From Pseudobutyrivibrio sp. (lineage in GTDB: Bacteria; Bacillota; Clostridia; Lachnospirales; Lachnospiraceae), in assembly GCF_015057185.1 (NCBI RefSeq), contig NZ_SVEV01000027.1:1-51977 (forward strand): DNA of 51,977 nucleotides. The letters run 5' to 3'. A program made the position numbers and the translations under genes. The notes under the pieces were generated by a model. That model was not told where the DNA came from. It saw nothing but the letters and a program-made list of their open reading frames with translations, and did not search any database. How positions within the stretch are numbered: position 1 is the first letter of the stretch; every line of letters begins with the position of its first letter. This document shows, in pieces, positions 1 through 51,977 of the stretch.

Positions 1-909
1 TGAATATTCTTTTCAGCCCAATAATCTGGATAAGCAAGTGGATGTCTATCTATCAATAGATACTGGTCTGAATTTGTTACATCATTCATATAAACATCAA
101 CAATGTACCATTTTCCGTCTAAATAAACCTGATCCCAATCTGAATCCCATATTTCACCACGCACGCAATGGTTTATTTCATAACTGTTCTCTCTAATACA
201 AGGAATACCTAACTGGCGCATTATCTCTGTAAATTCAATTTCATAACCTCTTGCAAAAGCAGCTAATTGACCCGATTCATCAATATTTACACCAGGATTT
301 GTCTCTATTGGGAATAATTTTTCACGTAAATAGTTATTTACAAAAATTACCTTTTCCCTATCTGTCATCTCTGGTGTCCATACCTCGTACAATGCCATTA
401 TTGCATCAAAACCACATGACATCATTCCATTTGTATGGGCAACTCTTCCTTCATAAACTCCGATTGTCTTGTAGTGACTCCATAAATCCGAGAACTTGTT
501 TCCGTACTGTTCCTTAACCTCTGGATACATTGCTGCATAGCTCTCAGCATCAAAATCAAATCCATCATTATTAAAATAACTTAAAACTTGATAATTACAT
601 AAAAAATCTCGTGCTGGAATCTTTACAAATGGGTATCCTGTTTTATCCTGCTCTGCAAGAGCAGCATTTGCTTCCACTTGCGCAATTGCCTCTGCTCTTG
701 CCTTATTCAGATTATCAATGTATGGATGAACTGTTGCTTCCCAGTCTGTATCATAATGTTCAAATTCATATAAACCAGTTCTGTGATCTTGGGGTCTATA
801 TGGATCCAAAAACTCCACTATCTCAGCGTGTGCTGTAATTGAATGTACAGGAATAATCACACTAAGTGCCATCATTGAAACTGCTAACTTTTTAAAAAAC
901 TTCTTCATA
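1..909 (-). CDS. Secreted transglutaminase-like protein, catalytically degenerate (3' end outside window)
   Basis: Starts at ATG 909 behind the ribosome site AAAGGAG and is open for 303 codons to the window edge. A signal peptide covers residues 1-29 (cut after AHA). Residues 117-154 form one copy of the 'F-D-x-E-x-Y-A-x-x-Y-P-E-V ... H-Y ... G-x-x-E-G-R' module common in secreted Lachnospiraceae proteins. Residues 205-275 follow the transglutaminase-like fold, including 'YLDGKWYIVDV'. The position normally held by the catalytic Cys appears to be Ala219, and the His-Trp pair reads Ser-Asp-Trp (about 256-258). It is therefore probably a binding or structural protein rather than an active enzyme, unlike its upstream neighbour, which keeps the triad. 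It is the last visible gene of the operon driven from about 1849. Confidence 0.75.
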
Positions 910-922
910 TTTCACAACTCCT

Positions 923-1507
923 TTACTCTGCAAACATTATGACCTGTCCGTCTGGAAGTGTCATTCCATTTACCATCTCTCCATAGCCTGCAAAGCCGCC
1001 CATGCCATCAGCAAATCCAAGCTGTCCGTCCATTTCAACTACACACCACTGATGCTTGTTTTCATTTTCATTTACGTGGTACCAATTGTAGCCCATGTAA
1101 TCAAGGATTCTGCCAAGAGCTCTTGTGGAGCCTGCGCATGTGTATACTCCGTAAACGAAAGGACCTGCTGGGGACTTGTAGGCCTTTAAATCATCTGAGC
1201 CATACTGTGACTCTGCACAATGAAGACTTACCATATATGCTGCTGCATTAATTCTGTCATAATCTGTTACAAGCTCAGGGTCTGCCATAATTGCATCTGC
1301 ATAGTATTTTGCATTTGCTTCTGCAAGTGTGACAGCCTCCTGTGGAATCTTGCTGCCATAGTATGCGTGCAACTCATTGGCTGCATTAAGTGTGTCCTGG
1401 GTTACGTTCTCGTAACCAATGTTAGCAGCCTGGGCGCTTGTGCTATAGCCTACAAGCAATGTTCCTGCCACTGCCACCATCAACATGCTCTTTACAAACT
1501 TTTTCAT
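923..1507 (-). CDS. Secreted transglutaminase-like cysteine protein with intact triad
   Basis: The ORF can be opened at a TTG two codons earlier, but ATG 1507 has the well-placed AGAAAGGA site, giving 194 residues. A signal peptide is seen at residues 1-28 (cut after SAQA). Cys124 (VYTCAGSTRAL), His152 (KHQWCVVEMDG) and Asp167 (GFADGMGG) are in the order and context of the transglutaminase-like Cys-His-Asp triad, in a short form of the domain. It probably acts outside the cell on peptides or cell-wall proteins; the substrate is unknown. It follows the 92-residue gene by 2 nt and precedes the degenerate relative by 13 nt, so the three are co-transcribed. Confidence 0.75.
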   Translation of the reverse strand: MKKFVKSMLMVAVAGTLLVGYSTSAQAANIGYENVTQDTLNAANELHAYYGSKIPQEAVTLAEANAKYYADAIMADPELVTDYDRINAAAYMVSLHCAESQYGSDDLKAYKSPAGPFVYGVYTCAGSTRALGRILDYMGYNWYHVNENENKHQWCVVEMDGQLGFADGMGGFAGYGEMVNGMTLPDGQVIMFAE

Positions 1508-1509
1508 AC

Positions 1510-1788
1510 TCAATTCCTTTCTATTAAAAACTTATTGTTCCATTCATTCTCTTTGTACCTGAAATATTGATATATTAATTCATCAATTCTATCTGCGTTC
1601 TCAGGTTCTGCACAAGGACCATCTTTTTTGGTTTCTCCTATTGTGATAAGTCCCTCATTTTTTATAAAATCTAAAATTGCCTCATCATTTTTAGCTATGG
1701 TTCTTGCTAGTTTTATGGCTCTTTTTTTCTTCTTCTCATCCTTTACCAGCTGAGAAATCAGAAATGTAAATTTTAGATAATACTCCAT
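1510..1788 (-). CDS. Small charged protein of unknown function
   Basis: 92 residues, ATG 1788 behind the near-perfect site AAAGGAGGTG. It is the first gene after the ECF-like promoter at 1819-1849. The protein is helical in appearance, rich in Lys/Glu, with no signal peptide and a single Cys (CAEPEN, about residue 59). I do not recognise a family. Its position directly after the promoter and 2 nt before the secreted transglutaminase-like gene suggests a cytosolic accessory of that envelope response. Confidence 0.6.
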   Translation of the reverse strand: MEYYLKFTFLISQLVKDEKKKKRAIKLARTIAKNDEAILDFIKNEGLITIGETKKDGPCAEPENADRIDELIYQYFRYKENEWNNKFLIERN

Positions 1789-1818
1789 TTCTTCACCTCC
1801 TTTATCTCTTTCTATATT

Positions 1819-1849
1819 TATTACAGATAAAGAAGGTGTTAGGTTTTAA
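1819..1849 (-). promoter_or_regulatory. ECF-like promoter, copy B
   Basis: Read on the minus strand: TTAAAACCTAA, eight variable bases, TTATCTGTAATA. The same 31-nt layout with identical spacing occurs at 5373-5403. AACC plus a distal TGTA-type element is the architecture of ECF sigma promoters. It sits about 30 nt before the gene starting at 1788 and just below the ECF sigma block, so control by that sigma factor is the natural inference. Confidence 0.55.
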
Positions 1850-1863
1850 TATTTCTTAGTTTT

Positions 1864-2688
1864 TTAAACTAATTTTGCTCCGCAGCTTCCGCAGAATTTT
1901 CCCTCGCCTCGTTTTGCTCCACATTGACTGCAGAATAGCTTCTTAGGCTCTGATATTTGTGCTTGATTTGGCATGTATTTTTCTTTTACCCCAACTACTG
2001 CTGATGAAGCTGTCTTTGTCACTACATTAATCTTATTAAATAAATCAGTAACTGTTGGATAACTTGATTCTACTGGCTCTGCTTTTGAACTAGAGGTTGT
2101 ATAATAATCCTTATCTTCCATGTACTCTTGCACACTAGGGTCATTAGTTTTCACATAGTAATCCATTTCCTTATTACATTTCTTTATAAGATTACTGTAT
2201 TGTTTTTTAATAATAATTAAGAAAAGTGGTGGATACCCCATCATATAGAATGGAATCTCAACATATAATCCCAGCTTTAAAATTGAAAAAAGTAAACCTG
2301 ACATTCCATAAAATTCAGGACCAAATAAAAGTGAGAAAGCTCCAATTCCACTTGTTGTCACTTTATTATTTGCTAGGACACTTACAGAACCAAATATAGT
2401 TTCAAATCCTCCCATTGGTTTAGCTACACCCATATATGCTCTATAGACTCCATATAGTGCAAGTGCTACCGCCACAAAAAACATCAACTGTGCTATATAT
2501 TCTAAAACTGGTACATGCCCAAATAAGAAACAAAAGGCAAGAGGGGCTGCTATCATAGCCCAATTTGTCCATAGTATATTAAATGCTGTTGGCTCCAAGC
2601 TTTTAGCTTTTCTAATCTGCTCCTCAGCATAGTTTTTTATTTCAACTGCGGATGCATAATCCTCAGTTAACATCTTTTCTTTTCGCAA
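1864..2688 (-). CDS. Membrane protein with C-terminal zinc ribbon
   Basis: 274 residues. The start is TTG 2688, because GGAGGAAA lies 7 nt upstream of it; the first in-frame ATG is 15 nt further in and too far from that site. Residues 40-190 hold several hydrophobic helices. Residues 252-271 are a zinc ribbon with two Cys-x-x-Cys knuckles (CSQC, CGSC). It lies 21 nt after the ECF sigma gene and has the same zinc-ribbon design as the protein encoded upstream of that gene, so the three are probably one regulatory unit. Specific function unknown. Confidence 0.65.
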   Translation of the reverse strand: MRKEKMLTEDYASAVEIKNYAEEQIRKAKSLEPTAFNILWTNWAMIAAPLAFCFLFGHVPVLEYIAQLMFFVAVALALYGVYRAYMGVAKPMGGFETIFGSVSVLANNKVTTSGIGAFSLLFGPEFYGMSGLLFSILKLGLYVEIPFYMMGYPPLFLIIIKKQYSNLIKKCNKEMDYYVKTNDPSVQEYMEDKDYYTTSSSKAEPVESSYPTVTDLFNKINVVTKTASSAVVGVKEKYMPNQAQISEPKKLFCSQCGAKRGEGKFCGSCGAKLV

Positions 2689-2709
2689 AATATTTCCTCC
2701 TAATAATCT

Positions 2710-3786
2710 TTATCTTTCATTCCATATATAAGGTAGGTTCTCACAAAGTTTCTTGTTTTGTTCATCGAGCATATCATTTATTTCCCATATCAAATCAGAA
2801 TAATAGTCATAATCCCTGTAATAATCCTCTTCATAGCTTTTCTCAAAAAATGAATTATCCTCTCTATCCTCTCTTCTATCATCCTTGTGGGAGCTTGATG
2901 TGGCCACGCCTACAGCCGTAAGTGCTGCTAAACCACCTATTGCTAATTTGGCAATTAAGGCTCCTGAACCAGCGGCAGCCGTGGCTGCGGTTGCTGCAGT
3001 TGTAGCTGCGGTTCCTGTTGCCGCAGCTCCCGTTGATGTAGTCCCTGTGGCTGTGGCGGCTTGCCCTGCTGCATAGTTTTGTGCAATTGTTTTTGCACCA
3101 GTAGCTGTAATAGCTTTTGCAGATACTATTGCTGTTTCTGCTGCAGCTGCTCGTGCAGTATTCTTGTAAAGCAGAGAAAGTAAAACTGGTACGATAATTG
3201 TGCTGTGTATTTTGATACCATTTTTCTTTTCAAACTCAAGTACCCCTTCAGATACCTTTTTTCTAGAATAATTCAACCTGCTTTTTACAGTATCCTCAGG
3301 CACTTCCTGAACCTGGGCAATCTGCTTTACCGACATTTCCTTGTAGTAAAAAAGAACCACTGCCTCTTTTTGAGCTGCAGGAAGGGCACCTATGATTCCA
3401 TCCATGATTTCCATCAATTCTTTTCTATCATAGGCGCTCTCAGGAATGATGTCCTCGTCACTGTTTGCGATGGTATCTACGAAGTCCATCTCCTCATCAG
3501 ATACATCGGTAAAGCTAGTAGGCTTCTTTTTCACTAAATAATTCTTACAGGTATTAACAATTATTGTATCAAGCCATGGTCCAAAGCTCTTTGTCTCATC
3601 AAAAGAGTCAATATGCTCCATGGCCTTTATAAATGCGTCCTGATACATGTCCTCTGCATCTTCTGCAGTTTTCACGTATTGGCGGGCAATTGCTATACCC
3701 TTTTCTCTATACATCTCATAGATTTGTCCAAAGCTCTCAGATTCACCGGCTTTGGCTTTTGCTATTAGTTCTTCTATGCTGCTCAT
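2710..3786 (-). CDS. ECF-type RNA polymerase sigma factor with long Ala/Thr-rich C-terminal tail
   Basis: 358 residues, ATG 3786 with site GAAGGG. Residues 10-90 match sigma region 2 (DAEDMYQDAFIKAMEHI; SFGPWLDTIIVNTCKNYL). Residues 125-185 match region 4 (LPAAQKEAVVLFYYKEMSVKQIAQ; EDTVKSRLNYSRKK). ECF factors usually end near residue 190; here about 170 more follow. The extension contains a hydrophobic stretch (IIVPVLLSLLY), a low-complexity Ala/Thr/Gly segment (about 215-275), a second hydrophobic stretch (GALIAKLAIGGLAAL) and an acidic Tyr-rich end. The tail could tether or inhibit the factor at the membrane, replacing a separate anti-sigma. It likely drives the two matching promoters at 5373 and 1819. 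Confidence 0.8.
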   Translation of the reverse strand: MSSIEELIAKAKAGESESFGQIYEMYREKGIAIARQYVKTAEDAEDMYQDAFIKAMEHIDSFDETKSFGPWLDTIIVNTCKNYLVKKKPTSFTDVSDEEMDFVDTIANSDEDIIPESAYDRKELMEIMDGIIGALPAAQKEAVVLFYYKEMSVKQIAQVQEVPEDTVKSRLNYSRKKVSEGVLEFEKKNGIKIHSTIIVPVLLSLLYKNTARAAAAETAIVSAKAITATGAKTIAQNYAAGQAATATGTTSTGAAATGTAATTAATAATAAAGSGALIAKLAIGGLAALTAVGVATSSSHKDDRREDREDNSFFEKSYEEDYYRDYDYYSDLIWEINDMLDEQNKKLCENLPYIWNER

Positions 3787-3804
3787 TTAGCAAAACCCTT
3801 CATT

Positions 3805-5133
3805 TTATTGATTGTATAAATCCTCAAGATCACTGCTTATCTCATAGTCATAATCGTCTGTATTATTTCTTACAAGCTCTGTAAACATTGTTGATGCGTC
3901 ATCATAACCTTTATAATAATCGCCAGCTCCAAAGTAATAATCACCATTAGATTCATATACTGCTTCATCATTTTGATAATCAATCGTTCCATCCTCATAT
4001 TTGATTACATCTTCAAATCTATATGGAAGATAGAATGTTGTTGTCTCAAAATCTTCACATGAAGCAGTTGTTGAATAAATAAGAATTACCTCGTTATCAT
4101 TTTTATTCCACTGACCCATCTCCTTGCCAGTAAGTACAACCATTCCCTCATATGTGTAGTCTGTGTGTTCTATTTCATATAAATCAGTAACATATGACAA
4201 ATCGTCAGTGATTTCTGCAAGCGCTTTTTCCTGAAGTCTTGCAAGTGTTGCCTCATCGATTTCACTAGGGCTTGTAACATATGCTTCAAGTCCCTCTACT
4301 GTATATTCCTTGCTAGTCTGTGTAAATTTATATCCTAACTCATTGTATCTGCTCTCTTCACTTGTGCACTTAACAGTAACTGTGTCGCCATTTGCCAAGC
4401 CTTCTGTCTTATCAGCTTCGTATGATAATGCACCTATATCTTCGATTCCATCAGCCTGAATTTCTACAGAACCATTTGGAGAATAACCTTCAAAGAAAAC
4501 ATTTACATATTCAAATGGATCAATTTCTGTTACTTCATTTAAGCCTTCTACTGTATATGTAATATCTTCTGCATTAAATTTAACCTTACATTTTTTAGCA
4601 AGACTCTCTTTATATTTAACCTTTATTTTGATTTCCTGACCATTTGAAAGATTTTCATCCTCTGAAGGCTCAAAAGAGATTGAACTAACAAGTTCATATA
4701 TCTTGTCATCAGATATATTGTCATTCATATCGCTGATTTCCCACATAAGAGTATCGTAATCGATATCTATGTCGAGTCTTCCTGCTCCATCAAAGCCTGT
4801 TACATCAACTAACAAGCATTCTTCTAGGTCAATCTTTGGTGCAAATACTGTATTCTTTGCAACAAGACATGCAATTATTACTACAACTACTGCTATGATT
4901 GCTGCGATAGACTTCTTAGAAATTGGTTTTCTAGGCTGCATAGGCTGCTGGTACTGTGGCTGTTGGTACTGTTGATACTGCTGCTGATACTGTGGTTGCT
5001 GATACTGCTGTTGCTGTTGATACTGCTGTGTTGCCTGCTGTACAGCCTCTGCCCTTTCTATTTTTGCCCCACAAGTGGTGCAAAATACTGCTTCATCTCC
5101 TAATTCTGTCCCACACTCTTTACAAAAAATCAT
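3805..5133 (-). CDS. Zinc-ribbon, Gln-rich, single-pass membrane protein with extracytoplasmic repeats
   Basis: 442 residues, ATG 5133 with site AAAGGAG. N-terminal zinc ribbon (CKEC ... CTTC, residues 5-23), a Gln/Tyr/Pro low-complexity linker (about 33-68) encoded by CAG/TAC-like tandem repeats, one membrane helix (about 75-95), then an acidic extracytoplasmic part. Two tandem immunoglobulin-like repeats each end in 'YTVEGL'. This zinc ribbon-helix-repeat design is common in Clostridia and the role is not established. The sigma gene lies 18 nt downstream, so it is a candidate sensor or partner of that sigma factor. Two candidate promoters lie upstream, one with a G9 tract. Confidence 0.7.
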   Translation of the reverse strand: MIFCKECGTELGDEAVFCTTCGAKIERAEAVQQATQQYQQQQQYQQPQYQQQYQQYQQPQYQQPMQPRKPISKKSIAAIIAVVVVIIACLVAKNTVFAPKIDLEECLLVDVTGFDGAGRLDIDIDYDTLMWEISDMNDNISDDKIYELVSSISFEPSEDENLSNGQEIKIKVKYKESLAKKCKVKFNAEDITYTVEGLNEVTEIDPFEYVNVFFEGYSPNGSVEIQADGIEDIGALSYEADKTEGLANGDTVTVKCTSEESRYNELGYKFTQTSKEYTVEGLEAYVTSPSEIDEATLARLQEKALAEITDDLSYVTDLYEIEHTDYTYEGMVVLTGKEMGQWNKNDNEVILIYSTTASCEDFETTTFYLPYRFEDVIKYEDGTIDYQNDEAVYESNGDYYFGAGDYYKGYDDASTMFTELVRNNTDDYDYEISSDLEDLYNQ

Positions 5134-5221
5134 ATATTTTCTCCTTTATATTTTTTCATTATTTTTTTCTAAATTTTAAACCAGCTTTTTCAAAACATAA
5201 TATTTTCCGAATTGTGTATTC

Positions 5222-5254
5222 ATTATAAACCCATTCCACCCCCCCCCATGTCAA
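5222..5254 (-). promoter_or_regulatory. SigmaA-like promoter with a G9 tract in its spacer
   Basis: On the minus strand a perfect TTGACA (5254-5249) and a perfect TATAAT (5227-5222) are separated by 21 bp that include nine consecutive G (5247-5239). The optimal spacer is 17 bp. Loss of three to five G would bring it to 16-18 bp. It would start transcription about 80 nt before the gene at 5133. Confidence 0.5.
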
Positions 5255-5372
5255 CCCCTAAAAAACCCAGTATTTTCAAGGGTTTGCGCCACTTTTTTCT
5301 TCATTTTTCTCATTAGTGTAAATTAACCTACCTTTCTTCAAAATTTGTTCTTTATTTTTCTCTTTCTACTTC

Positions 5373-5403
5373 TATTACAGATAAGGTTGCCATTAGGTTT
5401 TAA
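5373..5403 (-). promoter_or_regulatory. ECF-like promoter, copy A
   Basis: Minus strand TTAAAACCTAA, eight variable bases, TTATCTGTAATA: identical to copy B at 1819-1849 outside the variable block, and followed in both by A/G-rich sequence. It reads toward the zinc-ribbon gene at 5133, leaving a leader of about 230 nt that contains the second promoter. The rest of the 5134-5502 gap shows no gene. Confidence 0.55.
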
Positions 5404-5418
5404 ATTTTTAAAAATTTT

Positions 5419-5448
5419 TCAAAAAAAAATAGCAGTCAACTGACTGCC
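5419..5448 (-). terminator. Rho-independent terminator of the DUF4143 ATPase gene
   Basis: On the minus strand the stem GGCAGTCA/TGACTGCT is followed by a run of about eight T. It lies about 55 nt after the stop at 5503. Confidence 0.75.
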
Positions 5449-5502
5449 ATTTAGATTTATAAATATACAAAAGCCACCTCATACGAGCCGGCTCTTGAAA
5501 TT

Positions 5503-6834
5503 TTACATAAACATTAGCATAAATATTGGCATTGAAATTATCTTTTCTGATTGCCCAATATTTACTGATGCCATTTTATATCCCTTATTTAGTTGAATGT
5601 TATTGTCGAGTATATTCCTTAATGAATTTGCCTGCTTTTTACCTGCCTTAATTTCTATTGGGATTATCTCATCATCCTTCATTAATACAAATTCAATCTC
5701 GCTTGTATTCTTTTCATGCTTATAAAAAAATAATTTATTATATCCCCTTTTGTGAAGCATATCTGCAGCCAGAGCCTCATACAAAGCCCCTTTTGCTGTA
5801 CCTAAAATCAATCCATTTGCCTTCTCTTCAATATTGTTGTCTTCGAGCAAAGCCTTTTTTAGGCCTTCATCAAACATTCCTACAAGAATACCTATATCAG
5901 TTGGATATATTCTAAAATTAGTCTCATCTGCAAATGATTCTAGCGGAAACTCTATTCGTTTTAAATTCTGGACTTGCAAAGTTAATAGCTGATTGTTTAA
6001 CCATGCTATACTTGTACCGAATTTTGATGCAGTTGCCTTAGACTCAACTTTTGAGTATTGAAACTTATGATTTTCCTTCGTCAGTTGATAAGGAATAGAT
6101 TCATAGCATTCCTGAGCTTTGATTCTAATATTTGCATCTGCAAATCTCGCAATATCTGTTTTATAATCTCTAATTAATCGCCTTTGGATTTCATCTACAG
6201 CATGCAAATCTCCTGTTTCGACAAATGTAGCTACAGCTTCTGGCATGCCACCGATCACCATATATTTACGGAGATATTTTGTCATAGTCTCAATTAGTGA
6301 TTTTGGCAATTTTTCTACATTATCAAAGTATTTTTTCAGTCCTTCAATAACATCTCTACCAACTCCCAGTGCCCATAAGAATTCTTCAAAATCCAAAGAA
6401 TGCATAGATAAATACTCGACTTTTCCAACAGGATAAGATATTTCACTCATGTAATTCATTCCCAGTGATGAACCCATACCGATTACATCATATCTTCCAT
6501 CCTCAGTCCAAAACTTTAAAGATGCAATGGCATTCGGACATTCCTGAATCTCATCCAGCAAAATCAATGTATTTCCTTCTATAAACTTTGTCCCTGGTCT
6601 CCTTGCAGATATGTTTAGCTTTAGTGTGTTTACATCTAAATCACCTGCAAATTCTCCAATCATGGAAGGTTCTTCTATAAAATTTATATAAATATATGAA
6701 TCATAATCATTAGCAAACATCTGATCAACAACATATGTCTTTCCTACTTGGCGTTGGCCAGTAACAATTACACTTTTATGATTCTTCTTATTTCTCCAGT
6801 CTCTTAGGTCGTTAAGTATCTTTCTTTCTAACAT
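5503..6834 (-). CDS. AAA-type ATPase with DUF4143 C-terminal domain
   Basis: 443 residues, ATG 6834 with site AAAGGAGGT. Walker A is GQRQVGKT (residues 26-33) and Walker B is LILLDEIQ (about residues 89-96). The C-terminal third carries the DUF4143 nuclease-like signature (EIEFVLMKDDEIIPIEIKAGKK). This family is widespread in anaerobes as single genes, probably nucleic-acid-related; the physiological role is not established. The gene stands alone with its own terminator and is preceded by three operator-like palindromes overlapping the promoter, so it is probably autoregulated or tightly repressed. Confidence 0.85.
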   Translation of the reverse strand: MLERKILNDLRDWRNKKNHKSVIVTGQRQVGKTYVVDQMFANDYDSYIYINFIEEPSMIGEFAGDLDVNTLKLNISARRPGTKFIEGNTLILLDEIQECPNAIASLKFWTEDGRYDVIGMGSSLGMNYMSEISYPVGKVEYLSMHSLDFEEFLWALGVGRDVIEGLKKYFDNVEKLPKSLIETMTKYLRKYMVIGGMPEAVATFVETGDLHAVDEIQRRLIRDYKTDIARFADANIRIKAQECYESIPYQLTKENHKFQYSKVESKATASKFGTSIAWLNNQLLTLQVQNLKRIEFPLESFADETNFRIYPTDIGILVGMFDEGLKKALLEDNNIEEKANGLILGTAKGALYEALAADMLHKRGYNKLFFYKHEKNTSEIEFVLMKDDEIIPIEIKAGKKQANSLRNILDNNIQLNKGYKMASVNIGQSEKIISMPIFMLMFM

Positions 6835-6855
6835 ATATAGATACCTCCTTTGATA

Positions 6856-6940
6856 TTATTCTATAGAAAAATATGCAATGTGTAAATATTTTTCTATAGA
6901 ATAATATGCATTTAGCCAATATTTTTCCATAGAAAAATAT
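6856..6940. promoter_or_regulatory. Three 33-bp-spaced palindromes overlapping the ATPase promoter
   Basis: Three copies of a roughly 20-bp palindrome (ATATTTTTCTATAGAAAAAT type) are centred on CTATAG at 6861-6866, CTATAG at 6894-6899 and CCATAG at 6927-6932. Centre-to-centre distance is exactly 33 bp twice, about three helical turns, so all sites face the same side. On the minus strand a promoter TTTACA (6886-6881), 17-bp spacer, TAGAAT (6863-6858) overlaps the proximal copies. Confidence 0.6.
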
Positions 6941-6946
6941 TTATAG

Positions 6947-6975
6947 GCAAAAAAATAGGAGCCGAAGTGCTCCTA
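6947..6975 (-). terminator. Terminator after galK
   Basis: Minus-strand hairpin ATAGGAGC-loop-GCTCCTAT followed by TTTTTTT, directly after the galK stop codon; ends the galactoside operon. Confidence 0.8.
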
Positions 6976-6979
6976 TATC

Positions 6980-8149
6980 CTATGCTATTCTTTTAGCGCC
7001 GTCTCCTATGTCTACTACATAGAACTCAGCATCTAAGTTATATTTTTCTTTGTATGCCTTGCCAACTGTTTCTTTGAAATTCTCAACAGCATCATTTTCT
7101 ACGATGGCAACTGTGCATCCACCAAAGCCGCCGCCTGTGATGCGGGCTCCGATAACTCCTGGAACCGACCACTCTGTCTCAACAAGGAAATCAACCTCCT
7201 CACAGGAAACCTCGTAATCATCGCGAAGTGAAACGTGGCTGGCATTCATAAGCTGTCCGAATGTGGCAATATCATTATTATTTAAAGCATCAACTGCCTT
7301 GATAGTACGCTGATTCTCAGAAACTGCATGCTTAGCACGTCTATAACAAACCTCATCCTTAATAGCTGAGCCATACTTTTCAAACTCCTCATCAGTGAGC
7401 TCACCAAGTGTGCTGATGCCACATACTGTCTGAAGATCTGCAAGAGCCTGAGCACTTTCCTTTCTTCTATCATTATATGCTGAGTCTACAAGTGAGTGCT
7501 TTACCTTGGAATTTGTGATAACAATCTTGGCATTTGGTAGCTTAACTGATGCATATTTATAGGATAAATCTGCACAGTCAAGGAAAATGGCGTGGTCTTT
7601 TTGTCCCATTGCAACCGCAAATTGGTCCATTATACCGCAGTTACATCCATTGAAATTGTTCTCAGAGTACTGTCCGATAAGGGCTAACTCTGTCATTGTC
7701 TTGTTAAGTTCAAATAAATCTGTGAGAACTGTGCCTGTAAGCACCTCAAGTGATGCTGATGAAGAAAGGCCAGAACCGTTAGGAATATTGCCCCAAACGC
7801 ACATTTCAAATCCTGATTTAATTTCGTCACCCTTTTCTTTTAAAGCCCAAACGATACCTAAAGCATAGTTTGCCCAGTGATATTCGTCCTTGTTTTTAAG
7901 GTCATCAAGGCTACATTCTATTACACCAGCCTGCTCCATGTTTGCTGAGTAAAACTTGATTACTCTGTCATCTCTTTTTCTTGCTACTGCATATGTACCA
8001 ATGGTAAGAGCGCATGGAAATACGTGTCCGCCGTTGTAATCAGTGTGTTCTCCGATAAGATTAACTCTACCTGGAGCAAAATAAGTGCGGATATCTCCAC
8101 CCTCACCAAATTTTTCTTCGAATAAAACCCTTAATTCTTTCTCGTTCAT
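6980..8149 (-). CDS. galK: Galactokinase
   Basis: 389 residues, the usual length. It phosphorylates galactose to galactose 1-phosphate, the first Leloir step, in the cytosol. Galactokinase signature GRVNLIGEHTDYNGG (about residues 27-41), GHMP ATP-binding loop NIPNGSGLSSSAS (about 121-133) and C-terminal motif ARITGGGFGGCTVA are all present. ATG 8149 follows GGAGATAA. As last gene of the LacZ operon, 10 nt after the small membrane protein, it takes the galactose released by LacZ. galT and galE are not in the window. Confidence 0.95.
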   Translation of the reverse strand: MNEKELRVLFEEKFGEGGDIRTYFAPGRVNLIGEHTDYNGGHVFPCALTIGTYAVARKRDDRVIKFYSANMEQAGVIECSLDDLKNKDEYHWANYALGIVWALKEKGDEIKSGFEMCVWGNIPNGSGLSSSASLEVLTGTVLTDLFELNKTMTELALIGQYSENNFNGCNCGIMDQFAVAMGQKDHAIFLDCADLSYKYASVKLPNAKIVITNSKVKHSLVDSAYNDRRKESAQALADLQTVCGISTLGELTDEEFEKYGSAIKDEVCYRRAKHAVSENQRTIKAVDALNNNDIATFGQLMNASHVSLRDDYEVSCEEVDFLVETEWSVPGVIGARITGGGFGGCTVAIVENDAVENFKETVGKAYKEKYNLDAEFYVVDIGDGAKRIA

Positions 8150-8159
8150 TACTTATCTC

Positions 8160-8684
8160 CTATCTATATACTTCATTTCTGTTGTACTTTGACATTGCAG
8201 CAATCAACTCCTCTGAAGGATTGAAAATCACTTTAAAATCGTTGCCTTTTGCCTCGCTATGTCCAACTAAAATGTAAGTTTTATCCTCACTATTTCCTGT
8301 AGAACAGTCATATGTTTTAAGCTTTACATTGTCAAATTTAAGAGCTTCGTTAGTTCCAAGGGCTGCTACTAGCTTTACTTCACTGGATTCTATAGAAAGC
8401 ACCTTTTTTCTTTTTTCATTATTAATAATCTTTGCAATCTCAAGGCTACCATTTGTGTAGTCGTATTCAAATTCGATGTTTTTGTAGCCCATAAGCACAA
8501 TGGTATAGATTGCTGAGGCTATCAAAAGTCCACTAGCCACAAGACCAGGCACTCCACCTAATACTGGTACTGAAAGCAAAAGTATGACGGTAACTGCTAC
8601 CATGCCGCCTTTTTTTGCTGCATCACTAGGTTTTGCTTTGGCTTTTACTGCCTCTTCGATAAATGTGTCATTTGTCTCAAACAT
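8160..8684 (-). CDS. Small membrane protein, DUF6106-like
   Basis: 174 residues, ATG 8684 behind GGAGGG. The soluble N-terminus is followed by two adjacent membrane helices (about residues 28-65) and a cytosolic beta-rich domain. It resembles the DUF6106 family, which often appears beside carbohydrate genes in Lachnospiraceae; I am not certain of the family name. It is inserted between lacZ and galK in the same operon, after a hairpin. No catalytic motif seen. Confidence 0.6.
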   Translation of the reverse strand: MFETNDTFIEEAVKAKAKPSDAAKKGGMVAVTVILLLSVPVLGGVPGLVASGLLIASAIYTIVLMGYKNIEFEYDYTNGSLEIAKIINNEKRKKVLSIESSEVKLVAALGTNEALKFDNVKLKTYDCSTGNSEDKTYILVGHSEAKGNDFKVIFNPSEELIAAMSKYNRNEVYR

Positions 8685-8698
8685 TATCCATTACCCTC

Positions 8699-8732
8699 CA
8701 AAAAAATGCCGGCTGAAACGCTCAGCCGACAT
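8699..8732 (-). terminator. Intercistronic hairpin after lacZ
   Basis: Minus-strand stem TGTCGGCTGA/TCAGCCGGCA followed by seven T. It lies between lacZ and the next gene, which has its own ribosome site 7 nt after the T-run; likely a partial terminator or mRNA 3' end stabiliser within the operon. Confidence 0.7.
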
Positions 8733-8742
8733 TAATTATAAC

Positions 8743-11700
8743 TTAAATCCCACGAAAACTAAAGGAAATACCTATTTCTTTGTTGTTATTTAACATGTAT
8801 TCTGGATGGGTTTTTGCACCCCAGGTATCATCACCGCCAACACCCATTTGCTGGCCTATTCTTACATGGGTGAAGTGGACCGGAGGCAATTCAGTGTGGT
8901 GCATTGCTTCTTCTATCTCATGGACTGTAAACGGGAGGGCTGAAAATCCATTGTAATTCGCATAAAACATCACACCATCGCCTCTATCATCTGTAAGTGC
9001 AGCATAGCGCACATCCATATGATTTCCGCATTCCTGAGGCACTAAGTATTTTGCCATGTTGTCAGCTACTTTATTTTTGAATACTCCTAATTTCGCGTGG
9101 TCCTTGTCAAAATATGTTTCCTCTGGACCTTTTCCATACCATTCTAAATTATTTAACTGGCTATCTAAAGTAAATACCATTGATAACTCTGGCAATTCTC
9201 CAACCATATCAGATTTTTCCAAAATAACCTTTACATCAATTAAACCGTCGCTATGTATGGTGTAATCCACCTTGCAGCTTGAGGCTGGATTTGTAGGCAA
9301 ATGATATGTAAATATGACTTTAACCTGCTTTTCATCCTCAACTATTTCAGGATATTCATATTTCTTTTCATCCATTATCATGGTTGAGAGGTATTTACTT
9401 GCTAATTTCCACTGTCCTGCTCTAAATGGAAGCTGATTTGCAACATCATTTTCTATCAGCGGACGCCAGAAATTTGGCAACACAGTGCGCTTTAACAATT
9501 CCTTACCATGATATTTGTATGAAACTAATCCCTTTTGTTTTGCAAAGTATATTTCGAAATCATCGCCCTTTATTCCAATATTGAAAAATCCCTTTGTTAC
9601 TCTTAGTTTTTGCTCAAGTCCCTTTTCTACTATATATTTGCCTACTGTGGTCTGACCGTACGCCACTTCGTACCCTTTATCTGCCCATAGAGTATCCTCC
9701 TTAAGTACAAACGATAGAGTAACCACATATTCGCTATCCTCTGGCAATTCAAGCTCTAATGGATAATCTACTGTCTCAAGAGGTGGACAATCAATTGTCA
9801 GTTCCTCCTCTGCCACAAGTTCTCCTATTTTTTCTATGGTGAGAATTGCAGTAAACTCATTTGTATTTGTAAATAAATTCCTATTTTCGATATGAGCAAC
9901 ACCATCAGCAATTGTGATTTTTATGTTTTGGTAATCATATTTAACTTCTTGCATCTTTGGACTTGGCTCTCTATCTTTGCTATAGCAAAGGCCATCTCCT
10001 GAGAAGCTGCCGTCATGTGGTCTTTCATCAAAATCACCACCATAGCCCTCAAATTCTACACCGTTGCAATCCCTTGTGGTGATTGCCTGGTCAATATAAT
10101 CCCAAATAAATCCACCCTGGTATAATGGCTCCTGATAAGCAAGCTCTGTGTACTTATACATTGCTCCGCAGGAATTTCCCATGGCATGGATGTATTCGCA
10201 GTTAATATAAGGCTTTTCCTTATGCTCTGCTAGCCATTCCTTTATATCCTTTGTAGGGACGTACATGGTAGATTCAACATCAGACATGTCCACTCGTCTA
10301 TCGTTAAAAATTCCCTCGTAATGTACTAGTCTTGTGTTATCCCACTCATGGAATTTATCATTCATTTTTTTTAGGTTTGAGCCACCATAGCTTTCATTTC
10401 CAAGTGACCAAATCAAGATACTTGGATGATTCTTGTCACGCTCAAACATGCTTCTTGCTCTATCTATTACGTTCTCAGTGAACTCTTCTCTATCACCAGG
10501 TACAGCGTAATCGTTTCCTTTTTCTCCAAGGATCAAAATAGGTGTCTGCCAGGTACCGTGAGTCTCAAGATTTGTCTCATCGATTACATACAATCCGAAT
10601 ATATCACAAAGTCTATAAAATACAGTCTGATTAGGATAATGACTTGTGCGGATAGCATTTATATTGTTCTTTTTTATAGTGATTATATCCTTTAAAATAT
10701 CTTCCTCAGAAAGAACTCGTCCTGTAGCTGAAGAAAATTCATGACGATTCACACCCTTGAAAACAATACGTCTTCCATTGAGGTGCATTATATTGTCAAT
10801 TATCTCAAATCGTCTAAATCCAACTTTTTCCTTGAGAACCTCTGATAATCTTCCATCCTCTCCAAATACATTTAGTTGTAAATCAAATAGATATGGGCTT
10901 TCTGCACTCCACAGCTTTGGCTCTCTAACGTGAACCTCCATGTGGTTTGCCCCCTCTGCTAGATTTGCTTTACTGAGAATATCCTCCTCCTCATTGGAGA
11001 GTGTCATATGCACCATTCCACTTCCAATAACGTCCATATCTAGTACTAGTGTTGCATTTTTATATTCGTCATCTAACAAAGTCTGAATACGAATGTCTCT
11101 TATGTGTGTTGCAGGAACAGTATATAGGTACACATCTCTGAAAATACCTGAGAATCTAAAGAAATCCTGATCCTCGCACCAGCTTCCTGCAGTCCATTTG
11201 AAAACCTGAACTGCAAGCTTATTCTCTCCCTCTTTAACAAAAGGTGTTAAGTCAAATTCGGCTGGAGTAAATGAATCTTCACTGTAACCTATGTATTGGC
11301 CATTTAACCAAAGAGCAAATCCGCTTTCTACGCCTTGAAATGAAATGTATACAGGCTTGTTTTTCATGAACGGAGGAAGCTCAAAATATTTAACGTAGTT
11401 GCCAACAGAATTATCCTCAGTTGGAATCTCTCCCGGATCGATTGCCTCGTGTCCATCCCAAGGATACTGTGTGTTTACGTACATTACCTTGTCATATCCC
11501 TCTAATTGAATGTGGGCAGGAACTTTGATATCATCCCAGCTTTTACAATCTCTGTTTTCCTTATAGAAATCCTTGTCGCAAGAATCGTAATTCTTGGCAT
11601 ACTCAAATTTCCAAATCCCATTTAATAGATATTTAAAATTTGACCTATCACCGTAGCCATACGCTTCGCTGTCATAATACTCATGATCTGAGTGTGGATC

Positions 11701-11766
11701 TATTCTGTTTTCTTGAAAAATTCTTGGATCTTTTACTATTTTGTAATTAAATTCGGAACTTCTCAT
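8743..11766 (-). CDS. lacZ: Beta-galactosidase, glycoside hydrolase family 2
   Basis: 1007 residues, close to the 1023 of the E. coli enzyme. It hydrolyses beta-galactosides such as lactose or transgalactosylated oligosaccharides. The acid/base Glu458 lies in WSLGNESYGG and the nucleophile Glu524 in CEYIHAMGNS; the DYIDQ loop follows in the catalytic barrel. The C-terminal beta-sandwich is complete. No signal peptide, so the enzyme is cytosolic and needs imported substrate, which fits the ABC permease genes just upstream. ATG 11766 follows AAAGGGG. Confidence 0.95.
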   Translation of the reverse strand: MRSSEFNYKIVKDPRIFQENRIDPHSDHEYYDSEAYGYGDRSNFKYLLNGIWKFEYAKNYDSCDKDFYKENRDCKSWDDIKVPAHIQLEGYDKVMYVNTQYPWDGHEAIDPGEIPTEDNSVGNYVKYFELPPFMKNKPVYISFQGVESGFALWLNGQYIGYSEDSFTPAEFDLTPFVKEGENKLAVQVFKWTAGSWCEDQDFFRFSGIFRDVYLYTVPATHIRDIRIQTLLDDEYKNATLVLDMDVIGSGMVHMTLSNEEEDILSKANLAEGANHMEVHVREPKLWSAESPYLFDLQLNVFGEDGRLSEVLKEKVGFRRFEIIDNIMHLNGRRIVFKGVNRHEFSSATGRVLSEEDILKDIITIKKNNINAIRTSHYPNQTVFYRLCDIFGLYVIDETNLETHGTWQTPILILGEKGNDYAVPGDREEFTENVIDRARSMFERDKNHPSILIWSLGNESYGGSNLKKMNDKFHEWDNTRLVHYEGIFNDRRVDMSDVESTMYVPTKDIKEWLAEHKEKPYINCEYIHAMGNSCGAMYKYTELAYQEPLYQGGFIWDYIDQAITTRDCNGVEFEGYGGDFDERPHDGSFSGDGLCYSKDREPSPKMQEVKYDYQNIKITIADGVAHIENRNLFTNTNEFTAILTIEKIGELVAEEELTIDCPPLETVDYPLELELPEDSEYVVTLSFVLKEDTLWADKGYEVAYGQTTVGKYIVEKGLEQKLRVTKGFFNIGIKGDDFEIYFAKQKGLVSYKYHGKELLKRTVLPNFWRPLIENDVANQLPFRAGQWKLASKYLSTMIMDEKKYEYPEIVEDEKQVKVIFTYHLPTNPASSCKVDYTIHSDGLIDVKVILEKSDMVGELPELSMVFTLDSQLNNLEWYGKGPEETYFDKDHAKLGVFKNKVADNMAKYLVPQECGNHMDVRYAALTDDRGDGVMFYANYNGFSALPFTVHEIEEAMHHTELPPVHFTHVRIGQQMGVGGDDTWGAKTHPEYMLNNNKEIGISFSFRGI

Positions 11767-11783
11767 TTTTCATTCCCCTTTAA

Positions 11784-11808
11784 AAAAGGGCGGGAACACC
11801 GCCCAATT
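11784..11808 (-). terminator. Intercistronic hairpin between permease and lacZ
   Basis: Stem GGGCGG-loop-CCGCCC followed on the minus strand by TTTTTT, then the lacZ ribosome site. Likely attenuates or separates lacZ expression from the transporter. Confidence 0.7.
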
Positions 11809-11814
11809 ATTTTT

Positions 11815-12648
11815 TTATTTAACAGAACCTGTAATACCTTCTGCAAACTGCTTCTGTAATACAAAGAAAATAATCATTGTTGGAAGTGAGCAGAATAATA
11901 CACCAAGCATTGTCATTCCATAATCTACTGTATAACCACTTGTTATGTTAGCGATAAACATAGGCATTGTCTGAGCTGATGCTTCTCTCATTGTTACCTT
12001 TGGCCACAAATATGCATTCCATGATGTCATGAATGTGATTACAGCAGCTGCTGCATAAGTTGACTTTTGAATTGGAACGTACATTTTGAAGAAGATTTTC
12101 CATTCAGGAAGTCCATCTATTCTGGCTGCTTCCATGATGTCAGGTGGGAAATTACGAGAATTCTGTCTGAACATCATAATCATAAATGGCGTAGCTATTG
12201 TTGGGAGAATAAAGCCCCAAACTGTGTTAAGCATATTCATGTCTGAAACTAATTTATAAAGTGGAACAAGTGTTGCCACCTGAGGAACCATCATAGCAAG
12301 AAGGATTATTCCAAATAATCTATCTTTATTCTTGTCGTGATATAACTCGAATCCATACCCAGCCAAGGAACAAGCAAACAATGTAAATAGTGTTTGGATT
12401 GTTGAGAATAAAAATGAATTTCTCATTGATGACCAAAGTGTTCCCTGAACTGCATTTAATAAATGCTGGAAATTAACCATCAGCTGGTCTCCAAACGCTA
12501 TGGAACCTCTAGCAATATTAAGTGATGCATTTGTTGCAGCTGCAATCATCCAATACAGTGGAAATACCGATATGAGTGAGCAAATTATTAAAAATATGTA
12601 TGTAGGAATAAGTCTACGTTGAACCATTGATTTATTTTTCTTATTCAC
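11815..12648 (-). CDS. Carbohydrate ABC transporter permease, MalG type
   Basis: About 277 residues with six membrane helices and the ATPase-docking EAA loop (EAARIDGLPEWKIFF, in the last third). The ORF can be opened at GTG 12657, but GTG 12648 is correctly placed after AGGTG, so I prefer it; it overlaps the stop of the partner permease by 8 nt, a sign of translational coupling. Together with the MalF-type partner and the lipoprotein upstream it forms an importer, most likely for lactose or galacto-oligosaccharides. No ATPase gene is present, so a shared MsmK-type ATPase elsewhere must energise it. Confidence 0.9.
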   Translation of the reverse strand: MNKKNKSMVQRRLIPTYIFLIICSLISVFPLYWMIAAATNASLNIARGSIAFGDQLMVNFQHLLNAVQGTLWSSMRNSFLFSTIQTLFTLFACSLAGYGFELYHDKNKDRLFGIILLAMMVPQVATLVPLYKLVSDMNMLNTVWGFILPTIATPFMIMMFRQNSRNFPPDIMEAARIDGLPEWKIFFKMYVPIQKSTYAAAAVITFMTSWNAYLWPKVTMREASAQTMPMFIANITSGYTVDYGMTMLGVLFCSLPTMIIFFVLQKQFAEGITGSVK

Positions 12649-13540
12649 GTGTATCACCTACTTTCAAGTTAATAAATGCAAGAATTGCAACCATAATAAA
12701 TACAATAAATGACATTGCCGATGCGTAACCCATATTGCCTGTGCCGTCACCAAACGAAGTGTTGTAAATATAGTGAGACATTGTAATTGTTGAGTTTGCA
12801 GGACCACCGCTTGTTAAGTTAACTGACTCATCAAAGAGCTGTAATGTACCGTTGATTGACATAATCGCTGTCATAACAATTGTTGGCTTAAGCAGTGGAC
12901 ATGTAATGTACCAGAATGTCTTCCAGCCTGTAGCTCCATCAATTTTTGCTGCCTCATATACTGAATATTCAATATTTTGTAGTCCAGCCAAGTAGAATAC
13001 CATGTTGTATCCTGTCCATCTCCAAATAAGAGCAATGATGATAACTGCCTTTGCTGTAGCTGGCGTTCCAAGAAAATTAATATTCTCGCTGATAATTCCT
13101 AGCTTCATAAGCACCGAATTTACAAGTCCCTGAGTTGCAAACATTGACTTGAAAATGATTGAATACGAAACCAAAGATGTAGCACATGGCAAGAATATTG
13201 CTGTTCTAAATAGTCCCTTAAATTTTAAGTCCTTATTATTTAATAGCTGCGCCAACAATATGGCCAAAATCAACATAATAGGTACTTCTATTATTAAATA
13301 AAGGAATGTATTTTTAATTGATTGAGAAAAAATACCGTCCTTGAACATTCGAATGTAATTGTTAAATAAAGGGTCTGCAAACCTCATGTTTACGCCCTTA
13401 CCAGTCTGTAACGAAATAAAAAACGCCCTGACTATAGGATAGAAATTCATTATGAAAATCAATAGTGTTGCTGGAAATAAGAACAACCAGCCGGCTGCCA
13501 ATTGCTTATTAGCAAGTGTCATTCCTTTTCTATTTTTCAC
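12641..13540 (-). CDS. Carbohydrate ABC transporter permease, MalF type
   Basis: Six membrane helices with EAA loop EAAKIDGATGWKTFW. The longest ORF starts at GTG 13585, but that region is the arm of the hairpin at 13566-13592; GTG 13540 lies 9 nt after AAGGGGG and is the better start, giving 299 residues. Partner of the MalG-type permease, which it overlaps, and of the binding lipoprotein 13606-14961. Confidence 0.85.
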   Translation of the reverse strand: MKNRKGMTLANKQLAAGWLFLFPATLLIFIMNFYPIVRAFFISLQTGKGVNMRFADPLFNNYIRMFKDGIFSQSIKNTFLYLIIEVPIMLILAILLAQLLNNKDLKFKGLFRTAIFLPCATSLVSYSIIFKSMFATQGLVNSVLMKLGIISENINFLGTPATAKAVIIIALIWRWTGYNMVFYLAGLQNIEYSVYEAAKIDGATGWKTFWYITCPLLKPTIVMTAIMSINGTLQLFDESVNLTSGGPANSTITMSHYIYNTSFGDGTGNMGYASAMSFIVFIMVAILAFINLKVGDTRE

Positions 13541-13565
13541 CTTTGGCATCCCCCTTCTTTTAAAA

Positions 13566-13592
13566 ATGGGAAGTGGGCTAGCCACTTCCCAA
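13566..13592 (-). terminator. Intercistronic hairpin between binding protein and permeases
   Basis: Stem TGGGAAGTGG-loop-CCACTTCCCA followed by five T on the minus strand. Such hairpins after binding-protein genes usually give more binding protein than permease from one promoter. Confidence 0.75.
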
Positions 13593-13605
13593 AGATTTCT
13601 TTAGA

Positions 13606-14961
13606 TTAATCTAATTCCATTTCAAATCTTAACTGCTCTTCAGCTGTTGCAAGTGCTGTATCTACATCCTCACCATTTGTAAGAACGTTTTGAAGTGCTG
13701 TACCAAGCTGTGTACGACATGCATAGTGATAATCTGACTGCTCTACAGTTGGAACATGCTGTGTGTACTCTACGATTGTTGAGTAGATTGGCTGTCCGTT
13801 AAAGTAATCAACACCCTGTGAGTAGACATCTGACTCAGCTGCTGCTGCACAAGTACCAATTACACCACCATTTGTAAGGGCCTCATCATATGTGATTGAC
13901 TGTCCATCAGCTGCTGACTCACCACCAAATGTGTATGATAGGAAGTCAAGTGCTAACTCTGTCTTAGAGCAGTTAGCTGTGATGTAAAGTGAAGAACCAC
14001 CGTTTGAAGCATACCCTGGAGCACCTGTAAGTGTTGGAGCTGTTGTAATCTCCCACTGTCCTGCGTTATCAGCAACCTGCTCGATTGTTGGGATAATCCA
14101 GTTACCATTGTAAACGCCTGCAACCATGTCGCCCTGGATAGCTTGATCTGTATAATCTGACCAGTCATTTGCGAGGTAAAGAACATTGTCTTGAGCAAGC
14201 TTAACAAGGATATTAAATACCTTAACTAAGTCTTCATTTTCTGTGATGTATGGCTCTCCATCCTTGAACTGTGAAACACCTTCTGCCTGAAGCATCATGT
14301 AAAATAAGTCGTTTCCTGAACCATCCATGCAAAGAAGGTACTTGCCTGTTTTTTCATAAACAGCTTTACCTATTTCATCGAACTCGTCCCAAGTGATACC
14401 TGTTACATCATCGATTGTGTATCCTGCTTCTGCAAGTAGGTCTGTTCTATAAGCAAAGATTGCTGTACCTGCATCTACTGGGAATCCATAGTGAGTGCCA
14501 TTGATAGTAGAATAAGAAAGCTTTTCAGCTCCAAGACCTGACCAATCACATGTAGCTCCCTCAGCTGACTGCCATGCATCTGGGTAGTTTGTTACATACT
14601 GCTGAATGTAGTGATCCTGGAATAAAACGATATCTGGTAATGTGCTGTAATCTCCTGCCTCTGCTGCTAGTGTTACAGCATTTTCAACATCTGATGACTG
14701 AGACTGTGTGATAATCTCAAGCTTAAAGTCAGGATTCTTCTCCTGATAATCCTTTTCTGCTGCTTTAAGTGCTGGAATATTGAAGTTCTCATCCCAAGCA
14801 TAAACTGTAAGAGTGTTTTCATCCTCTGATTGCACAGCCGCTGTATCGCCTTCTCCTGTGCTATCGACCTCTGATGAGCCTGTTGATTCTGCTCCGCCAC
14901 AAGCAACTAAAGAAGTTGCCATTGCCCCAACGAGCATAAGTGAAATTAATTTTTTCTTCAT
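13606..14961 (-). CDS. Sugar-binding lipoprotein of the galactoside ABC importer
   Basis: 451 residues from ATG 14961, which begins a lipoprotein signal (MKKKLISLMLVG...LVACGG, lipobox Cys about residue 21) and follows AAGGAG; the ORF extends 30 codons further upstream without a signal sequence. The body has the family 1 extracellular solute-binding fold (TVYAWDENFNIPALKAAE start; PVDAGTAIFAYRTDLL hinge). It binds the imported sugar outside the membrane. It is highly similar throughout to the second lipoprotein at 16147-17463, an obvious duplication. A sigmaA promoter lies at 15077-15105. Confidence 0.9.
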   Translation of the reverse strand: MKKKLISLMLVGAMATSLVACGGAESTGSSEVDSTGEGDTAAVQSEDENTLTVYAWDENFNIPALKAAEKDYQEKNPDFKLEIITQSQSSDVENAVTLAAEAGDYSTLPDIVLFQDHYIQQYVTNYPDAWQSAEGATCDWSGLGAEKLSYSTINGTHYGFPVDAGTAIFAYRTDLLAEAGYTIDDVTGITWDEFDEIGKAVYEKTGKYLLCMDGSGNDLFYMMLQAEGVSQFKDGEPYITENEDLVKVFNILVKLAQDNVLYLANDWSDYTDQAIQGDMVAGVYNGNWIIPTIEQVADNAGQWEITTAPTLTGAPGYASNGGSSLYITANCSKTELALDFLSYTFGGESAADGQSITYDEALTNGGVIGTCAAAAESDVYSQGVDYFNGQPIYSTIVEYTQHVPTVEQSDYHYACRTQLGTALQNVLTNGEDVDTALATAEEQLRFEMELD

Positions 14962-15076
14962 TCCCCTTCTTCTCCTTCTGTAAAAATTCTCGGGCTCAAC
15001 TTGTGCAATATGCATAATGAATAGCCCTTTAATCTTTTCTTCTATAGTCATAATACACGACTGAGTATTTATTTAT

Positions 15077-15105
15077 ATAATAGAAAAAAGCCAAAAACAT
15101 GCAAA
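15077..15105 (-). promoter_or_regulatory. Promoter of the galactoside transport operon
   Basis: Minus strand TTTGCA (15105-15100), 17-bp spacer, TATTAT (15082-15077). It gives a leader of about 110 nt before ATG 14961 and is a natural target for the AraC protein encoded immediately upstream. Confidence 0.5.
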
Positions 15106-15163
15106 TTCGACTATTTAAGATTGTTAAATAATTGTTTTTCTACGAAAAAGTGGCGAAACCGTG

Positions 15164-15206
15164 AAGAAAGGATGGTAATCACAAAACGCGATTACCATCC
15201 TTTCTT
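15164..15206. terminator. Long perfect hairpin at the end of the araC-type gene
   Basis: A 17-bp perfect stem (AAGAAAGGATGGTAATC and its complement) with a 9-nt loop overlaps the last codons of the regulator gene. It lacks a long T-run on the minus strand, so it may act as an mRNA 3' stabiliser or weak terminator that separates the regulator from the transport operon. Confidence 0.6.
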
Positions 15207-16127
15207 GGCACTAATCTTATAATTCTTTTTTGTAGAACCAAAATGGCTCTCTTCCATTTTCCACTGATAGGGTGTTTTTCCTGTCAGCTTTTTAAAATTT
15301 CTATTAAATGTGGAAGGCGTTTGATATCCAACTCTGTATCCAACCTCTTCCATTCCATAATCCTTATTTTTAATAAGCTCGCATGCGTTGTCTATCCTGA
15401 CCATATTTAAATAATCAAGAGGCTTCATACTCATGGTTTCTTCAAATATACGCCTGAAGTGACTCTCAGACAGCCCACATTCATAGGCTACGTCTGACAT
15501 TTTAACATCTTCTGCAAAATGCTCTGCAAAATAGTTAACACTTCTTTCTATATAGCCGTTTAATCGCTTTTCCTCCAAGGTCAATGATGTGGTCAAATTC
15601 TCATTAAGTCTAAGCATTTCAGCCACAAATGCCCTTAAATAGCCCTTTACAGCCTGCTTGTAATAAGGCTTTTGCTCGCGATATTCCTCAATAATGCTAC
15701 GAACAATGTTGGTTAACTGCTTATTTTTGCTCCAGTGAATTACGTATCCTTGGCTATTTATCCGCTTTATAACTTCCTCAGGAATAAGTCTATGAAACTG
15801 CATTTCCTTTTTTATAAAATTATCAATATCGATAAACAAATATTCCCATTTGCAAACTCCACCTTCGTCACTTTTTGTATCGTGTGGGATGTTCTCTGGA
15901 ATGAGTGTTATTATGCCCCCTTTATAATTTACAGTGGCTTCGTCAATAATCAGCCTGCCGCTGCCCCAATAGCAATAGCCTACCTCCAAATAATTATGAA
16001 AATGTCGCATATTACCAGTTTCTTCACCATAGCTTTGAATCCATTTATCTCCCAAAAGAGCCAAAACATATTGATCAGACGGTATCTCATAATATCTATA
16101 TTCTATCTGTCTTTTTTGTTTTGCCAT
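15192..16127 (-). CDS. AraC-family transcriptional regulator
   Basis: 311 residues, ATG 16127. The N-terminal part (about 20-150) is a cupin-type sugar-sensing domain. Residues 190-290 are the double helix-turn-helix of AraC (LSESHFRRIFEETM; VGYQTPSTFNRNFKKLTGKTPYQW). Probably activates the transport-lacZ-galK operon in response to a galactoside. It lies between the two paralogous binding-protein genes; 19 nt separate it from the upstream one, so they are probably co-transcribed. Confidence 0.9.
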   Translation of the reverse strand: MAKQKRQIEYRYYEIPSDQYVLALLGDKWIQSYGEETGNMRHFHNYLEVGYCYWGSGRLIIDEATVNYKGGIITLIPENIPHDTKSDEGGVCKWEYLFIDIDNFIKKEMQFHRLIPEEVIKRINSQGYVIHWSKNKQLTNIVRSIIEEYREQKPYYKQAVKGYLRAFVAEMLRLNENLTTSLTLEEKRLNGYIERSVNYFAEHFAEDVKMSDVAYECGLSESHFRRIFEETMSMKPLDYLNMVRIDNACELIKNKDYGMEEVGYRVGYQTPSTFNRNFKKLTGKTPYQWKMEESHFGSTKKNYKISAKKGW

Positions 16128-16146
16128 TATAACCCCAATAAAATGC

Positions 16147-17463
16147 CTATTCTGTAGGCGCTATTACCTCCTCTAATTTAACCTGAGCATCTGCCAAAAC
16201 ATCATCTATATTATTACCTTCAATAATGCTAAGAACTGCTTGGGACATTATCTCTCTGCACTCATAATGATATTCAGATTGCTCAACAAGTGGTACTTCC
16301 TGAGAGTACTCCACAATTATAGAATAAATTGGTTGTCCGTTAAAGTAGTCTACTCCTTGACTATAAACCTCTGACTCTGCTGCAGCCACACAAGTACCAA
16401 TAAGTCCTGCCTCTGTTAGTGCCTCATCATAGGTAATTGAATGACCATCAATTGCAGAATTTCCACCAAATGTATAGGCTAGAAAATCGTTTGCTACCAA
16501 AGAATTCTTGCAGTTTGTGGTTACACAAAGGGATGAACCGCCATTTGAAGAATATCCTGGTTCCCCTGAAAATGAAGGGGCTGTAGTTATCTCCCAATCT
16601 CCTGAATGGTCTGAAACCTGCTCCATTGAGCTAATGATCCAGTTTCCATCATAGACTCCTGCAAGCATATCATTTCCAATGGCATTATCAATATAGTCTG
16701 TCCAATCCTCTGCCAAATATAAAACGTGATTCTGCTGTAGCTTTACAATCATTGAAACAACATCACATAGAGTATGATTTCCTACGATGTATGGGCTTCC
16801 TCCTCTAAATGGAGACTCACCTTCTGCTTGAAGCATCATATAAATAAGGTCGTTGTCCTTACCGATGGCGCCGATTAGGTACTTACCTGTTTTCTCGTAA
16901 ACATCCTGTCCTATCTCGGCAAATCTGTCCCAGGTGATACCTGTCACATCATCCATTGTGTAACCGCATTCCGCTAAAATATCAGTTCTATAAGCAAAAA
17001 CCGATGTTCCTGCATCCACTGGAACCCCGTAGTGCACGTCATCCACTATAGAATAGGAAACCTTGTCCTGACCTAAATTGTCCCAATCTATAATTGCGCT
17101 TTCAACTGGGACAAAGGCACTTGGATAGTTTTTTACGTATTTTTGGATATTGTGATCCTGAAACAGCACTAAATCTGGAAGGCTTTTATAAACCTTTTTC
17201 TCGTCTGCCGCCACTATTTCGTCCTCGATGGCATCCGAGTTTCCCATGTCTATTATTTCTAATTTAAAATCAGGGTTAACCTGCTGATAATCCTGCTCTG
17301 CTGCCTTCAAAGCTGGAATGTTAAAATTAGAATCCCAGGCCCACACAGTAAGGGTTGTTTTCATCTCACTTATTGGCATAGGAGCTTCTTCTTTCTCACC
17401 ACAACCAATTAATGAAGAAGCAACTAGGATTGACATGGCCAATGCTTTTAACTTTTTTCTCAT
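16147..17463 (-). CDS. Second sugar-binding lipoprotein, paralogue, without its own permeases
   Basis: 438 residues from ATG 17463, behind GGGAGAG; the ORF could open at an earlier ATG 17487 but the signal sequence starts here. Lipobox SSLIGC. It aligns with the protein at 13606-14961 along its whole length (TVWAWDSNFNIPALKAAEQ; PVDAGTSVFAYRTDILAE; YSQGVDYFNGQPIYS). No permease follows; the next gene is the AraC regulator. It may feed the same permeases with a different ligand, or sense extracellular sugar. Signal peptide and sorting predict outer-face membrane anchoring. Confidence 0.85.
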   Translation of the reverse strand: MRKKLKALAMSILVASSLIGCGEKEEAPMPISEMKTTLTVWAWDSNFNIPALKAAEQDYQQVNPDFKLEIIDMGNSDAIEDEIVAADEKKVYKSLPDLVLFQDHNIQKYVKNYPSAFVPVESAIIDWDNLGQDKVSYSIVDDVHYGVPVDAGTSVFAYRTDILAECGYTMDDVTGITWDRFAEIGQDVYEKTGKYLIGAIGKDNDLIYMMLQAEGESPFRGGSPYIVGNHTLCDVVSMIVKLQQNHVLYLAEDWTDYIDNAIGNDMLAGVYDGNWIISSMEQVSDHSGDWEITTAPSFSGEPGYSSNGGSSLCVTTNCKNSLVANDFLAYTFGGNSAIDGHSITYDEALTEAGLIGTCVAAAESEVYSQGVDYFNGQPIYSIIVEYSQEVPLVEQSEYHYECREIMSQAVLSIIEGNNIDDVLADAQVKLEEVIAPTE

Positions 17464-17549
17464 TAAACTCTCCCATACATCTTGCAATTGTAAATACTTA
17501 TTAGTTACATTTAACCACTTTTCTGCAAATGATGCAATTTAAATAATAA

Positions 17550-17580
17550 AAATTGACACTGAAGCTTAGTTCAGTGTCAA
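17550..17580 (-). terminator. Terminator after the small four-helix membrane protein
   Basis: Minus strand TTGACACTGA-loop-TTCAGTGTCAA followed by TTTTTA; ends the long operon that starts at 26716. Confidence 0.8.
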
Positions 17581-17599
17581 ATATAACCAAAGTATTAAA

Positions 17600-18067
17600 T
17601 TATTGAGCACAGGCTTTGCCTGCTGCACCTTGCGCAATTGGAATAAATATCATAGCAACTACGAAGCACAAGATGTACATAGGAATTAATGTTCCTAGGA
17701 ATGCAAATAAAAATGCTGGGAAAGGAGCTCCACCAAATACTTGCACATTTACGAAGTTCATAACCAAACCAATGATGATTACGAAAATTAAAACTACTGG
17801 CACATTTCCTAGGATTCTTCCTGGAACGCTCTCTGGGTCTACTTTAAATAACTTAGGAAAATTGATGGCTATAAGAGGTATTGGGAATACTGCATTTACA
17901 ATACATGCAAACACGAATCCCAAGAGTATATTTACCAGCAAAGCTGGTGTAAGTAGCTTATCTGAGTTTCCAGAAAATATCATTCCTCCCACTGACATTG
18001 CTGTTGCAAGCGGAATATTCATTACTAAATTGAACACAACAAAAAATTTTAAACTTGGTTTTTCCAT
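17600..18067 (-). CDS. Small membrane protein, four predicted helices
   Basis: 155 residues, ATG 18067 with site AAAGGAGAG. Four hydrophobic helices (about 10-30, 42-70, 88-112, 118-145), ending in a short tail with one Cys. I do not recognise the family with confidence. It is the last gene of the chalcone isomerase operon, separated from the flavoprotein gene by about 120 nt containing a GC-rich hairpin. A transport accessory or an integral redox partner of the flavoprotein are both possible. Confidence 0.6.
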   Translation of the reverse strand: MEKPSLKFFVVFNLVMNIPLATAMSVGGMIFSGNSDKLLTPALLVNILLGFVFACIVNAVFPIPLIAINFPKLFKVDPESVPGRILGNVPVVLIFVIIIGLVMNFVNVQVFGGAPFPAFLFAFLGTLIPMYILCFVVAMIFIPIAQGAAGKACAQ

Positions 18068-18124
18068 TTTTATTCTCTCCTTTTATATGACAGTTATTAG
18101 CTGTTCTATTACCAGAGAGAATTA

Positions 18125-18146
18125 GGCCCCTAACGGATTAGGGGCC
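18125..18146 (-). terminator. GC-rich hairpin before the last operon gene
   Basis: Stem GGCCCCTAA-CGGA-TTAGGGGCC, 9 bp, perfect. On the minus strand it is followed by TAATTCTCTC, not a strong T-run, so partial termination or mRNA processing is more likely than a full stop. Confidence 0.5.
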
Positions 18147-18188
18147 CAGTTCCCCCGATTTTATTAATTACCCTCAAATGGGTCCCTT

Positions 18189-19133
18189 CTAATTTGCCTT
18201 GCTAGGTGAAGGTGTTGGTGCACATACAGCTGTATAGTGCTCCTTACGAGCCTTGAACTCTGGATCCTTGAAGAGGTTCATAAGGCGTCCCTCGTTCTGG
18301 AAGATATCATCGCCGTGAAGCTTCTTACCAGAAATTGTGTCATGAGCCTTGTGCTCATCTGCTGGATCAAACTTGAACTTAAATGCTCCATCAACAACCT
18401 CAAGTGTACCGTGAAGACCGCAAAGCTCGCACTCACACTCTGTTGTTCCTGGGAAGATGTAGAAGTTGTTACCGTTACAGTGTGGGCAAGCACCTGGTGT
18501 ACCCATCCACTTAGCATTCTCAACATCCTTTGCAGCCTCAACAAGGTTACGTCCGATTTGTCTCATACGCTCTACCTTGTCATCCTGCATGATAACGTCC
18601 TTGCACCATGAGAAGTACTCGTTGTTAATTACTGTCCAAGCTGGGCTCATAGCAAGCATAGCGTGATCTGTCTCAACACGAACTGCCCAGTCAGAACCAC
18701 CGATACCTACAAATGAAATTGCCTTCTTCTTTAAGTACTTAGGATCAAGACCATCCTTGCCCTGCTCCTTAAGCTTTCCATCAAGCATGTGAAGCATTCC
18801 GATATCGTGTCCAGGTCCCATACGGTCACAAAGTACGTGGAATAATCCAGATCCGCCTGACTCATAGATTGGGTCTACAACAAGTACACCGTCAGCTTCA
18901 GCCATCTTATCAAAGAGTGCTGCATAATCATCCTTCTGAGAGCAAACCATTCCCTTACCCATTACAAGGCTTCTTGAGCAAGCTACGCAACCTGTGCAGT
19001 ATTTGATATCCCAATCAAAAACGTGGATAAACTCAATCTCAGCTCCCATTTCTTTTGCTGCCTCAAGGGCAACGCGGCACATAGTATCGTTGTTACCGTT
19101 TCTTGTACCACAAGACAAACCTAAAATTTTCAT
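18189..19133 (-). CDS. Flavodoxin-fold FMN reductase-like flavoprotein with C-terminal zinc/iron knuckles
   Basis: 314 residues, ATG 19133 behind TAGGAGG. The N-terminal half is the FMN-binding fold of the NADPH-dependent FMN reductase/iron-sulfur flavoprotein group (MKILGLSCGTRNGNND phosphate loop; CTGCVACSRS at about 47-56; DPIYESGGSG). Residues 219-244 add a Cys-rich knuckle (CPHC ... CECELC). It is 88 nt after the transporter gene in the chalcone isomerase operon. By context it is a candidate ene-reductase for flavones or chalcones; gut bacterial flavone reductase is, as I remember, a flavodoxin-type enzyme of similar size. Activity is inferred only. Confidence 0.8.
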   Translation of the reverse strand: MKILGLSCGTRNGNNDTMCRVALEAAKEMGAEIEFIHVFDWDIKYCTGCVACSRSLVMGKGMVCSQKDDYAALFDKMAEADGVLVVDPIYESGGSGLFHVLCDRMGPGHDIGMLHMLDGKLKEQGKDGLDPKYLKKKAISFVGIGGSDWAVRVETDHAMLAMSPAWTVINNEYFSWCKDVIMQDDKVERMRQIGRNLVEAAKDVENAKWMGTPGACPHCNGNNFYIFPGTTECECELCGLHGTLEVVDGAFKFKFDPADEHKAHDTISGKKLHGDDIFQNEGRLMNLFKDPEFKARKEHYTAVCAPTPSPSKAN

Positions 19134-19221
19134 AAATTAAAAACCTCCTAAATTTAATTTGTCTTAGTTATTAGATTTCCTTTATTAATAATTGGTTGTT
19201 CCTGAAACAAATGACTTATTA

Positions 19222-20442
19222 CTAATTATTTTTTGCTTCATTTGGTCTCTTAATTAAGAGAGTACAACCAATAGCTAAGGCTATAGCTACAATCATAATT
19301 ACAAATATGGTCATGTATGTACCTTGCTTGTCGTAAATTACACCAGCTGCAGTTCCTCCGAAGGAAGCCAAAAGCAAATTCAGGTTTATGATAGAGAAAT
19401 TGACTGGGTAATTTTTAACCCCATAAAAATCCATAATAAAAGCTGAATTGGTAGGTGTCACACCGCCGTATGACAGTCCAAAGAATATAAATCCTAGTAC
19501 CACAAGTGCCAAGCTGCCAGCATTTAATGCTGCTATGTTAATCAAAACTGAAACCAAATAAAGTCCACAGTTGAGTAACATAGTTTTTTTCTGACCAAGT
19601 CTATCGTAGAGTCCGCCGAAGATTACTCTACCGATTCCATTGAATACTGAAATCAAACCTACGATAGTTGCAATTGTCCCTGCTGCGAGGTTGGGCGATG
19701 TCTCTGTTACAATGCCACTAGCCTGTGCTACCAATGCCAACGCTGCTGCACTAAGTAAAATCGCATATACAAAATATAACCAGAAGGATGCTTTGCTAAT
19801 CATCTGGGCAGTCTTAAAGTCAGCGCCTTTTGCAGCCTTATTTGCTGTTTCTGCTGGAACATATTCTCGTATCTGCTCCTCTGTTGGCTTTTTAATAAAA
19901 AGACCACCAATTAAAATTACTGCACATACGATAACTCCAAGAGCTTTGAACTCCTGTCTCCAGCTAAAGCTGCCTAAAAATCCTGCATAAACTTTTCCGA
20001 TTATGAAGGCTCCGATTCCAAATCCCATAAGTAGGATTCCTGAAATCAAGCCCTTCTTGTCAGGGAACCATTTTGTTACAGAGCCCATAACTGTGTTATA
20101 GGCAAATCCTGCTCCTAGTCCTGCAAGAACACCAAAGCCAAGATATAGCTGTGTGATATTTGTCATTGAGCTAACAATGATAAATCCCACTAAGAAAAGC
20201 ACTGCAGAAATTCCGCAAATCACCCATTCCTTCACTTTTCCTGCTAGTAGGCCAGCTACTAGTCCACCGATGCAGAAGAAGCTCATTGCAAGGGTGAATG
20301 TGAGTGAAAGTGACCCCTTGCTCCAATTTGGATATTCTGCTGCAAATGGACTAGAAAGTACTGACCATGCATATATAAGTCCAGCAAATAGAAGTATTAA
20401 AACACCCCAGATAGCTTGCGCCCATCTATTTGTTTTTTTCAT
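19222..20442 (-). CDS. MFS transporter, oxalate/formate antiporter (OFA) type
   Basis: 406 residues, twelve hydrophobic helices, ATG 20442 after TAGGAGG. The sequence has the OFA pattern (WAQAIWGVLILLFAGLIYAWSV at the first helix; GGLYDRLGQKK loop). OFA carriers exchange small carboxylates, and homologues occur in aromatic-compound clusters. It follows butyrate kinase by 21 nt. In this operon it could import a phenolic or flavonoid, or export the carboxylic acid end product. Confidence 0.85.
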   Translation of the reverse strand: MKKTNRWAQAIWGVLILLFAGLIYAWSVLSSPFAAEYPNWSKGSLSLTFTLAMSFFCIGGLVAGLLAGKVKEWVICGISAVLFLVGFIIVSSMTNITQLYLGFGVLAGLGAGFAYNTVMGSVTKWFPDKKGLISGILLMGFGIGAFIIGKVYAGFLGSFSWRQEFKALGVIVCAVILIGGLFIKKPTEEQIREYVPAETANKAAKGADFKTAQMISKASFWLYFVYAILLSAAALALVAQASGIVTETSPNLAAGTIATIVGLISVFNGIGRVIFGGLYDRLGQKKTMLLNCGLYLVSVLINIAALNAGSLALVVLGFIFFGLSYGGVTPTNSAFIMDFYGVKNYPVNFSIINLNLLLASFGGTAAGVIYDKQGTYMTIFVIMIVAIALAIGCTLLIKRPNEAKNN

Positions 20443-20463
20443 TAAAGCCTCCTATTTCCCGTC

Positions 20464-21531
20464 TTATTCAAAAATTCTGGCTTTTTCTTCGCCGCGGATA
20501 ACACGAAGTGTTCCCTCAGCAAGTGCCTTCATTTCGTTTTCACCTGGGATAATCTCTACAGGTGCGATAAAGCCTGCATGCTTCTTGATTGAATCAACGA
20601 ACATATCAGAGTAAGCAAGTCCTCCTGTAAGTACGATGTAATCAACCTTTCCGTCAACAGATGGTGCGATTCTTGCGATTGTCTTTGCTGTGTTAAGAGC
20701 CATTGCTTCATATAAAAGTGCTGCCTCTTCATTTCCATCAACTACCATCTGCTCAACTTCGCGCATGTCTGCTGTGCCAAAGTAAGAAATCATTCCACCG
20801 CTACGCTGTAGCTTCTTCATCATCTCTTCCTTTGTGTACTCACCGCTGTAGCACATGTCTACGAGAGCATAAGTTGGAAGTCCACCTGCACGCTCTGGAG
20901 CGAATGTTCCAATTTCGTCATTGAAGAAATCAATAATCTGTCCATTAGAGTGAAGGTTTACTGTAATACCGCCGCCTAAGTGTGCAACGATAATGTTTAC
21001 CTTGTTGTAGTCAATGCCCTTGTCCTTGCAAAGCTTTAATGCTGCCGCACGAGTATTAAGGTTGTGACCCTTTGCAGGAACTCTAATGCCCTTGATACCA
21101 GTGATTTTGTTGACCTCAGTCATCTCATCTACTGTGATTGCGTCGTAAATATAAGCCTTTACACCGATTTGCTGAGCAATTGAATACGCAATACCTGCAC
21201 CAAGATTACTTGCGTGCTGGTCTACTGGATGAAACTGTAAAGTCTCAACCATTTTTTCATTAACTTCATAGGCTCCAGTCTTTACTGGAGGAAGTGCTCC
21301 TCCACGTCCTACAACAGCTCCAAGGCTATCAACCTTGTCACCGTGCTTTGTAAGACATGCGAGAATCAAATCCTTTCTCATATCCAGCTGATCGTAGATT
21401 GTAGGATAAGCCTTGAGCTCATCTAAGCTATGTGAAATGCTTTCAATCCACTGCTGCTCCTCGCCCTGATAAATAGCGATTTTTGTAGAAGTAGAACCTG
21501 GGTTAATGACTAATATTTTTTCATTTGCCAT
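20464..21531 (-). CDS. buk: Butyrate kinase
   Basis: 355 residues, the standard length. Converts butyryl phosphate (or branched acyl phosphate) plus ADP to acid plus ATP. ASKHA signature NPGSTSTKIAIYQGE at the N-terminus, HLGGGITV (about 184) and VDYIVLTGGLAYS near residue 300. ATG 21531 lies 11 nt after the stop of the phosphate acyltransferase gene. With the two preceding modules it forms a substrate-level phosphorylation line: 2-oxoacid to acyl-CoA to acyl phosphate to acid. Confidence 0.93.
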   Translation of the reverse strand: MANEKILVINPGSTSTKIAIYQGEEQQWIESISHSLDELKAYPTIYDQLDMRKDLILACLTKHGDKVDSLGAVVGRGGALPPVKTGAYEVNEKMVETLQFHPVDQHASNLGAGIAYSIAQQIGVKAYIYDAITVDEMTEVNKITGIKGIRVPAKGHNLNTRAAALKLCKDKGIDYNKVNIIVAHLGGGITVNLHSNGQIIDFFNDEIGTFAPERAGGLPTYALVDMCYSGEYTKEEMMKKLQRSGGMISYFGTADMREVEQMVVDGNEEAALLYEAMALNTAKTIARIAPSVDGKVDYIVLTGGLAYSDMFVDSIKKHAGFIAPVEIIPGENEMKALAEGTLRVIRGEEKARIFE

Positions 21532-21542
21532 AGGATTCTCCT

Positions 21543-22454
21543 TTATTTAACTGCTGCTGCAGATACAACGATTGAGAGGTACTTCTCCTCTGCTGTAGAG
21601 CTGCGAGATACCATAACGATTGGGCACTTTGCGCCAACGATAAAGCCAGCCATTTTTGCACCGCAGCTGATTGCATACATCTTACCCATGATGTTTCCTG
21701 CATGGATATTTGGTGCAACAAGCACGTCTGGATCACCAGCAATCTTAGACTTAAGTCCCTTGAATTCAGCAAGATCCTTTCTCATAACGCAGTCGTACTG
21801 GATAGGTCCTTCTACGATACAGTTTGTAATCTCGCCTCTTTCGTTCATTGCCTGAAGCTCTGCTGCATCAACAGACTCAGGCATCTTTGGATTAACCTTC
21901 TCAACACAAGCAAGTACACCAACCTTTGGGCAGTCATAACCCATAGCGCAAAGTGTATCTACTGTGTTCTGGATAATATCCTTCTTCTGCATAAGGTCTG
22001 GATATGTAACCATTCCACCGTCAACAGGAAGAATTACCTTGTGATATGTAGGAACCTCGAACATTGTAAAGTGTGACATGAGTCTTCCCTGTCCAAGTCC
22101 GTATTCCTTGTTAACAACTTCCTTGAGGATAATCTTTGTATCTACCTTACCCTTCATAAGGAAATCAGCTTTTCCTGAGCTAACAAGCTTTACTGCCTTT
22201 TCGCAGGCCTGCTGTAAATCCTCAGCTGGTACGTCGATAATGTTTTCCTCAGGAATCTCTTCCTTAAGGTCTGCTAAAATCTCAGTAATTATCTTTTTAT
22301 CGCCAACTAAGATTGGCTCGATGATGCCTTCTCTTCTAGCGTTTACAACTGCCTCAAGAGTATGATCATCATTTGCACAAGCTACAGCCATAATCTTCTT
22401 TGAAGGTGCGCCTTTAACCTTTGCAATCAATTCATCAAAATTGTGAAATACCAT
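21543..22454 (-). CDS. ptb: Phosphate butyryltransferase
   Basis: 303 residues. Exchanges the CoA of butyryl-CoA or branched-chain acyl-CoA for phosphate. Typical Ptb features: N-terminal 'MVFHNFDELI', VACANDDHTLEAV, PILVGDKKII, and C-terminal PIVMVSRSSTAEEKYLSI. ATG 22454 behind GAAAGGA, 18 nt after the oxidoreductase gamma subunit. Context with the 2-oxoacid oxidoreductase favours substrates such as isobutyryl or isovaleryl-CoA, or an aromatic acyl-CoA, besides butyryl-CoA. Confidence 0.92.
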   Translation of the reverse strand: MVFHNFDELIAKVKGAPSKKIMAVACANDDHTLEAVVNARREGIIEPILVGDKKIITEILADLKEEIPEENIIDVPAEDLQQACEKAVKLVSSGKADFLMKGKVDTKIILKEVVNKEYGLGQGRLMSHFTMFEVPTYHKVILPVDGGMVTYPDLMQKKDIIQNTVDTLCAMGYDCPKVGVLACVEKVNPKMPESVDAAELQAMNERGEITNCIVEGPIQYDCVMRKDLAEFKGLKSKIAGDPDVLVAPNIHAGNIMGKMYAISCGAKMAGFIVGAKCPIVMVSRSSTAEEKYLSIVVSAAAVK

Positions 22455-22472
22455 TTGATTTTCCTTTCAAAA

Positions 22473-23036
22473 CTAGTTCTTGCCGTTCTTTACCTTGAAC
22501 TCGCGTCCAATTTCAAGTCCCTTATCAAATGCTGCCTTGTTAAGAGGTAAAAGCTTTGGCTTGCTACCAAGCTTATGCTCTACTGTGCCCCAAACGATTT
22601 CTGGAGCAACAACCTCTGTATATCCAACGTAAACACCAAGCATGATTACGTTAAGAACCTTTGAGTTACCCATCTCAAGAGCAAGCTCTGTTACAGGTGC
22701 CTCAATAAGCTCAATATCATCTCTTTCAATCTTGTCTTTTACGATTGAGCTGTTGATGAAAAGTCTTCCGCCTGGCTTTAATGTACCGATGAATTTATTT
22801 AAAGATGGACCATTCATAACAATAAGGTCATCCATAACATCTCCAAGTGGTGCGCCAATCATTTCATCTGAAATAACTACGTAGCAGTTAGCTGTACCAC
22901 CACGCTGCTCTGCGCCGTATGAAGGGAAGAATGTTACATTCTTATCTGTAGAATCACATGTTGCAGAAGCAAGGAACTTTCCAAGGGTCATAACACCCTG
23001 TCCACCGAAGCCGGCTACACATATATTTGTTTCCAT
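22473..23036 (-). CDS. 2-oxoacid:ferredoxin oxidoreductase, gamma subunit
   Basis: 187 residues. N-terminal GFGGQGVMTLGKFLA and SYGAEQRGGTANC are the family signatures for the gamma subunit, which contacts CoA. Start overlaps the stop of the beta subunit by 1 nt (23036), so the two are translationally coupled. Part of the ferredoxin-alpha-beta-gamma set 22473-25101, matching VOR/KOR-type enzymes rather than the single-chain pyruvate enzyme. Confidence 0.9.
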   Translation of the reverse strand: METNICVAGFGGQGVMTLGKFLASATCDSTDKNVTFFPSYGAEQRGGTANCYVVISDEMIGAPLGDVMDDLIVMNGPSLNKFIGTLKPGGRLFINSSIVKDKIERDDIELIEAPVTELALEMGNSKVLNVIMLGVYVGYTEVVAPEIVWGTVEHKLGSKPKLLPLNKAAFDKGLEIGREFKVKNGKN

Positions 23037-23791
23037 TATTTCTCCTCCATTCCGCGATCTCTGATAACACCAAGTGGGTATTCCTTAAGCATGTTCTCCT
23101 CGAGGAAATCAAGTGCCTTAAGTGAATCAAGTCCCCAGTTTGTTGGGCAGCTTGTTACGATTTCTACAAGAGAGAATCCCTTGCCAGCAAGCTGATACTC
23201 GAATGCCTTTCTGATTGCCTTCTTTGTCTTCATAACATTTGCTGGTGTGTTACAGCTTGTTCTCTCAAGATAGTAAGGTGCTGTAAGCTGGTTAAGTGTC
23301 TCGCAAACATGCATTGGATAACCATGCTCCTCTGCAATACGTCCCTTTGGTGCTGTTGTTGCCTTCATTCCAAAAAGAGTTGTAGGTGCAAGCTGACCAC
23401 CTGTCATACCGTAAATACCATTGTTTACGAAGATAACTGTGAAGTTCTCGCCACGGTTTGCAGCTGACATTGTCTCAGCAAGACCGATTGATGCAAGGTC
23501 ACCATCACCCTGATATGTGAAATAAAGTGTATCTGGATTTGCTCTCTTCATACCTGTTGCAACTGCACAAGCTCTACCATGTGGAGCTGTGATGTTATCG
23601 TATGCCATGTAGTCCATCTGAAGACCACAGCATCCGATACCTAAAACTGCAGCTGTCTTATCAATGATGCCCATCTCGTCAATAACTTCACCGATGAGCT
23701 TCATGATTGAAGAATGCATACATCCTGGACAAAATCCTGAAACCTTGTCCTCCTGAATTGTTTTTGTTCTTCCGTATAATAATTCTGCCAT
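23036..23791 (-). CDS. 2-oxoacid:ferredoxin oxidoreductase, beta (thiamine diphosphate) subunit
   Basis: 251 residues, ATG 23791, one base after the alpha gene. FCPGCMHSSIMKL supplies an Fe-S ligand context; GDGDLASIG with VNNGIYGMTGGQ is the thiamine diphosphate/Mg motif. Decarboxylates the 2-oxoacid and passes electrons to the ferredoxin subunit. Substrate cannot be set from sequence; branched-chain 2-oxoacids, 2-oxoglutarate or arylpyruvates are possible. Confidence 0.92.
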   Translation of the reverse strand: MAELLYGRTKTIQEDKVSGFCPGCMHSSIMKLIGEVIDEMGIIDKTAAVLGIGCCGLQMDYMAYDNITAPHGRACAVATGMKRANPDTLYFTYQGDGDLASIGLAETMSAANRGENFTVIFVNNGIYGMTGGQLAPTTLFGMKATTAPKGRIAEEHGYPMHVCETLNQLTAPYYLERTSCNTPANVMKTKKAIRKAFEYQLAGKGFSLVEIVTSCPTNWGLDSLKALDFLEENMLKEYPLGVIRDRGMEEK

Positions 23792-23792
23792 G

Positions 23793-24881
23793 TTAAGCCT
23801 CCTGTCCTGCTAATTTCATTACAGCCTCAAGCACGGCCTCTCTTGACATTACGTTACCGCCTGAGCATAAGCACTTCTCAACTGGGCAACGACGTCTAAC
23901 TACTGCCTCTACATCTGTTGCATACTGAGCTGGGATTGACATCTCAACATCAAGAATTGCCTTTACCTTGCTATAGTCAAGCTTCTCAAAAGCTTCTGTT
24001 GGGAATGGATTAAGAGTGATTGGACGAATAAGACCAACCTTGATTCCCTGCTTTCTCAAGATATCAACTGAAGACTTAGCGATACGGCCTGAAATACCAT
24101 AAGCTGTAAGAATGATTTCAGCATCCTCTACCATGTATTCCTCAACCATAACGTCATTTTCTTTCCATGACTCATAAAGTGCTGCAGCCTCTTCGTTACA
24201 CTTCTGCATAACTGTTGTCTGCCACTGACCTGGCTGGATCCAAGAGCGGTTAGCATAGTCAAGCTTGTGACCTACACATGCCCACTTCTTCTTTTCTTCT
24301 CTAATCTTTTGAACCTCTTCCTCAGGCATCATCTCTGGAAGCTCAACTGGCTCCATCATTGTTGCGATAACACCGTCTGCAAGAATGTGAACTGGGTTTC
24401 TATCTCTATCAGCAAGCTCGAAAGCCTTAACTGTAAGGTCTACTGCCTCCTGAACTGTTGAAGGTGCAAGTACCATCATCTGGAAACCACCATTACCAGC
24501 TGCCTTTGTTGCCTCAAAATAATCCATCTGTGCTGGCTGGATTGAACCTACTCCAGGGCCCCCTCGTGCAAAGTTTGTATACACAATTGGAATACGAGCT
24601 GATGCACAATATGAGATACCCTCACTCTTAAGTGCGATTCCTGGTGAAGATGAAGATGTCATTGCTCTGACACCAGCAGAAGCTGCACCGTAAACCATAT
24701 TGATGGATGCTACTTCTGACTCGCCCTGTACGAAATTTCCACCAACCTCTGGAAGTCTTCTTGAGAAATACTCTGGGACTTCATTTTGAGGTGTGATAGG
24801 ATAACCTGCAAAAAAACGACAGCCGGCACGAACTGCTGCTTCAGCTACAGCCTCGCTGCCCTTCATAAATGTTCTAGCCAT
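23793..24881 (-). CDS. 2-oxoacid:ferredoxin oxidoreductase, alpha subunit (VorB/KorA type)
   Basis: 362 residues, ATG 24881, 4 nt after the ferredoxin gene. Motifs: AGCRFFAGYPITPQNEVPE, VQGESEVASINMVYGA, TSSSSPGIALKSEG, and NFARGGPGVGSIQP; the C-terminal domain (AEIILTAYGISGRIAKSS) is the usual transketolase C-terminal-like part. Length fits the four-subunit VOR/KOR class. Cytosolic; the complex makes acyl-CoA, CO2 and reduced ferredoxin, which supplies Ptb and Buk downstream. Confidence 0.92.
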   Translation of the reverse strand: MARTFMKGSEAVAEAAVRAGCRFFAGYPITPQNEVPEYFSRRLPEVGGNFVQGESEVASINMVYGAASAGVRAMTSSSSPGIALKSEGISYCASARIPIVYTNFARGGPGVGSIQPAQMDYFEATKAAGNGGFQMMVLAPSTVQEAVDLTVKAFELADRDRNPVHILADGVIATMMEPVELPEMMPEEEVQKIREEKKKWACVGHKLDYANRSWIQPGQWQTTVMQKCNEEAAALYESWKENDVMVEEYMVEDAEIILTAYGISGRIAKSSVDILRKQGIKVGLIRPITLNPFPTEAFEKLDYSKVKAILDVEMSIPAQYATDVEAVVRRRCPVEKCLCSGGNVMSREAVLEAVMKLAGQEA

Positions 24882-24885
24882 TTAT

Positions 24886-25101
24886 CTAATCCTCCTTATA
24901 AATCTCAATTGCCCCATCTGGACAGATACGTCCACAAGTTAGACAACCTACGCAATCTTCTTGTCTTGCAGCTACAACATACTCGTAGCCCTTGGCATTT
25001 ACTTCAGTTCCGATCTCAAGAACATTCTTGGGACAAAACTTGATACAGTAACCACAGCTTTTGCATCGCTGTGCAACTACATTAATGCTAAATTTTGCCA
25101 T
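24886..25101 (-). CDS. 2-oxoacid:ferredoxin oxidoreductase, delta (2x[4Fe-4S] ferredoxin) subunit
   Basis: 71 residues with two classical clusters, CKSCGYCIKFCP and CVGCLTCGRICP. ATG 25101 follows AGGAGG. It is the electron-carrying subunit for the oxidoreductase encoded just after it. Confidence 0.92.
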   Translation of the reverse strand: MAKFSINVVAQRCKSCGYCIKFCPKNVLEIGTEVNAKGYEYVVAARQEDCVGCLTCGRICPDGAIEIYKED

Positions 25102-25137
25102 TATATGACCTCCTTTTACTCTTGTATATCCATAAAC

Positions 25138-25836
25138 TCAATCCCTAAGCCATTCATAGGTCAGGTACAAGTGTATAGGCATAATCTTTTCTACCTTGAA
25201 ATTCTTTTTAACCGACTCAACCAAGCCCTCGTGAACGCAAACCATCTCAATTTCCTTATGGTCTGAGACGATTTTTTCCATATTGCCTGCTCCCTCAACC
25301 ATTTCATCAATAGTTGTTGTGATGCCGGCATTTGGATTATCAATAAAGTGAATATCCTCTAGGCTTAAGTGTGAAACTGTAAGAATTTCTGATAAGAATC
25401 TATCTATATGGTTAATGTCCTGGCAGAATGGTCTGAAATAATTCAAAACATATAAGACACATAAGGATTCCTTTTTTGCTCGAAGCATGAAGCCTCCGAT
25501 TGCTCTGGCACCTATGTCATCTCCGCCAACGTCCATAACCACGATACTTTCTGGATCCGCTAACAGCTCGCTTACACCACCCACTACTGTAGGCGCGTCA
25601 TAAAACTGCTCCTCGTAGTGAATGGCAATATCTGCAAGCTCTTCGCTTTCTAGCAAATCTCTTGATCTAAAAAGCGGTTTTGTCATATCCATGTCAAAGA
25701 GATGTACCTTTTTATCAGATTCCTTGGCTAAGTACTTTGCCAGATTTAGTGAAATTTCACTTTTTCCGCAGCCAGCACCGCCAATCAATATGAAATTTGT
25801 TTTTCCTGCCTTTAAAGCATCATTTATCAACTTCAT
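25138..25836 (-). CDS. P-loop ATPase/GTPase of unknown role
   Basis: 232 residues. Walker A GGAGCGKS (19-26); a second acidic strand VVMDVGGDDIG resembles the Walker B/switch region of SIMIBI-type ATPases (MinD, CooC, CobQ relatives). No membrane segment. It lies between the chalcone isomerase and the ferredoxin subunit in one operon. It may help mature or insert a cofactor or cluster into one of the operon enzymes; this is inference from fold class only. Confidence 0.75.
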   Translation of the reverse strand: MKLINDALKAGKTNFILIGGAGCGKSEISLNLAKYLAKESDKKVHLFDMDMTKPLFRSRDLLESEELADIAIHYEEQFYDAPTVVGGVSELLADPESIVVMDVGGDDIGARAIGGFMLRAKKESLCVLYVLNYFRPFCQDINHIDRFLSEILTVSHLSLEDIHFIDNPNAGITTTIDEMVEGAGNMEKIVSDHKEIEMVCVHEGLVESVKKNFKVEKIMPIHLYLTYEWLRD

Positions 25837-25864
25837 TTCAATTACATCTCCTTGTTATCCACAA

Positions 25865-26716
25865 TTAACGCATTGTTATATATCCCTTGTACTGTCTTAA
25901 GTTGTCAGATGTACATCTGTCACCTAAGAATACTGATGCGATGTTGTGCTGAGGCTTTAAGAATGGGAACTCATCCTGCTGTGCCCATGAAGGCTTTGTA
26001 AGATGTGTCTTTGAAAGATTTACACAAAGGTCATACCACTCCTCTGGTCCTTCAAACCAAACCTCGCAAACTCTATCGAACTGTGCTTCTGGAGCACCAT
26101 AATTCACAACTACCTTGCTACTTACAACTCTGTTTACTCTTACTGATCCTGTAAGGAATGGAACTACTTCCTCATGGAACCATCTCTCGCCCTCTTCCTT
26201 GCCGCACTCCTCTGGATACTTGATAAGGAACTGCCAACGGAAGTTTGGTCCATCCTCAAGTGTTCTTTCCTTACCCTTGAAGTCCTCTTCCCAGTTAAGT
26301 GGGACGAATGAGAAAATAAATGGTGGCATATCTCCGCCGCCTGCTGCACGTCCTGCATCACCAGACTCAGCATTGTTATGTACTGTTGAGCTGTTTACAT
26401 CTGGAATGCATCCCTGCCAACGAAGAACATCCATAGGCATGTACTCGCAGAAAATGTTGTTTGCCATCTCAGGAAGATGCTCATTTACTAACCAGTAATG
26501 CTCAGTAAGCTGCATCGCTCTAGCACCAAATCTGTCTCCCTCTGGTGGTGTTGGATAGCACTGATAAAATGCATATTTAGTTACGTATGGGCTGAACTTG
26601 CTGATGCTCTCTGGCACGTGATGATAGTAAAGCCAATGCTCAAGCTTTGGTCTGTACTCTTCCTTTGCAAGACCTACATAGATGAGGCTTCGCATGATAT
26701 TAAACTCGTATGACAT
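25865..26716 (-). CDS. chi: Bacterial chalcone isomerase
   Basis: 283 residues, the length I remember for the Eubacterium ramulus enzyme. It shares blocks I recall from it: MRSLIYV, YRPKL, YVTKYAFY, GDRFG, MQLTEH, MDVL-WQG, KPSWAQQD-FPFLKP and the C-terminal GYITMR. That enzyme is a two-domain ferredoxin-like fold unrelated to plant chalcone isomerase; it opens flavanones such as naringenin to chalcones and also acts on taxifolin. The catalytic His33 is present (HHVPES). The equivalent of the second catalytic residue, Asp79, appears to be Glu79 here. ATG 26716 behind AAAGGAGGG. First gene of an operon running to 17600. Enoate reductase and phloretin hydrolase are not in the window. Confidence 0.85.
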   Translation of the reverse strand: MSYEFNIMRSLIYVGLAKEEYRPKLEHWLYYHHVPESISKFSPYVTKYAFYQCYPTPPEGDRFGARAMQLTEHYWLVNEHLPEMANNIFCEYMPMDVLRWQGCIPDVNSSTVHNNAESGDAGRAAGGGDMPPFIFSFVPLNWEEDFKGKERTLEDGPNFRWQFLIKYPEECGKEEGERWFHEEVVPFLTGSVRVNRVVSSKVVVNYGAPEAQFDRVCEVWFEGPEEWYDLCVNLSKTHLTKPSWAQQDEFPFLKPQHNIASVFLGDRCTSDNLRQYKGYITMR

Positions 26717-26782
26717 AAATTACCCTCCTTTAAATTCATATGAGATACGACTTTGACTATTTTTTAACAAAAAAAGATACAA

Positions 26783-26800
26783 AGTTAGATTAACCTAACT
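26783..26800. promoter_or_regulatory. Palindromic operator overlapping the chi promoter
   Basis: AGTTAGATTAACCTAACT is an 18-bp near-perfect palindrome. On the minus strand it overlaps the -10 of a candidate promoter (TTTGCA, 17-bp spacer, GTTAAT). It is a plausible binding site for the LysR protein encoded at 28463 or for another repressor. Confidence 0.45.
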
Positions 26801-26891
26801 GACTTTCTTTGTGCAAATTGACCGTGGCTAAATCATAGCATCATCTTTTCTCGATAAAAAATATCAATATCCAATGGATTTAATAACAAAT

Positions 26892-26920
26892 TTGATATAG
26901 ATAAATTCAAACTTTAATAT
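26892..26920 (+). promoter_or_regulatory. Promoter of the LVIVD beta-propeller gene
   Basis: TTGATA (26892-26897), exactly 17 bp, TAATAT (26915-26920). The leader of about 80 nt contains a TTGG-N8-CCAA dyad at 26930-26945 and a stem-loop GAGCAC/GTGCTC at 26963-26981, followed by the strong site AAAGGAGG. Confidence 0.55.
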
Positions 26921-27005
26921 TGGACGTTTTTACCAAATGGGTCTTACAATCTGATTACGAACGAGCACTGCAATTGTGCTCAGCTATGAAAAAGGAGGTT
27001 TTTAA

Positions 27006-28379
27006 ATGAGCGATAAGTTTTACGCTAAGAGTCCCGGCAACGAAGGCTATATAAAGAATATGGAAGTCGTTGGCTATCACGACGCTGATAACCACTATCT
27101 CTTCCAGTCTCAGTTATATAAGACACAAGATGGACGTTATTACCTTTACGGTGGATGCTTCTACGGATATGGTGTTGAAATTATAGAGGTTACTGACCCG
27201 GCAAATCCACGCCACGTACAGTACATGCCAGTTATGGATCCTGAGGTTTACCCATACATGTCTACACCAAAGGTACAGATTGCCGATGATTTAATGATTG
27301 TTTCTAATGGAAACTGTCTTGAATTTTTACATGGTCCTGCACCAGAGAAGTACACTCCAGCTCCAGGTGGAGTTCATATCTTCTCATTAAAGGAAGACCC
27401 TGAGCACCCTAAGAAATTGTCTTTCTGGGCAACTGGCGACACTGATAACCCAGGAGCTGGTGTTCACAGATTTACTTACAATGGTGGAAAATACTTACAT
27501 CTTTCTGCTACTGCTGTTGGTTTCAAGGACTTTATTTACAGAATTGTAGATATTTCTGACCCTACTAACCCACATGAGGTTGGTCGCTGGTGGAATCCAG
27601 GTCAGTTCTTTGGAAATCAGACAAAGAAGACAAGAGATAAGGAATGGAACGGTTGGCAGGGCTACAATACTTACCCTGGATTCGTACACTTCCCATATGT
27701 TGACGGAGATACAGCTTACCTTAGCTGTGCTGGCGCAGGCTTCAAGATTCTTGATGTTTCTAATCCTGAATGGCCACAGGTTATCGGAGAAGCAAAAATG
27801 ACTCCACCATTTGCTACTAAATTCGGTGGTGCACTTTGCCACACATTCATGCCAATCCACGGTACAAAATACGCTATTGGTATGCAGGAAGGTGAACGTC
27901 AGTGGACTTACAACAAAAATGATTTTGATAAGTTCGGCGTTCAGGCTATGTGCGGTATTGAGATGTTTGATATCTCAGACCCTGAGGATCCAGTACTTAT
28001 TTCAGTACTTCCTTACCCAGAAGTTCCTGAGAACTTCCCTTACAAGAACTTTAATGATTTAGGATATGGTTACCCTACATCATTTGGTCCTCACAACTTA
28101 CATGAACCAATGACAGGAAAGCCTTGGCTTGAGGACAGAAGCGATCGTGCTTACGACTGCTACTTCCACGCTGGACTTCGTGTTTACGATATTTCAGACC
28201 CATATGTTCCAAAGGAGATAGCATACTTTATTCCTCCAAATCCAGAGAAGCTTTGCTTCGACGTAAAGATGCCTAACAAGCCTCTTGGAACAGCCGAGGA
28301 TCTTGTCGTTGATGATAGAGGTTACATCTATATGAACGCTATGCATGATGGAGTTTACATCCTTAAGTGTCTCGTATAG
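27006..28379 (+). CDS. Cytosolic LVIVD-repeat beta-propeller protein
   Basis: 457 residues, ATG 27006 behind AAAGGAGG; no signal peptide. At least five blades show the LVIVD pattern '[IVL]-x-[IVF]-x-D-[IV]-S-[DN]-P' near residues 58, 179, 247, 319 and 392. A histidine sits in a comparable place ahead of most blades: His154 (GVHRF), His228 (FVHFP), His279 (LCHTF), His363 (GPHNLHEP), His388 and His447 (NAMHDG). A ring of His on a propeller axis often binds a metal. Divergent from the chalcone isomerase operon with a shared 289-nt control region, so it is probably part of the same pathway, perhaps as an enzyme. Codon choice and ribosome site suggest high expression. Confidence 0.75.
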   Translation: MSDKFYAKSPGNEGYIKNMEVVGYHDADNHYLFQSQLYKTQDGRYYLYGGCFYGYGVEIIEVTDPANPRHVQYMPVMDPEVYPYMSTPKVQIADDLMIVSNGNCLEFLHGPAPEKYTPAPGGVHIFSLKEDPEHPKKLSFWATGDTDNPGAGVHRFTYNGGKYLHLSATAVGFKDFIYRIVDISDPTNPHEVGRWWNPGQFFGNQTKKTRDKEWNGWQGYNTYPGFVHFPYVDGDTAYLSCAGAGFKILDVSNPEWPQVIGEAKMTPPFATKFGGALCHTFMPIHGTKYAIGMQEGERQWTYNKNDFDKFGVQAMCGIEMFDISDPEDPVLISVLPYPEVPENFPYKNFNDLGYGYPTSFGPHNLHEPMTGKPWLEDRSDRAYDCYFHAGLRVYDISDPYVPKEIAYFIPPNPEKLCFDVKMPNKPLGTAEDLVVDDRGYIYMNAMHDGVYILKCLV

Positions 28380-28414
28380 TTTGTATATTACAATTATTTC
28401 TAATTTCTCTCTTA

Positions 28415-28448
28415 AAGAAAGCTGCCACGTGACAGCTTTCTTTTTTTT
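28415..28448 (+). terminator. Terminator after the beta-propeller gene
   Basis: GAAAGCTG-CCACGTGA-CAGCTTTC followed by nine T. The -35 element of the LysR gene (GTGACA, 28429-28434) is embedded in this hairpin. Confidence 0.85.
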
Positions 28449-28456
28449 GCTATAAT
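28429..28456 (+). promoter_or_regulatory. Promoter giving a leaderless LysR message
   Basis: GTGACA (28429-28434), 16-bp spacer, perfect TATAAT (28451-28456). Only six bases separate TATAAT from the ATG at 28463, so the normal start point is the A of ATG. There is no ribosome site. Confidence 0.6.
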
Positions 28457-28462
28457 AGGGGC

Positions 28463-29338
28463 ATGACTGATAAACAAATTGAATGTTTCTTAGAAACAGG
28501 TAAATATCAAAGCTTTACAAAAGCTGCACAAAACTTATATCTTCCACAGCCTGCTGTCAGCCGATATATTTCTGCCCTAGAACAGGAGCTAGGTGTGTCT
28601 CTTTTCATTAGAGAAAATAGCAGAAATATATCCCTTTCAGAGGAGGGAACCATCTATTTCAATTTCTTCCAGCGCTACCATGCTGAGTTTAGAAATATTA
28701 AAAAGATGCTTACAAACACCAGCTCAACCCTTAGAATAGGCTACAATATCGGCTGGAATGTATCCTCTTTTTTGCCTGCAATTGTAGATGAATGTAGAAA
28801 AGAGAATCCTGATTTGGAGATTTCCTTTGAATGTCTGGGCTTTAGAGACCTGGTTCAGGCCATAGAGGACAAACATTTGGATGCGATTATCACAACAGAT
28901 GATTATTTAGAGGGACGAGCAGATTTCGTCAAGTATCATTTTACTAGTATTTCTCGTATTATTGCCTACTCTGACCTGCTTCCAAATCATGAGAGCATCA
29001 CCTCCCCTAAGGATTTTGAGGAGTACACCTTCTACATGATTGACGACCCTAAGGTTGGTGAGCTATGTCAGGATATTGAGCTTATGTTCCGCCCTTATGG
29101 CTTCATTCCTAAGTTTTTTGCAGTTCCTAATATTAATTCAGTTTTTGCTTCAGTGGAGAATGGTCTGGGAGTAGCTGTACTAGATTCCTGGTATCAGGGC
29201 ATTCATCATCCGGGAATGCATATTTTTGATTTGCATGAGGCACTGCCAATTTCCATCGCATGGTCTAGAAATGCTATCTCTTCACCAGTAGATATGCTTT
29301 ATAAGAAAATAAATGAATTCTTTAAAAATGGGATGTAG
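28463..29338 (+). CDS. LysR-family transcriptional regulator
   Basis: 291 residues. Winged helix-turn-helix at residues 1-60 (CFLETGKYQSFTKAAQNLYLPQPAVSRYIS) and a periplasmic-binding-like effector domain after residue 85. Located next to the beta-propeller gene and 1.7 kb from the chi promoter, it is the likely regulator of the divergent region, with an aromatic or flavonoid ligand as inference. Its ATG follows the -10 box at leaderless distance. Confidence 0.9.
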   Translation: MTDKQIECFLETGKYQSFTKAAQNLYLPQPAVSRYISALEQELGVSLFIRENSRNISLSEEGTIYFNFFQRYHAEFRNIKKMLTNTSSTLRIGYNIGWNVSSFLPAIVDECRKENPDLEISFECLGFRDLVQAIEDKHLDAIITTDDYLEGRADFVKYHFTSISRIIAYSDLLPNHESITSPKDFEEYTFYMIDDPKVGELCQDIELMFRPYGFIPKFFAVPNINSVFASVENGLGVAVLDSWYQGIHHPGMHIFDLHEALPISIAWSRNAISSPVDMLYKKINEFFKNGM

Positions 29339-29358
29339 GCTAACCTACATCCCATATA
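29330..29358. terminator. Bidirectional terminator between lysR-type and aminotransferase genes
   Basis: GGGATGTAGG-CTAA-CCTACATCCC, a perfect 10-bp stem overlapping the last bases and stop of the LysR gene, followed by AT-rich sequence. Confidence 0.7.
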
Positions 29359-29360
29359 TT

Positions 29361-30551
29361 TTATAATCCGCAGTCCTTTGCCAATGCTTCAAATGCTTGC
29401 AATGAACGCTTAATCATCTCGTAATCTACGCAATATGCAATTCTTACGTAGCCTGGGCAACCGAAGGTCTTGGTTGAAACCAGGATAATATGATGCTTCT
29501 TGGCAAGAGCTACAAACTCTGCCTCATCCTCAAATGGCGACTGAACAAGCAAGTAGAAAGCGCCCTGTGGCTTCACCACATTGAATCCAAGCTCTGTCAG
29601 CTTGTCATAGAGCAATCTTCTATTTTTATCGTAGAATTCCAAATCCACATCTACATCAAGACATCTAGACACAACAAGCTGGAAAAGTGATGGTGCATTG
29701 ATGTAACCAATACATCTGTTGGCTACTGCCATTGCATTAATCATCTCGTCATAGCAATCCATGTTTTTGGAAAGTGCCATGTATCCGATACGCTCGCCAG
29801 GAAGTGAAAGTGTCTTACTGAATGAGTAAATGTAAATGCTGTTTTTGATAATTGATGGAATGTATGGAACCACATCATTATCATATACAAGCTCTCTGTA
29901 TGGCTCGTCTGCAAGCACATAAATCGGATGACCTACTCTCTTTTCAGCCTTCTCTATGATTTCTGCAAGCTTTTTAAGTGTCTCCTCTGGGAAAATTCTA
30001 CCTGAAGGATTGTTTGGATTATTAACGATAATGCAACGTGTCTTTTCGTTGATAAGCTCATCTAAAGCATCTAGATTCAAATCAAAGTCGTCCATTTTTG
30101 CTGGAACAACCACAAGATTACCGCCATAATTTGCTACGTAGCTTCGATATTCTCCAAAATAAGGGGCAAATGCGATTACTTCGTCCTCGTATCCAAGTAA
30201 AGCTCTAAAAATACAGTTCATGGCGCCTGCTGCACCAACAGTCATGATAACGTCCTCTGGTCCGTAGCTCATGCCAAACTTTTTATTTAGGCTTGCCGCA
30301 ACGTTTTGTCTAACCTCATCAAAACCAGCATTTTTCATATATCCATGAATGTATGAATCTGGCTTCTCTGCCAAAATATCCTTGATTGACTGAGTGACCT
30401 TTTCAGGAACTGGAGCCGCTGGATTTCCCAAACTAAAGTCGTATACGTTCTCAGCTCCTACTTCCTTTGCAAGCTGCAATCCCTCCTCAAAAAGCTTTCT
30501 GATAGTAGAGCTACCTGCTACGAGAGTTTCCATGTTTTTTGAAATAACCAT
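29361..30551 (-). CDS. PLP-dependent class I/II aminotransferase
   Basis: 396 residues from ATG 30551; an upstream GTG at 30572 lacks a ribosome site whereas ATG 30551 follows AAGGAG. Fold type I signature residues are intact: NNPNNPSG, ADEPYREL, and the PLP lysine in SFSKTLSLPGERIGY. It resembles aspartate/tyrosine-type aminotransferases common in Clostridia ('pyridoxal phosphate-dependent aminotransferase'). The substrate is not clear. The upstream PAS-GAF gene ends inside its leader (30569), so they may be co-transcribed. Confidence 0.9.
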   Translation of the reverse strand: MVISKNMETLVAGSSTIRKLFEEGLQLAKEVGAENVYDFSLGNPAAPVPEKVTQSIKDILAEKPDSYIHGYMKNAGFDEVRQNVAASLNKKFGMSYGPEDVIMTVGAAGAMNCIFRALLGYEDEVIAFAPYFGEYRSYVANYGGNLVVVPAKMDDFDLNLDALDELINEKTRCIIVNNPNNPSGRIFPEETLKKLAEIIEKAEKRVGHPIYVLADEPYRELVYDNDVVPYIPSIIKNSIYIYSFSKTLSLPGERIGYMALSKNMDCYDEMINAMAVANRCIGYINAPSLFQLVVSRCLDVDVDLEFYDKNRRLLYDKLTELGFNVVKPQGAFYLLVQSPFEDEAEFVALAKKHHIILVSTKTFGCPGYVRIAYCVDYEMIKRSLQAFEALAKDCGL

Positions 30552-30568
30552 TTTGCCTATTCTCTCCT

Positions 30569-31525
30569 TCACCTTAAATTATCAATCTCTTGCTTGAGAT
30601 TATAATTACTCAATTCTGATGCCACAAACATGGAAACTGTCTCGAAAACATTTTCTATGTCAAAATCAGCCTCATAATTGTAATTATCTGCCACCATATA
30701 GCCAATTATCCTATCATGGTCTCTAAGAGTCGCCACCATGTAATTGGTGATAATGCCCTCCAATATCTTTTCAAAAATCTCAGGAGCATGTTCATTAACG
30801 GATTTTATGTCATTGATGATGGAAATATTATCCTCATCCAATTGTCGCTGCCACATTCCGAAGAAATCAAATTTCTTGAATATCTTAACCGTAGGCAGAC
30901 CTATCCCTGTATTCTTGTGGGACCAGGAATAAAACTGTCCTACACTGCCATCCTCTTTTCTTTCAACAACAAAAACTCTGGCTGCGCTTAGCTCGTTGCC
31001 AAGCTGCTCCAAAACCAAATTGATTCCTGTCTTGAAATCGTTGGAATTCATGCTTTTAGCGCATTCGATAATAATTCTGTTGCTGTTGTTTTGAATGGTT
31101 CTATTTTCTTCTTCTCTTTTTTCTGCAGTGACATCATGAATAATAAAAGCGCAGAATCCTTTTTTATAAACTGGTACTGCCCAAAACTCAAACCATTTAT
31201 TGTATTTGGTATTGTAGGTGCGGTTAATTACAGACTGACGCATGATTGCCGCCTGATAACTAAGCCTAATCCAGTCCTCGTCCCTATTAGAGACGGTCTC
31301 ATAAAAGGTGGAGCCTACAAGCTCCGGCGCTGATTTGCCTACTAAAGATGCATATTTTTCATTTACAAAAAGAAACTGCATATCTTTTACTGTACCAAAT
31401 GGATCTGTTACAACTTGAAAAATACAACAAGCATCCGGCAAATCCTTAAGCATTCCCAATATTTCCCCATCAGAAAAGTCAATATTAGCTAATTTTTTGT
31501 TCAACTCAACCTCCCCGAGTGACAT
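30569..31525 (-). CDS. PAS-GAF sensor protein without an output domain
   Basis: 318 residues. A PAS domain (about residues 20-135; FLFVNEKYASLVGKSAPELVG, then FIIHDVTAEKR) is followed by a GAF-like domain (150-305). Usually such pairs precede GGDEF, HD-GYP or histidine kinase domains; here the protein ends. ATG 31525 overlaps the stop of larC as TAATG. An alternative TTG seven codons in has the better ribosome site GGGGAGG. Possibly a sensory partner that acts in trans, or the remnant of a longer signalling protein. Confidence 0.7.
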   Translation of the reverse strand: MSLGEVELNKKLANIDFSDGEILGMLKDLPDACCIFQVVTDPFGTVKDMQFLFVNEKYASLVGKSAPELVGSTFYETVSNRDEDWIRLSYQAAIMRQSVINRTYNTKYNKWFEFWAVPVYKKGFCAFIIHDVTAEKREEENRTIQNNSNRIIIECAKSMNSNDFKTGINLVLEQLGNELSAARVFVVERKEDGSVGQFYSWSHKNTGIGLPTVKIFKKFDFFGMWQRQLDEDNISIINDIKSVNEHAPEIFEKILEGIITNYMVATLRDHDRIIGYMVADNYNYEADFDIENVFETVSMFVASELSNYNLKQEIDNLR

Positions 31526-32388
31526 TATTCTATGATCATAGCCCTTAAAAATCCAGCCAAACCATAGTCTCTTTTGCCACTTCCCATACCTATTTTTTTA
31601 ACCAGAAATTCATCCGGTAGCTTGTCACTAGTACGAAGGGCTGCCACAGCTGCAGCACCTGTAGGAGTAACCAGTTCTCCCCTTACGTTCAAAATTTCTA
31701 GTTTGATTGCATTGTCAGCTACAATATTCGCTACTGCTGGAACTGGAATAGGTAAAATTCCGTGCTGGCATCTGACGGTGCCCTGTCCATCATATAGCTT
31801 TGGAACAATAACCTCTGTAATATCCAAATCATCGATACAAACGGCTATTGCAATTACATCTACGATGGAATCAATGGCTCCAACCTCGTGGAAATGAACC
31901 TGTTCCACTGGCACTCCATGAGCCTTTGACTCAGCCTTGGCAACCTGATCAAAAATAGCCTTTGCTATTTCTCTTGCCCTATCTGTCATCTTGGCAGCAT
32001 CGATAATCTCATTAACTTCTTTTATTCCTCTATGAATATGGTCATGAGAATGATGGTGCTCATGGCTATGCTGATTATGGTGCTCATGTTCATGGGTGTG
32101 CTCGTGGTCATGGTGATGCTCATGACTATGGTCCTCTTGCAAATGACCATACAGGTAATCCATATCATGGTCGTGATTTTCATGGTCAGCATCTAAAACC
32201 ACATCAAAATCCATACACTCAAGGCCTGAACGCTTTTGCTTCGTATATACGATATCAAAGCCCTCTGCCTGAACAGTATCAAGCACATTGGACAATGTGT
32301 CCTGGCTGGCTCCCAAATCAAGAAGCGCGCCAACTAGCATGTCACCGCTAATGCCTGAATTGCATTCTAGATATAATGTTTGTCCCAT
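31525..32388 (-). CDS. larC: LarC N-terminal part (LarC1), nickel-pincer cofactor biosynthesis, His-rich
   Basis: 287 residues from ATG 32388, behind TAGGAGA; the ORF extends upstream without a ribosome site. Start TLYLECNSGISGDMLVGALLDLG, VHFHEVGAIDSIVDVIA and GRGELVTPTGAA-type blocks identify LarC, the CTP-dependent nickel insertase that completes the lactate racemase cofactor. Residues 85-140 hold a His-rich metal-binding loop with over 20 His. The chain stops after KRDYGLAGFLRAMIIE, where full-length LarC continues into the LarC2 domain (about 130 more residues). No larC2 frame follows. It is LarC1 alone, or a truncated form. Confidence 0.85.
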   Translation of the reverse strand: MGQTLYLECNSGISGDMLVGALLDLGASQDTLSNVLDTVQAEGFDIVYTKQKRSGLECMDFDVVLDADHENHDHDMDYLYGHLQEDHSHEHHHDHEHTHEHEHHNQHSHEHHHSHDHIHRGIKEVNEIIDAAKMTDRAREIAKAIFDQVAKAESKAHGVPVEQVHFHEVGAIDSIVDVIAIAVCIDDLDITEVIVPKLYDGQGTVRCQHGILPIPVPAVANIVADNAIKLEILNVRGELVTPTGAAAVAALRTSDKLPDEFLVKKIGMGSGKRDYGLAGFLRAMIIE

Positions 32389-32482
32389 TTTTTCTCCTAA
32401 AAGGATGCTTTCATTATAGCACCAGTTTACCGCTTTAATCAACTAAAGTATTGTATATTTTCGTATATTTTTCGGGTGAGAA

Positions 32483-33394
32483 TCAATCCCCCTCAATTAC
32501 TGCTAAAATCAAGATTCCGGCGATAACCATGAATATAAATAAATACTGTAATTTTGTAAGCTTTTCCTTAAGGAAAATTCTTGAAAGAATAAGGGATACT
32601 ACACATACTGCAGAAATAATTGGTGCTGCAATTGCGCCGTTACCACTCATTGCAAATACATAAGTAAACTGACCTGCTGTCTCACAAATAGCTGCAATGA
32701 TTTTATCTTTCTGCTTTGGAAGCTCATACTTTACACCCTTTATCTTCATGAAAATAATAAGAAGAATTGCCACTATAAAAAATGTAATCTCATATGATGT
32801 ATTTGCAACCTCTTCGATTGTCTCCTCTGAAACATTGATAAGTGGGCTAGTTTCCATCTCAAGGAAATAGATATCTAAGAAGCTTCCGATAGCATCGATA
32901 GTTGCATAGCAAAATGGCATTGCGAATGCTACTATAGCCATCTTCTTACCAAGCTTTTTCTTTCTGTCTGTAGTTCCTGTATTATCAAGGATTCCTACAC
33001 CAAGGATACCAATAACAATAAGTACGATTGCTACCCCAGAACCAAGGGCAATAGACTCACCGAGGATTACTACTGCAAGTACTGTACAGATAGCACCTGA
33101 AGTATTCTCGATAGGATCTGAAATTGACTCTTCTATGAAGCGCATTCCGAAGAAGGAAAATGCCATTGAAAGAATGTAGCAAAGTGAAACAGGTAAATAG
33201 TTAATCAGGTTCATTGGGTCATATCCAATGTCCTTTGTCAGCAGCGAAAATGCTGCATGAATACCCATTACAATACCTACTGTTACAGTGATTTTAAGGT
33301 GAGCATACTTCTCATCAGGAAGTGCTCCCTTCTTATAGAATAATTCTGCAAGACCCCAGATTAGAGTTGTTGCAAGTGCGAAAAATAACCACAT
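32483..33394 (-). CDS. DMT-superfamily (EamA-like) transporter
   Basis: 303 residues, ten hydrophobic helices in two five-helix halves with an insertion in the middle (about 185-205). Start MWLFFALATTLIWGLAELFYKKG is typical of EamA proteins. Exports or imports small metabolites; substrate unknown. ATG 33394 after AAGAGAG. It stands 94 nt upstream of larC. Confidence 0.8.
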   Translation of the reverse strand: MWLFFALATTLIWGLAELFYKKGALPDEKYAHLKITVTVGIVMGIHAAFSLLTKDIGYDPMNLINYLPVSLCYILSMAFSFFGMRFIEESISDPIENTSGAICTVLAVVILGESIALGSGVAIVLIVIGILGVGILDNTGTTDRKKKLGKKMAIVAFAMPFCYATIDAIGSFLDIYFLEMETSPLINVSEETIEEVANTSYEITFFIVAILLIIFMKIKGVKYELPKQKDKIIAAICETAGQFTYVFAMSGNGAIAAPIISAVCVVSLILSRIFLKEKLTKLQYLFIFMVIAGILILAVIEGD

Positions 33395-33465
33395 AAATTA
33401 AATCTCTCTTTCTTTTTGATGATTAAAATATATCCTAAATTTATATTGCGCACAATATAGTAAAA

Positions 33466-33493
33466 GAAAAAGACTGTAAACACAGCCTTTTTC
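33466..33493 (-). terminator. Terminator after the 55-residue gene
   Basis: Minus strand AAAAGGCTGT-loop-ACAGTCTTTTT with one mismatch, immediately after the stop at 33496. Confidence 0.5.
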
Positions 33494-33495
33494 AA

Positions 33496-33663
33496 TCAGT
33501 TCTCTATATCTATATTTATACTCACATCAATATCTGCCTTACTGAGCTTGTCTTTGTTAATCTTTCTTTGAGCGTCATGTAAAATCTCTCGCACTTTTTC
33601 AAGGTCCTCATAGGCTTCTTCAGGTGTATAAGGTTTGCTCTCATCTTCAAAATTAAAATCCAT
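33496..33663 (-). CDS. Small acidic protein, 55 residues
   Basis: ATG 33663 has the ribosome site GGGAG six bases upstream, and the frame is followed by its own terminator. The protein (MDFNFEDESKPYTPEEAYED...) is charged with a likely coiled or helical middle (LEKVREILHDAQRKINKDK) and ends SINIDIEN. No membrane segment or signal. I do not recognise a family. It lies downstream of the aldo/keto reductase gene in the same direction. Confidence 0.65.
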   Translation of the reverse strand: MDFNFEDESKPYTPEEAYEDLEKVREILHDAQRKINKDKLSKADIDVSINIDIEN

Positions 33664-33726
33664 AAACTGCTCCCAAGCTCTCCCTATGGAAAGTAGTCTA
33701 TCAGATTAATTTGAAGAAATGATGTC

Positions 33727-34866
33727 TTATTCGAACTGAGCAGCAACCTTTTTCAGATTCTCTCTGATAGGCAGATGCTGAGGGCAAATCTTCTCGCACT
33801 TGCCGCACTCAATACAGTCGCTTGCCTTTCCAAAGTTTTCTGTAAGTCTATTATAATACTCACCCTGTGGAGTAAATCCTTTACCTTCATACTCCTGCTT
33901 TTCTGCATTATAAAGTGAGAAATACTTAGGAATTGCAATATTCTTTGGACAACCATCTACACAGTAAGCACAAGCAGTACATGGAATAGCCACTGCTCCA
34001 TTAATAATATCTGCAGCTTTGTGAACAAGCTCAAGCTCCCTCTCATTAAGAGGCTTGAAGTCCTTCATATAGCCTGTGTTGTCCCTCATCATGTCCATAT
34101 TTCCCATGCCTGAAAGAACCATTTTTACATTTGGCTGGCTAGCTGCAAATCTAATAGCCCATGATGGAATAGAAGCACTTGAATTGTAATCCTTGAACAC
34201 CTTCTCAACACCCTCTGGAACATTTGCAAGAGTGCCACCCTTAACAGGCTCCATTACGATAACTGGCTTGTTGTGCTTTACACAAACCTCGTAGCAACGT
34301 CTAGATTGAATAGCCTCACTTTCCCAATCAAGATAGTTAAGCTGCAGCTGAACGAACTCTACCTCAGGATGCTCATTCAAAATCCTATCAAGCAAATCTG
34401 CTCCGTCGTGGTATGAAAAGCCCATGTGCTTAACAAGGCCAGCTTCCTTCTTCTTAGCCAGCCACTCAAAGGAGCCCATCTTTTGATATTTCTTATAATG
34501 ATCCTCTCCAACATCGTGGATCAAATAATAATCAAAATAGCCTGCGCCAGTTTTCTCAAGCTGAGTATTGAAAATCTTGTCCATTTCCTCAGGCTTATTA
34601 AAGAATCCGCAGTGAAGCTTTGTAGCTAAAGTAAAGCTATCTCTAGGATGTCTGTCAACAAGAGCTGGCTTAACCGCATCCTCGCTCTTAAAACCGCAGT
34701 ACATCCAAGCTGTATCAAAATAAGTAAATCCCTGCTCAATGAAATAATCTACCATCTGCTTTAAAGTCTCGATATCGATAGAATCCTCTCTTGTAGGGTC
34801 CAAACGTGGAAGTCTCATCAAGCCAAATCCCAGTTTTTTAGTGTCATCGTTAAAAACCTTTTCCAT
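33727..34866 (-). CDS. Aldo/keto reductase fused to a C-terminal 2x[4Fe-4S] ferredoxin domain
   Basis: 379 residues, ATG 34866 after AAGGAG. The barrel has the AKR tetrad contexts: [10 protein letters not shown] (Asp/Tyr), LATKLH (Lys), YYLIHDVG (His). Residues 295-365 carry two clusters, [12 protein letters not shown] and [12 protein letters not shown]. These fusions are frequent in anaerobes and are thought to couple ferredoxin to carbonyl reduction; the substrate is unknown. Single gene or with the 55-residue gene. Confidence 0.9.
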
Positions 34867-35056
34867 TACGCCAGTCTCCTTTTCTTTAAAAACCCATAAC
34901 CGTTAAAACCATTATACTTAAGCCACTATACAGACTTCAATAATTTCTTTAATAGTAACTTCATTACATCTCCAAAGATAATTCACAATATTATTTTATA
35001 ATCATTAATAGTCTTAATGTAGAATTATTCCTCTTATGAGGATTTTAGGAGCATAT

Positions 35057-36949
35057 ATGTGGGATTTTAGCTATATTGTACCTAGCTTTTTAATATTAGC
35101 TGTCTTTGTGGGATTTTACCTATCTCTCCCGCGTCTTCCTTTGCGCAAAAATCGCATTTTCATATGGCTTATAGGTAACGCATGCTTCGTTATGGCATTT
35201 GATATTCTTTCTACATGGGCTGATATCAACCACGAGCTTTTCCCTAATTATCTACTTTATTTCTTAAATAGTGCTTATTTTATTGGATTTTTTGCAAAAG
35301 GATTCTCTTTCTTCCTGTTCACAGCAAATGTTTTAGGCTCAGGCGTTGCCAAAAGCAAAGCATGGCTTTTCATTTTGGAGCTTCCTGTTAACCTTGGAAT
35401 TCTCATTGTTTTATCCACACCGTGGACTCATTTATACTATTTTATCAACGACAATGGGTACAACAACGGTCCTTGCTATAGTCTTTTGTATGTCATTTTT
35501 ATCTTTTATCTTGTTTTGTCCTTTGTTTCTTTGTACATGTATCGTTCAAGGTTAGTACTTAGACGAGAAAAGTACGTAATACTTTGGTATAACGTCATTT
35601 TAACTTTAGGAATTACACTCAGATATACCTTCCCACGCTTTCTACTTATGGACATCTTCTGTTTGATGGCGCTGATTGTTATATACCTTTCCTTTGAAAA
35701 CCCTGATAACTATTTAGAGGAGCGAACATTCATATTTAACCGAAACGGTCTACGTGATTACCTTAGAGAAATCAATGGTATTAAACCTGTTTGTGCTTTA
35801 GTTTTCTCTATCAAAAATTACATGGATTCTTTTGAGCTATATGGAACCAGGCAAATCAATCAAGGAATCTATTTAATTGAAAACTATTTGCAGAAGGAAT
35901 TCCCTAAGAACCTGATTTTCTATTACAGAAATGGTCGTTTTATTATTTTCAGCCAGGATAATTCCCAGTGGCATGATATTTTCACCAAACTCCAAGCTAG
36001 ATTTAGAAAGCCTTGGACCTCAATCGACACTGAACTTTATCTGGATATAGGTGCATGCATCATCGATTTGGATGATACCTTTCATCCTACAGATATATTA
36101 TTGAAACTGTTTATCGAAGCCTTCCTTGAGTCTGATAAACAGGCTGATAACGAGATTTCCATTTTCTCAAAGGAAATGGTAGATAAATTAGTTCGTGAAA
36201 ATGAGGTTAAGCATTCCTTGGATTTAGCCATTTCAAACGACCTAGTGGAGGTATTTCTGCAGCCGATTGTGGATAGCAAAACCCGCAAGATTGTTGGAGC
36301 TGAGGCTCTTTCTCGCATCAGAGATTCCCAGGGAAATCTGATTTCCCCTGCACTATTTATTCCAATTGCCGAGAAAAGTGGTAAGATTAACCAGTTAGGA
36401 AAACAGGTTTTCAAGAAATGTTGTCATTTTATAAAGGATAATGATTTTGATAAGCTCAATTTACAGTTCATCAATGTTAATCTTTCTCCTGTTCAGTTTA
36501 TGAGGAGTGATTTAGATGACTCCCTTTACACATATACTTCTGAAATTGGAGCCAAGCCTGACTTCATACATTTAGAAATCACCGAAGAGCATATGGCTGA
36601 TGAGCAATTGATGGAAAAACAGATTGCATCCCTTTCAAATAAGGGCTTCAAATTTGTTTTAGACGACTACGGCAAGGGCTATTCCAACATCGCCCGCCTA
36701 AGGAAAACGCCGTTTATCAATGTAAAGCTTGATATGAGCATAGTATGGGATTACTGCAACAAACCTGATGATATCCTTCCATCCGAGATTCAGGGGCTTA
36801 TTAATTCAGGCTTTGAAATTACTGCTGAGGGTATCGAAAACGAACAGATGGCTAACATGATGAGGGATATTGGTTGTACCTACCTACAGGGCTTTTATTT
36901 TTCAAAGCCAATCCCTATGGATGAATTTCTTGAAAAGTATTCTTCTTGA
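35057..36949 (+). CDS. c-di-GMP phosphodiesterase (membrane, degenerate GGDEF, EAL)
   Basis: 630 residues from ATG 35057, which has AGGAG at 5-nt spacing; the ORF also opens at ATG 35036 without such a site. Seven hydrophobic helices fill residues 1-215. Residues 225-345 are a GGDEF-like domain whose signature is RNGRF, so not a cyclase. Residues 375-630 are EAL with the catalytic set intact: EALSR, NVNLSP, LEITEE, LDDYGKGYS, VKLDMS, EGIENE, QGFYFSKP. Hydrolyses c-di-GMP at the membrane. A diguanylate cyclase is encoded 9 kb away (45778-47304). Confidence 0.9.
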   Translation: MWDFSYIVPSFLILAVFVGFYLSLPRLPLRKNRIFIWLIGNACFVMAFDILSTWADINHELFPNYLLYFLNSAYFIGFFAKGFSFFLFTANVLGSGVAKSKAWLFILELPVNLGILIVLSTPWTHLYYFINDNGYNNGPCYSLLYVIFIFYLVLSFVSLYMYRSRLVLRREKYVILWYNVILTLGITLRYTFPRFLLMDIFCLMALIVIYLSFENPDNYLEERTFIFNRNGLRDYLREINGIKPVCALVFSIKNYMDSFELYGTRQINQGIYLIENYLQKEFPKNLIFYYRNGRFIIFSQDNSQWHDIFTKLQARFRKPWTSIDTELYLDIGACIIDLDDTFHPTDILLKLFIEAFLESDKQADNEISIFSKEMVDKLVRENEVKHSLDLAISNDLVEVFLQPIVDSKTRKIVGAEALSRIRDSQGNLISPALFIPIAEKSGKINQLGKQVFKKCCHFIKDNDFDKLNLQFINVNLSPVQFMRSDLDDSLYTYTSEIGAKPDFIHLEITEEHMADEQLMEKQIASLSNKGFKFVLDDYGKGYSNIARLRKTPFINVKLDMSIVWDYCNKPDDILPSEIQGLINSGFEITAEGIENEQMANMMRDIGCTYLQGFYFSKPIPMDEFLEKYSS

Positions 36950-36972
36950 TATAGTTAATGGAGGTATAAAAT

Positions 36973-37434
36973 ATGAAAATTGCAATGGCAAATGATCATG
37001 CCGGAACACAGATGAAAAACGAGATTAAGGCATACTTAGAAAGCAATGGCTATGAAGTCGTAGATTTTGGAACCTATGATGAAGAAAGCTGCGATTTGTC
37101 TGATTTTGTTTACCCTGCTGCACTTGCAGTAGCAAAGGGTGAATGTGACAGAGGTATCTTCTGTGACGGCGTTGGTTACGGCAGCGCTCTAATCGCAAAC
37201 AAAATCAATGGTTGCTACGCAGCTGTTTGCCAGGACCCACTTTGCGCTACACTTGCAAGGCAGCATACAGATTCAAACATCCTTTGCCTTGGCGCCAAAA
37301 TAATCGGCGGACTTATGTCTATGGAGATTGTAAAAACATGGCTTAACACTGACCCTCTTATGGAGGAAAAATATCGCCGGCGCGTTCAAAAGGTTTGCGA
37401 TATCAACGACAAGCATTGCGTGCCTGTTAAATAA
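36973..37434 (+). CDS. RpiB/LacAB-family sugar-phosphate isomerase
   Basis: 153 residues, ATG 36973 behind GGAGG, 23 nt after the EAL gene. Family hallmarks: MKIAMANDHAG, the active-site Cys segment GIFCDGVGYGSALIANK (the usual form is CGTGIG), and ARQHTDSNILCLGAKI. The altered glycine loop suggests a substrate other than ribose 5-phosphate. Its 3' end overlaps the convergent regulator gene by 8 nt. Confidence 0.85.
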   Translation: MKIAMANDHAGTQMKNEIKAYLESNGYEVVDFGTYDEESCDLSDFVYPAALAVAKGECDRGIFCDGVGYGSALIANKINGCYAAVCQDPLCATLARQHTDSNILCLGAKIIGGLMSMEIVKTWLNTDPLMEEKYRRRVQKVCDINDKHCVPVK

Positions 37435-38707
37435 TTACATCACTAAGTGAATTAATAGCTTCGTGAATCTCATTTTCTGGTATTTTACTGCAGGATAATA
37501 AAAGCAACAGCTCATTATCCTTTTCATCGAGAATTGTGGTTTTTACCTGTGAGTTTTCATGGAGCTTTTTTTTGTCATAATTCTTAAAGCGTAGACCAAA
37601 TTCCATACCACTGTCGCCAATCATAATCTCAGCCTTTGAGCTAAATGCTTTTTCTATCTCCTGTTCCATAAGGCTGCGCTTGTCCTGATAGAATCTCTTC
37701 ATCTTTTTAATATGACGGTTCAAATGGCCATCTCTTAAAAATTGGGTCAAGGCTATCTGCTCTGCCTTTGAGGCTGTTTGATTATACAAATCCTTTATTT
37801 TTAGATAATCCTCTTTGATTCCCTTAGGCAGCACAAGATAGCTTATGCGCACACTAGGCAAAAGCACTCTAGAAAATGAGCCTAAAAATGCAGTATTTTC
37901 ACCACCATTTAAAGCATAAAGACTTGGTGTTGGCTTTTGTGAAAAAACGAATTCATTCTGATAATCGTCCTCTATTAACAGATGATTATTAACCTTGGCA
38001 TGCTCCACTAGCTCCCTACGGCGCTTCATGGGCATCACATCCCCCCACAATGTCATGTACTGGGGCGTAACATAAATAACATGACTTTCCTTATTACGGT
38101 AGCTTACCTGAAAGCCTGCATTTTTAAAGGTTGTTGCACCATCTGCAAAGTCCTTAGTTGGAAATGAAATTGTTTTCTCTCCCGGAATAAGGGCCACCAA
38201 TATTTGAAGCAGATTCTGGAAGCCTGCACCTATTACCACTTCATCAGCTGAGCAGATAATATTTCTAGTTTTTCGAATATGCTTACAAATCTCTTCTCTT
38301 AGGTCCTTTTCCCCTTGATTATCCCCGTAGGAAAGCAATCTATCCTCCTGACGAAGGGCAGATTTCATATAGCGTCTCCAAAGCTGAAGGCAGGAAACCT
38401 CCTTATCCTCTCCTATTGTAGACAAATCGTATTTATATATTTTTTCTGTCTGTTTTTTAATTTCTTTTTCTTCAGGCTTAATAATCGCCACACTATCTAC
38501 AGTATCAGATATGAAATAGCCTACTTTTTCCACCGAATAGATATATCCATCTGCAGAAAGCTGCAAATATGCTGTCTCTACCGATGTTCTGCTAACCCCA
38601 AGAAGCTTCTCTGTCTCCCTCAAGGATGGCATTTTATCTCCTGATTTCAACGACTTTTTTTGAATCTGATTTACAAAATAATCATATACTTTCTCATATA
38701 CCTTCAT
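37427..38707 (-). CDS. MocR-type GntR regulator, PLP lysine replaced by Arg
   Basis: 426 residues. GntR winged helix at 1-70 (LKSGDKMPSLRETEKLLGVSRTSVETAYLQLSADGY), then an aminotransferase-like effector domain. The Asp that holds the PLP ring nitrogen is present (LLIEDDYQNEF). In the PLP attachment site GSFSRVLLPSVRISY an Arg (AGA codon) replaces the usual Lys, so no internal aldimine can form. Divergent neighbour of an ECF-transporter S component. A vitamin B6 or related ligand is the natural guess from family and context. Confidence 0.85.
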   Translation of the reverse strand: MKVYEKVYDYFVNQIQKKSLKSGDKMPSLRETEKLLGVSRTSVETAYLQLSADGYIYSVEKVGYFISDTVDSVAIIKPEEKEIKKQTEKIYKYDLSTIGEDKEVSCLQLWRRYMKSALRQEDRLLSYGDNQGEKDLREEICKHIRKTRNIICSADEVVIGAGFQNLLQILVALIPGEKTISFPTKDFADGATTFKNAGFQVSYRNKESHVIYVTPQYMTLWGDVMPMKRRRELVEHAKVNNHLLIEDDYQNEFVFSQKPTPSLYALNGGENTAFLGSFSRVLLPSVRISYLVLPKGIKEDYLKIKDLYNQTASKAEQIALTQFLRDGHLNRHIKKMKRFYQDKRSLMEQEIEKAFSSKAEIMIGDSGMEFGLRFKNYDKKKLHENSQVKTTILDEKDNELLLLLSCSKIPENEIHEAINSLSDVII

Positions 38708-38788
38708 ATCTGTCCCCTAAAAATTATCTGTTTTTGAATATTTTTATATTGTCAGGTTGGTGATATTATAGCTCCAACATAAATTAAA

Positions 38789-38802
38789 GGAAAGCGCTTT
38801 TT
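38789..38802. promoter_or_regulatory. cre-like catabolite control site
   Basis: GGAAAGCGCTTTTT matches the core of the CcpA box (consensus TGAAAGCGCTTTCA) at 11 of 14 positions, in the 126-nt gap between the MocR gene and the S-component gene. A GTTGG/CCAAC dyad lies at 38756-38778 just upstream. Confidence 0.4.
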
Positions 38803-38833
38803 GACCAACACTTAAAATTAGGAGGTTTTTGTT

Positions 38834-39400
38834 ATGAGCGATACAACTATAAATGTAAGACATCTAGAAACAGACAAAACTAAAAAGGTTATTCTTTCGG
38901 CTTTATTTTCGGCAATTACCTGCGTTGGCACAATGATTATCAAAGTTCCAACCCCTACAATGGGATACATTCACCCAGGAGACGGCTTTGTGTTATTATC
39001 CGGATTAATATTAGGCCCTCTATGGGGAAGCTTGGCCGCTGGAGTTGGTTCTGCACTTTCAGATTTAATAGGTGGATATTTCGTTTACGTTCCTGCCACA
39101 TTGTTAATAAAGGCCCTCACAGCCATTACCGCCTACTTCGTTTTCACAGGGTTGAAAAAGTTAATTAAAACTGAAAACCCTATTCCACAATTAATTATCG
39201 CATCTATCCTAGGCGAGCTTGTGATGGTTTTAGGCTATTTCCTTTTTGAAATATTTATGCTGGCAGTTGCCAACCACTCTAGCCTTTCAGCCGGAGTTAT
39301 TGCTTCCCTAGCTGGCATCGTTCCAAATCTTATACAAGGTGTGTTTGGAGTCATTATTGCAACAGTCCTTCATCCTTTGCTTAAACGACTCTCAGCATAA
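38834..39400 (+). CDS. ECF transporter substrate-binding (S) component
   Basis: 188 residues, ATG 38834 behind TAGGAGG. Six hydrophobic helices with the ECF S-component pattern (ILSALFSAITCVGTMI; GYIHPGDGFVLLSGLILGPLWGSLAAGVGSALSDLIGGY). It captures a vitamin and works with a shared EcfAA'T module encoded elsewhere. Next to a MocR regulator, vitamin B6 uptake is plausible; other vitamins cannot be excluded. Membrane protein. Confidence 0.85.
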   Translation: MSDTTINVRHLETDKTKKVILSALFSAITCVGTMIIKVPTPTMGYIHPGDGFVLLSGLILGPLWGSLAAGVGSALSDLIGGYFVYVPATLLIKALTAITAYFVFTGLKKLIKTENPIPQLIIASILGELVMVLGYFLFEIFMLAVANHSSLSAGVIASLAGIVPNLIQGVFGVIIATVLHPLLKRLSA

Positions 39401-39442
39401 AAAAATGCATCAGTTATCGCCTAGCGATACTGATGCATTTTT
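39401..39442. terminator. Bidirectional terminator
   Basis: AAAAAATGCATCAGTTATCGC-CTA-GCGATACTGATGCATTTTTA: a nearly perfect 16-bp stem with A/T runs on both sides, between convergent genes. Confidence 0.85.
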
Positions 39443-39451
39443 ATTTATATC

Positions 39452-39994
39452 TTAGTAATTCTCTTCTCTGACCTCGAAGTAAGCCTTTGGATGCTTGCAA
39501 ACAGGGCAAACCTCAGGAGCCTCTGTACCCACAACTATATGTCCACAGTTACGGCATTCCCACATTGTTACGCCACTCTTCTTGAATACTTCCATAGCCT
39601 CAACATTCTGAAGAAGCTTGCGATAGCGCTCCTCATGAGCCTTCTCGATAGCAGCAACACCTCTGAACTGCTCTGCAAGATCATGGAATCCTTCCTCGTC
39701 TGCTTCCTTAGCCATGCGGTCATACATATCTGTCCACTCAGCATTCTCACCTTCTGCTGCATGAAGAAGATTCTCCTCGGTTGTACCAACACCACCAAGG
39801 GCCTTGAACCAAAGCTTTGCATGCTCCTTCTCATTATCTGCAGTCTTTAAAAACAACGCTGCAATCTGCTCATATCCTGCCTTCTTTGCCACCGAAGCAA
39901 AATATGTATACTTGTTACGAGCCATTGATTCCCCTGCAAAAGCCTCCAAAAGGTTCTTCTCTGTCTTAGTGCCTGCGTACTTATTCTCTGCCAT
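39452..39994 (-). CDS. rbr: Rubrerythrin
   Basis: 180 residues. Peroxide-reducing di-iron protein of anaerobes. The ferritin-like part has the two E-x-x-H type ligand regions ([32 protein letters not shown]) and the C-terminal rubredoxin domain has CRNC and CPVC knuckles. ATG 39994 behind AAAGGAGGG. The giant palindrome begins about 110 nt upstream of the start. Confidence 0.93.
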
Positions 39995-40105
39995 ATTACA
40001 CCCTCCTTTTACATTAACATGTGCACCTTCATTTTACCAAATCTATACCCACCGAGAATATATTAAATTTACCATAATTTAATTGCGGCAAATTAGCTAT
40101 AGGTA

Positions 40106-40725
40106 CCAATTGCCCCCAGCTTGCCACCTCATTTTCCATGGGCCCCCGTAGGCCTGCCCACCCAGCCACCTTAGGAAACACAATTTCGCGAATATCGTAG
40201 TTTTCCAATATGCAAAAGGGAGCATCCGCATGTGTCTTTCTATGGATGAACTGTTTTGAAAAATGTATTTTTATTGGGCGGACATATTGATAATTCTCAA
40301 TTTGTACAACTCAGGTCTCAAGGGGGAATTGGGCTCATATATCGTTCACCAAGAAAAATTAAAAAGCAGGATTATCATATATTGGCACCGTGCTTTATAC
40401 GACATCGTGTCGCGTGTCGCACTTGCGCCGCCGTCCTAGCGGCGCATGCCAATATATTGATAATCCTGCTTTTATTTTTCTAGGTTCACTTAAAAATCGC
40501 CCAATTCCCCCTGAGCCTGAGTTGTACTATTTTTTTATTTTGTGTCCGCCCATAAAATACTTTTTGCAAAACTGTGCAGACATGAGAAAGACACATGCTA
40601 ATAAAGATGCGAGTCTTTGCATATTTGGAAAACAAGATATTCTTGCGATGTGTTTCCTAAGGTGGATGGGTGGGCAGGCCTGCGGGGGCCATTAGGGTTT
40701 ATAGTGGCAAGCTGGGGCCAATTGG
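40106..40725. repeat. 620-bp imperfect giant palindrome, possible structured RNA or MITE-like element
   Basis: The two halves of this gene-free interval are inverted copies of each other. Pairing blocks: 40106-40127 with 40704-40725 (21 of 22); 40141-40181 with 40650-40690 (39 of 41); 40203-40217 region with 40617-40632; 40228-40242 with 40585-40599; 40276-40284 with 40542-40550; 40304-40334 with 40499-40527; 40366-40387 with 40447-40469. The central loop (40388-40446) has two small hairpins, one GC-rich (40425-40445). The outer arms are far more GC-rich than the surroundings. Frames inside have no ribosome sites. It begins 4 nt after the DUF1294 stop codon. Confidence 0.85.
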
Positions 40726-40728
40726 GCC

Positions 40729-41004
40729 TTAGATGCCTTTGGTGCAAATTAGCCATGCAATTACGAGTTGGATGATTAGGATGGCTGGCATGCCAAGGAC
40801 AAAGTACCAGTGCTTGGTTTTGTGGCGAAATAGGTATATTCCGGCTAGGGTGCCAGCGCTGCCACCGAGGATGCTGGTGAGAAATAAGGTTTTCTCAGGG
40901 ATGCGCCACTGGTGCTGGATGGCACGCTTTTTGTCGATACCCATGATGGCAAGTCCGAAGGCGTTGATCATAATCAAATAGCTGGTGATAAGTTCTTGGT
41001 TCAT
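40729..41004 (-). CDS. DUF1294 small membrane protein
   Basis: 91 residues from ATG 41004, preceded by AAAGGAG; the ORF opens 11 codons earlier without a ribosome site. It has the DUF1294 signature (MGIDKKRAIQHQWRIPEKTL ... LFRHKTKHWYF) with three hydrophobic helices. Function unknown. It follows the MFS gene by 13 nt, in the same direction, and its message would run straight into the giant palindrome. Confidence 0.8.
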   Translation of the reverse strand: MNQELITSYLIMINAFGLAIMGIDKKRAIQHQWRIPEKTLFLTSILGGSAGTLAGIYLFRHKTKHWYFVLGMPAILIIQLVIAWLICTKGI

Positions 41005-41017
41005 TGTTGGTCTCCTT

Positions 41018-42106
41018 TTATCTAAAGATGTACCCAAATATTGGGGATAGTATAATCATAAACACTGAGTAGGTGAAGGAATTGATGGACATCAGTGTTG
41101 CTCGCTGCCCCGATGGAATCATATCATTTAGGACTACGTCGGAGCGAATTTCTATGAAGCTGTCGGAAAAGGATGCCAGGCAGCCTCCTAAGATCATTAT
41201 GTATGGATGTCCGGTAAACACTGACAGAAATGCCAGCATAACTCCTATTACTGATACGAGTCCTATGGTCCTATATCTGCACCTGTCGAAAAATGTGACA
41301 GTCTTAGAGCCTATCGCTCCAAAGATTCCAATTGTAAATAGGGCAGGTCCTAGTAATACTGGGCGTAATCCTACCTCAGGCAGTTTTGCCTGTAAGAAAA
41401 ATCCAATAAGTACTGCTACTGCCCCGATAAGTGCATTGAACACAATAAGTAGTCTCGCCTTACGGTTTTCCTTGATAAACTTTGCACTGCCGTAAACTAC
41501 ATCCTTGAATCGAGATTTTATCGTCATTGTCTCGTGCCCCTTGGCGTGTACCTCAGTAAGTGAAAGGGCAAATATAAGTGCAATGCTTCCCATTATGATG
41601 TCTATGAGGTAGGCTCGCTTATAGCCAAGCATCAAGGCAACGCCTGCCATTAATGTAGCGCTGGAGCTGAATATCTCGTAGATAATCATATCTGTAGAAA
41701 TAAACTTTTCGTAATCCTTTTGAGTACCAGCCAAAACCATGCTGTCGTAGGCAAGTGCCTCGCGAGTGCCTGATGCCAGATTGTAGCTAAGAGCACTGAC
41801 TCCCATTGCTATTGAGATAGTAAAAAATGAGTCTGTAAAAATCATAATTAGCGCTGATAGCATGGACATTATCTGAGCCATTACCATAGATTTCTTTCGT
41901 CCAAATACATCGGCTAAGGCTCCCGATGGTACCTCGCAAATCATGCTTACAACATGGAATATACTTTCAAATATTCCTATTTCAAATGTGGAAAAACCTC
42001 TGGCTGCGAGTAGGGCTACCCAAGAGCCCCCTGCAATCATCAATGCTCCAAAGGTATCTATACAGTATAGCTTTCTAAGCTGTGTCTTTATATTAAATTT
42101 TTGCAT
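41018..42106 (-). CDS. MFS transporter, probable drug efflux type
   Basis: 362 residues, about twelve helices but short for the family. Motif A loop ADVFGRKKSM follows helix 2 (about residues 64-73). ATG 42106 follows AAGGAGA, which is itself one arm of a hairpin (42113-42119 with 42139-42145). The upstream 28-codon leader and competing stems suggest expression controlled by translation of the leader, as in antibiotic-inducible efflux genes. Substrate unknown. Confidence 0.8.
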   Translation of the reverse strand: MQKFNIKTQLRKLYCIDTFGALMIAGGSWVALLAARGFSTFEIGIFESIFHVVSMICEVPSGALADVFGRKKSMVMAQIMSMLSALIMIFTDSFFTISIAMGVSALSYNLASGTREALAYDSMVLAGTQKDYEKFISTDMIIYEIFSSSATLMAGVALMLGYKRAYLIDIIMGSIALIFALSLTEVHAKGHETMTIKSRFKDVVYGSAKFIKENRKARLLIVFNALIGAVAVLIGFFLQAKLPEVGLRPVLLGPALFTIGIFGAIGSKTVTFFDRCRYRTIGLVSVIGVMLAFLSVFTGHPYIMILGGCLASFSDSFIEIRSDVVLNDMIPSGQRATLMSINSFTYSVFMIILSPIFGYIFR

Positions 42107-42112
42107 AAAAAA

Positions 42113-42202
42113 ATCTCCTTATCTATTTTAGTAGAATTAGGAGATAGTGCTTTTGCTTTATGTGAAGCTTTGTTTATCCCTTAAAAAAGGGCACACTATC
42201 CC
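42113..42202 (-). promoter_or_regulatory. Competing hairpins controlling the MFS ribosome site
   Basis: On the minus strand, arm 1 GGGATAGTG (42202-42194, inside the leader ORF) can pair with arm 2 CACTATCTCC (42149-42140). Arm 2 overlaps ATCTCCT (42145-42139), which is a perfect complement of AGGAGAT (42119-42113), the ribosome site of the MFS gene. The second hairpin is followed by seven T, so it could also terminate transcription. The two structures exclude each other. Confidence 0.65.
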
Positions 42203-42260
42203 TGTCATTCGCAAAAATAGAACCTTTTGTTAAATGAATATTAACTGTTTTCCAAGTCAT
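42174..42260 (-). CDS. Leader peptide of the MFS transporter, 28 residues
   Basis: ATG 42260 follows AAAGGAGGG at ideal distance; the peptide reads MTWKTVNIHLTKG, then SIFANDRDSVPFFKG, and stops at TAA 42176-42174. Arm 1 of the attenuator lies in codons 20-22. Its high-quality ribosome site, short length and position 67 nt before the MFS start codon fit a regulatory leader rather than a functional small protein. Confidence 0.7.
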   Translation of the reverse strand: MTWKTVNIHLTKGSIFANDRDSVPFFKG

Positions 42261-42339
42261 AATACGCCCTCCTTTCTTAGTCAAAATTACTTTTAATAGA
42301 CTAACATATAAAAACTGTCCTGTAAATAAAAACATCAAA

Positions 42340-42933
42340 TTAGAGATTTTGTCTATCTGCTAATAATAATGCCAACACATGTATAGCCTGTGGGAATTCA
42401 CCTGATTTTATCATTTCATCTATTTGCTCTCTTGAATATAAATGAACATTTAAATACTCAGTGTCATCGAGGCTTTGGCCGCTAACCTTTTTGCAATTCT
42501 TTGCCTCGTAAATATATGCATAATTGTCGGCAATCGTAGCATTCGAAGGTACATGAAGAAGGAATTTCCAATCATCACTTTCGTAGCCAGTTTCTTCCAT
42601 CAGCTCACGCTTTGCAGCCGCTAAAGCATCCTCTGAATTTTTGCCGTCCTGATTTGCTCCGTATTCCTTGCCATCAGTTCTTTCTATGCCGCCGGCGCAA
42701 AACTCAGTGGTAACCTTCTTTATTCCCTGGCGGAACTGGCGTACACAGATATAATTTCCATCCTCGTCTGTTGCCACGATAACCACGTAATCCCTACGGC
42801 TGTAGCTATAGTAAGGCTCAAATGTCCTGCCATCTGGGAATCTGTAAGTACTCTTTCTAAAATCTATCCATTCGTTATTTACGATATGCTCGCAGGAAAT
42901 CTCTTCCCACTCTAAATTTTCATTTTCGCTCAT
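42340..42933 (-). CDS. NUDIX hydrolase, ADP-ribose pyrophosphatase-like
   Basis: 197 residues from ATG 42933 (site AAAGGA); a longer frame overlaps the Dabb gene. The NUDIX helix is E-x7-REL-x-EE-x-G (EDALAAAKRELMEETGY), with the preceding glycines separated by an insertion. N-terminal CVRQFRQG and acidic residues match sugar-nucleotide pyrophosphatases. Cytosolic housecleaning enzyme. Confidence 0.85.
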   Translation of the reverse strand: MSENENLEWEEISCEHIVNNEWIDFRKSTYRFPDGRTFEPYYSYSRRDYVVIVATDEDGNYICVRQFRQGIKKVTTEFCAGGIERTDGKEYGANQDGKNSEDALAAAKRELMEETGYESDDWKFLLHVPSNATIADNYAYIYEAKNCKKVSGQSLDDTEYLNVHLYSREQIDEMIKSGEFPQAIHVLALLLADRQNL

Positions 42934-42944
42934 TGCTAATTCCT

Positions 42945-43247
42945 TTATACTTCGTAATCCAGGCAAACTCTTGATGCAGTAAATGGACGAACCTTGCCAT
43001 CTGCTACAGCAACGTGAGCTGGGTGAACTGCATAGCCTTTGAGCGCTTCCTCAGATTCAAAGGAAGAATCAAGCATAAGATCAGCATTTGAGCTTGCAAG
43101 ACCATCGATATTTACCTGTATTTCCAGAAGTCCTGGAATCTGGCCCTTTAAGCCTTCAAGTCCTGCCTTGATTTCCTCTTTAATTTTCTGCTTTTCTGCT
43201 GCAGAATACTCCTCTTTTAATGTCCATAAAATAACGTGCTTAACCAT
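42945..43247 (-). CDS. Dabb (stress-responsive A/B barrel) family protein
   Basis: 100 residues, ATG 43247 behind GGAGGAG. MVKHVILWTLKEE start, and YAVHPAHVAVADGKVRPFTASRVCLDYEV end, are typical of the Dabb dimeric alpha-beta barrel. Function unknown in bacteria. It lies 11 nt before the NUDIX gene. Confidence 0.85.
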   Translation of the reverse strand: MVKHVILWTLKEEYSAAEKQKIKEEIKAGLEGLKGQIPGLLEIQVNIDGLASSNADLMLDSSFESEEALKGYAVHPAHVAVADGKVRPFTASRVCLDYEV

Positions 43248-43347
43248 AATCTCCTCCTTGATGTATTGTTTTCAACTATAATTACTAGCTATTTTACTAG
43301 ATTTTAAACCATAGAAAAAGATAATTAGCTCAATCAACCTTTTACTT

Positions 43348-44418
43348 TTAATATTCTACATTCTGCCTTTTTTTGTCTGTACAAATATTTATTTCAAATG
43401 AAGTAGCGAATTCATCGGACTCATCATTACTGATTACCATATTGTCAATGTAATCATAGCCCTCAGTTTCATAGCTAGTTTCCTCATATTTTCCACAGTA
43501 AAAGGCTATCGACTGGTCTTTATTTACCATGCTATGAGGAACATAAATCCACACATCCTTTGCATTGGATTGGATTTTATATGCATTTATAAATGATTGG
43601 TATGACAGTAAATCCTCATCATCAACAGATTTTTCCGCTTTTGTTACATAGACAGGCTCATCAACTAAAGTACATACCACAATATCCTCGTCGTATTTAG
43701 TATAAACGTCCTTAACAATAGTCTCTCCATCACTTGGGTTATACCATTCATATTGAGTTATGTATGGTAAAATCGAATCCATATCTGGACCACCAGATGA
43801 TGTCCAAATGCCTGAATTAAACAAAAGAGGCATTTTATCCTTGTCCCTATAATTAAGTACTGAAATCTCACTACAATTAGATTCCGCGCCAAATTCTGCT
43901 ACAGGAAACTCACTAACATCCTTATCACAAAGCTTTATAGCAACATAGTAATCTTCCACATAATCTTTAAAATTATCCCCAGTTAGCAGCTCAGAGAAAT
44001 AATAATCATCCTGCTCTAATTCATAGAATTCTGCTTCCTCCACCATTGGGTAATGCTCTACAACATAATCATTCAGATATACTAGAATTTCATCCTTCTG
44101 ATAATTGTCCGCACCTTCTAAGGATTCCTCTTCGCCCGTTATTTCCACTTCAAACTCTTTGTCATCATACTCCATGGTCACCAGTACCGTTCCATTTGGC
44201 ATAGGAGAAAAGTCAGGAACAATCCCTGGTTCGTTATAGGTATTTTTTGTTTCAATAACCTTAGGGGTAAAACCATATTTGTTTTCCACATATTTTATCG
44301 CATTACTTTCGCCAATTTCTTCATATTTATCCATGAGTTCTTGCTCTTCTTTGGTGTATCCACAACCAATAAATACAATTGAACTCATTACTAGTAGAGC
44401 AAAAATACCTTTTTTCAT
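43348..44418 (-). CDS. Lipoprotein of unknown function
   Basis: 356 residues from ATG 44418 (GGAG 11 nt upstream; ATG 44427 is possible but too close to the site). Lipobox SIVFIGC near residue 19. The mature protein is acidic and Tyr-rich with no domain I recognise. Upstream region carries a palindrome at 44483-44499 also found before the lipoprotein gene at 49401, and a promoter-like motif shared with the CapA-like gene. Confidence 0.65.
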   Translation of the reverse strand: MKKGIFALLVMSSIVFIGCGYTKEEQELMDKYEEIGESNAIKYVENKYGFTPKVIETKNTYNEPGIVPDFSPMPNGTVLVTMEYDDKEFEVEITGEEESLEGADNYQKDEILVYLNDYVVEHYPMVEEAEFYELEQDDYYFSELLTGDNFKDYVEDYYVAIKLCDKDVSEFPVAEFGAESNCSEISVLNYRDKDKMPLLFNSGIWTSSGGPDMDSILPYITQYEWYNPSDGETIVKDVYTKYDEDIVVCTLVDEPVYVTKAEKSVDDEDLLSYQSFINAYKIQSNAKDVWIYVPHSMVNKDQSIAFYCGKYEETSYETEGYDYIDNMVISNDESDEFATSFEINICTDKKRQNVEY

Positions 44419-44450
44419 ACTTATCATTTCTCCTGTTAAAAGCTGATTTT

Positions 44451-44483
44451 ATGTATAATATAACCTTTCTCGGCTTTTTATAA
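44451..44483 (-). promoter_or_regulatory. Promoter of the 43348 lipoprotein gene
   Basis: Minus strand TTATAA, 17-bp spacer containing GCCGAG, TATTAT. A matching arrangement (TTATAA, 16 bp with GCCGAG, TATAAT) precedes the CapA-like lipoprotein at 51824-51855. Confidence 0.4.
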
Positions 44484-44499
44484 GTAGCATATTACTACT
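44483..44499. promoter_or_regulatory. Palindromic operator, copy 1
   Basis: AGTAGCATATTACTACT, between the divergent lipoprotein (43348) and LprI-like (44664) genes. It matches the reverse complement of the site at 49423-49439 in 16 of 17 bases. Confidence 0.5.
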
Positions 44500-44663
44500 C
44501 AAAATTATTTATGTCAAGTATGCCCTACCTATGCAAATTATATTAATTTCTTTGAATTTTTAGCTCCTTTATTATGATATATTTTTACGACACACTTCTT
44601 TTATTGTGCTAAAATCATTTCTGTTCGTTACTCGGACAATACTTGATTTAGGAGAATAATAAA

Positions 44664-45737
44664 ATGGCTAGAAGAAGAAAACGCAAAAACAGAACTATTA
44701 GTATTACACTCATTGTCATTGCAATTGGCTTGATTGCTGGAGTTGTAAGCTATGGAATCTACAATAAAATGAATGAAAATGTGGCTTCAAATACAGATTC
44801 TAAAACCGAATCCACTGCCTCAAGGGCGGAGGAACAAAGCTCTTCCGAGGACATTTCAGTAGATGATTCTAATGCTACTGAGGACGATGGAGACACTATC
44901 GATTTTAAATTTTTATCTGGATACAATTACGAATTTTCCAGCGGTGTAGGTGGATGGTCTGATGATTTTAAGATTGAAAAGGATGGCTATTTCCATGGTT
45001 GCTACCATGATTCTGATATGGGAGATACAGGGGATGATTATCCAGGCGGCACATACTATATCTGCGAATACGAAGGACATTTCGCTGATATCAAGAAGGT
45101 GGATGAGTATACCTACACCATGAAATTGACTGATTTGACTGTAACCACTGAACCAGATGAGTATATTGAAGATGGTATTAAATATATTCCAATTGCTCCT
45201 TATGCTTTAGATGATGCTGATGAAATTCAGATTTATCTTCCTGGCAAGCCTGTTGATGATTTTTCCGATGATCTAAAAATGTGGTTATCCATTGATTATC
45301 AGGACCAGCAGGATACCCTTGAGCATCTTGCTCTTGTAAACGTAACAGACGATTTGGGCATTTGCTCATATGAGCGCATGTCTGATAAGGAAGAAGCACA
45401 GTCACTTTACGATGGGGCAAAACAAAGCTATGATGCTTATAGTGAGGAGCTTGTAAATGCAGTAACAACTGCCGAAATGACAGAAATAACCTCCGCACAG
45501 GCAAATGCTGTTGACGGAGTTCTTAATAGTCTCTGGATTCTTGTAAAATACAACACTGATGATGCTACTTATGAAAAGGTTCTTGCCGAGCAGCGCCAGT
45601 GGATTGCTGACAAGGAAGAGACTCTTGATCAATTTAGTCCTGAGGTTAATGGCTCAATGTGGGCCGTTGACTATAACGAAGAATGGGCTAGACTGACCCT
45701 GGACAGGTGCGAAGAATTGCTTAATTATATACAATAA
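44664..45737 (+). CDS. Membrane-anchored extracytoplasmic protein with LprI-like C-terminal domain
   Basis: 357 residues, ATG 44664 behind AGGAG. Basic N-terminus and one membrane helix (about 11-32) without lipobox, then an acidic Ser/Asp linker. The last 100 residues have the DUF1311/LprI pattern (LAEQRQWIADKEETL ... GSMWAVDYNEEWARLTLDRCEELLNYI). LprI relatives inhibit lysozyme; here the role is unproven. Divergent from the lipoprotein 43348 with a shared operator. Confidence 0.7.
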   Translation: MARRRKRKNRTISITLIVIAIGLIAGVVSYGIYNKMNENVASNTDSKTESTASRAEEQSSSEDISVDDSNATEDDGDTIDFKFLSGYNYEFSSGVGGWSDDFKIEKDGYFHGCYHDSDMGDTGDDYPGGTYYICEYEGHFADIKKVDEYTYTMKLTDLTVTTEPDEYIEDGIKYIPIAPYALDDADEIQIYLPGKPVDDFSDDLKMWLSIDYQDQQDTLEHLALVNVTDDLGICSYERMSDKEEAQSLYDGAKQSYDAYSEELVNAVTTAEMTEITSAQANAVDGVLNSLWILVKYNTDDATYEKVLAEQRQWIADKEETLDQFSPEVNGSMWAVDYNEEWARLTLDRCEELLNYIQ

Positions 45738-45742
45738 AAACA

Positions 45743-45778
45743 ACCACTATCTCTATGTCAGGGATAGTGGTTTTCTTT
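45743..45778 (+). terminator. Terminator after the LprI-like gene
   Basis: ACCACTATC-loop-GATAGTGGT followed by TTTCTTTT; overlaps the 3' end of the convergent cyclase gene and can serve both. Confidence 0.8.
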
Positions 45779-47304
45779 TACCGTTCTTTATATTTATTAT
45801 ACAAAGCATTTCTATCAATGCCGTTTTCCTTATAGTACTCCTCTTTATTCTTGTACATTATCTCGTCTGATATTTTCTGAAGCTCAGCAATTGAAGCATC
45901 TGGGTAATCAATTCTAGAGGCAACACCGATTGACAATGCCAGCCTGTTATTATTCTCTCCACGCCATCTTTTGGCATTCTCTATAATTGCACTTTCAACC
46001 AATCTAAAATTTCTTGCAAAAATAATGGCTACAAACTCATCTCCGCCTGTTCTGTATAGTTTGCCGAATCGCTCCATAGCTTTTAGGATACACTGTACTG
46101 CCCCTTTAATCAGCTCATCTCCTGCTCGATGTCCCCATGTATCATTAGTGATTTTAAGACCGTTTAAATCACATGACATCACACAGATATTGGCAGGTAT
46201 TGGATGTCTGTTAAACTCTGCAATGTCTATATCTAAACATCTTCTGTTACCCAATTTTGTCAGCTCATCTGTTAATGCCATCTTGAGGAGCTCATTTTCC
46301 TTTTGCTTGTCATCATCAATGTTTTGTGCTGTAAATATTATTTTTGTAGGCAATCCATTTTCATCTGAGTCTACCACAAGATACTGCAATCTATACCATT
46401 CATTTTCTGTATTAGTAAACTCTGCGAAGGTAGTTTTATTTTTAATAAGTCGCTCTTGTATTGTCTGCAAATCTGTAAACCAAAGGAATCTATTTTTGCT
46501 TTCCTCTGGCACGAACTCAAGCATTGACTGAACCATGTGAGAATGAGTGCTTTTTGAAAAATCTAGGTCGTACTCTTCCACTTCATTTTCATGGAATGAC
46601 TGCTCTTTCATGATTTGAAAATCGAGGTAATTAACCTTGTCATACAAGTCGTTCATTGACTCAAGCAGCAATACCTGCTTTTCCATCTGGCGCTCAGCCG
46701 CAGAAACCGTCTGCTTTTCCTCTATCAATGATCTGTAATAAAACGAAATCAGTCGCCCTATCTCATACCCAACCACTGCCATTATAAAGGTCTCTATTGT
46801 ACGAGCTGCAGCTTCGTATTTGAAATAATCAAAAGCAGACTCATCTACATTCATTGCACTCATGTATGGAGCTGCTAGCCATATTGAAAGCAAAACCATG
46901 GCATAATTAAATAGACACGAGATAATATAAAACTTGGAACTCAGTAGAAGCATGCTAAGTAAAGGCATCAAAAACCAAGTTACACGGACATTGATTTTCT
47001 CATAGCTCATGTACACAAGCAGTATATTCATTACAAAAATTGCTAAAAAAGACGTATAGGCTTTATATGGCCATTTTTTATAAATATTCAGGCAGACAAA
47101 ATACAGTAAAAGCATGCCAACAGAAATAATAATGCATGTCTCATAAGATGTATGCGTAAAAATGCCTGCATAAATCCCAAGTCCAATCGCTGGACCTGTA
47201 AGTATGCAGGTTAAAACAATATATAAAAATGTTGTATTTATATATTTTCTATTTTGCAGCAAAAACTCGTCGTAGCTGCTTGGCATTTGATTAAGGCTAG
47301 TCAT
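45778..47304 (-). CDS. Membrane diguanylate cyclase (GGDEF)
   Basis: 508 residues. Six hydrophobic helices (about 20-190), a coiled-coil segment (195-225), a PAS-like part (230-335), then GGDEF (about 340-500) with the intact signature RTGGDEFVAI. Makes c-di-GMP. The inhibitory RxxD site five residues before the signature is absent, so product inhibition is probably weak. ATG 47304 follows GAGG. Confidence 0.9.
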   Translation of the reverse strand: MTSLNQMPSSYDEFLLQNRKYINTTFLYIVLTCILTGPAIGLGIYAGIFTHTSYETCIIISVGMLLLYFVCLNIYKKWPYKAYTSFLAIFVMNILLVYMSYEKINVRVTWFLMPLLSMLLLSSKFYIISCLFNYAMVLLSIWLAAPYMSAMNVDESAFDYFKYEAAARTIETFIMAVVGYEIGRLISFYYRSLIEEKQTVSAAERQMEKQVLLLESMNDLYDKVNYLDFQIMKEQSFHENEVEEYDLDFSKSTHSHMVQSMLEFVPEESKNRFLWFTDLQTIQERLIKNKTTFAEFTNTENEWYRLQYLVVDSDENGLPTKIIFTAQNIDDDKQKENELLKMALTDELTKLGNRRCLDIDIAEFNRHPIPANICVMSCDLNGLKITNDTWGHRAGDELIKGAVQCILKAMERFGKLYRTGGDEFVAIIFARNFRLVESAIIENAKRWRGENNNRLALSIGVASRIDYPDASIAELQKISDEIMYKNKEEYYKENGIDRNALYNKYKER

Positions 47305-47418
47305 GGCAAATCCTCATACAAACATTTGTAGTCAGAGTTATTATACCATCTCCTCTTTACCATTCTGTGAAAAGGATTTGACCATTTACAGACTAAATCA
47401 TGAATTTATCAGCTTAAT

Positions 47419-47877
47419 CTATATTTCTACAATTGATTCAAGTAAATTATCATCGCTGTCATAAACAAGCTTTACAGAGAAGAATTCTTGTCTTTCGTTT
47501 AAAAGTCTAAGGAAAACTCTGTCTCCTTCCCAAAGATTGAGAGCTTCAACTTTATCTATATCCACCCAAACAAGCTCACCCTCGTTACATTCATCTGCCA
47601 GTTCACCGACAAAGTCGTCGCTTGTATAAAGGAATGCATGCTCAGTTTCATCCCCCATCACAAACGTAATGTAGCCTCTACATTTCAAGGAGTTAAGGCT
47701 CAGCCCTGTCTCTTCTTGAACCTCTCTTTTTATACAATCAACAGGGGATTCCCCCTCTTCCACATGCCCACCAACACCTATGTATTTTCCGGCATTTATG
47801 TCATGCTCTTTCTTGGTGCGGTGAAGCATTAAATATTTGTTGTCCTTTATTAAATAGCAAAGTGTTGTTAATGTCAT
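47419..47877 (-). CDS. NUDIX hydrolase, MutT/8-oxo-dGTP diphosphatase-like
   Basis: 152 residues from ATG 47877; the frame also opens at GTG 47889. Complete NUDIX box GGHVEEGESPVDCIKREVQEETGL. The start is 1 nt after the stop of the deacylase gene, so the two are translationally coupled. Confidence 0.9.
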   Translation of the reverse strand: MTLTTLCYLIKDNKYLMLHRTKKEHDINAGKYIGVGGHVEEGESPVDCIKREVQEETGLSLNSLKCRGYITFVMGDETEHAFLYTSDDFVGELADECNEGELVWVDIDKVEALNLWEGDRVFLRLLNERQEFFSVKLVYDSDDNLLESIVEI

Positions 47878-47878
47878 T

Positions 47879-48427
47879 TTAATCTTCACCCAAAAGCTTT
47901 ACTTCTATTGGCTCGTGTCCCACGGCTGGGAGATATTTTTCAAATATATCGCTGGCTTTGATTTTTAAGCTAGACGTATTAACACATGGGTGGCAGCCCA
48001 CAAACTCGCTGTTTTTCACATCCTCGTCCACTAGCAGCTGGACTACATTGTCCTTGTCATTCATGAGACCCATTACACTGACAGAGCCTGGCTCGATGTC
48101 CAAATATTTCAGCATATCTTCTGGATCCGCAAAGGAAAGTCTTGCTGAGTTTATCTGCTTCGAAAGCTCCTTCGTTTTAAACTTTTTGTCTCCAGGAATC
48201 ATGAGCAGATAAAAATTGGTTTTTTGTCTGTTACACAAAAATAGATTTTTGCATATCAGTGAACCAAGCACCTTGTCAATCTCTGCACACACCTCCATGG
48301 TATCCGCTGGGTCGTGATCTACTCTCATGTACTCGATTCCCAAATTATCAAGGTAGTCGTACACTCGAATCTCTCTGTCCAATCTGCCTGTTGTATCAGC
48401 CGGTCTTCCCTTTTGTAATTCTGTCAA
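47879..48427 (-). CDS. Prolyl-tRNA editing/deacylase-like protein (YbaK/ProX family)
   Basis: 182 residues. Start is TTG 48427 with GAGG eight bases upstream; the nearby ATG is followed at once by a stop. Pattern of trans-editing deacylases: VYDYLDNLGIEYMRVDHDPADTMEVC, CKNLFLCNRQKTNFYLLMIPGDKKFKTKEL, and C-terminal FVGCHPCVNTSSLKI. Clears mischarged Ala- or Cys-tRNA(Pro) or similar in the cytosol. Confidence 0.88.
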   Translation of the reverse strand: MTELQKGRPADTTGRLDREIRVYDYLDNLGIEYMRVDHDPADTMEVCAEIDKVLGSLICKNLFLCNRQKTNFYLLMIPGDKKFKTKELSKQINSARLSFADPEDMLKYLDIEPGSVSVMGLMNDKDNVVQLLVDEDVKNSEFVGCHPCVNTSSLKIKASDIFEKYLPAVGHEPIEVKLLGED

Positions 48428-48459
48428 AACATTGTCCTCACTTTTATTTTATATTGCTG

Positions 48460-49401
48460 CTATCCTACGTATTCAAGTCCGGAAAAAATCTCATCTGAGG
48501 TCTTACCATTTATTATGTATTCGTATTCATCATAGTCATATTCATAATAAATTCTAACTACGGTGCCATCATCAATTTCAGCATCAATCCATGTTTCCTG
48601 ATCTGTTCTAACAGGTACGAAGGTTGTGCCTGAAGCTACTGTCATTTTATCACCGGTAAGATTACCTTCGTCATCCACAATATCAAGTTCCATGGATTCA
48701 TTTGATGTTATATTATTCGAGCTAACATGAAAAATTGTAGCCCCATTTGTATTTGATTCAGGCATGCCATCCTCGCCAATATGATAATAATCATAGCACT
48801 GACAAGTCCCTAGAACACCTTCTGTATTACAAATCAGCATATTGTCTGGATCTGAAAAGTCCTCACCACTATCAAGTTCCTCAACATATACATTGGTGTG
48901 CCCAAAAAATCCTGCAAATTTTGCATTATCGTCTGTTATGTCAAAAACATACATATTGTAATAATCATTACCTAATTCTGCATCAATATAAATATACTCT
49001 CTATCATCATCTGTGAACATGTGGTAGCTTTCATCAAATTCACTATAACTGCAATAGATGTCTGTAGCTGTGTCTTTATTACTGCCATTGACAAGTGTCA
49101 AGTTGTCAATAAAAGGATTCTCATCATCTACATCTCCATCATACTGGAAATACAAATCCAGCCCATCTGCACTATCCTCAGAACTGATTAGTGGAATATC
49201 TCCAAGATAAAGCATATCCTCATTTTCAGCAGTTTCCGTGATATCCTCTGTTGTGGTTTCTTCTGTTTCTTCCTGTGCTTTTTTTGCTTTTGTTTCTTCC
49301 GCTTTTTCCTTTAACTCATCAAGATGCTCTCTATTGGACCATGTACAACCTGTAAACAACATAGATGCGCAAATGAGTACCATGAATCTTTTGAATTTCA
49401 T
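48460..49401 (-). CDS. Lipoprotein of unknown function
   Basis: 313 residues, ATG 49401 behind AAAGGGG. Lipobox MLFTGC (Cys about residue 19), a Lys/Glu/Thr linker (25-60), then a beta-rich acidic domain. No recognised family. It shares the palindromic operator at 49423-49439 with the divergent pair at 43348/44664, so they may respond to the same regulator. Confidence 0.65.
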   Translation of the reverse strand: MKFKRFMVLICASMLFTGCTWSNREHLDELKEKAEETKAKKAQEETEETTTEDITETAENEDMLYLGDIPLISSEDSADGLDLYFQYDGDVDDENPFIDNLTLVNGSNKDTATDIYCSYSEFDESYHMFTDDDREYIYIDAELGNDYYNMYVFDITDDNAKFAGFFGHTNVYVEELDSGEDFSDPDNMLICNTEGVLGTCQCYDYYHIGEDGMPESNTNGATIFHVSSNNITSNESMELDIVDDEGNLTGDKMTVASGTTFVPVRTDQETWIDAEIDDGTVVRIYYEYDYDEYEYIINGKTSDEIFSGLEYVG

Positions 49402-49422
49402 ATATTATTTCCCCTTTCATAT

Positions 49423-49439
49423 AGTAGTAATATACTACT
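49423..49439. promoter_or_regulatory. Palindromic operator, copy 2
   Basis: AGTAGTAATATACTACT, a 17-bp palindrome 22 nt before the start codon of the 48460 lipoprotein gene; partner of the site at 44483-44499. Confidence 0.5.
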
Positions 49440-49466
49440 GCTTACCAGTCATTACAAGGGGCTTAA

Positions 49467-49985
49467 TTATATTTCAATTACTGACACATCCTCATGAGGA
49501 TTGACCTTTGCAAGACCGACTTTTACTATTTGTCCTGTGAATGGCTTGAAATCTTGGGTTACTTTAAAAGCCTCCTGCATTTGGCTAGATGAAAGTGTTT
49601 TTCCAAGGGTAATATGTGGGAGCCATGATAAAGGTCTATAGTACTTGCTAATTGTCGTTTCTGAAATATCTGCAAAAGTACTATAAATGCTTTTTGACAA
49701 TTCATTTAAATAACTGTTGAGATATGGAGCTGCATATATGACCTTCGGCATAATCTGCCCTATGGTAACTATCTCTATTTCACCAGCTTTAATTCTACCT
49801 CTTAAGTTTTCAAATGCAGGCACCAGCACATCCACAGATTTCGCCTCTATTGCAGACAAAGTCAAATGCGGTGGCACATTGTTATCAACCATAAACCTGT
49901 TTCCTGAGGCTGCTGCAATGTCATCAATATACTTTTGTAGAATTTTATTAGTGTTTGAATCAAAATATGCTGAAATTAAATACAT
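49467..49985 (-). CDS. 2H phosphoesterase (2'-5' RNA ligase-like)
   Basis: 172 residues from ATG 49985, six bases after AGAGGA; the longer frame begins at a TTG. The two His-containing motifs of the superfamily are present, PPHLTLSAIE and PHITLGKTLS. Acts on cyclic phosphates or 2'-5' linkages of RNA-like substrates. Stand-alone cytosolic enzyme. Confidence 0.85.
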   Translation of the reverse strand: MYLISAYFDSNTNKILQKYIDDIAAASGNRFMVDNNVPPHLTLSAIEAKSVDVLVPAFENLRGRIKAGEIEIVTIGQIMPKVIYAAPYLNSYLNELSKSIYSTFADISETTISKYYRPLSWLPHITLGKTLSSSQMQEAFKVTQDFKPFTGQIVKVGLAKVNPHEDVSVIEI

Positions 49986-50041
49986 TTCCAATCCTCTAAT
50001 ATAAAATCATATATTTTTTATTTTCCTCAGAAAATCAAGAA

Positions 50042-50641
50042 TCAGACGTGGATCAATATTTTCTGAAAGAGCTCTACTGCAAGCAATATAAAGCCTGCAA
50101 TCATTATGACAATATTTGCCTTTGATTTTGCCTTGCAAAGCTTTAAGCTAAACCCATTTTTATAAGGGAATAATAAATGTACCGGACGATAATTCAATAA
50201 ATCCAATAGCAAATGAGATACGAACCCTATGATAAATGGTAAAACTAAAGGTCTGCACATCAAGTACAAGCCCACGCTGTATAGTACAAAGGCTAGTAAA
50301 GAATGTGAAAAGAATCGATGCTCAGATTCTCTTGCAAAATACCCTGTCACAAAAATCATTGCTAATCCTAGGAACATCAAAGCTATACTGGTTTCCCTGG
50401 CATAGAAAAATATTTTCCCCTGATTTTGAATATCAATATACAATGCCACTGCTGATATCACTCCAGCAACAGCTCTTCCCAACACTGCATCCTTTGATTT
50501 GCCGTACTTACAATCTATATCGCATATTATGCTTCCTACAGCACCACCAATAACTACCGGACGTAGCTCTGTTGGTGTTTGTGGCGACAGAACTGCAATG
50601 GTACTAGCCAACCCCACGGCTATGTGAGTCATACTTAACAT
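50042..50641 (-). CDS. YdjM-like membrane-bound metal-dependent hydrolase family protein
   Basis: 199 residues, ATG 50641 after AAGGGG. Features of the family: N-terminal MTHIAVG, D-x-D in ICDIDCKYGKS, HRFFSHSLLAF, and GFVSHLLLDLLNYRPVHLLFPYKN, with four or five membrane helices. The His/Asp pattern suggests a metal site at the membrane. Probably co-transcribed with the CapA-like gene upstream (14-nt gap). Confidence 0.85.
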   Translation of the reverse strand: MLSMTHIAVGLASTIAVLSPQTPTELRPVVIGGAVGSIICDIDCKYGKSKDAVLGRAVAGVISAVALYIDIQNQGKIFFYARETSIALMFLGLAMIFVTGYFARESEHRFFSHSLLAFVLYSVGLYLMCRPLVLPFIIGFVSHLLLDLLNYRPVHLLFPYKNGFSLKLCKAKSKANIVIMIAGFILLAVELFQKILIHV

Positions 50642-50655
50642 ATTAATCCCCTTTT

Positions 50656-51777
50656 TTACTCACTTATTTCTCGAACTATGCCTTCATCATCAATTTCTAC
50701 ATTAACTGAAATATTCTCTAGGCGGTCATATAGCTGCCTCTGAGCCTCAGAATCACTGACATATGTGGTCCTGCAGTTTGATTGCAAGGCTGGAATAATC
50801 TTCACTTCCATGTGACTTTCATCATTGTTTCCGTAACAATGTAAGTTCACAAGCATTGTATCTAGTGTCTTTTCATTGAACCAATAATTTCCAAGGCTAT
50901 ACACTATTGGAACCTCATTGTAATATTCAAATCCTTGTAAACAGTGGGTATGTGCTCCTATTACAGCATCCGCCCCGGCATCAATGTATTCTCTTGCTGT
51001 ATCAATCTGCACCTGCTCTAAATCTGTGGAATACTCTGTCCCCCAATGTGGTAACGCAACAACAATATCCGCGTTTTCATTGGCTTCTGCTATTTTCTCA
51101 TCAAACAAGGTGGTATCATAGCATCTTAATATTCCTGGCTCAGTAGCTGTAGCCTGCGGTGTCATTTTGTTTTTCTCAGCTCTGCTAGCTGCAACAAACG
51201 CCACTGTCTTGCCATCAACCTCCATGTATACTGGAGCGCTTGCCTCCTCTAGAGTCCGTCCTGCTCCGACATAAGGAATGTCCGCCTGCTCCAATGTTTC
51301 AAATGTATCTAACAATGCCTCTTTGCCGTAATCATAAACATGATTATTCGCAAGACCAACTATATCCACACCAAGTAGCTCCAAATTCTCCACTCTATCT
51401 GGATTTGCTCTAAACGTATATGCCTTTCCGGCCAGCGGCTGTCCACCATCACTGTAGGTAAACTCATTGTTTATCCACATTATGTCAGCCTGCTGCATAT
51501 CATTTATCAACTCAGAATCGATACAGTCATAAATCCCGTTTACACAAGTATTCATGTACTGTGTCGTGGCCCAGTTTTCATCAAAATTAATATCCCCAGC
51601 AAAGCATAAGGTGAAGTCGTATTCTCCATTGTCTTCAGTCGGTTCCTGCTGGGTATAGGCGGCTGTAGTAGTTATCTCTTTACTTTTTACTTCTTCTGTT
51701 TGACTAGCTTTCTCACTGCAGCCTACTAGCAGTATGCTTATTGCTGTGAGGGCTGATATAGTTTTTCTTTTACTCAT
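50656..51777 (-). CDS. CapA-like lipoprotein (metallophosphatase fold)
   Basis: 373 residues, ATG 51777. Lipobox SILLVGC (Cys about 20). The CapA/PgsA motifs are present in order: CFAGDINFDEN, NNEFTYSDGG, GLANNHVYDYG, ALPHWGTEYS, GAHTHCLQGFEYYNEVPIVYSLGNYWF. The family takes part in poly-gamma-glutamate or related anionic surface polymers; no pgsB/C genes are here, so the polymer is unknown. Extracytoplasmic, membrane anchored. Confidence 0.88.
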   Translation of the reverse strand: MSKRKTISALTAISILLVGCSEKASQTEEVKSKEITTTAAYTQQEPTEDNGEYDFTLCFAGDINFDENWATTQYMNTCVNGIYDCIDSELINDMQQADIMWINNEFTYSDGGQPLAGKAYTFRANPDRVENLELLGVDIVGLANNHVYDYGKEALLDTFETLEQADIPYVGAGRTLEEASAPVYMEVDGKTVAFVAASRAEKNKMTPQATATEPGILRCYDTTLFDEKIAEANENADIVVALPHWGTEYSTDLEQVQIDTAREYIDAGADAVIGAHTHCLQGFEYYNEVPIVYSLGNYWFNEKTLDTMLVNLHCYGNNDESHMEVKIIPALQSNCRTTYVSDSEAQRQLYDRLENISVNVEIDDEGIVREISE

Positions 51778-51823
51778 TCTTAGTTTCCCTATTTCTTCAG
51801 TGAATGATATTTGAATCTTCTAC

Positions 51824-51855
51824 AGTACATTATACATAAACTCGGCTTTTTTATA
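51824..51855 (-). promoter_or_regulatory. Promoter of the CapA-like gene
   Basis: Minus strand TTATAA, 16-bp spacer with GCCGAG, TATAAT. Shares TTATAA-A-run-GCCGAG with the promoter at 44451-44483. Confidence 0.45.
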
Positions 51856-51891
51856 ATATACTGACATTCGAACCGACAACCTTTACATTAA

Positions 51892-51917
51892 AAAAGCACT
51901 ACTATCATGAATAGTAA
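51892..51917 (-). terminator. Terminator of a gene entering from the right edge
   Basis: Minus strand AGCATTACTAT-loop-ATAGTAGTGCT (one mismatch) followed by TTTTTT. Confidence 0.6.
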
Positions 51918-51929
51918 TGCTCTATTATA

Positions 51930-51977
51930 TCAATTTACATTTCCAAAAAAGTAGCTACGTTTATAATTCTTGGATCT
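51930..51977 (-). CDS. Possible C-terminal end of a gene continuing beyond the window
   Basis: The minus strand is open from the window edge for 15 codons (RSKNYKRSYFFGNVN) to TGA at 51930-51932, followed 13 nt later by a good terminator. Too short to identify. Confidence 0.35.
   Translation of the reverse strand, partial: RSKNYKRSYFFGNVN

Follow-up and report, generated by a model that had tools for sequence, protein, structure and literature searches.

Here, we report an operon headed by a bacterial chalcone isomerase (CHI) that quite probably specifies an anaerobic, energy-conserving breakdown of flavonols and flavanonols with the steps FLR-CHI-PROP-VOR-Ptb-Buk, i.e., a flavone/flavonol reductase (FLR) homologue, CHI, an LVIVD-repeat beta-propeller (PROP), a VOR-type 2-oxoacid:ferredoxin oxidoreductase, and Ptb-like and Buk-like proteins. 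On balance we also lean to the reading that the propeller represents a new enzyme class cleaving auronols/diketones, a hydrolase analogous but unrelated to phloretin hydrolase that would supply the missing flavonol step in gut bacteria, and that the operon would be a self-contained redox-neutral fermentation yielding 1 ATP per flavonol. Several gut and rumen bacteria are reported to produce 3,4-dihydroxyphenylacetate, and flavonols, e.g., quercetin, are among the most abundant dietary flavonoids (PMC7862272). C. decagia converts quercetin, taxifolin, and alphitonin to 3,4-dihydroxyphenylacetate, with dihydroxyphenylpyruvate proposed in 2024 as a hypothetical intermediate (PMC11170127); the alphitonin-cleaving enzyme was called unknown in a 2025 paper (PMC12203004). 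No description of this gene cluster was found in the open-access literature searched. The proposal names specific candidate genes for alphitonin cleavage and for the steps from arylpyruvate to arylacetate, and the pathway would explain the energy gain of the cell from flavonols.

The window (the whole stretch of DNA analysed, 51,977 nucleotides) carries eleven co-directional genes on the minus strand, from CHI (25865-26716) as the first to a small membrane protein (17600-18067) as the last, with intergenic gaps of at most 121 bp. This run headed by CHI had been proposed in the initial annotation, and all genes named there are present at their positions:

25865..26716, minus strand: CHI, bacterial chalcone isomerase, operon gene 1 (PF18232, E 5.5e-54; PDB 4d06/3zph, E ~1e-89)
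25138..25836, minus strand: CbiA/ParA-like P-loop ATPase, VOR-operon accessory gene (PF01656)
24886..25101, minus strand: 2 x [4Fe-4S] ferredoxin subunit of the 2-oxoacid:ferredoxin oxidoreductase (Fer4 in Pfam; 8 Cys in two cluster motifs)
23793..24881, minus strand: VorB-type alpha subunit, POR_N + PFOR_II (NF005507 VorB, 438.6 bits against a cut-off of 399)
23036..23791, minus strand: TPP-binding beta subunit (PF02775)
22473..23036, minus strand: gamma subunit, POR (PF01558)
21543..22454, minus strand: Ptb-like protein, putative phosphate arylacetyltransferase (PF01515; TIGR02706 below cut-off)
20464..21531, minus strand: Buk-like protein, putative arylacetate kinase (TIGR02707 above cut-off)
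19222..20442, minus strand: OFA/monocarboxylate-type MFS transporter (PF07690; NF049980 257.9 bits, under the cut-off of 320)
18189..19133, minus strand: FLR (flavone/flavonol reductase) homologue (PDB 7d38, E 1.8e-91; PF03358)
17600..18067, minus strand: small membrane protein (family-less in Pfam and NCBIfam)
17553..17580, minus strand: terminator-like stem-loop at the operon end (11-pair stem and T-rich tail)
26717..27005, no strand: divergent control region of 289 bp between CHI and propeller (from gene coordinates)
27006..28379, plus strand: LVIVD-repeat beta-propeller (PROP), proposed auronol/diketone C-C hydrolase (PF08309)
28463..29338, plus strand: LysR-type regulator (PF00126 and PF03466)

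In the proposed pathway, FLR would reduce the C2=C3 bond of a flavonol (e.g., quercetin) to give a flavanonol, which CHI would open to a chalcone/diketone; ring closure of the latter yields the auronol alphitonin. Hydrolysis by the LVIVD propeller would then separate ring A from the carbonyl and release phloroglucinol and 3,4-dihydroxyphenylpyruvate. From this arylpyruvate, the VOR-type oxidoreductase would form arylacetyl-CoA and CO2 with reduction of ferredoxin; the Ptb-like protein would form arylacetyl phosphate from arylacetyl-CoA, and the Buk-like protein would turn this into 3,4-dihydroxyphenylacetate and ATP. The predicted sum, quercetin + 2 H2O + ADP + Pi -> phloroglucinol + dihydroxyphenylacetate + CO2 + ATP, would be redox-neutral, and by computation the C, H, and O of its organic part balance. 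The FLR, CHI, and arylpyruvate-trio reactions are known for relatives and would apply here by analogy; the propeller reaction and all substrates assigned to the enzymes of this organism we infer. Gene identities, module conservation, and the patterns of co-occurrence and replacement come directly from sequence and comparison, as follows.

The 283-residue protein was correctly recognized at the outset as a bacterial CHI: residues 3-283 align with E. ramulus CHI (PDB 4d06/3zph; phmmer, E ~1e-89), and Pfam PF18232 matches at 181 bits (cut-off 25). In the E. ramulus-type enzyme His33 is catalytic, His73 and Glu91 lie in the active site, and Asp36 polarizes His33 (PMC9694015). The active-site residues His33, His73, and Glu91 are invariant in 16 sequences, and position 36 in the window protein is Glu, not Asp. 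E. ramulus CHI forms alphitonin from taxifolin via a proposed di-keto tautomer (PMC9694015), and we read the window CHI as a putative isomerase from flavanonol to auronol/diketone. The gene initially described as a flavodoxin-fold flavoprotein does encode a flavoprotein, and its identity can be sharpened to an FLR homologue: residues 1-307 of 314 match the F. plautii FLR structure 7d38 (7d38-7d3b) with E 1.8e-91. According to the FLR paper, in which 7D38 is named, this enzyme reduces flavones and flavonols, quercetin included, and requires its C-terminal tail for activity (PMC7862272). Neither the FLR identity nor a role for the propeller had been part of the initial annotation.

A total of 195 CHI relatives were found, and neighborhoods were taken from the best 80 of them, counting matches of at least 80 bits within 10 kb of CHI; please note that many of these loci end early at contig ends. 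An FLR-like gene is near CHI at 62 of the best 80 loci, at 56 of them with at least 40% identity; the six matches below 40% (minimum 27%) may be other flavoproteins. The propeller lies within 10 kb of CHI at 45 of the best 80 loci and is missing nearby at 35. At the same loci, Ptb and Buk matches occur at 26 each, and a 2-oxoacid:ferredoxin oxidoreductase at 29, i.e., 21 of the VOR type and eight of the IOR type, VorB and IorA never sharing a CHI locus. The genes are thus not scattered in relatives; the linkage recurs across many lineages and gene orders, with the exception that in some genomes, including E. ramulus, the propeller and VOR genes are away from CHI.

Co-occurrence of CHI and propeller also holds at the genome level. 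In a family sample of 397 genomes, PROP was present in 14 of 14 CHI genomes and in 1 of the 383 others; in a class sample the counts were 4 of 6 and 0 of 385. The sole CHI-less match in the family sample, in genome G065, is weak (1.4e-34). The best 80 loci derive from 74 genomes, counted from contig accessions. For 45 loci PROP was scored at the locus itself and for the other 35 (32 genomes) by a genome-wide search, which left 67 genomes with PROP and seven without; all seven carry PhyL, a short relative of phloretin hydrolase found in PROP-less CHI genomes. PhyL was searched genome-wide in the 32 genomes without PROP at the locus and in 20 others. At E<=1e-50 it is present in all eight CHI genomes without PROP, whereas only 5 of the 38 CHI genomes with PROP have it (25 + 17, minus four repeats with identical hit coordinates). 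The presence of PhyL in PROP-less CHI genomes had been predicted beforehand and held in the 20-genome set, where G667, with a weak CHI match (6e-15), was the only new case. Genome G605 is the Alkalibacter genome already counted as G417, as seen from identical hit coordinates. VOR/IOR and PROP/PhyL exclusions were based on matches of at least 60 bits, and P values were computed without regard to phylogeny.

PhyL scores 19.7 bits against the phloretin hydrolase model PF18089, under the cut-off of 22.7 (weak membership), and its profile has no match among PDB sequences. Its predicted model is moderate (pLDDT 74); in Foldseek, phloretin hydrolase 5xey ranks third and PhlG 3hwp 24th, amid other proteins of that general fold. 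Phloretin hydrolase and 2,4-diacetylphloroglucinol hydrolase (PF18089) perform the kind of chemistry that we propose for the propeller, i.e., acyl-phloroglucinol hydrolysis, and a distant relative of them replaces the propeller in some CHI genomes; the propeller itself, in contrast, matches PF08309 and not PF18089 and has a different fold.

Pfam and NCBIfam uphold the initial identities of the VOR subunits, Ptb, Buk, and the MFS transporter. The genome of the window has one VorB-type gene at 100%, and since the sole other match is weak (31% over residues 2-170), the oxidoreductase of the window has no redundant copy. In a VorB tree (43 of 52 sequences kept after near duplicates were dropped; one further set of stretches was left out), the VorBs of CHI genomes, whether linked to CHI or not, group together in one clade, and 11 of the 14 other VORs from this set of genomes fall outside it; 3 of the 14 rows labelled 'other' fall inside this 32-row clade of CHI-type VorBs. 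Two of 33 CHI+PROP genomes (G438 and G439), however, have neither a VorB in the identity range of the clade nor an IOR at the CHI locus, and the clade had no match in G153, the one CHI-less genome examined for it. One IorA was scanned and scores 709 bits with TIGR03336, above cut-off; according to the literature, IORs act on arylpyruvates (PMC13285125). A CbiA-like ATPase is matched at all 21 VOR-bearing CHI loci among the best 80 of 195. It also adjoins other VOR operons (27-39% identity), and the ATPase as a flavonoid-specific gene was ruled out on this ground.

As in the Hpd-type trio, the genes for four separate oxidoreductase subunits and the Ptb-like and Buk-like proteins form one cluster. 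For the VOR-like, Ptb-like, and Buk-like HpdDEFG-HpdJ-HpdK of C. scatologenes, conversion of hydroxyphenylpyruvate to hydroxyphenylacetate has been reconstituted (PMC13285125). Unlike the Hpd trio, the trio of the window is joined to FLR, CHI, and the propeller, and its substrate would be flavonol-derived rather than tyrosine-derived; the words flavonoid, quercetin, and polyphenol do not occur in the main text of the Hpd paper (PMC13285125). The hpd cluster was not recognizable among the C. drakei contigs examined, two of which break inside a VorB-like gene. Buk scores above its equivalog cut-off (TIGR02707, 418.8 bits against 289.1) and Ptb under it (TIGR02706, 309.4 against 410.5); butyrate production as the Ptb/Buk role was rejected because of the latter and because the oxidoreductase of the trio is replaceable by an IOR. 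The link between flavonoid turnover, ferredoxin reduction, and acyl-phosphate ATP suggested in the initial annotation gains support from the comparative evidence. As to the substrate, FLR and CHI would mark flavonols/flavanonols, and for the trio a role on the B-ring arylpyruvate is the best reading, not one in butyrate formation.

The FLR and CHI homologues are shared with the flavonoid degradation of E. ramulus and F. plautii (FLR, CHI, Fcr, Phy), and in F. plautii FLR (A4U99_05915) and CHI (A4U99_05920) have neighboring locus numbers (PMC7862272). The window differs in that CHI has VOR, Ptb, Buk, and the propeller as neighbors, and its genome (99.83% complete) has no match to PF18089; neither propeller nor oxidoreductase trio is named in the available parts of the published schemes for the two species. 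One may then ask whether CHI serves the classical route from flavanone via dihydrochalcone to phloretin hydrolase, with VOR-Ptb-Buk as an adjoining operon for branched-chain/aromatic amino acid fermentation. VorB does score above the cut-off of a 2-ketoisovalerate-type model (NF005507), and anaerobes that ferment amino acids often have such oxidoreductases beside Ptb/Buk homologues (PMC13285125; PMC13290082). However, PF18089 is without match not only in the genome of the window but also in 14 of the 34 other distinct CHI genomes, which makes the classical Phy route an improbable explanation for CHI in these genomes. The model matches the other 20, E. ramulus and F. plautii included as positive control (21 of 35 entries, G159 and G427 being the same E. 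ramulus assembly), and a phloretin-hydrolase route in the genome of the window was rejected on this basis. With an IOR in place of the VOR at eight of the best 80 of 195 CHI loci, linkage repeated in different gene orders, and no aminotransferase among the genes of the operon, we consider the classical route quite improbable.

The remaining alternatives concern the cleavage step. We consider it unlikely that the flavonol route operates as proposed but the auronol is cut otherwise (by a side activity of FLR, spontaneously, or by a gene elsewhere), with the propeller in a supporting role, e.g., in binding or sensing or in a hydrolysis at an earlier step. In favor of this, propellers frequently serve as binding scaffolds, WD40 proteins rank top when the PROP structure is compared by VIA-align, and some genomes have PROP away from CHI. 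Against it, a relative of C-C hydrolases is present in all eight CHI genomes without PROP, the invariant residues H154, H279, H363, E295, E297, and R298 look catalytic rather than structural, and the best Foldseek match of the predicted PROP model (pLDDT 86.5) is a propeller hydrolase, phosphotriesterase 5hrm (E 1.8e-16, TM about 0.6; 16% identity, with sequence similarity at the repeat level only). Cleavage of the diketone between C3 and C4, giving phloroglucinol carboxylate and an arylacetaldehyde with the oxidoreductase acting elsewhere, seems to us very improbable: it would agree with the known end product 3,4-dihydroxyphenylacetate, and the parts of the literature examined offer no proven intermediate, yet it leaves the 2-oxoacid oxidoreductase, Ptb, and Buk without a role though they are repeatedly linked to CHI. 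We thus retain hydrolysis by the propeller followed by the arylpyruvate trio as our preferred reading, under which the signature of CHI, propeller or PhyL, and oxidoreductase would predict which bacteria make phenylacetates and which phenylpropionates from flavonoids.

The propeller is known only by its fold and its association, and the nearest structure in fold belongs to a phosphotriesterase rather than to a C-C hydrolase; this structure, 5hrm, is the haloalkylphosphorus hydrolase of Sphingobium sp. TCM1, a propeller-based hydrolase for another substrate class. As initially described, the propeller shares a divergent control region with CHI; LysR does not flank it and follows 83 bp downstream of the propeller gene. 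Promoter-like matches in 17400-29400 number 23 against a shuffle mean of 27.4, i.e., not above shuffles. The neighboring aminotransferase (29361-30572) was rejected as an operon member, with a match near CHI at four of the best 80 of 195 loci, three at no less than 40% identity. A second terminator-like stem (18148-18123) separates FLR from the small membrane gene, which, as the last of the operon, may therefore be partly independent. The small membrane protein, for which no Pfam or NCBIfam family was found, has homologues at 9 of the best 80 of 195 CHI loci, and LysR is matched at 30 of them, at 16 with 40% identity or more.

The gene run from bacterial chalcone isomerase (CHI) to a small membrane protein (17600-26716) that the initial annotation had read is present on the minus strand according to family searches. 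The source genome is 3.25 Mb and 99.83% complete, with the window as part of contig 61.

27006-28379, plus strand: PROP, a 457-residue LVIVD-repeat beta-propeller, divergent from CHI and followed by the LysR gene
25865-26716, minus strand: CHI, first gene of the block
25138-25836, minus strand: CbiA-like ATPase
then, minus strand: ferredoxin subunit, VorB, TPP subunit and gamma subunit of a VorB-type 2-oxoacid:ferredoxin oxidoreductase (VOR)
then, minus strand: Ptb-like, Buk-like and MFS transporter genes
18189-19133, minus strand: FMN-reductase-fold protein
18148-18123: second terminator-like stem, ahead of the last gene
ending at 17600, minus strand: small membrane protein
17580-17553: terminator-like stem after the last gene

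From sequence and comparison, we propose that the block is a catabolic operon, i.e., known enzyme families around one putative new enzyme, PROP. G+C is 0.41-0.43 at 18-28 kb versus 0.34-0.40 in most other 2-kb steps, and 0.41-0.43 again at 38-42 kb. The block is patchy, since the one further genome sampled from this genus has no match to CHI, PROP, VorB-type or PhyL (a short phloretin hydrolase relative).

The chalcone isomerase assignment holds: the window protein can be aligned over its whole length to the E. ramulus enzyme of known structure (E about 1e-89). All 16 sequences compared share His33, His73 and Glu91, whereas position 36 is Glu in the window protein and Asp in E. ramulus. Catalysis has been ascribed to His33, with a di-keto tautomer proposed en route to alphitonin (PMC9694015). 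The protein annotated as a flavodoxin-fold flavoprotein is indeed one and can be narrowed to a flavone/flavonol reductase (FLR) homologue (PDB 7d38-7d3b, E 1.8e-91); according to the FLR paper, which cites 7D38, the enzyme reduces the C2=C3 bond in flavones and also accepts five flavonols, quercetin among them (PMC7862272). Several CHI genomes carry a second, diverged CHI-like family (L020-L025; E about 2e-7 to 5e-4, N-terminal model); alignment of three of the six proteins with the window CHI gave about 23% identity.

A scan for CHI relatives in named genome contigs, from which records very near the source genome may be absent, gave 195, and window genes were matched (at least 80 bits) against the best 80 loci with flanks of at most 10 kb, many shorter. 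Near CHI at these 80 loci we found FLR-like genes at 62, PROP at 45, LysR at 30, Ptb and Buk at 26 each, VorB, ferredoxin and ATPase at 21 each and MFS at 17; at 40% identity or more, the counts are FLR 56, PROP 45, LysR 16, Ptb 26, Buk 24, VorB 21, ferredoxin 21, ATPase 19 and MFS 10, all including close relatives and several incomplete MAGs. The eight closest named loci among the best 80 (L069-L076; Oribacterium, Pseudobutyrivibrio, Butyrivibrio; CHI 86-94%, PROP 86-99% identical) retain the window order from PROP and CHI onwards to the contig limits. Gene order and strand vary among Lachnospiraceae, Flavonifractor, an Enterococcaceae MAG, Clostridium drakei, C. muellerianum and Oscillospiraceae. 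Among 20 further family stretches, CHI occurs with VOR and Buk in L029 and L041 (L029 adding PROP, Ptb, FLR and MFS), where the orders differ again, and with Buk, Ptb and FLR in L026. The genes are thus not scattered and unlinked in relatives; as recurrent linkage in shuffled orders is not expected by chance, the module is, on this comparison, real. The CbiA/ParA-like ATPase is a general companion of VOR operons, CHI-linked or not.

Two REPLACEMENTS suggest the chemistry, i.e., an IOR-type oxidoreductase in VOR's place, and PROP versus PhyL. At eight of the best 80 CHI loci an IOR-type gene takes the position held elsewhere by VOR, and at none of the 80 do both occur; the sole IorA scanned reaches 709 bits with TIGR03336, whose cut-off is 650.9. 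IORs are described as arylpyruvate enzymes, and conversion of hydroxyphenylpyruvate to hydroxyphenylacetate was reconstituted with a trio of VOR-like, Ptb-like and Buk-like proteins (PMC13285125). A VorB homologue of at least 72% identity is found in 24 of the 33 CHI genomes searched, E. ramulus with 75-76% and F. plautii with 77% among them, and in none of the five with IOR at the CHI locus; the best VorB in the remaining four is 66% (G219), 62% (G444), 49% (G438) and none (G439). A tree of 43 VorBs groups those of CHI type, CHI-linked or unlinked, into a single clade of 32 rows with 100/100 support; 3 of the 14 other VORs also lie inside it. The F. plautii operon (ATPase-Fd-VorBAC-Ptb-Buk) is on a contig other than CHI's, and no Ptb or Buk match was found within the stretches examined around the E. 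ramulus VOR. In G219, the sole PROP and a second VOR operon, itself diverged in sequence, are transcribed divergently. G438 and G439 (genomes of L083 and L087) have CHI, FLR and PROP, no VorB of at least 50% and no IOR at the CHI locus; our guess is that they make phenyllactates by arylpyruvate reduction instead of arylacetates.

PROP (E<=1e-30) occurs in 14/14 CHI genomes of the family sample versus 1/383 others, a weak match (Fisher 7e-25, phylogeny uncorrected), and in 4/6 versus 0/385 in the class sample (Fisher 2e-8, likewise uncorrected). Of 32 genomes whose CHI locus is without PROP, 25 carry it elsewhere; PhyL is in all seven PROP-less ones versus 5 of the 25. PhyL was predicted beforehand for G605, a PROP-less class-sample CHI genome already counted, and was found close to CHI, as it was in the other such genome, G667; none of 17 genomes with CHI and PROP searched alongside has PhyL at E<=1e-50. 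With repeats removed, PhyL is in 8/8 PROP-less CHI genomes versus 5/38 with PROP (Fisher 5e-6, phylogeny uncorrected). The two never share a locus among the best 80 CHI loci; in C. puniceum (G398) they adjoin each other on the CHI contig, away from the CHI locus. PhyL (206 residues) matches DAPG hydrolase weakly (19.7 bits, below the cut-off of 22.7), and its predicted structure matches phloretin hydrolase 5xey and PhlG 3hwp, among other proteins of the same broad fold. Because a relative of acyl-phloroglucinol hydrolases substitutes for PROP, the analogy suggests that PROP performs hydrolysis of this type. An alignment of six sequences of PhyL (L110:5378-5998, L111:6404-7024, L133:8044-8664, L130:9347-9970, also L146), a family tied to CHI, shows an HxxxE motif along with several histidines that never vary.

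Relatives have been shown to reduce flavonols, to contract the ring and to run the trio from arylpyruvate to arylacetate, and these steps would operate here by analogy. Hydrolysis of the bond linking C-4 to ring A would release phloroglucinol and 3,4-dihydroxyphenylpyruvate; from the latter the trio would form 3,4-dihydroxyphenylacetate and CO2 together with ATP and reduced ferredoxin. The computed quercetin sum reaction balances for C, H and O, and the route would be redox-neutral because the single reduction (FLR) pays for the single oxidation (VOR). It fits published physiology. C. decagia converts quercetin, taxifolin and alphitonin to 3,4-dihydroxyphenylacetate, with dihydroxyphenylpyruvate as the authors' hypothetical intermediate; in the same paper, C. 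scindens, which yielded no CHI gene of the E. ramulus type, gives the phenyllactate instead (PMC11170127). C. butyricum, without a CHI gene in the search by the paper's authors, leaves flavonols uncleaved and ends at taxifolin dihydrochalcone (PMC11868195). In the rumen, quercetin yields 3,4-dihydroxyphenylacetate, and Butyrivibrio and Clostridium are credited with cleaving it into this acid and phloroglucinol (PMC8780962). For alphitonin, cleavage by an unknown enzyme is expected (PMC12203004).

Since E. ramulus and F. plautii have both phloretin hydrolase (Phy) and PROP, they could turn flavones into arylpropionates via Phy and flavonols into arylacetates via PROP. The phloretin/DAPG hydrolase family PF18089 has no match in the source genome (99.83% complete) or in 14 of the 34 distinct CHI genomes searched; judged by this gene content, arylacetates should therefore be their only such product.

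Within the open-access literature covered, largely at abstract level, we found no description of the cluster, of a propeller role in flavonoid breakdown or of the oxidoreductase trio in flavonol breakdown. Part of the CHI neighbourhood may already have been drawn in print, because C. scatologenes is stated, per a supplementary figure, to have flavonoid genes organised similarly to F. plautii and E. ramulus (PMC10470551) and the FLR paper names four proteins as STRING partners of CHI (PMC7862272).

The aminotransferase gene at 29361-30572, convergent with LysR, also adjoins the block in L070 and L071 from Pseudobutyrivibrio (85-86% identity) and is probably a chromosomal neighbour rather than a pathway member. 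On the other side of the block, two similar lipoprotein solute-binding-type genes (13606-15051 and 16147-17487) flank an AraC regulator (15192-16127); neither has a Pfam match at 0.01, just one has NCBIfam sugar-binding matches, which are weak, and two BPD_transp_1 permease genes (11815-13585) adjoin the pair.
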